IMG/VR virus record: IMGVR_UViG_3300036857_000586
Coordinates: 1 to 23,257 of that record
Reading direction: 5' to 3' (one strand)
DNA length: 23,257 bases
From: a virus
Shown in pieces: positions 1 to 23,257 of the stretch. Positions within the stretch are counted from its first letter, which is position 1. Each line of letters begins with the position of its first letter. The notes beneath the pieces are model-generated. The model made no database searches. It was given only the letters and a program-made list of their open reading frames with translations, and was not told the DNA's origin. The position numbers were made by a program, and so were the translations under genes.

Positions 1-720
1 GGGCAGATCGGCGCGCAGCTTTTCCAGCATCGGCTTGTTGGTGTCGAGCCAGCGCTCGACCTTGTCGACGTCCTCGATCATGCCGAGGACGTTGAGGAAG
101 CGGTGCGCCCAGTTGTCCCACGGCTCGTTGCCGACGCGCTCCAGCATCACCGGCTCGTTCGGATTGACCGGTGGCTGCGCTGTTGCCGGAGCAGGCGAAG
201 ATGGCGGCGTCGGACGCCGCACGTTGGTGCGGTCGGGATCATCGGTGGTCGGAATCTGGAACAGGCTCATCAGAAAGAACTTGCGCGCAGCGCTGTGGCA
301 CTTGTTCAGTCCCTTGTCGTCGAACGTGCCCTTACTGGTGCGCGTGTTGGCGACACCGGTCTGCTGCTGCTGCAGCGGCCAGACCTGTCCAGAGTTGTGC
401 ATGATGGTGAAGTCGTAGGTGGCGAAGATGGCGTTGCCCTTGTCCATGAATCCGCGCTCGCGCTCGCTCTGCAGGATGGTGAGCCCGTGCTTGGACATGA
501 TCGGGGCAAGCGCCGTGATGATGTCCTGCAGGCGCGCAAAATTGTAACCGTGAAAGGTGTTGCGGCCTTCCTTCAGGATTGGATGCTCGGCGATCTCGGC
601 GGTGATGGCTGAAATGGCGGCAGCCACCTTGTCGAACGGCGTCACCGGCAGCGCGGGCGGCGGCGCGGCGGGCGCGGTCGGTGGCGCTTCGGCCTGCGTC
701 TCGGTGATCTCGTTGCTCAT
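1..720 (-). CDS. erf: ERF-family single-strand DNA annealing protein (3' end outside window)
   Basis: Recombinase of the ERF (essential recombination function) family. These proteins anneal complementary single strands and are used by phages for recombination and genome circularisation. The visible 240 residues start at an ATG after an Ala/Pro-rich leader (residues 11-27). The ERF core follows: a helix with HPILKEGRN at about 46-53, then FARLQDIITALAP at 61-73, and the family's closing segment KCHSAARKFFLMSLF with IPTTDDPD at about 140-163. The N-terminal core is therefore complete; a Pro-rich linker and a C-terminal part follow and run off the window edge. The start ATG overlaps the stop of the exonuclease gene upstream (ATGA), so the two are probably translationally coupled. 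This is the usual exonuclease-plus-annealase pair. Family assignment is by motif recognition. Confidence 0.9.
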   Translation of the reverse strand, partial: MSNEITETQAEAPPTAPAAPPPALPVTPFDKVAAAISAITAEIAEHPILKEGRNTFHGYNFARLQDIITALAPIMSKHGLTILQSERERGFMDKGNAIFATYDFTIMHNSGQVWPLQQQQTGVANTRTSKGTFDDKGLNKCHSAARKFFLMSLFQIPTTDDPDRTNVRRPTPPSSPAPATAQPPVNPNEPVMLERVGNEPWDNWAHRFLNVLGMIEDVDKVERWLDTNKPMLEKLRADLP

Positions 721-1514
721 GCTGCGTCTTTCTTCTGCTGGATGCTGAGCGCACCGCGCTTGTTGCGGTTGATGCTGATGTTGTGAAAACGCAGGCGACC
801 GACGTCGTTTGGCACCAAGGATTTGGCCGACGCCGCCGCCTGTGCATGCAGGTCGGCGAAGGACTTGGTTTCGGACCAGACCTGCAACTGCTCGATCATC
901 TCCTCTTTCCAGTTTGGGTCCTCGACGGTGAGATCGATGTTGCGCCATTTCTCCGGCGGGTAGACCGGTGCGACGGGGTGCGGCGGTGTGATGGTCTCGA
1001 CGCAAATCTTGAAGGCGCAGATGCGCTCGAAGGCTTCGTCACGGAAGGCCTGATCGAAATCGATGTCGACCTCGACCGGCTCGTGGCCCAGCACCGAGAT
1101 CAGCAGCAGCGCATTGCGACAGCCGACGATCTCGCGCTGTACCTCGATCTGCGCTGCATACCAGCGGCGCGCGAAGTCGAACGACACAGAGGTCTTGATC
1201 TCGACCACCGCATCGCGCTGCGCATCGAACCCGTCGAGTGTGCATGTCAGCCAGTCGAACTTCGGATGCTGGTGCACCGCGCCGACGTCGCTGAAGGCGT
1301 AGCCCAGCTTGCGCTCCTGCCAACTGCGAATGAACGGCTCCATGTGCGCGCCGCGCTGCACCTCCCAGACGTTGGACAGATCGGGCGGCGCTGCCAGCCC
1401 GCACTTGACGCGCCAGAGATCGTTGCGCTGCTCGTCGGTGCCAGCCACGATCACCGGACAATCGGAAGCACCGATCTCTCCGCGCGCTGCGAGTTGTTCT
1501 GCGGTCAGTGGCAT
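717..1514 (-). CDS. YqaJ/lambda-type exonuclease (viral recombinase)
   Basis: A 265-residue protein of the YqaJ viral recombinase family, a PD-(D/E)XK nuclease related to lambda exonuclease. Such enzymes digest one strand of duplex DNA from the ends and hand the 3' tail to an annealing protein. Visible motifs are the N-terminal GASDCPVI (residues 15-22), E59 in GAHMEP, D94 in TLDGFD, E105 and K107 in VVEIKTS (the catalytic E-x-K), and a Gln-rich helix AQIEVQ at 121-126. These match the order of lambda exonuclease active-site residues. It lies between a helix-turn-helix gene (10-base overlap upstream) and ERF (ATGA overlap downstream). Length is normal for the family and nothing is broken. Its partner in end resection is very likely the ERF protein next to it. 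Confidence 0.92.
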   Translation of the reverse strand: MPLTAEQLAARGEIGASDCPVIVAGTDEQRNDLWRVKCGLAAPPDLSNVWEVQRGAHMEPFIRSWQERKLGYAFSDVGAVHQHPKFDWLTCTLDGFDAQRDAVVEIKTSVSFDFARRWYAAQIEVQREIVGCRNALLLISVLGHEPVEVDIDFDQAFRDEAFERICAFKICVETITPPHPVAPVYPPEKWRNIDLTVEDPNWKEEMIEQLQVWSETKSFADLHAQAAASAKSLVPNDVGRLRFHNISINRNKRGALSIQQKKDAA

Positions 1515-1747
1515 GACAGCGGCTTCAATTCGGCATCGATGGGTGGTGAGCGAAAATGGTTGCGCAGGTCGGTGCGACTGACCCAGCGCCGACCGCGCCA
1601 GCGTTTCGAGCGCACGCGCGGCTGCTCGATCTTCTTGCCGACACGGCGCGGGCGGATCAGTCGGTAGATGGTGTCGCGGCAGATGTGTTCCTGCCGCATC
1701 GCGGCCTCGACTGTGATCAGGTCCTTTTCCTGTGGTCGTTTCCTCAA
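1505..1747 (-). CDS. Small helix-turn-helix DNA-binding protein
   Basis: An 80-residue basic protein at the head of the leftward operon. The sequence ITVEAAMRQEHICRDTIYRLI (residues about 11-31) reads as a helix-turn-helix. It is followed by a basic stretch and RWRGRRWVSRTDLRNHF, as in small MerR/excisionase-like winged-helix proteins. I chose a TTG start at 1747 because GGAGG sits six bases upstream. The same frame is open further to a TTG at 1867 (120 residues), but that start has no Shine-Dalgarno sequence. The gene overlaps the start of the exonuclease by ten bases. It could be an excisionase, a cofactor or a regulator of the operon; the sequence does not decide. Confidence that it is a gene is higher than confidence in its role. 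Confidence 0.7.
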   Translation of the reverse strand: MRKRPQEKDLITVEAAMRQEHICRDTIYRLIRPRRVGKKIEQPRVRSKRWRGRRWVSRTDLRNHFRSPPIDAELKPLSCH

Positions 1748-1939
1748 GACAAACCTCCAGCGCTCGCGCGCCCTGTCTTGCGCGCGCGTCAAAGGAATCA
1801 GCGGTTTTGCTTTGCCGTTGGGGAATGGCAGGCTGAAAAGCCCGTCATCGCTCGTTAATTCAAGCAAACCAGAAAAATAAATTTGTGCAAGGGGGGCCGC
1901 ACTGCGTTGGCTCAGCGACAGTCAAGCGCAAATTTCAAG

Positions 1940-2000
1940 TTATACAACCTGATCCACCGCGCATGGTGCCGCATGTCGTACACTTTAATTTATACAACCT
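1940..2000. repeat. Direct repeat TTATACAACCT, two copies 50 bp apart
   Basis: Identical 11-base copies lie at 1940-1950 and 1990-2000. The core ATACAAC recurs inverted as GTTGTAT at 2084-2090, and a shorter match TACAACC lies at 2127-2133. Read on the minus strand each copy is AGGTTGTATAA, so it contains a TATAA that could be part of a -10 box for the leftward operon. Repressor sites overlapping promoters would look like this. Binding is inferred, not shown. Confidence 0.5.
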
Positions 2001-2153
2001 TAAATTCTTTTTCGATTCTTACGACAGTTTCGTAACAACTTTGCGTCAGGCGATGACTGTATGTGTCTGTCTGAAATCTTATAGTTGTATCGCAGCAAGC
2101 CGATTTGTGCGGACGCCGAAAAAAACTACAACCAAAAATCGGTGCAAAAAAAA

Positions 2154-2173
2154 TTTTCACAGAGCCGTGAAAA
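2154..2173. promoter_or_regulatory. Candidate operator: TTTTCAC-N6-GTGAAAA dyad
   Basis: A perfect 7-base inverted repeat with a six-base spacer, 20 bases in all, placed about 60 bases before the Cro-like gene. Its size and spacing suit a dimeric helix-turn-helix repressor. On the minus strand the dyad is followed by a run of T, so a weak AT-rich terminator is the main alternative, although no gene lies upstream on that strand. Confidence 0.45.
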
Positions 2174-2235
2174 GAAAGTCTCGTACACCTGCTTGATATT
2201 GCCAGACACCACATCGATTTGGTTCACACTGATGG

Positions 2236-2487
2236 ATGGCAAATGATACTCCCATCCAACTGAACACCTTCGAGGGCATCGTCAAGCGCATCGGTGGCGT
2301 CAAGGCCGTCGCCGACGTCACCAATCGCAGCACCAATTCGGTGTTCAACTGGCGCGCCAAGGGATTCTTCCCGCCGCATATCTATTTCCTGATCGATGAC
2401 GAACTGCGCAGGCAGGGTTACACCGCGGCGCGCTGGCTGTTCCAGTTCGATGAGCCGCAACCACTACGCAAACGCAACGTGGCATAG
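2236..2487 (+). CDS. Cro/YdaS-like DNA-binding protein
   Basis: First gene of the rightward operon, 83 residues. Residues about 10-48 (FEGIVKRIGG, VKAVADVTNRS, TNSVFNWRAKGFFPP) form a helix-turn-helix of the Cro/YdaS type, in which the recognition helix is followed by a W-x-x-x-G-x-x-P turn. The C-terminal part is amphipathic and ends in a basic tail. Position next to a divergent control region with a dyad suggests it binds there and switches early transcription. The ATG at 2236 is preceded only by a weak purine stretch, and an ATG at 2232 is out of frame. The 3' end is close to the next gene (11-base gap). Fold is confident; role as Cro-like regulator is inferred from position. Confidence 0.8.
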   Translation: MANDTPIQLNTFEGIVKRIGGVKAVADVTNRSTNSVFNWRAKGFFPPHIYFLIDDELRRQGYTAARWLFQFDEPQPLRKRNVA

Positions 2488-2497
2488 GTGTCTGGCT

Positions 2498-2911
2498 ATG
2501 GGGCAGCTTTCGCTGTTTGCAGGCAAACGGCAGCGCGGGCTGAAGCCACCCGGCAGGCATGAGTTTGCACTGCATGTGCTGGTGGCCGACATTCTGCGGC
2601 GCTGGGGTACCACCGGCTGGCGCTGGACGCATCTGCCGTTCGGCGAGAAGCGCAACGTGATCACGGGCGCGCGCCTCAAGCGCATGGGCACCAAGCGCGG
2701 CTGGCCTGATTTCATTCTGCTGTCGCCGTACCCGGCCAAGGCACACTTCCTCGAACTGAAGCGCGAAGGCGGCACACTCACCGACGAGCAGCAGGACCTG
2801 CAGATGTGGCTCGTCGCCAACGGCTACGAGTACAAGGTCGCCGACAACTTCCGAGATGCGGTCAACATCCTGCGTGATTGGGGCGCGGTGCGCGCCAGCG
2901 TGAACGCATGA
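2498..2911 (+). CDS. VRR-NUC domain nuclease
   Basis: A 137-residue protein of the VRR-NUC family, PD-(D/E)XK nucleases common in phage replication modules and related to the nuclease domain of FAN1. The core motif is visible: RGWPDFILL with D71, then AHFLELKRE with E86 and K88 as the E-x-K pair, then TLTDEQQDLQMWL, the helix that typically follows in this family. The frame is open further upstream (to 2396), but I chose the ATG at 2498 because AGGTG precedes it and it clears the previous gene. It probably trims branched DNA or flaps during replication or recombination; the substrate cannot be read from sequence. The last bases overlap the next gene (ATGA). Confidence 0.85.
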   Translation: MGQLSLFAGKRQRGLKPPGRHEFALHVLVADILRRWGTTGWRWTHLPFGEKRNVITGARLKRMGTKRGWPDFILLSPYPAKAHFLELKREGGTLTDEQQDLQMWLVANGYEYKVADNFRDAVNILRDWGAVRASVNA

Positions 2912-3126
2912 TCCCGAGTGCCTTCCGTGCCAACTGTGAATTTTGCAAGCGCGAGATCGATACGCGCGCAGATGGCACGCATCAGTACACATCGGGCTGG
3001 GTCAAGGTGCGCAGCGGTGGCGGTGGCCACGGCATCTCGCTGCCCAAACGCGAGAACCGCTGGGCGTGCAGCTACTGCGTCGATAGCGCCGCACGCGGAT
3101 TCCTTCAGCAAGGGAAGTTGTTCTGA
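2908..3126 (+). CDS. Small Cys-pair (zinc-ribbon-like) protein
   Basis: A 72-residue protein starting at an ATG that overlaps the stop of the nuclease gene (ATGA). Two Cys pairs, CEFC at about residues 11-14 and CSYC near residue 54, are separated by about 40 residues, as in a small zinc ribbon. Between them is a Gly-rich segment (SGGGGHG). No enzyme motif is seen. In this position it may be a nucleic-acid-binding accessory of the replication operon, but that is inference. An upstream in-frame ATG at 2878 would add ten residues and is less likely because the overlap start is typical here. Confidence 0.7.
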   Translation: MIPSAFRANCEFCKREIDTRADGTHQYTSGWVKVRSGGGGHGISLPKRENRWACSYCVDSAARGFLQQGKLF

Positions 3127-3752
3127 TGCGTTGCGTCGTCGCCTACTATCGCGTCTCAACACACAGGCAGATTGCTGCGCTGGATGTGCAGCAATCGCAG
3201 GTTCGCAGGTTTGCACAGACCGAAGGTCTGCAGATCATTGCAGAGTATTCAGAGATCAGGACCGGGAGAGGCTCCCTCGCACGGCGACCAATACTTGCTG
3301 CGGCAATCAAACAGGCGCGCAGAGCGAAGGCTGTCATCTGTGTTGCCAGTCTCGACCGGCTGTCCCGAGATGTCCACTTCATCAGCGGTCTGATGGCGCG
3401 CCGCATCCCATTTATTGTGACCAAGCTGGGCATCAACGCAGACCCTTGCCTCCTGCATATCCACGCTGCCATTGCCGAACAAGAACGGCGAATGATCTCA
3501 GAGCGCACCAGCGCTGGATTACGCGCTGCCAAGCAACGCGGTGTGAGACTGGGAAGCCCGACAATCGCAATTGCTAATCGTTTGGCGGCTCAACGGCGCG
3601 CTGAAGTTCTGCGACCGATTTTCGAGACATTACGAGGATGCTCGCTGCGAGCCATCGCCGACGAACTCAATCGCAAAAAAATCGAAACGCCACGCAAGCT
3701 GCGCTGGTCGGCAATGACAGTTGCGCGCGTGCAAAAACGACTGGGTGTCTGA
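3126..3752 (+). CDS. Small serine recombinase (resolvase/invertase-type)
   Basis: A 208-residue serine recombinase. The catalytic serine is S11 in YYRVST, and the second signature ASLDRLSRD (residues 74-82) carries the active-site arginines. HIHAAIAEQERRMISERT begins the long E helix, and AAKQRGVRLGSP leads into a C-terminal helix-turn-helix (SLRAIADELNRKKIETP, then RWSAMTVARVQKRL). The length suits resolvases and invertases, not large serine integrases. It resembles the 'recombinase family protein' group frequent in Hyphomicrobiales. It shares one base with its neighbours on both sides (TGATG), so it is a true operon member. It may resolve multimers, invert a segment or act in integration. 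No other site-specific recombinase is seen in the window. Confidence 0.9.
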   Translation: MRCVVAYYRVSTHRQIAALDVQQSQVRRFAQTEGLQIIAEYSEIRTGRGSLARRPILAAAIKQARRAKAVICVASLDRLSRDVHFISGLMARRIPFIVTKLGINADPCLLHIHAAIAEQERRMISERTSAGLRAAKQRGVRLGSPTIAIANRLAAQRRAEVLRPIFETLRGCSLRAIADELNRKKIETPRKLRWSAMTVARVQKRLGV

Positions 3753-4009
3753 TGTTCGTCTGCCAGCACTGCGGCCAGATAAGTTCATCGGTCAGCCACA
3801 AGGCGGCTGGCAATGCCAAGGCGTGGGCGCTCGGCGTGCCGCGGCAGGGCGGCTTTCATGTGCGCAAGATCGTGTGGGGGCTGCTGATGGCGCAGGCCGA
3901 AATGCGCATGGGCGAGGAGATCAGGGCGGCGCTGTTGATGGTCGAGGCCAACCACAAGCCGCGGCGCAATCAGTTGCGCGATCTGCCGGTGAAGGAGGGC
4001 GAGGCATGA
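3752..4009 (+). CDS. Hypothetical 85-residue protein with N-terminal CxxC
   Basis: Starts at an ATG overlapping the recombinase stop (TGATG). The N-terminus FVCQHCGQISSSVSHKAAG has one CxxC pair with a following His, which could be half of a metal site. The rest is basic and helical, including a segment AQAEMRMGEEIRAALLMVEANHK around residues 48-70. I do not recognise the family. It ends in an ATGA overlap with the next gene, so it belongs to the replication operon. Confidence 0.65.
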   Translation: MFVCQHCGQISSSVSHKAAGNAKAWALGVPRQGGFHVRKIVWGLLMAQAEMRMGEEIRAALLMVEANHKPRRNQLRDLPVKEGEA

Positions 4010-4935
4010 GCCATGATCTTAAAGGCGTCGAGCGCACACGCGCGATCATCCGCGGCGCAGCACTCAGCATTATTCGTCAGGTGTTGGAGAAGCCGGACTT
4101 CGACAAGGCGCGCAGCGGCGAAGTCAGGCGAGATTGGCTGGCACCGCCGCCGCTGTCGGCATTCCAGCGGCTGGAGCCGATGGGTTTTGGCCTGACCGAC
4201 GAGGAGAACTGGTGGTGCTTCAACCCGTACGACTGCCCGCCTGATCTGGTTTGGCCGCTCGATGTCGGTCTCATCACCGAGGAGGGCGGCACCGACCCGC
4301 CGGGGCTGGTGATGTCGCGGACGTATACGATCACACCCAAGCAGGCGCGCGGATACGCGCATCGCTTCGGCCCGTTCATGGTACGCAGCGATCACGCACA
4401 GATGGAGCGCGGCCAACTGATGCGGACCGCTGCGCTGTATGTCTGGCTCGGTGGACAGTGGTCCGACGCATCGAACCGTGTGATGTGGGAGGGCACAGCC
4501 GATAAGCCGTTGCACACGCGCGCCGGGGCGTTGCCACAGCGTGACCGCATGCAGCCTGCACTGCACACCTCAATGGGGTTGAGACAGCGTTATGAGTGGG
4601 CGGTTGCGCTTGGTCTCGACAATAGCCCGAGCATCCGTTTCGCCACCGATCCAACCGGCATCAAGGAAGTATTCCGCATTCGCGATCTGCCTGCAGGTAG
4701 GGACCGGCGCGAGGCGCTGCTCAACTGGGTGACGCAGCATTGGCGGCAAGATCGCCGTGATTCTGATGTCGAGGTCTATGTGCGCAAGCATCTGCGCGGT
4801 GCGACCGCATTCAACTGGCGCGGGATGAACTGCGAGTTGTTGCCTTCGCAATTTGACATCGACAAGCGCGATCAGTTGAAGGCCGAACGCGAGGCGATGC
4901 ACGTTGTTGGCACCGACCGGAGACAACGAGCATGA
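4006..4935 (+). CDS. Conserved-looking phage protein, function unknown
   Basis: A 309-residue protein beginning at an ATG that overlaps the previous stop. I see no catalytic motif, signal peptide or membrane segment. It is rich in Trp and Arg, with a Trp/Cys/Asn patch (NWWCFNPYDCPPD, about residues 67-79). The C-terminal segment VRKHLRGATAFNWRGMNCELLPSQFD (about residues 254-281) looks like a conserved element, and a charged tail follows. The frame extends upstream beyond 4006, but that part is antisense-like and overlaps the preceding gene. Genomic position between a recombinase and the primase suggests a DNA-replication or regulatory role, but the sequence does not show one. Confidence 0.7.
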   Translation: MSHDLKGVERTRAIIRGAALSIIRQVLEKPDFDKARSGEVRRDWLAPPPLSAFQRLEPMGFGLTDEENWWCFNPYDCPPDLVWPLDVGLITEEGGTDPPGLVMSRTYTITPKQARGYAHRFGPFMVRSDHAQMERGQLMRTAALYVWLGGQWSDASNRVMWEGTADKPLHTRAGALPQRDRMQPALHTSMGLRQRYEWAVALGLDNSPSIRFATDPTGIKEVFRIRDLPAGRDRREALLNWVTQHWRQDRRDSDVEVYVRKHLRGATAFNWRGMNCELLPSQFDIDKRDQLKAEREAMHVVGTDRRQRA

Positions 4936-5138
4936 CACCGATGCACGCGTACGGCATCTGGGTCGGACGCTGCGGCAAGCCGGGATGCCGTGCCGTGCAT
5001 ATCGATTTTGTCGACGAGCAGGGCGACGTGATCGCGTGCGCGTGCATCGCGGTCGACGACGTGCGCGGGTTCACCGAGAACATCAAGGACTGTGCCTACG
5101 CCATCATCGCCGGACAGCAGGAGGAGCCGCGGCAATGA
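4932..5138 (+). CDS. Small hypothetical protein
   Basis: A 68-residue protein linked by ATGA overlaps to both neighbours, which strongly supports it being translated. It has Cys residues at GRCGKPGC near the N-terminus and at IACACIAV in the middle, and an acidic C-terminal half (DDVRGFTENIKDCAYAII). The N-terminal half alternates hydrophobic and polar residues like a small beta sheet. The family is not recognised. It could be a small partner of the primase encoded directly after it. Confidence 0.65.
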   Translation: MTPMHAYGIWVGRCGKPGCRAVHIDFVDEQGDVIACACIAVDDVRGFTENIKDCAYAIIAGQQEEPRQ

Positions 5139-6094
5139 CAGCAGCCGAGACTATCGCCCGCGCGCTCGGCGGTCGCCGTATCGCCCGCAACGAGTGGCGC
5201 TGCCGCTGCCCGGCGCACGCCGACCGCGACCCGTCGCTCGACGTGATGGACGGCGATCTCGGCGTGGTGGTGCGCTGCCGCGCCGGGTGCACGCAGGAGG
5301 AGGTGATCAGCGCGCTGCGACGGCAGGCGCTGTGGCCGGAGAACGACGGAGAGCAGCATGGACGTGATCGACATAGCAGCCGACGCGGCGATGGCGAGAC
5401 TGCCCAGCGCAAGGTGCAGGCGCTGCGCATCTGGGATGCGGCGCTGGACCCAAGGTATACGCCTGCGGAATTTTATCTGGCTCAGCGAGGGCTGCTGCTG
5501 CCGACGGATGCGCCGCTTTCGCTCGTGCGCTTCCATCCGCGCTGCCCGCGCGGGAGCGCGACGGCTCCGGCGCTGATCGTGCTGATGCGCAGCGTACGCG
5601 ACAACCAGCCGTGCGGCATCCAGCGCATCTTCATCGACTTGCAAACGCTGCAGAAGGACAGGTGTGAGACCTCGCCCAGCGGCACCATGATGCTGGGAGC
5701 CTGCGAAGGCGCAGCCATGATGCTCAGTAGCTGGCATGATACGTTCTGGGATTGCCTGTCGTTCTGTCCGCGCCTGTTTGTCTGCGAGGGTTTTGAGACC
5801 GGTGTGGCGCTCTCGATGCGCGGTCACGTTCCGGTGTGGGCACTCGGCGACGCCGGGCGCATCGCGCGGCTGCCGCTGCTGTTTGCAGTCGGCCAGCTTG
5901 TGATCTGCGCCGACCACGACCGCGTCAATGCAAAGACCGGCAGGCGGGCAGGGCTTGCCGCCGCGCTCGAATGCCGGGCGCGCTGGAATGCATCGAGCCA
6001 CCAGAGCGCGGTGATCTGGAACGTCGATTCAGAAGGCGAGGATTTCGCCGACTGGGGTAGGGATCATGGTCAAGAAGGTCGAGCCGCCGTTTGA
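5135..6094 (+). CDS. Zinc-finger/Toprim DNA primase
   Basis: A 319-residue primase-type protein. An N-terminal zinc site is visible: C23-x-C25-P-x-H28 in WRCRCPAHADRDPS, with C48 and C52 in VVRCRAGC, as in CHC2-like primase fingers. The Toprim region has the conserved glutamate in LFVCEGFETG (E218/E221) and the acidic pair D260-x-D262 in VICADHD, which bind metal for primer synthesis. The organisation matches phage and plasmid primases that work with a RepA-type helicase, and that helicase follows directly, overlapping by 29 bases. The start ATG overlaps the previous stop (ATGA). Primer synthesis at the phage origin is inferred from family and context. Confidence 0.87.
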   Translation: MTAAETIARALGGRRIARNEWRCRCPAHADRDPSLDVMDGDLGVVVRCRAGCTQEEVISALRRQALWPENDGEQHGRDRHSSRRGDGETAQRKVQALRIWDAALDPRYTPAEFYLAQRGLLLPTDAPLSLVRFHPRCPRGSATAPALIVLMRSVRDNQPCGIQRIFIDLQTLQKDRCETSPSGTMMLGACEGAAMMLSSWHDTFWDCLSFCPRLFVCEGFETGVALSMRGHVPVWALGDAGRIARLPLLFAVGQLVICADHDRVNAKTGRRAGLAAALECRARWNASSHQSAVIWNVDSEGEDFADWGRDHGQEGRAAV

Positions 6095-7367
6095 AGCACC
6101 GCCCGGCACACACTGGTACGATCCAGAGCAGCTTGAACAGCCGCCGGAGCAGGGCGAACCGAAAGCCAACGGCGACGACAAGCATGCCATCCTCCTGCGT
6201 GAGTTCGAGGCCAGAGATTTTACCCAGATCGCCATGCGCTCATGGGAGCATGCCGGGCACTACATCCGCAGAAACGTGGTGATGACGGTTGCGCCGGGTG
6301 CCTACGGCAAGACGTCGCTGGTATTGCTCAATGCGATTGAGATGGCGCTCGGGCGCGGGCTGATCGGCCCGCCGCCAGCCAAGCGCGTGCGCGTGCTGTA
6401 TTGGAACGGCGAGGACCCGGACGACGAAATCCTGCGCCGCATCGCGGCGATCTGCATCCGCTACCAGATCGATCAGCACGATCTGGTGGGCTGGCTGTAT
6501 CTGGGCGGCAAACTGCGGATGGAGCAGCGGCTCGCCCTGCTCGACCGCAATCAGCAGCTTGTGATCAACACCGAGGTGCTGATGGGGGTCGAGAAGTACA
6601 TCGGCGATCACGGCATCGATTGCGTGATCTTTGACCCGCTGGTGGCGTTCCACCGCGTGCGTGAATCGCTGAACGAACTGATGGAGCAGATGGTGCAGAC
6701 TGCCTTCGGCGGTCTGGCCGAGCGGCGCAACTGCTGCATCGAACTTTGCCAGCACACCAGAAAATCATCGCAAGCCGCACGCGATGGCGATCTCGGGGTC
6801 GACGACAGCCGCGGCGGCGGTTCGATCACCAATGCGGCGCGCTCGGTGCGGGTGCTGAACCGGATGAGCAAGGAGGACGCCAAGCTACCCGGTTTCGACG
6901 ATGAGGAGCGCCGCCAGTATCTGCGCGTGTCGCAGGACAAAACCAACATGCTGCCAGCCAGCAAGGCTTCGTGGATCAAGCTGGGCTCGCAGCAACTGCC
7001 GAACGGTCCAGATGGCGGCCCCGGTGACAACGTGCAGGTGGTGGAGAAGTGGAACTACCCCGCGCCGTTCGATGGTGTGACGGTTGCCGACCTGAATTGG
7101 ATCAGGAGCGCGGTGCTGCAGGGTACCTATCGCAAACATCGGCGCAGCCCAGATTGGGTCGGCAAGTTGCTGGCGAAGCGCCTGCGGCTCGATGTCGAGA
7201 AGAAATCGGACGCCGAGCGCATCAGCCAAATTCTGAGAAAGTGGTTTGCCGAGCGCGTGTTAGCCACCGCAGTGCGGCGCGATGAAAAGCAGCGCAAAGA
7301 CTACGAATACATCGTTCCCGGCGACCTGAACGAGGGTGACGCAAGTGCGCCGACGTTCGACGAATAA
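6066..7367 (+). CDS. RepA-like AAA/RecA-fold replicative helicase
   Basis: A 433-residue ATPase. Walker A is APGAYGKTS at residues 76-84, and Walker B is CVIFDP with D190. A downstream segment ELCQHTRK (about 226-233) followed by RGGGSITNAARSVRVL matches the RepA/AAA_25 group of hexameric helicases, where QHTRK is the sensor region and RG..I..AAR the following loop. The N-terminal 50 residues are Pro/Glu-rich and probably flexible. The C-terminus (about 350-420) looks like a winged helix that could contact DNA. It overlaps the primase gene by 29 bases and is the last gene of the operon. It is directly followed by a repeat-rich segment that could be its target or the transcript end. Confidence 0.87.
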   Translation: MVKKVEPPFEAPPGTHWYDPEQLEQPPEQGEPKANGDDKHAILLREFEARDFTQIAMRSWEHAGHYIRRNVVMTVAPGAYGKTSLVLLNAIEMALGRGLIGPPPAKRVRVLYWNGEDPDDEILRRIAAICIRYQIDQHDLVGWLYLGGKLRMEQRLALLDRNQQLVINTEVLMGVEKYIGDHGIDCVIFDPLVAFHRVRESLNELMEQMVQTAFGGLAERRNCCIELCQHTRKSSQAARDGDLGVDDSRGGGSITNAARSVRVLNRMSKEDAKLPGFDDEERRQYLRVSQDKTNMLPASKASWIKLGSQQLPNGPDGGPGDNVQVVEKWNYPAPFDGVTVADLNWIRSAVLQGTYRKHRRSPDWVGKLLAKRLRLDVEKKSDAERISQILRKWFAERVLATAVRRDEKQRKDYEYIVPGDLNEGDASAPTFDE

Positions 7368-7492
7368 CGGCGCACTATGGCGCGGCACCCCAGTGCGGTG
7401 TAGCTGCGCCGATGTTTATCTCTCTATAGAGATAAAACATCGGAGCGGCGCACCTTGGCGCGTGCGCCAACATCGCCGCGAGTAACGGCGCA
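7345..7492. repeat. CGGCGCA/TGCGCCG repeat array with central hairpin
   Basis: The 7-base motif CGGCGCA occurs exactly at 7368-7374, 7446-7452 and 7486-7492, and its complement TGCGCCG at 7346-7352 and 7405-7411. A sixth copy with one change lies at 7463-7469. That is five exact copies in about 150 bases. Arms at 7345-7352 and 7368-7375 form a perfect 8-base inverted repeat around the helicase stop codon. The strings GAATAACGGCGCA and GAGTAACGGCGCA mark the two sides (7362 and 7480). Between them sits the AT-rich hairpin listed separately. This looks like an origin, packaging site or complex terminator; which one is not shown by sequence. Confidence 0.6.
7409..7443. repeat. Long AT-rich hairpin
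   Basis: Arms of 15 and 16 bases (7409-7423 and 7428-7443) pair completely except for one extra A, around a CTAT loop. The outer part is CCGATG/CATCGG and the inner part TATCTCT/AGAGATA. The TGCGCCG and CGGCGCA copies flanking it extend the symmetry outward with a small bulge. There is no T run on either side, so a simple intrinsic terminator is not the best reading. Confidence 0.8.
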
Positions 7493-7508
7493 GATGAGAG
7501 GCAGTGCC

Positions 7509-7778
7509 ATGCCGAGAGGTGGTTACAGAGAAGGTGGAAGCGGGAATGCGAGATGGAAGGCTGCCGTGATTGGGGCACGGCTGCAGAAAGGTAATAGAGG
7601 CAGGAGATTGTGCACGGCCATCAAGAAAAATGGTGAGCGGTGCCGCGGTATAGCAATCAATAATTGGCACCGATGTTTTGCGCACGGTGGAGCGTTCGTC
7701 TTGATGAGGAGAGGCCTCTACATCAGTAGAAGGGTGAGGTATGGCAACTGGACGAAAAGAGAAAATACTCAGAAATGA
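7509..7778 (+). CDS. HGG-motif Cys-rich small phage protein
   Basis: An 89-residue very basic protein. The segment LCTAIKKNGERCRG, then WHRCFAHGG (about residues 35-63) has the pattern C..A....G..C...A......C..HGG. This pattern is typical of the short HGG(x)TP-type proteins found near terminase genes in alphaproteobacterial phages, and it probably binds zinc. Their function is unknown. AGAGG precedes the ATG by seven bases; an in-frame ATG at 7494 is an alternative. Codons AGA, AGG and GGA are common here, unlike the neighbouring genes, so this gene and the next may have come from another source. It overlaps the next gene by 38 bases. Confidence 0.7.
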   Translation: MPRGGYREGGSGNARWKAAVIGARLQKGNRGRRLCTAIKKNGERCRGIAINNWHRCFAHGGAFVLMRRGLYISRRVRYGNWTKRENTQK

Positions 7779-7965
7779 GGTTAGAGATGCGTTGTTGGAC
7801 ATACTGCGCGACAAGAAGAATCCAGCAACAGCAAGAGCAAGCGCAGCGCGCACGCTGATGGACATGGACCGCGCGGGTGAGGGCGGCGAGCAACGGTCAC
7901 CGCAGGAGATGACCGAGCAGGAGATCGACGAAGAACTCGCGAGTATCCCCAGCAAAAAGCGTTGA
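7741..7965 (+). CDS. Small helical protein, possibly terminase-associated
   Basis: A 74-residue, highly charged and helical protein. The segment ILRDKKNPATARASAARTLMDM (about residues 21-42) resembles the helical part seen in phage small-terminase-like proteins. The acidic tail (EMTEQEIDEELASI) could be a partner-binding element. It lacks a clear helix-turn-helix, so I do not call it the small terminase subunit. The gene starts inside the end of the HGG gene, suggesting coupling. The large terminase is 14 kb away in this window, which weakens the packaging link unless the genome is circular or permuted. Confidence is good that it is translated, low for function. Confidence 0.6.
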   Translation: MATGRKEKILRNEVRDALLDILRDKKNPATARASAARTLMDMDRAGEGGEQRSPQEMTEQEIDEELASIPSKKR

Positions 7966-8224
7966 TGCAGAAAGCGCTGTGCTGCAGTGATTGCTGGGCC
8001 AGCAGTGCGTCATGGTCTCTACACTCTCACCCCATGAGATCACCCTGCCCATGTGCTGCTGGCACCCCATCTCAATCTCATGACATGCTGACGCTCGTCG
8101 GTGTGTCAGGGCCACTGGTCCGGCGGGCCACTGGTCCTATGCCAGTAATCGCGACCCCGCCCCCTGCCAGCCCCCGAAACTCAGCGCGAAGATGGACGTA
8201 TCCCACCCCGCCAAATTTTTTGTC
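7966..8224. other. Non-coding convergent region with tandem 13-bp repeat
   Basis: Rightward genes end at 7965 and leftward genes end at 8225, so this is where transcripts converge. The 13-base string GGGCCACTGGTCC occurs twice, at 8109-8121 and 8125-8137. CATGAGAT at 8033-8040 is inverted at 8075-8082. No strong hairpin with a T run is seen, and no gene with convincing codon use. Confidence 0.55.
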
Positions 8225-8668
8225 CTACACACTGTCGTCGCCGTGATAGCCGCGCAGCGAGCACGACCGCTCCAGCTTCGCCGCCAGCGCCTTGTCGACA
8301 ACGTCGGCACGTCCCTTCCACCACGACACCGGTTTCCGGTCGATGCCAGTTCCGGTCGGTGGGATGATGCGGCCTACCGCTGCGACATCACCGCCAGCGC
8401 CACTGCGAATGGCAGGATCAGCACCAACAGCAGCGCCCACCAGCTTTCTGCGCCTGACGCCAGCAGCAGCACGCCTGCGATGCAGCCCGCGCTCCAGCCC
8501 GCGATCAGCGCCAGCAGTTCGCGTCTCACCATCATCACAAATACCACCGATCAATCGAACCAACTCGGCCCGCGCCGCCGTCAGCCGTCCATCGCAGACC
8601 AGCAACCCCAGTTCAGCCAGCCGTGCCTCAAGCCTTGCCCAGATCGCCGCCGCCGTCTCTGATCGCAT
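8225..8668 (-). CDS. Hypothetical protein containing an overprinted gene
   Basis: A 147-residue open frame starting at an ATG with a strong Shine-Dalgarno sequence (GGAGGAG, four bases before the start). The first 50 residues (TAAAIWARLEARLAEL, LTAARAELVRLIGG) are helical with normal GC-rich codons. The last 50 (KPVSWWKGRADVVDKALAAKLERS) also show normal codons. The middle is Arg/Ala/Gly-rich with codon use typical of an out-of-frame reading, and there a membrane protein is encoded in another frame (8374-8535). Either this is one long protein with an embedded gene, or two genes merged by a lost stop or frameshift. It overlaps the end of the upstream gene by 41 bases. Family not recognised. 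Confidence 0.5.
   Translation of the reverse strand: MRSETAAAIWARLEARLAELGLLVCDGRLTAARAELVRLIGGICDDGETRTAGADRGLERGLHRRRAAAGVRRRKLVGAAVGADPAIRSGAGGDVAAVGRIIPPTGTGIDRKPVSWWKGRADVVDKALAAKLERSCSLRGYHGDDSV
8374..8535 (-). CDS. Small two-helix membrane protein (embedded gene)
   Basis: A 53-residue protein starting MMVRRELL with two hydrophobic helices. The first (about residues 7-26, ALIAGWSAGCIAGVLLLA) is followed by a short turn SGAES, and the second (about 31-50) is WWALLLVLILPFAVALAVM; the end is SQR. Basic residues before helix 1 suggest the N-terminus stays inside. Codon third positions are GC-rich in this frame, which argues it is the true frame in this stretch. GGTGG lies about nine bases before the first ATG. 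Size and topology fit a small holin, antiholin or membrane accessory protein, but it lies far from the lysozyme and this is only a possibility. Confidence 0.6.
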   Translation of the reverse strand: MMVRRELLALIAGWSAGCIAGVLLLASGAESWWALLLVLILPFAVALAVMSQR

Positions 8669-8855
8669 CGCGCTCCTCCATGATCTCGACCGCCCAGCCG
8701 CGCCGGGCGCAGTAGTCGAGCGCAGCATAGCCCTTCCAGCCCTTCATGTAGGAGACGATGGGCGCGCAGCGCACGACGACGCCGTTCTCGATCACCACCC
8801 CGGCGACGAAGTGCGGTGCGAGAATACGGGCGAGACAAAAAACTGGCCGTGACAT
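8628..8855 (-). CDS. Small conserved-looking phage protein downstream of a terminator
   Basis: About 75 residues from the ATG at 8855 (GTG at 8858 is an alternative). The core APHFVAGVVIENGVVVRCAPIVSYMKGWKGY, then CARRGWAVE, looks like a family of short phage proteins with the pattern HF.AG...E.G.V..API..YM.GW. The function is unknown to me. The start codon lies inside the loop and stem of a strong terminator hairpin (8837-8865), and no Shine-Dalgarno sequence precedes it. Translation may need read-through of that hairpin, or the true start may be a GTG near 8798. The coding frame is well supported; the start is not. Confidence 0.65.
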   Translation of the reverse strand: MSRPVFCLARILAPHFVAGVVIENGVVVRCAPIVSYMKGWKGYAALDYCARRGWAVEIMEERDAIRDGGGDLGKA

Positions 8856-8865
8856 CACGGCCAGT
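8837..8865 (-). terminator. Intrinsic (Rho-independent) terminator
   Basis: A perfect 11-base inverted repeat (8842-8852 and 8855-8865, arms ACTGGCCGTGA/TCACGGCCAGT, two-base centre) is followed on the minus strand by six T (8842-8837). This is the clearest terminator in the window. It would end transcripts from the minus-strand operon to its right or a short RNA starting near 8943. Confidence 0.85.
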
Positions 8866-8943
8866 CAGGGATCGGTTTGGGAAGCACGAACTTCGTCCTG
8901 CAAGAGCGGGGCACCGGCCAAAACCAAAAGGTGCCTCGATTGC
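8837..8943 (-). ncRNA. Candidate small RNA or attenuator leader
   Basis: An extended -10 box TGCTATACT (8958-8950, minus strand) would start a transcript near 8943 that ends at the strong terminator at about 8837, roughly 107 nucleotides. Inside it are GGCACC and GGTGCC, able to pair as a 5' hairpin, and a small ACGAAGTTCGT stem. No convincing coding frame fills this stretch. No good -35 box is seen, as expected for an extended -10 promoter. It could be a free small RNA or a leader controlling the gene at 8855. Confidence 0.45.
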
Positions 8944-8949
8944 GCCGCC

Positions 8950-8958
8950 AGTATAGCA
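8950..8958 (-). promoter_or_regulatory. Extended -10 promoter TGCTATACT
   Basis: Matches the TGnTATAAT consensus at eight of the nine positions when n is free. The expected -35 positions carry no TTGACA-like sequence. It points leftward to the candidate small RNA. A plus-strand alternative (TTGCGC at 8940, TATCAT at 8962, 16-base spacer) overlaps it and would give an almost leaderless transcript for the gene at 8974. Confidence 0.4.
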
Positions 8959-8973
8959 CGTTATCATCCGGCC

Positions 8974-9168
8974 ATGCACGCGCTGGCATGGTTTGCGCTC
9001 GGCATCTTCATCGGCACCAGTTTCGGTTTCCTGCTGGCGGCGCTTGTGCGCGCCAGCCGTGACCTATTCCAGCAGCGACATCCACCACGCCAGCGCGAAG
9101 GCGAGCACACAGGCGAGCAGCAGGTACACGGCGAGGTCGTCATCGTCCATCATCCGGCGCGTATATAG
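8974..9168 (+). CDS. Possible small single-helix membrane protein
   Basis: A 64-residue frame beginning MHALAWFALGIFIGTSFGFLLAAL, a clear membrane helix with a GxxxGxxxG-like face, followed by RASRDLFQQ. The start resembles very short membrane proteins of the DUF3789 type. Codon use is good for the first 33 residues and poor afterwards, and the second half lies opposite the minus-strand gene at 9064-9153. It is the only plus-strand candidate inside a minus-strand block and has no Shine-Dalgarno sequence, so it may be chance. Confidence 0.35.
   Translation: MHALAWFALGIFIGTSFGFLLAALVRASRDLFQQRHPPRQREGEHTGEQQVHGEVVIVHHPARI
9064..9153 (-). CDS. Very small membrane protein (29 residues)
   Basis: Starts MMDDDD, followed by one membrane helix (LAVYLLLACVLAFALAWWM) and ends SLLE. 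The acidic N-terminus followed by a helix with two Trp at its end suggests a single-pass peptide with the N-terminus outside. The start overlaps the end of the upstream Cys-rich gene, so it could be coupled to it. GC-rich third positions support it. It is too short for homology-based assignment by eye. Nearby tiny membrane proteins on both strands at this locus are noteworthy. Confidence 0.5.
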   Translation of the reverse strand: MMDDDDLAVYLLLACVLAFALAWWMSLLE

Positions 9169-9391
9169 CAAAGCGCTCGTCGTCCACTTCGCCGATGCGC
9201 TCGGCCATGAGCAGTCTGCCGAACTTGAAAGTCAGGTTGAAACCGGCGCGGCAGCCGTCGCGGTTGCTGCAGTAGAAATTCTGCGCCGCACCGCCACGCG
9301 GTCCCGGCAGCAGATCAGCCGCGCAATCGGGGCACCAGCCGTTCTGCAGCATGCTGCGGTCGATGCTGTCAAAATCATCGCCTGCGTTCAT
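9140..9391 (-). CDS. Small zinc-ribbon-like protein
   Basis: An 83-residue protein with WCPDC at about residues 19-23 and FYCSNRDGC at about 39-47, giving two Cys pairs spaced as in a zinc ribbon. The C-terminal half is DDERFAIYAPDDGR-like and acidic. The start ATG overlaps the stop of the upstream gene (ATGA). Such proteins often bind nucleic acid or other proteins; no further function can be read. It is one of a run of small overlapped genes in the middle minus-strand operon. Confidence 0.75.
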   Translation of the reverse strand: MNAGDDFDSIDRSMLQNGWCPDCAADLLPGPRGGAAQNFYCSNRDGCRAGFNLTFKFGRLLMAERIGEVDDERFAIYAPDDGR

Positions 9392-9540
9392 GGCGTCTGC
9401 TTGCGCGGCAGCGTCTCGGCCACATCCTTGGCCTCGCGCAGATAGCGCGTTGCGTCCTGCCAGCGCTGCTCCTTGGCGGCAGCCAACGCCAGATCGAGCA
9501 GGTTATGCAGCAGCTTCACGATCTCGTCGCTCTCGCTCAT
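9388..9540 (-). CDS. Small helical hypothetical protein
   Basis: A 50-residue protein, MSESDEIVKLLHNLLDLAL followed by AAAKEQRWQDATRYLREAKDVAETL. It is predicted to be almost entirely two amphipathic helices, like a small helical hairpin or TPR-like unit. GAGGAG precedes the start by nine to ten bases. It overlaps both neighbours by ATGA. Not recognised. Confidence 0.7.
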   Translation of the reverse strand: MSESDEIVKLLHNLLDLALAAAKEQRWQDATRYLREAKDVAETLPRKQTP

Positions 9541-10673
9541 GTGACGCTGTACTCCTCGCGCCGCACCTCGCCCCTTCTGGCATCGCCGCGCACGAACGGC
9601 GACCACCAGAACACGCCGGTTCGCCTGATCTTGAAGTGCCCGCGCACCAGATGCTGGCGCGCCGCCTCGCGCTCGATGCCGCGCGCATCCGCCACCCGGT
9701 GCATGCTGCGGGTGAGCGCGATTGAGGTTTTGGTATAGTCGAGCAGCGGAATTTTCCCGCGCTTCCTGCGCGCCTTGTTCAGCTTCGACAGGTCGACCGC
9801 TTCGTGCTGCACCACGTTGCGCGAGTTGAGCATGCACATCAGGCATTCGAGGATCATGCCTTCGCCCTGAATGTCGGTGAGCCAGTTGCCGATCAGCGTG
9901 CGCGCCCCTGCGGTATCGCCGCTCTCGTAGGTCGTGAGCATCACCGTCAGCAGCATGTTCAGCCCGTAGGGCGACAGCCCGAACGACAGATGCCGTTCGC
10001 CCGCACGCAGCGCCTCGATCTCGCGCTGGTCGTTGGCAAATTTCTGCCAGCCATGCCGGTTCATGAAGAAGCGCCGCATCTCGGCGTCATCGGTCGGTCT
10101 GAAGTAACGGTCCTTCAGTGAGGCGACCAGCGAGGTGATGGCGATGTGGCGCATGCGGTCGTGCTCGGAATTTTGTGCCCTCGCGGCGAACTGCTCGATC
10201 ATGATCTGGTGCGAACGCTGCACGATTTCGTTGACGTCGCCGTCCGGTCGCCAGTCGAAATAGATTGCGAACGGACAGACATTGATTGCTTCGCTGTGGC
10301 CGCTGCGGGCGTTCTCGCCGTGCACCCACGCCACCATTGCCTGCCCGGTCTGGCTGGCGTTCGGATAGTCGATGAAATGCTCGATCAGGAAACCCTGCCG
10401 CTCCGGTATCGGGGCGATGTCGCCGCGTCTGTTCTCCGGCCCCAGCCCGCCGCGGTATTCGAGCCACATCAGCGGATAGGGCAGACGGCACATCGGCAGC
10501 GCCGCGTTCATGGTCGACGGCTTGGTGTCGAGCAGGTTGTAACAGGCGCGCATGAGATCGTCGGCCAGATCGAAGCGCTGCGCCTGCGCGATGCGCGCGC
10601 CCACTAGCGAGGCGATGTTGCAGATGTCGTACATGGTGCCGCGCGCCGCGCGGATTTTGTCGGCCAGATTCAT
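9537..10673 (-). CDS. Conserved-looking hypothetical phage protein, 378 residues
   Basis: The largest gene of the minus-strand operon. The frame is open up to 11012, but the start at the ATG 10673 is supported by AGGAGC seven bases before it and an ATGA overlap with the preceding stop. Features: a helical N-terminus (ADKIRAARGTMYDICNIASLVG), a segment RLPYPLMWLEY (about residues 63-73), a middle region with many charged helices, and a C-terminus with KARRKRGKIPLLDYT, then RGHFKIRRTGVFWWSPFVRG (about 349-368), which looks like a conserved domain end. No catalytic motif, signal peptide or membrane helix is seen. I recognise it only as a type of unknown alphaproteobacterial phage protein. Confidence 0.75.
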   Translation of the reverse strand: MNLADKIRAARGTMYDICNIASLVGARIAQAQRFDLADDLMRACYNLLDTKPSTMNAALPMCRLPYPLMWLEYRGGLGPENRRGDIAPIPERQGFLIEHFIDYPNASQTGQAMVAWVHGENARSGHSEAINVCPFAIYFDWRPDGDVNEIVQRSHQIMIEQFAARAQNSEHDRMRHIAITSLVASLKDRYFRPTDDAEMRRFFMNRHGWQKFANDQREIEALRAGERHLSFGLSPYGLNMLLTVMLTTYESGDTAGARTLIGNWLTDIQGEGMILECLMCMLNSRNVVQHEAVDLSKLNKARRKRGKIPLLDYTKTSIALTRSMHRVADARGIEREAARQHLVRGHFKIRRTGVFWWSPFVRGDARRGEVRREEYSVT

Positions 10674-10873
10674 TGGCGCTCCTGCTTCAGCTTGACCAGC
10701 ACCACCGGCGGTTCTTTTTCGTCCACCACCACGCCGTCGAAATATTTCGAGATCACCAAGAGATGGCCGTCGCGCCAGCATACGGTGGCGACGAAGTGAC
10801 CGTCGTCGTCGAACACGCAAACGGCTGCGCCGCCCGGCTTCACATGGTGCGGTGCGATCTTGAAGGTGGCCAT
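10670..10873 (-). CDS. Small hypothetical protein
   Basis: A 67-residue protein, MATFKIAPHHVKPGGAAVCVFDDDGHFVATV and onward, that reads as an all-beta small domain with alternating hydrophobic residues and acidic turns. The start ATG shares one base with the upstream stop (TGATG); a GTG at 10876 is an alternative. The stop overlaps the next gene. Family not recognised. Confidence 0.7.
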   Translation of the reverse strand: MATFKIAPHHVKPGGAAVCVFDDDGHFVATVCWRDGHLLVISKYFDGVVVDEKEPPVVLVKLKQERQ

Positions 10874-11085
10874 CACTGCATGTCCCTGTGCACGTCGTCG
10901 CGAATCTGCCGGGCGATGCTTTCCAGCAGGCTGGGCAGGCTCTCCAGCATCGTCGGGTTGTCGGTCTGCACCGAGAAGCCGGAGCCGCGGCTGCCGCCGC
11001 CGACGATGACAATCACGAAATGGGCGTCGGTCTGCTCACGCACCTGCGTGCAGACGTCGTCGTATTTGCCGGGACCGACCGTCAT
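10873..11085 (-). CDS. Small hypothetical protein
   Basis: A 70-residue protein with AAAGGACATGC before its ATG, which provides a Shine-Dalgarno sequence. The centre AHFVIVIVGGGSRGSGFSVQ is a beta-strand followed by a Gly-rich loop, then an amphipathic helix (MLESLPSLLESIARQIRDDV). The strand-loop-helix pattern looks like part of a nucleotide- or metal-binding fold but is not diagnostic. It overlaps both neighbours. Confidence 0.7.
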   Translation of the reverse strand: MTVGPGKYDDVCTQVREQTDAHFVIVIVGGGSRGSGFSVQTDNPTMLESLPSLLESIARQIRDDVHRDMQ

Positions 11086-11345
11086 GCATGTCCTTTCATA
11101 TCGGGCTGGCCTTCAAAGCGCTTGATCTGCTCCTTCAGCATGGTGACGACGTCCCTGCGGTCGGCGTTGGAGATGTAGTTGCAGCGGCCTTGGTCGCCGA
11201 ACTTGAACACCATCAGGATGAAACCGTTTTTGCGCTCGTGGCTTTTGCTCTCGCCGTTGAAAAATTTATCGAGCATGCGCGCCAGCGCGTTCATCTTGCC
11301 GATGTATTCCGCCTCAATCGGCGCATCGCCCAATTGCTTGGTCAT
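11082..11345 (-). CDS. Small hypothetical protein
   Basis: An 87-residue protein, start chosen at ATG 11345 because GGAGGTG lies five bases upstream and the ATGA overlaps the previous stop. It has helices EYIGKMNALARMLDKFFNG, a strand NGFILMVFKFGDQGRCNYIS, and a helix DVVTMLKEQIKRFEG. The order helix-strand-strand-helix and the phrase RCNYISNADRRDVV resemble small phage proteins of unknown role. Confidence 0.75.
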   Translation of the reverse strand: MTKQLGDAPIEAEYIGKMNALARMLDKFFNGESKSHERKNGFILMVFKFGDQGRCNYISNADRRDVVTMLKEQIKRFEGQPDMKGHA

Positions 11346-11587
11346 AGCCACACCTCCACGATTTTGGGGTCATCATCTGGGTCGCGCGTGATCGGGGTCA
11401 GCCCACGCGCGGCCAGTTCGTCGCGCAGCATATCGAGATCGCCAGACACCAGAATGTCGTCGGTCGGCCATGACACCGCCTTCGCCACCTCGAACCGCCG
11501 CGCCACGAAGGAATGCGGAAAATCCTTCGGGTGATCGTACACCGTCCACATCGATAACGTGTCAGCGTCCGTGCGTTTTGTGGTCAC
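11342..11587 (-). CDS. Hypothetical protein of a rhizobial-type family
   Basis: An 81-residue protein starting at GTG 11587 with GGGAG six bases upstream. MWTVYDHPKDFPHSFVARRFEV at residues 13-34, followed by a TDDI strand and the ending DDDPKIVEVWL, resemble a small protein family that I associate with Bradyrhizobium and relatives, function unknown. The start lies inside the last 26 bases of the helix-turn-helix gene. It gives weak evidence for the host group. Confidence 0.75.
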   Translation of the reverse strand: MTTKRTDADTLSMWTVYDHPKDFPHSFVARRFEVAKAVSWPTDDILVSGDLDMLRDELAARGLTPITRDPDDDPKIVEVWL

Positions 11588-11960
11588 GGTTTCTCCCGCG
11601 CAGGATTGCCACGATGAGATCGCTGATTGCGTTTTCGACTGCGGAGTCGTTTATGCTGATGCACAGGTTGACCAGCTTGCGGCGGCTTGGCGAATTGACG
11701 AAGGTGTCGACCTTGATCGACTTGCCATTGCCATCTTGTCCGAAAAAGGCGGCTATCGGCATGTCCATCGCGCGCGCGATCTGCAACATGCGCGAGCCGC
11801 CGATGCGGTTGACGCCCTTCTCGTACTTCTGCACCTGCTGGAAAGTGAGCCCGATCATGTCGCCGAGTTTTTCCTGCGAGATGCCGCGCTCCATGCGGAA
11901 CGTGCGCAAGCGCGCGCCGATCATGACGTCGTCGCGATTGGCTGATTTTTTTGCTGCCAC
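11562..11960 (-). CDS. XRE-family helix-turn-helix regulator
   Basis: A 132-residue transcriptional regulator. The HTH spans about residues 14-70: IGARLRTFRMERGISQEKLGDMIGLTFQQVQKYEKGVNRIGGSRMLQIARAMDMPIAAFF. It is very typical of XRE proteins common in Hyphomicrobiales chromosomes. The C-terminal half (RRKLVNLCISINDSAVENAISDLIVAIL) is helical and may dimerise. GGGGAAAC precedes the GTG start. It sits in the operon transcribed away from the 12878-13057 control region, so it may regulate that region or the early region. Fold is certain; target is inferred. Confidence 0.88.
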   Translation of the reverse strand: MAAKKSANRDDVMIGARLRTFRMERGISQEKLGDMIGLTFQQVQKYEKGVNRIGGSRMLQIARAMDMPIAAFFGQDGNGKSIKVDTFVNSPSRRKLVNLCISINDSAVENAISDLIVAILRGRNRDHKTHGR

Positions 11961-11971
11961 TGTCGTTTCCC

Positions 11972-12367
11972 CTATGATGATGCGCCATTGGCAGATTTCT
12001 TTTTTCTCCGTCGCGGCCTTTTCTTTTTCGGGCCGTGCTGCTTGATGAGCCAGTCGGCCTGCTTCTCGATCTCCTTGCGATAGTCGAGATCGCGCGCCTT
12101 GCGGAAGCCGACGACTAGCCGACCGTTGCGGTCAATGTCGTCGCTGCGCACGTAGCCGAGCGCCGACGTCACTGCGCACACCGTGGTGTTTTGCGGTTTG
12201 CGCGTCGAGCCGGAGAACCAGTTGTCGAGCGTTGCAGTGGCAACGCCGGAAATCTGGTGCACCATGTTGTTCTTGAGTTTCTCGTCCCGTACCACCGTGC
12301 GCACGGCGTCGATGATCGGGTCTTTGTCCTGCCAGACGTAAGTTCGATATATAAAGGCTTTGGCCAT
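11972..12367 (-). CDS. Probable DNA-binding protein with basic tail
   Basis: A 131-residue protein with AAAGGAG seven bases before its ATG. The segment MVHQISGVATATLDNWFSGSTRKPQNTTVCAVTSALGY (about residues 35-72) has helix-turn-helix character similar to Cro/C1-type proteins: A-T-x-x-N-W-F, then a PQ..T....... ALGY helix. The C-terminus is strongly basic (KKKRPRRRKKKSANG) and could contact DNA or RNA. Eleven bases separate its stop from the next gene. It is likely a second regulator in this operon. Confidence 0.75.
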   Translation of the reverse strand: MAKAFIYRTYVWQDKDPIIDAVRTVVRDEKLKNNMVHQISGVATATLDNWFSGSTRKPQNTTVCAVTSALGYVRSDDIDRNGRLVVGFRKARDLDYRKEIEKQADWLIKQHGPKKKRPRRRKKKSANGASS

Positions 12368-12469
12368 CGCCAGACTCCTTTTCTGGATGGCGGGTCATTC
12401 CCAGACCGATGCTGACTTGTTGATGATTTTATTGTCGCCCCAGCAGCGTGAATCCTTTCCACCGTTACA

Positions 12470-12877
12470 TCATGATTTTTTTGAACTCCTTCCTTTGTCT
12501 CTGTGGAAGCGCAACCGGTCGCGCATTTTTTTTGTCAGCGCATAACCGTCGGCACCTTGGCTGATCTCCTTGTCCTGCAGCATGGCGTTGAGAACGGAGT
12601 TGATCGAAGCCGGTGAACGTCCCTGCGCGGCGAAAGCATCGCGCAGCGCCGCAGTGCGCTGCGGGCTCTTGTCGTAGAGCAGATCACCCACCGCTGCGCG
12701 CCCGCTGATCTCAAACTTGCCGCGCGTGCGCGGCGCGCTCACGCCATTGCTCTTGTGCGATTGTTGTTCGAGATTGAGATGCAGCTTGGCAACGCCTGCA
12801 GTCTTGTTGAGCAGGCGCATCACTTTGCCGACCGCGATCTCCTCAACCTCGATCAGAATGGGAAAGGTCTTTGGCAC
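12470..12877 (-). CDS. Hypothetical protein with possible winged-helix C-terminus
   Basis: A 135-residue protein starting at GTG 12877 with AGAGGAG seven bases before it. Residues 1-40 form a small alpha/beta unit (TFPILIEVEEIAVGKVMRLLNKT). Residues about 60-125 (AAVGDLLYDKSPQRTAALRDAFAAQGRSPASINSVLNAMLQDKEISQGADGYALTKK) read as helices followed by a beta hairpin, typical of a winged helix, and the end is basic. It is the first gene of the minus-strand operon. Possible regulator or DNA-binding accessory; family name not known. Confidence 0.72.
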   Translation of the reverse strand: MPKTFPILIEVEEIAVGKVMRLLNKTAGVAKLHLNLEQQSHKSNGVSAPRTRGKFEISGRAAVGDLLYDKSPQRTAALRDAFAAQGRSPASINSVLNAMLQDKEISQGADGYALTKKMRDRLRFHRDKGRSSKKS

Positions 12878-13057
12878 GCTGTGGCTCCTCTGGTTCCATC
12901 ACATTTTTTGTGTACGGACATGTCTGGCCCTGTAAGGGGCTGTAAGTGTGCAGCACAATATCAGATGACGTCGATAGTCTGTAATACTTTAGCCTGTGGC
13001 CAGTCTACCGGAATACCACTAGCGTTTTGGGCCGCTGGCCCTTGGAGTCGTCATCGA
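12878..13057. promoter_or_regulatory. Divergent control region upstream of XRE gene
   Basis: About 180 bases between divergent genes. CTGTAAG occurs at 12930-12936 and 12940-12946, spaced ten bases, with a similar CTGTAAT at 12979-12985. GACATGTC (12917-12924) is a perfect palindrome. GGGCC-GCT-GGCCC (13029-13041) is an inverted repeat just before the XRE ribosome-binding site. TAATAC at 12982 could be a plus-strand -10 box, but no good -35 box is seen. Confidence 0.55.
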
Positions 13058-13288
13058 TTGTCGCTGCGATTTGCCAAAGCACTGCGCGAGATGCGCAAAC
13101 GTCGAGGCATGTCACAGGAAGCATTGGCCGAGATGGCTGGTCTGCACCGCACTTACGTTAGTCAATTGGAGCGCGGATTAAAATCGCCGACGCTGAAGGT
13201 AATCGAGCGGTTGGCCGAGGCGCTCGATGTTTCGCTCAGTACGCTGATGCGGCGGGCCGAACAGGACGGTAACCAAAACCGCAATTGA
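13058..13288 (+). CDS. Small XRE-family repressor-like protein
   Basis: A 76-residue single-domain HTH protein: FAKALREMRKRRGMSQEALAEMAGLHRTYVSQLERGLKSPTLKVIERLAEALDVSLSTLM, a standard XRE/Cro-C1 domain. I chose a TTG start at 13058 because GGAG lies ten bases before it and the preceding in-frame sequence has no protein character. It faces the minus-strand operon across a control region with repeats, as a repressor or switch gene would. It lacks a cleavage or oligomerisation domain, so it could be an antirepressor or simple repressor. The domain assignment is firm. Confidence 0.85.
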   Translation: MSLRFAKALREMRKRRGMSQEALAEMAGLHRTYVSQLERGLKSPTLKVIERLAEALDVSLSTLMRRAEQDGNQNRN

Positions 13289-13392
13289 ACCGTGCCGCGG
13301 TTCCAGTGTAGGTTAACGGCCTGCTCGCATCGCGACGGCAGCGCCGCGCTTCGCTTCCAGCGCCCAGACCGGGGAAGCACACACAGCACAAC

Positions 13393-14802
13393 GTGGTTAC
13401 GCTCAAGCGCCCGGCGCGCCTATTTTCGTTTGCCGACTGGAACATCAACCAGCCGAAGGAGCCGCCGCCCGGCGACCGGCTCGACGCCCAATTCCTCGAA
13501 TTGATCGACGTCATATCGCAAACGCAGAATGCGTTGGCCGAGATCAGGCGTGATGACGGCACTCTTAACAACGAACTGGTCGGTCCCGAGCAGCTACGGA
13601 CAAATTTCCGTGATCTGCTGATCGGCGACATCGAGCAGCGCTTCAAGGTTACCGTCGATCTGATCAGTGCCACTGCGCGCGCGGTCAGTGACAGTGAGCG
13701 CAGCACGCAACTGTTCGCGCAGGACGCCGAGCGCGCGCTCACGGTCGCGCAGCAACTGATCTCCGACTGGAATATGATCCGTGAGGCGGCGCAGCGCACA
13801 TCGAGCAGCGTGCAGATCGCCGCCGCGGCGGTCACCAACGAAGCCACCGACGCCGAGAACTGGGCCGACTACGCGCAGGCGCAGGCCGAGAACGCCATCG
13901 AGGCCAAAGACGAGGCACTGCAGTGGGCCGAGTATCTGGCTGGACCGGTGGTCGATGCCGTCAGCGCGCCCGACTACATCGCCAACTCGCCGTTCCCGAA
14001 CGGATTGTTCTATCAGCCGGTCGACGGCGGCGTGGCCGGATTGTGGTCGGCGAAATGGTGGGCGCTGCAGGCGCGCAACTATGCGGGCGGCCTGACCGGA
14101 ATTTATCTCGGCCCGTTCGATCATCAGCCGCAGCCGGGCGAACAAAACCCCGATACTGGACAGGTAGTGCCTGATCCGATTCAACCGGGTGCGCTCTATT
14201 TCGACACCACGATCAATCAAATGATGGTGTGGGATGGCAGCGAGTGGTCGCCGCTCGGTGGCATTCCAGACGCGCCATACGACGGCAAGCTGTATGGACG
14301 CATCGATGCGACGTGGGGACTCATCCCCAGCGGTCCCGAAGGCGGGCTGCCGGAAGCGCCGGTCGATGGCAAACAGTACGGACGGCAGGACGCGGCGTGG
14401 ACCGAAATTCCGAGTGACAGTGGCATTCCAGAAGCGCCGGTTGATGGTCAGCAATATGCGCGCAAGGACGCCGCGTGGTCAGTGGTGACTGGCGGTGGTG
14501 CCATCGCCGATGACGCGCCAATCGATGACAACACCTATGCGCGCCGCAACAGTGCGTGGGTGCGCACGATCTGGGCCGACAATCTCAACGCTGCCGGAGA
14601 GACCGTCAACGCCAACATCACCTTCACCGGATACATCTACAGCAACGGCGGCGCGGATTTCACTGAATCTGTCTATTTCTATCACACGGTGAATCTCGAA
14701 GCTGCTGTCTACGTCGAGCAGACCCCCACCAATCCGAAGCACGCGGTCAACAAAAGTTACGTTGATGCGCAGCTTGTCACGCTCGACGGCGGCACATTCT
14801 GA
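13393..14802 (+). CDS. Tail-fibre or host-contact protein with repeats
   Basis: A 469-residue late protein. The N-terminus (LKRPARLFSFADWNINQPKEPPPGDRLDAQFLELID, then ALAEIRRDDGTL, GPEQL) is a recurring phage pattern, probably the virion-attachment part. A long Ala-rich coiled-coil-like region follows (about residues 80-180, SARDAERALTVAQ and AQAQAENAIEAKDE). Residues about 290-392 hold four repeats of about 25 residues with the pattern P-x-A-P-x-D-G-x-x-Y-x-R-x-x-A-x-W. The end has HAVNKSYVDAQL, a motif common in tail fibres and also present at the 15500 gene. The start is a GTG at 13393 without a clear Shine-Dalgarno sequence. TTGAAC and TAGGTT about 18 bases apart at 13284-13313 may be its promoter. 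Confidence 0.8.
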   Translation: MVTLKRPARLFSFADWNINQPKEPPPGDRLDAQFLELIDVISQTQNALAEIRRDDGTLNNELVGPEQLRTNFRDLLIGDIEQRFKVTVDLISATARAVSDSERSTQLFAQDAERALTVAQQLISDWNMIREAAQRTSSSVQIAAAAVTNEATDAENWADYAQAQAENAIEAKDEALQWAEYLAGPVVDAVSAPDYIANSPFPNGLFYQPVDGGVAGLWSAKWWALQARNYAGGLTGIYLGPFDHQPQPGEQNPDTGQVVPDPIQPGALYFDTTINQMMVWDGSEWSPLGGIPDAPYDGKLYGRIDATWGLIPSGPEGGLPEAPVDGKQYGRQDAAWTEIPSDSGIPEAPVDGQQYARKDAAWSVVTGGGAIADDAPIDDNTYARRNSAWVRTIWADNLNAAGETVNANITFTGYIYSNGGADFTESVYFYHTVNLEAAVYVEQTPTNPKHAVNKSYVDAQLVTLDGGTF

Positions 14803-14817
14803 ACAGGAGGAAACATC

Positions 14818-14970
14818 ATGGGCGTTCGTTACGAAGTGCCGGAAGGAAAGACCGCAACTATCGAAGGGCCGTGCAGCATCGAGGTGGTCGGTGATCCCGG
14901 CAAGGTGCCGCAGATCGGCGATACCGCGCCACCGGAGCCGCCGCCGGAGTCGCCACCGGAGGTGAGGTAG
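14818..14970 (+). CDS. Small Pro/Glu-rich protein
   Basis: A 50-residue protein whose ATG is preceded by AGGAGG. The first half is beta-like (RYEVPEGKTATIEGPCSIEVVG) and the second is PPEPPPESPPEV, a flexible acidic tail. It is placed between tail genes and may be a small virion or assembly protein. Not recognised. Confidence 0.7.
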   Translation: MGVRYEVPEGKTATIEGPCSIEVVGDPGKVPQIGDTAPPEPPPESPPEVR

Positions 14971-14979
14971 GAGAGGACG

Positions 14980-15279
14980 ATGCCAAAACGTCCAAAAAAA
15001 TTTAAGGCGAAGAAGCTGAAGGCAAAACCCAAAAGCAAACGGAGAAAGCAGATGGCTCGTGACGACGATGACAGAAAGAAACCGGCTGGCCCGACGACCA
15101 CCTCGCAGCACGGTTCGCGTCCTGACATGCAGAAGCAGCCGCAGCAGGACCAGAAAAAGCAGGGCGGCAGCGCCCCTGATCCGATGGGGCAGCCGCCGGG
15201 ACCGTCACCGGCTCCGAATCCTGAGAGCGCACCGGGTGGTGACAAGGTTGGCGGTGGCGAGGAGCCTGCGCAGAAGTGA
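14980..15279 (+). CDS. Basic, disordered small protein
   Basis: A 99-residue protein with a very basic start (KRPKKFKAKKLKAKPKSKRRK) followed by a Gln/Pro/Gly-rich tail. No folded domain is apparent. GGAGAGG lies before the ATG. Small basic proteins of this kind occur among phage structural genes; DNA binding is possible but unproven. Confidence 0.7.
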   Translation: MPKRPKKFKAKKLKAKPKSKRRKQMARDDDDRKKPAGPTTTSQHGSRPDMQKQPQQDQKKQGGSAPDPMGQPPGPSPAPNPESAPGGDKVGGGEEPAQK

Positions 15280-15491
15280 TATGGCCGGTTGACCCGCCCA
15301 AGAAACGCGCGCCGCGGCGACCGATGTGGCTTGCCGCGGTTATTGCCGTGCCTGATGTCACCATGCCAGACAATGCCGTGCGCATGTATGCAGGCGCGCT
15401 CGCTGGCGACAATGTCGCGCACGAGATCAAGCAGACGTTTGACGACAACCATCCGCAGCCACCGGAGGAGGTGCCAAAGACTACGGAGTGA
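15276..15491 (+). CDS. Small hypothetical protein, GTG start
   Basis: A 71-residue protein beginning at a GTG that overlaps the previous stop (GTGA), with GGAG about ten bases upstream. Segment WLAAVIAVPDVTMPDNAVRMYAGALAGDNVAHEI is mixed helix and strand; the tail DNHPQPPEEVPK is acidic and Pro-rich. No family is recognised. It is likely an accessory of the tail genes around it. Confidence 0.65.
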   Translation: MIWPVDPPKKRAPRRPMWLAAVIAVPDVTMPDNAVRMYAGALAGDNVAHEIKQTFDDNHPQPPEEVPKTTE

Positions 15492-15499
15492 TTGCTGCA

Positions 15500-16366
15500 A
15501 TGACTTACTACCGGCATCGACGTACATCGAATCCGGCGACTGCTTTCCCATCGCCGATTGAGCCCGGCGAGATCGCTGCCAATACCGCCAACCGGCAACT
15601 CGCTATCGGTGACGCCGACGCAGCATCGCTTGGCACACCAGTGCCGCTGATCGCTATCCGTTATTTCGATGCGCGCGCTTCGTACAAGATCAACGAATGG
15701 GTGGTGGTGAACAACAACCTTTATTTATCAAAAGGCAATGTTGCTCCCGGTTCGTTTAATCCCGCTCAGTGGCAACTAGCGCCAAACGATCTGACCAAGT
15801 TGGTGCTGAAAGATGGTGACACCGTTTCCGGTGCAATACGGACAACCCGTACACCGTTCGCGTTGGCGGATGAATTTGTTTCTAAGCAATACGTCGATGC
15901 TGGAGATGCACTGCCTGCCACCAGCATCGCCGATGGTATCGTCACTTTTGCCAAGATGGCGGCAACCGCGCTGGCGACGGCGGCGGAATATCTCAGCGCG
16001 ACCGCCAATAAAATTCTCACAGCAGATGGCGTGTGGGCGGCGGCAGTGCCGGTGGCGCTGGCTGATGCCGCAACGGTGACGCCAAATTTCGGTGCAGGCA
16101 TCGATTTTTATTGGACGCTCGGTGCTGCTGGTCGCACGCTCGCCAATCCAATCAACGGAAAGCGCGGCCAGAAGGGCATCATCTACTTGATACAGGACGC
16201 CACTGGTGGTCGCACCATCACCACTTGGGGCAGCGCTTATAAATTTTCCGGCGGTGCGAAACCTACGCTCAGTACCACTGGCGGAGCATGGGACATGTTG
16301 TCTTACGCTGTCGGCAATAATCCGGCAACGCAAGTCAACTGCACGTTCATTGGGGATGTGCGCTGA
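15500..16366 (+). CDS. Tail-fibre or receptor-binding-type protein
   Basis: A 288-residue protein from ATG 15500, chosen because GGAG is 11 bases upstream; a GTG at 15488 is an alternative. The N-terminus (RHRRTSNPATAFPSPIEPGEIAANTANRQLAIGD) is a typical attachment-like segment in alphaproteobacterial phage fibres. A YKINEWVVVNNNLYLSKGNV segment (about residues 53-75) resembles carbohydrate-module-like repeats. FVSKQYVDAGDAL shares the NKxYVDA-type motif with the 13393 protein. The C-terminus is beta-rich with ITTWGSAYKFSGG, NPATQVNCTFIGDV. Such proteins form trimeric fibres contacting the cell surface. Confidence 0.8.
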   Translation: MTYYRHRRTSNPATAFPSPIEPGEIAANTANRQLAIGDADAASLGTPVPLIAIRYFDARASYKINEWVVVNNNLYLSKGNVAPGSFNPAQWQLAPNDLTKLVLKDGDTVSGAIRTTRTPFALADEFVSKQYVDAGDALPATSIADGIVTFAKMAATALATAAEYLSATANKILTADGVWAAAVPVALADAATVTPNFGAGIDFYWTLGAAGRTLANPINGKRGQKGIIYLIQDATGGRTITTWGSAYKFSGGAKPTLSTTGGAWDMLSYAVGNNPATQVNCTFIGDVR

Positions 16367-17127
16367 TGCTGCCGGGAAACACAGTATTTTTGGCGGGCGG
16401 CAAATCATACGGCAAAGGGAGTGTGACTCTTACTGCCGGGGCGACGTGGACCGTTGATCCCACGTTTGATCCAACCAAAAATACTGTCGAGTGCTACGCG
16501 GCTGGGGGAGGCGGTGCGGGTGGCTATCAGTATTGCGGTTTGGGTGGCGCTGGCGGTGGCTATTCCAAGATCAGCAATTTGCCGCTCACTCCCGGCTCCA
16601 TCGTCGACATGGCGATTGGCTTGGGCGGTGCTGGGGGTGGTCGCGCCGCTGCTGGGACTGCCGGTGGCGATACTTGGTTTGTCAGCGCTGCGACTGCACT
16701 GGCAAAGGGCGGTGGTGCGGGCCAATACGGAAATGCCAGCAAGCCGGGTGCTGCTGGCGGCGCGGCAGCGGATGGTGTTGGCGATGTAAAGTACAGCGGC
16801 GGTGCGGGTGGTGGCACCAACTTCGCAACGCCACGCAGCGGCGGTTCAGGTGGCGGCGGTGGTGCTGGTCCAAATAGCGATGGCACGCATGGCACCGATC
16901 AGAACGGGTCTGGAAATTTGGGATTGCCGGGAGGCCCCGGCGGCGGCGGTCTTGCGGGCGCAGGCGGTCGTGGCGGCGATGGTCTCACATACGGATCAAC
17001 CATTCCGGTAGTAGGCGGCAATTACGGTGGCGGTGGCGGCGGCGGTGGTCTTGGCGGGACCATCAATGCTCAGACCACTGGTGCCAAGGGCGGGGATGGC
17101 GTCATCAAGATCACTTGGGGGCAATGA
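16366..17127 (+). CDS. Glycine-rich tail or adhesin protein
   Basis: A 253-residue protein that begins in a TGATG overlap. After a short beta segment (VTLTAGATWTVDPTFDPTKNTVECYAAGGGG), residues about 48-250 are dominated by runs of Gly and Ala (AGGGGAGG, GGAGGGY, GGGGGGGGLGG) ending DGVIKITWG. Gly-rich domains of this form are found in phage tail adhesins and fibre tips, where polyglycine-II helix bundles bind the receptor. It directly follows a fibre gene, so a shaft-tip pair is plausible. The DNA here is a low-complexity GGT/GGC tract that may vary between relatives. Confidence 0.8.
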   Translation: MLPGNTVFLAGGKSYGKGSVTLTAGATWTVDPTFDPTKNTVECYAAGGGGAGGYQYCGLGGAGGGYSKISNLPLTPGSIVDMAIGLGGAGGGRAAAGTAGGDTWFVSAATALAKGGGAGQYGNASKPGAAGGAAADGVGDVKYSGGAGGGTNFATPRSGGSGGGGGAGPNSDGTHGTDQNGSGNLGLPGGPGGGGLAGAGGRGGDGLTYGSTIPVVGGNYGGGGGGGGLGGTINAQTTGAKGGDGVIKITWGQ

Positions 17128-17441
17128 TGATGCTGGATACGAAAAAAATCATTGTCGCTTTGCTGCTGCTCACGACCAGCAGTCACGCGCAGCCACCCAC
17201 CGATTGCATTCCGCAAAATCAGTTGGAGCGCATCCGCGAGATCATGCTCGACGGCATCGACATGGCGTTCAAGGAGCATATCGCGCATCTGCTCAGCGTG
17301 CTGATCAAGGACCCGAAGGACCAGCCAGACCGCGCCATTGCGGGATTGCGGCCAGCGATCAAGGCCTACGTCAGTGGGCGGATAGCTGTGGTGAACTGGA
17401 ATCCAGCGACATGTGAGGAGCGAAACGATGGGCGCAACTGA
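17124..17441 (+). CDS. Small secreted protein near the lysis genes
   Basis: A 105-residue protein with a signal peptide: positive DTKK, hydrophobic IIVALLLLTTSS, then cleavage around SHA-QPP. Two Cys (TDC and ATC) could form a disulphide in the periplasm. The mature part is helical (LERIREIMLDGIDMAFKEHIAHLLSVLIKD). Three ATGs in a row overlap the previous stop; I chose the first. It stands just before a holin-like gene and a lysozyme, so a role in lysis is possible, but it has no lipobox for a spanin. Confidence 0.65.
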   Translation: MMMLDTKKIIVALLLLTTSSHAQPPTDCIPQNQLERIREIMLDGIDMAFKEHIAHLLSVLIKDPKDQPDRAIAGLRPAIKAYVSGRIAVVNWNPATCEERNDGRN

Positions 17442-17685
17442 CGATGCCAGCAGGGCAGTGGTAGGTGTTGCTGACGCCATGCGCAGCCAGCCGCTGGCGC
17501 TGGCGCTGGTGATCATCAATCTGCTGTTTCTCGGCGCTGGTGGATTTTTTCTGCATGAACTCGGGATTGCCACCGTGCGCGAAAATGAGCGGCGCGACGA
17601 TTTGATCGCTGATCTCGCCAAGCGCTGTCTTGCCGCCACGCCACCAGCCAGCAAGAACAACAAGGAGGATCGCGATGCTCGATAA
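17428..17685 (+). CDS. Holin-like membrane protein
   Basis: An 85-residue protein with one strong membrane helix (about residues 24-46, LALALVIINLLFLGAGGFFLHEL). An N-terminal acidic helix and a charged C-terminal tail (ENERRDDLIADLAKRC, KNNKED) complete it. GAGGAG precedes the ATG at 17428. It sits immediately upstream of the lysozyme gene and overlaps its start, so a holin role, releasing the lysozyme through the inner membrane, is the best inference. It could also be another phage membrane protein. Confidence 0.7.
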   Translation: MGATDDASRAVVGVADAMRSQPLALALVIINLLFLGAGGFFLHELGIATVRENERRDDLIADLAKRCLAATPPASKNNKEDRDAR

Positions 17686-18763
17686 AGCTGTTATTGATCT
17701 GTCGCACTGGGATGAGTGGCCGATGGATTTCAATAAAGCCAAAGCCGATGGCGTTGTCGGTGTCATTCACAAGGTCACCGAGGGGAGCAGTTACGTCGAC
17801 CCGGCTTACGATAAAACCAAAAAGGCAGTGAAGGCTGCCGGGTTGCTGTGGGGGGCATACCATTTTCTGCGGCCCGGCAACATGAAACAGCAGGCGCAAT
17901 GGATGATTGCCAAGATCGGCGAGCAGATCGACCTGTACGCCGCCGATCACGAGGACGCTGGCGTCTCGCTCAGCAACTTGAAGGAATTTCTTGCCGAAGT
18001 GCAGCGCCTGTCAGGCAGGACTCCGGTCATCTACTCCGGTCACGTCATCAAGGAGCAGGTCGGCAGCAAGCCGGATTCGGTGCTGGCGCAATATCCGCTC
18101 TGGATTGCGCATTACACGTCGGCCAGCCAGCCGACATGGCCGAAGCAAATCTGGCCGAAGTGGTGGCTGTGGCAGTACACCGAGAAGGGCAAAGTCGCGG
18201 GTATCCCCGGCGACAGCAGCGGCGGTCTCGACGTCAACAGATACGATGGCACTGCCGAGCAGTTGCGCGACGACTGGACCGGCGGTGAACCTGGCCCTGC
18301 ACCCGAACCGCCACCTGCGGAAGTGGCCGTCACCATCATCGCGCACAGCAGGACCGGCAACCAGAGAGGCAATGCGAAATTACGGCAAGCTGCGCGACAA
18401 GGCGCGTGCCTGCCGTCAGGCCAGATAAACCGGAGGTGTGAAGTGAAAAAAATTCTGCTCGCGCTGCTGGCGCTCGCGCTCGTGCTGCCAGCAACTGACA
18501 CGCTGGCGAAGAAGCGCACGCAGGTCCGCGTCCATAAGCCCGCGCCGTGCGCAACACCCGGCTGCGATCAGTGGAGCAAGGGCGATGTGCCGTTGATCGC
18601 CGTGCCGCCGATTGCGGTTGCTTTCGATCTGGCACGCCGCATGTCGTGTGATCCGGCCATCGACAGGCCGTATGGCATCGCTGATCCCGGCTACCCCGGC
18701 GGTGCGCAGGTCGGCAACTTCCTGATCCCGGCGATCTACCGCGCGGAGTGTCTGCGCCGATAG
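17675..18763 (+). CDS. GH25 (Chalaropsis-type) lysozyme, frame continuing into next gene
   Basis: Residues 1-200 form a complete GH25 lysozyme, which cuts the glycan chains of peptidoglycan. Visible: VIDLSHWDEWPMDF with D8, VIHKVTEGSSYVDP with E36, the D-x-E pair D91/E93, LLWGAYHF, LWIAHYTSASQPTW, WLWQYT and LDVNRYDG with D186. AAGGAGG precedes the ATG. The frame does not stop after the domain but runs on to 18763 through the secreted gene starting at 18443, giving 362 residues. From about residue 228 the codon use becomes poor, while the +1 frame has a normal short ending at a TAA (18426-18428). A lost stop or frameshift near 18357-18375 is therefore suspected; a 251-residue ending seems the normal form. 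Confidence 0.8.
   Translation: MLDKAVIDLSHWDEWPMDFNKAKADGVVGVIHKVTEGSSYVDPAYDKTKKAVKAAGLLWGAYHFLRPGNMKQQAQWMIAKIGEQIDLYAADHEDAGVSLSNLKEFLAEVQRLSGRTPVIYSGHVIKEQVGSKPDSVLAQYPLWIAHYTSASQPTWPKQIWPKWWLWQYTEKGKVAGIPGDSSGGLDVNRYDGTAEQLRDDWTGGEPGPAPEPPPAEVAVTIIAHSRTGNQRGNAKLRQAARQGACLPSGQINRRCEVKKILLALLALALVLPATDTLAKKRTQVRVHKPAPCATPGCDQWSKGDVPLIAVPPIAVAFDLARRMSCDPAIDRPYGIADPGYPGGAQVGNFLIPAIYRAECLRR
18443..18763 (+). CDS. Secreted Cys-containing protein, in frame with lysozyme
   Basis: A 106-residue protein from a GTG start with GGAGG nine to ten bases before it. It begins KKILLALLALALVLPATDTLAKKR, a clear signal peptide. The mature part contains CATPGCDQW, VPPIAVAFDLARRMSCDPAI and GNFLIPAIYRAECLRR, with four Cys that may pair. 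It reads as an independent exported phage protein and not as the tail of a lysozyme. The reading frame from the lysozyme gene enters it without a stop, so a fused product is also possible. The role is unknown; its position suggests lysis or cell-envelope interaction. Confidence 0.7.
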   Translation: MKKILLALLALALVLPATDTLAKKRTQVRVHKPAPCATPGCDQWSKGDVPLIAVPPIAVAFDLARRMSCDPAIDRPYGIADPGYPGGAQVGNFLIPAIYRAECLRR

Positions 18764-18772
18764 GAGGCAGCG

Positions 18773-19159
18773 ATGGGACTACGGTTGGTGCAGTTGTTAG
18801 TGGATCAAGCGCAGCGCGGTGAAGGTCCGTTTGCCGGGGTGATCCCGCGCACGAATCAAACGATGACGTTGCCGCCGCTCGACATCAGCAACCAGCTTGC
18901 TGACATCAAGACTGCTGCCGAGCGCATGCACAACAATCCGTTTTCAAATGAACTGCCGCAGCCGCAGCAACAGCAGCCGCAGGCTGCTGGCATCAGCGCG
19001 CTCGCTGCTCCGGCACCGTTGGTGCAGCAACCGACGGCACAACAACAGCAAAACCCATTGGTGCGCGCCAACACTCTGGTGCGTTCGCTGCCGGATCAAC
19101 TCGGCGAGATCGCCGCGCCAGCCAGCAGACGGCGTGGCACCTACAAGGAGATCGTCTAG
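18773..19159 (+). CDS. Gln-rich hypothetical protein
   Basis: A 128-residue protein. AGGAGG precedes the ATG. An N-terminal helix ([13 protein letters not shown]) is followed by a helical segment ([15 protein letters not shown]) and a low-complexity region of Gln and Pro ([15 protein letters not shown]). A basic end [10 protein letters not shown] follows. Likely a small virion-associated protein; no family recognised. Confidence 0.7.
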
Positions 19160-19176
19160 CAACAAGGGAGAAACGC

Positions 19177-19335
19177 ATGCCTCCAAGATCAGAACGACAA
19201 CGTCGCGCCATGCGCGCGGCTGCCGCAGGTCACTCGACACTCGGCATTCCGAAAAAAGTCGGCAAGGAATTTTCCAAGTCTGACCCCGGCGGCAAGCTGC
19301 CGAGGACAGCCCGCAAGCGGAGGAAAGCGCGATGA
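19177..19335 (+). CDS. Small basic phage protein (QRRAM...[10 protein letters not shown] type)
   Basis: A 52-residue, very basic protein. [19 protein letters not shown], then IPKKVGKEF and a basic tail, matches the form of a short phage protein (QR.AM.AAA.G.S..GIPK.VG..F) recognised in many head or portal regions, function unknown. AGGGAG precedes the ATG. Its stop overlaps the next start (ATGA). Confidence 0.75.
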
Positions 19336-19538
19336 CAATCGAGGGGCTGATCGCGCTCGCGATCTACATCATCGTCATCGGGTTGATCGTCTGGCTGCTG
19401 CTGTGGGCCATCCAGCAGGTGCCGTTGCCAGCGCCGTTCGGGCAAGTGGCGCGCGTGCTGATCATCGTGATCGCCGTGCTGATTGTCTGTTACCTCCTGC
19501 TTGGTCTGATCAGCAGCGGTGTACCCAAACTGAGATGA
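19332..19538 (+). CDS. Two-helix small membrane protein (Thivi_2564-like)
   Basis: A 68-residue membrane protein with helices at about residues 5-27 ([23 protein letters not shown]) and 42-62 ([19 protein letters not shown]), and a short polar loop [11 protein letters not shown]. It resembles the Thivi_2564 group of small phage or bacterial membrane proteins. The function is unknown. It could be an alternative holin candidate, although it lies after the lysozyme. Confidence 0.72.
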
Positions 19539-19542
19539 CCTG

Positions 19543-21768
19543 ATGCCCGGCCTCGCTGACCAGTTCGCTGACCTGTGGCGGCAGTATGTGCCGGAGCCGT
19601 GGCGCACGGCTGGCACGATGGCTTACGGTATGGGCCAGACTGCGATGATTCCCGGTCAGGTCCTGCGGTCGACAGCAGACAATCCAATCACTACCGAGCA
19701 ATTGATCAAACCCGCCACTGAACTTGCATTGTCGGTGGCGGGCACCAGCACACCATTCGCTGAAGCAGGAGCAGCCGGTGTGTTTGGCGGCAGGCTGGCC
19801 AAGAGTGCCGATCTTGCGGCGTTGTCGAAAGCCGAGGAGTTGGCGGCGAAGGGCGCGCACCCAGATCAGATTTTCAAGGAGACTGGCTGGTTCAAGGGTG
19901 CCGATGACAAGTGGCGCTTCGAGATACCGGACGTCGGCTCGAAATACGCTGCGCCACCAAAGGAACCGGGTCGGTTCGACATCGCGCAGCAGTATCTCGA
20001 TGAGACGCATCCCGGCGCGCTGCTCGGCAATCCGCAGTATCGCGCTGAAACGGAAGCGGCATTGCAGCATGCTGACACCACGCTGGCGCAGACGCCCGGT
20101 GCGCCGCTGCCGCAAATTTTGCAGCATCAGTCTCTGTATGAAGCATATCCACAGCTTCGCGACATCGAGACAGTGAAGCAGCGGATGCTCGGGCAATACA
20201 AGGGTTCGTACCAGCCCGGTTATATCACCTACGGTGGCGGCGAGAATATTCTCAAGGCCGATGATCCGCGCTCGACGCTGCTGCACGAAGTGCAACACGC
20301 CATACAGGACATCGAAGGCTTCGCGAAGGGCGGCAATACCTTCGGATTAAAACCGGGCACGCCTGCGTGGGATATTTATCAGGAACGGCGCGCGGCGATG
20401 GCCAAGCCGCTCGACCGTGAGACCTATGCAAAGGTCGCTGGCTACGAAGGACCGGTGCCGGAGAAAGACTGGAAGGCCTATCTCAAGACCGTCAAAAATC
20501 CGCCAGCATATATCGACCGCGCTGCGCAGCAGTACGGCGTCGAGAATGCCTATCGGCGCATGGCGGGTGAGGTCGAGGCGCGCAATGTGCAGGCGCGGCG
20601 CGACATGACGCCGGAGCAACTGCGCTCGACACCACCGTCGACCACGCAAGACGTTCTCCCCGAAAATCAGTTCGTCGAATTTCGTAAACCGGGCGAGATC
20701 GATCTGCAGATGGCGCGCGAACCTGCTGCCGATCTCGGCGAGACGGCGGCGACTGCCGCCACCAACAAACCGTTCTTCGATTACACACGGCTTGGCGGGG
20801 TGCCGGATGTGCCGCAGACGCCGCTGCCGCGTTATACGCCGCCGCGTGGTGTGCCGGAGCGCACGGCTGAACTGGTCACCAACCCCGATGTGCGCGAAAA
20901 AATGCTCGGCCTGATCAGGCAGGGCGCGGAATCCGGTGCAGGCAATTGGTACAACACCGATCAGTTGCGGCAGGCGTTCCTTGACGAACTTGGCAAGCGC
21001 AAGGGCGCGCCCGCCTTTCAGCAATACATGGACTTGGTTGCCGCAACGTCGCCGCGCTCGAAAGTGCCGGAGAACGTGCGCAACGCATCGTACTATTACA
21101 CGCTGGCGCGCCGCGGTGAGCCGATGCCGGAAGTCGGCACCGCCAATCCGGCACCGTATGGCCATCTCGCGCAGAAACTGCATCAGGCCAACGCGCAGGC
21201 GGTGGCTGCGACAGGCTGGAACCCGCTGCAGAACCCGAAGCCAGCATCGTTTGCGCAGAACCTCACCGGCAATTTTGAGCCGGTCACGGTCGACGCGCAT
21301 GCCTTCGGTCTGCCCGCAATGCTCGCCGAGGACCCACGTTTCCTTGCGCGCGCAATGGTGCTGGAGAAGGGTGCGCCATCGATCAATCCGACCGAGATGT
21401 TCAAGAGCGGCGAACTGACGATGGGCGAGGCGCTGTCGCGCCCGGTGTACTGGGCATCGAAACCGCAAAAGACTGAATACGCCGCAATCGAAAATTATTT
21501 CCGCGATCTGGCGCGTGAATCAAAACTTGCGCCCGCACAGGCGCAAGCCGCGGCGTGGTCGGCTGGTGGTCCGATCACCGGTTTGATGTCGGAAGCGAAC
21601 AAGCCGTTCATCGGCTTTGTCGAGGACCGTTTGCGCAAGACCGCTGTAGAGCGCGGCATCTCGATGTCCGAGGCACTCTCACAGATGATCCGCGGCAAGG
21701 CTCCACTGCTCAGCGTCGGCGGCGCTGCAGTCGCACCGCTCCTCTACGAAGATCAGCCGTATCAGTAG
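19543..21768 (+). CDS. Large polyvalent phage protein with metalloprotease-like motif
   Basis: A 741-residue multidomain protein. The N-terminal part has hydrophobic stretches (GQTAMIPGQVL, AGTSTPFAEAGAAGVFGG). The segment EELAAKGAHPDQIFKETGWFKGADDKWRFEIPD (about residues 105-137) is a module typical of phage polyvalent proteins. STLLHEVQHAIQ contains HEVQH (residues 248-252), a zinc-metalloprotease-like HExxH motif. The C-terminal half contains NWYNTDQLRQAF, then LVAATSPRSKVPENVRNASYYY (about 503-524), recalling a phage domain with DNA-glycosylase-like wording, assigned only weakly. Polyvalent proteins are often carried in the virion and injected with the DNA to protect it or to act on the host. 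Near the terminase, a virion role is plausible. Confidence 0.75.
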   Translation: MPGLADQFADLWRQYVPEPWRTAGTMAYGMGQTAMIPGQVLRSTADNPITTEQLIKPATELALSVAGTSTPFAEAGAAGVFGGRLAKSADLAALSKAEELAAKGAHPDQIFKETGWFKGADDKWRFEIPDVGSKYAAPPKEPGRFDIAQQYLDETHPGALLGNPQYRAETEAALQHADTTLAQTPGAPLPQILQHQSLYEAYPQLRDIETVKQRMLGQYKGSYQPGYITYGGGENILKADDPRSTLLHEVQHAIQDIEGFAKGGNTFGLKPGTPAWDIYQERRAAMAKPLDRETYAKVAGYEGPVPEKDWKAYLKTVKNPPAYIDRAAQQYGVENAYRRMAGEVEARNVQARRDMTPEQLRSTPPSTTQDVLPENQFVEFRKPGEIDLQMAREPAADLGETAATAATNKPFFDYTRLGGVPDVPQTPLPRYTPPRGVPERTAELVTNPDVREKMLGLIRQGAESGAGNWYNTDQLRQAFLDELGKRKGAPAFQQYMDLVAATSPRSKVPENVRNASYYYTLARRGEPMPEVGTANPAPYGHLAQKLHQANAQAVAATGWNPLQNPKPASFAQNLTGNFEPVTVDAHAFGLPAMLAEDPRFLARAMVLEKGAPSINPTEMFKSGELTMGEALSRPVYWASKPQKTEYAAIENYFRDLARESKLAPAQAQAAAWSAGGPITGLMSEANKPFIGFVEDRLRKTAVERGISMSEALSQMIRGKAPLLSVGGAAVAPLLYEDQPYQ

Positions 21769-21777
21769 GAGAGAACG

Positions 21778-21996
21778 ATGGCGAAGCCAGAATATCCAAA
21801 TCAGTCGCAAGGTATGCTAAAGCGCCCGCATCATTCGTCGCCCGAACCGGGCGATGTGCAGACACCGTTTCCGAAGCCACCGGGAACAAGCGTGGAGAGA
21901 GAGGAGCCGCGGAAACTGAGGCGCATGCCTCCGGTGCCGCAGCACCTCGTGAAACACCCAAACCCGGTGGGGCGGCCCAAAAACCCGCGAGGCTAG
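21778..21996 (+). CDS. Pro-rich small hypothetical protein
   Basis: A 72-residue, Pro/Arg/Lys-rich protein without a folded domain: MAKPEYPNQSQGMLK, then FPKPPGTSVEREEPRK, PVPQHLVKHPNPVGRPK. GGAGAG lies before the ATG. It ends one base into the start of the terminase gene, so they are coupled. Not recognised. Confidence 0.65.
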   Translation: MAKPEYPNQSQGMLKRPHHSSPEPGDVQTPFPKPPGTSVEREEPRKLRRMPPVPQHLVKHPNPVGRPKNPRG

Positions 21997-23257
21997 TGAG
22001 TGACAGACGGCTGCTGCTGTTAAAGCGCAAGCGCGCCATCCTGCGCGCGCGCGAAACCCTGATCGACTTCACATGTCTGATGATGCCGGAGCCGGATCAT
22101 CCAGATGATCCAGATTGCTCGCTCTATTCGCCGCAAAAATTTCACCGTGTCATCGGCGCGGGATTGGAGGAGATCGAGGCCGCAAAATTCCGTCGCCTGA
22201 TGATCGACATCGGGCCGCGCTTCGGCAAGACCACGCTCGCCTCCAATATGTACCCGGCTTGGTACATCGGTCGCCATCCCGAGCGCTCGATCATTGTCGC
22301 CACCTACAACGAGACCTATTCGTGGGACTTGGGTCGCAAGGTGCGCGACATCATGACCACGCCGCAGTACCGGCAGGTGTTTCCCGATCTGCGCATCAAG
22401 AAAAAATCAGCAGCAGTCAATCGTATCGAGACCACCGACGGCGGCGTTATCTTCTGCGTCGGTCGCGGCTCTGCCGTCACCGGTCGCGGCGCACACACCA
22501 TCCTGCTCGATGACCCGATCAAGGACCGCAAGGAAGCCGACAGTGTCATCATCCGCGACGGCCTGTGGCAGTGGTACACGCAGGTGCTGCGCACCCGGTT
22601 GATGAACAAGACCGGCACCATCGTGATCATTCAGACGCGGTGGAACGAGGACGATCTGGTCGGTCGGCTAATCGACCCGATGAATCCGTACTACACGCAT
22701 GAGGAGGCGCGGCTCTGGCACAAGATCAGCCTGCCTGCGCTCGCCGAGGAGAACGACATTCTCGGGCGCGAGAAGGACGAGCCGCTGTGGCCGGAGCGCT
22801 TCGACCGTGAATACCTCGAAGAACTGCGCGTGTCCGACCCGCGCGGGTTCATGGCGCTCTATCAGGGCCGACCGGCACCACGCGAGGGCGCGTTCTTCAG
22901 GGCCGCTGATCTGGTGCCGTACACCTCTATGCGCGAGATGCCGCCGAAGGAGACGATGCGCTTCTATGCTGCGTCCGATCACGCGGTGACGCTCGACCAG
23001 AAAGGCGACAAGACTTGCCTGATGGTGGTCGGCGTCGATCCGCAGGATCACCTCTGGATCATGCCCGATGTGGTGTGGACGCGGCTCGACAGCAACTCAG
23101 CGGTCGAGGTGATGTGCACGCTGATGGCGCAGCACAAGCCTGCGTTCTGGTGGGCGGAAGCTGGCGCGATCACCAAAAGTCTCGGGCCGTTCCTGCGCAA
23201 GCGTATGCTGGAAAAGCGCGTGTTCTGCGCAATTGATCCGATTGCGCCCGCCGTCGA
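21996..23257 (+). CDS. terL: Large terminase subunit (3' end outside window)
   Basis: The first 420 residues of the DNA-packaging motor. Walker A is GPRFGKTT (residues 73-80) and Walker B TILLDDP (168-174, D172/D173). The coupling segment IIQTRWNEDDLVGRL spans residues 211-225. The nuclease domain begins at RFYAASDHAV with D328 as a likely catalytic Asp, and WWAEAG has E388. This enzyme packages phage DNA into the head through the portal and cuts it. The start is a GTG at 21996 overlapping the previous stop. The gene continues past the window edge. Assignment is firm. Confidence 0.93.
   Translation, partial: MSDRRLLLLKRKRAILRARETLIDFTCLMMPEPDHPDDPDCSLYSPQKFHRVIGAGLEEIEAAKFRRLMIDIGPRFGKTTLASNMYPAWYIGRHPERSIIVATYNETYSWDLGRKVRDIMTTPQYRQVFPDLRIKKKSAAVNRIETTDGGVIFCVGRGSAVTGRGAHTILLDDPIKDRKEADSVIIRDGLWQWYTQVLRTRLMNKTGTIVIIQTRWNEDDLVGRLIDPMNPYYTHEEARLWHKISLPALAEENDILGREKDEPLWPERFDREYLEELRVSDPRGFMALYQGRPAPREGAFFRAADLVPYTSMREMPPKETMRFYAASDHAVTLDQKGDKTCLMVVGVDPQDHLWIMPDVVWTRLDSNSAVEVMCTLMAQHKPAFWWAEAGAITKSLGPFLRKRMLEKRVFCAIDPIAPAV

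Follow-up and report, generated by a model that had tools for sequence, protein, structure and literature searches.

Known Origins Adjacent to Helicase Genes

Helicases of the DnaB/RepA class, which have a RecA fold, normally need a separate initiator or loader. In the IncQ plasmid RSF1010, the origin oriV combines iterons with hairpins that serve priming, and the iterons are bound by a separate protein, RepC, RepA itself having no C-terminal domain of the kind described below. The alpha protein of phage P4 is helicase and origin binder in one and acts on short iterons. P4 alpha and its cognate site are also mentioned in connection with SaPI/PICI elements, whose origin directly follows the initiator gene on its 3' side and holds two iteron sets (PMC6092414). 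In SCCmec, short iterons lie downstream of the gene for Cch2, and the isolated C-terminal domain of this helicase binds them (PMC7581432). The SaPI/PICI pri-rep-ori arrangement consists of primase and initiator helicase genes followed at once by two sets of short iterons around a melting site, with an element-specific iteron spelling and a helicase C-terminus that recognizes the iterons, and the known precedents with this layout work as origins (PMC6092414, PMC7581432).

We find the same order of parts in a window of 23,257 bases that comprises an entire IMG/VR virus record. A cluster of short repeats lies immediately 3' of a RepA-like helicase gene and is very probably the site at which this virus starts to copy its DNA. 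Specifically, with a probability of roughly 0.82, we take the segment for a replication origin of the iteron type in a tailed phage or a phage-plasmid; it would be bound by the helicase's own C-terminal winged helix. A replication origin was among the options raised in the initial annotation, and comparison with relatives strongly favors it.

The likeness to SaPI/PICI extends to the element-specific spelling of the iterons, and the part played there by the helicase C-terminus is suggested here by covariation between helicase residues and iteron bases. However, the helicase is SaPI Rep/MCM-like in SaPI/PICI, whereas here it is a RecA-fold, RSF1010-RepA/DnaB-like protein, the primase is of the Toprim type, the carriers are phages and phage-plasmids, and the long AT-rich stretch of SaPI/PICI usually has as its counterpart a pyrimidine/purine dyad with an A/T apex. 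Cch2 of SCCmec likewise differs, being an MCM/SaPI-Rep-like helicase accompanied by a polymerase-type primase, and a relation between Cch2 and this helicase was undetectable in PDB searches. P4 alpha belongs to a different class, being primase and helicase at once, whereas separate genes encode the two here. RSF1010 shares a RepA-family hexameric helicase with the window but differs in primase type, which is RepB' there and Toprim/DUF7146 here.

The Helicase Gene and Its Neighbors

The initial annotation had described primase and helicase genes upstream of the repeats and a small gene pair downstream, and all of these were confirmed as follows:

5135–6094, plus strand: Toprim/DUF7146 DNA primase gene (Pfam PF23639, 8e-18; PF13362, 6e-12; PHROG DNA primase)
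6066–7367, plus strand: RepA-like replicative helicase gene (Pfam AAA_25, 9.8e-26), proposed origin-binding initiator
7065–7331, plus strand: predicted winged-helix domain of the helicase, residues 334–422 (AlphaFold2 mean pLDDT 90.7)
7509–7778, plus strand: small gene A, with a C..C..HGG motif and a weak terminase-small-subunit match (PHROG 10899, 1.4e-4)
7741–7965, plus strand: small gene B (74 aa, from the ORF translation)

The primase start at 5135 is the likely one, picked from the translation, within a longest frame of 4904–6094. In a profile search of the PDB with the helicase, the sole sequence match was RSF1010 RepA (E 3.9e-26), which also occupied ranks 1–4 in Foldseek, followed by DnaB and other RecA-fold proteins. 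The last ~90 residues of the helicase lie outside the match to RSF1010 RepA, the PDB chain of which is 279 aa. AlphaFold2 predicts for this C-terminal domain three helices and a beta hairpin in winged-helix order, with residue 360 just ahead of the second helix and residues 408–410 in the wing. A Foldseek search with the domain alone returned nothing at E ≤ 0.001; because its weak matches are mixed, many being winged-helix proteins (PadR, MarR, Z-alpha, and BLM RQC) and others plant O-methyltransferases, the assignment as a winged helix depends mainly on the order of secondary structure elements. A separate iteron-binding initiator of the RepC type was absent from the window ORFs scanned.

Anatomy of the Repeat Array

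The segment behind the helicase gene contains the following features:

7344–7376: inverted iteron pair across the helicase stop, with 9-bp arms at 7344–7352 and 7368–7376
7346–7352, minus strand: iteron 1, an exact CGGCGCA copy; the minus strand at 7346–7357 reads AACGTCGGCGCA
7368–7374, plus strand: iteron 2, TAACGGCGCA, with a CGGCGCA core
7405–7411, minus strand: iteron 3, an exact CGGCGCA copy; the minus strand at 7405–7416 reads AACATCGGCGCA
7409–7443: central dyad (pyrimidine arm, A/T-rich apex), a candidate site of melting or priming
7446–7452, plus strand: iteron 4, with a CGGCGCA core
7455–7470: short 7-bp hairpin, TTGGCGC-GT-GCGCCAA, containing the degenerate iteron
7463–7469, minus strand: near copy (degenerate iteron) TGCGCCA, inside the short hairpin
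7486–7492, plus strand: iteron 5, the outermost; with iteron 2, at a distance of 118 bases, it forms a direct repeat (CGARTAACGGCGCA)

The five exact copies of CGGCGCA/TGCGCCG and the near copy noted initially are thus all located within 7346–7492, and the window iteron can be written as approximately RTCGGCGCA, nine bases long and present in both orientations around the central dyad. The 15/16-base hairpin described before is also present, with arms at 7409–7423 and 7428–7443, one bulged A, and a 4-base loop. The inverted repeat over the helicase stop codon (TAA, 7365–7367) exists as well but is a perfect repeat of 9 bp rather than 8, pairing AGTGCGCCG at 7344–7352 with CGGCGCACT at 7368–7376. 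Apart from its own inverted repeat, the segment has no second copy in the window.

The density of the motif was said to be unmatched in the window, and at a word length of 7 bases it is exceptional: dinucleotide shuffles of the window (n = 60) gave at most four copies of any 7-mer, on either strand, per 150 bases and never five, and CGGCGCA never exceeded three copies when the segment itself was shuffled 2,000 times. By exact 8-mers, however, another cluster in the window is denser (four copies vs. three in the array). The motif count also depends on scale, the local density exceeding shuffles while the total of 23 CGGCGCA copies in the whole window, compared with a shuffle mean of 17.3, is no clear excess (6 of 100 shuffles reach 23).

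A layered terminator or a structured RNA between the helicase gene and gene A was another option for such a segment. Folding of the plus strand is much stronger than in shuffles (z −6.1), and two weak, overlapping terminator-like matches are found at 7393–7411. However, the minus strand folds almost equally well (z −5.3), as is expected of any inverted DNA repeats, the strong hairpins are not followed by the T-tract that marks a GC-rich stem as an intrinsic terminator, the segment has no match in Rfam, and covariation of the repeats with the winged-helix domain would be left unexplained. We therefore regard a terminator or structured RNA as very improbable, and an RNA element in general was rejected on the Rfam result and the about equal folding of both strands. 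DnaA boxes were not found at 7001–8200.

Conservation of the Layout among Helicase Relatives

Relatives of the helicase were collected with a profile built from three helicases, which yielded 26 alphaproteobacterial loci, and by later searches that added plasmids and further genomes. They come mainly from alphaproteobacterial genomes, prophages, and phage-plasmids; the phage collection contained few. Arrays were called with a strict shuffle-based test that counted both orientations and required at least four copies between −60 and +280 of the helicase stop. Among the 73 loci with enough DNA, 50 passed, so that an array immediately 3' of the helicase gene, the SaPI/PICI feature seen in the window, is shared by most relatives; control windows passed the same test in 2 of 73 cases (1 kb upstream) and 1 of 70 (0.7 kb downstream). 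The 23 relatives that fail have weaker arrays (L023, L031, and L045), truncated helicases, or no visible array. Of 57 array regions, 39 contain a pyrimidine-arm dyad with an A/T apex (e.g., CCCTATAGGG and CCCCTTTAGGGG), where shuffles lead one to expect 6.9 and controls gave 2 of 57; this dyad-based test replaced an earlier, narrow regular expression that had found the central core in only 18 of 36. The central dyad is AT-rich in the window, whereas A/T is limited to the apex in most relatives.

The initial annotation had made conservation of the array in related phages a test of its proposal. What is kept is the architecture; the motif differs from element to element. In the closest relative (L003), the helicase of which is 58% identical, the same place shows the same anatomy built from a different motif, GACTGGAGCA: an inverted pair crosses the helicase stop, a hairpin occupies the center, and the outer direct repeat is spaced by 117 bases (118 in the window). 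The iteron motif of L010 is ACTGGCGCA. Four loci that possess the downstream small gene, L005, L015, L011, and L012, hold at the same position the unrelated motifs CTACGATC, CTACCAACG, CGGACAGTT, and CCGGACAG, and their upstream gene, where complete, encodes a more distant helicase. The array trails the helicase gene in relatives regardless of what lies downstream. Two loci, L036 (5209–5430) and L040 (5209–5460), have about twice the number of iterons and two dyads, as if an origin unit had been duplicated.

Covariation of Iteron Spelling with Helicase Residues

The iterons of the main helicase family are variants of RNTGNNGMA, from which the window iteron RTCGGCGCA, common to L063, deviates at base 3. 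Distances among motifs correlate with those among helicases (Mantel r 0.34–0.41, p 2e-4), a correlation that by itself could reflect shared descent. The Mantel tests alone did not separate the C-terminal from the ATPase domain, but a per-residue analysis did. Arginine or lysine at residue 360 goes with AC at iteron bases 1–2 (AT or GT in the window and L063), and glutamine goes with GG. This rule was first seen on 22 loci and held at seven further plasmid or genome loci and in L053–L090 except L061 and L064, which together with L035 are the exceptions that combine glutamine with a non-GG iteron. Over all automated motif calls, R/K is paired with a base other than G at position 2 in 17/17 and Q with G in 44/45; in loci fetched afterwards and analyzed with a fixed automated caller, R was found with C in 4/4 and Q with G in 15/15 (Fisher p 2.6e-4). 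The association between residue 360 and base 2 has a z of 25.6, the next helicase column being its direct neighbor at 8.9, and residue 360 still stands well clear of the other columns once near copies are removed.

In the wing, arginine at residue 409 is accompanied by C at base 8 in 52 of 52 loci and other residues by A in 8 of 12, and residues 408 and 410 track base 6; these wing correlations come from the data on which they were mostly also tested, and their test on a fresh set is weak (p 0.1). In ATPase-domain trees, residue 360 switches 7–8 times, and in nearly every sampled pair the motif shifts accordingly. Only 2–3 of these switches fall on strongly supported branches, and kinship may therefore still be a source of the covariation. 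That the spelling of the iterons follows a few residues in the proposed DNA-reading tail of the helicase suggests that the helicase itself would recognize the start site.

The Small Gene Downstream

Gene A begins 17 bases past the last iteron and weakly matches a terminase small subunit family, as would be expected if its protein recognized the array as a packaging site (cos or pac). Packaging was among the options raised initially. Yet gene A stays similar (84% identity to the window in L003 and 49% in L005) while the motif changes completely, and the motif covaries with the helicase and its residues, not with this terminase-like gene. Although gene A is a conserved neighbor in close relatives, the array also occurs without it: it accompanies helicase relatives in bacterial genomes, a collection in which no gene A relative was found, and in one plasmid an HGG gene sits 12 kb from the array. 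On these grounds, a role in packaging appears highly unlikely.

Between the window and L003, gene A is closer than the helicase at both the DNA and the protein level. This high similarity prompted the idea that the array had arrived on an inserted mobile element, which was rejected because arrays also stand behind helicases that lack gene A, and the motif varies with the helicase. A 37-base stretch within gene A (7702–7738, GATGAGGAGAGGCCTCTACATCAGTAGAAGGGTGAGG) is identical in L003 despite the 58% identity of the helicases, and gene A is overall unusually conserved, with a base composition unlike its surroundings.

Origin Function and a Proposed Mechanism

What the sequences show directly is the array, the conservation of its place and architecture, and the covariation of its iterons with residues 360 and 408–410; from these we infer protein–DNA binding, helicase loading, melting of the dyad, and a start of replication at the array. 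In the mechanism that we propose, the RepA-like helicase encoded just upstream would bind the iterons through its own C-terminal winged helix and assemble on the inverted iteron sets, that is, on both sides of the central dyad. The DNA would be opened at this dyad and the helicase thereby loaded, after which it would unwind outward while the neighboring Toprim primase makes primers.

The iterons could instead form a control site that is bound by the helicase winged helix or another DNA-binding protein and regulates transcription or copy number, with replication starting elsewhere. Plasmid iterons often control copy number too, and covariation at most tells who reads the site, not what the reading does. 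GC skew, which had been proposed as a check, gives the origin no independent support: its extremes in circular relatives are not on the array, making it uninformative here. Against a control site, however, no sigma-70-like promoter was found at 7200–8200, a helicase would be an odd choice of dedicated repressor, and a central dyad flanked by inverted iterons resembles the origins of helicase-initiators. We consider a control site unlikely and an origin the better reading of the array. In the window, the GC skew changes from +0.19 (7001–8000) to −0.18 (8001–9000) just downstream of the array; this flip near 8 kb falls where the coding strand changes too.

With regard to the family as a whole, it is probable, judging from sequence comparison, that this group of RecA-fold (RepA/DnaB-like) helicases, which is widespread in alphaproteobacterial phages and phage-plasmids, serves as its own origin-recognition protein. 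The fused winged helix would read 9-base iterons behind its own gene by a simple residue-to-base code (residue 360 for bases 1–2, residues 408 and 410 for base 6, and residue 409 for base 8), which would let each element diversify its origin specificity. If so, a self-recognizing helicase joins two initiation steps in one protein, as do SaPI Rep and SCCmec Cch2, which are of another class, and the layout with the origin behind the helicase, which PMC6092414 describes as a peculiarity of PICIs, reaches phages and phage-plasmids. The open-access literature yielded no account of a RepA/DnaB-like helicase recognizing iterons of its own; as far as it could be searched, satellites and SCCmec have this arrangement, but neither this helicase class nor phages had been described with it, nor had a residue-to-base code. 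The residue–base correlations make origin specificity testable by single substitutions, and the array offers a practical handle for locating origins in alphaproteobacterial prophages and phage-plasmids.

Further Carriers and Other Genes in the Window

The circular, phage-like 31.5-kb plasmid pVL1_6 carries the array together with this primase–helicase pair, which are the only recognizable replication genes in its (incomplete) gene table; known Rep families were absent from ten further proteins checked. This plasmid speaks for the origin reading. Another circular relative has repC besides the module, and the module may therefore serve lytic replication there. No array lies behind the helicase of Rhizobium phage RHph_X2_26. 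In Microcystis phage Mae-Yong1326-1 (L044), a cyanobacterial phage with a distant helicase relative, copies of ACTGGCGC and a long hairpin of 27 bp lie at 4820–4950, 140–270 bases downstream of the helicase gene, which suggests that arrays are spread wider than Alphaproteobacteria. The same genome has a strong tandem repeat (CGAGGGCTC, up to 14 copies) at about 6880–6920, in a region annotated as CobT subunit of cobaltochelatase.

The window also encodes a serine recombinase of the resolvase/invertase family (3126–3752), and similar "recombinase family" genes are annotated on the related plasmids pR24_3 and M. lotononidis unnamed3. Three dyads in 150 bases recall the subsites of a res site, but a resolvase site was set aside as less likely, the arrays accompanying the helicase in relatives and the recombinase gene lying 3.6 kb off. 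A YqaJ/RecE-like exonuclease gene (717–1514, minus strand) and a weakly matching VRR-NUC (Holliday junction resolvase-like) gene (2396–2911, plus strand) possibly form a recombination module. Large terminase, portal, and major capsid genes were not recognized among the window ORFs scanned. The region 13393–21768 contains genes of the fibritin-like and glycine-rich tail-fiber types, a GH25 endolysin gene (17630–18763), and a gene for a large polyvalent-type protein with LPD23 and DUF7178 (19543–21768).
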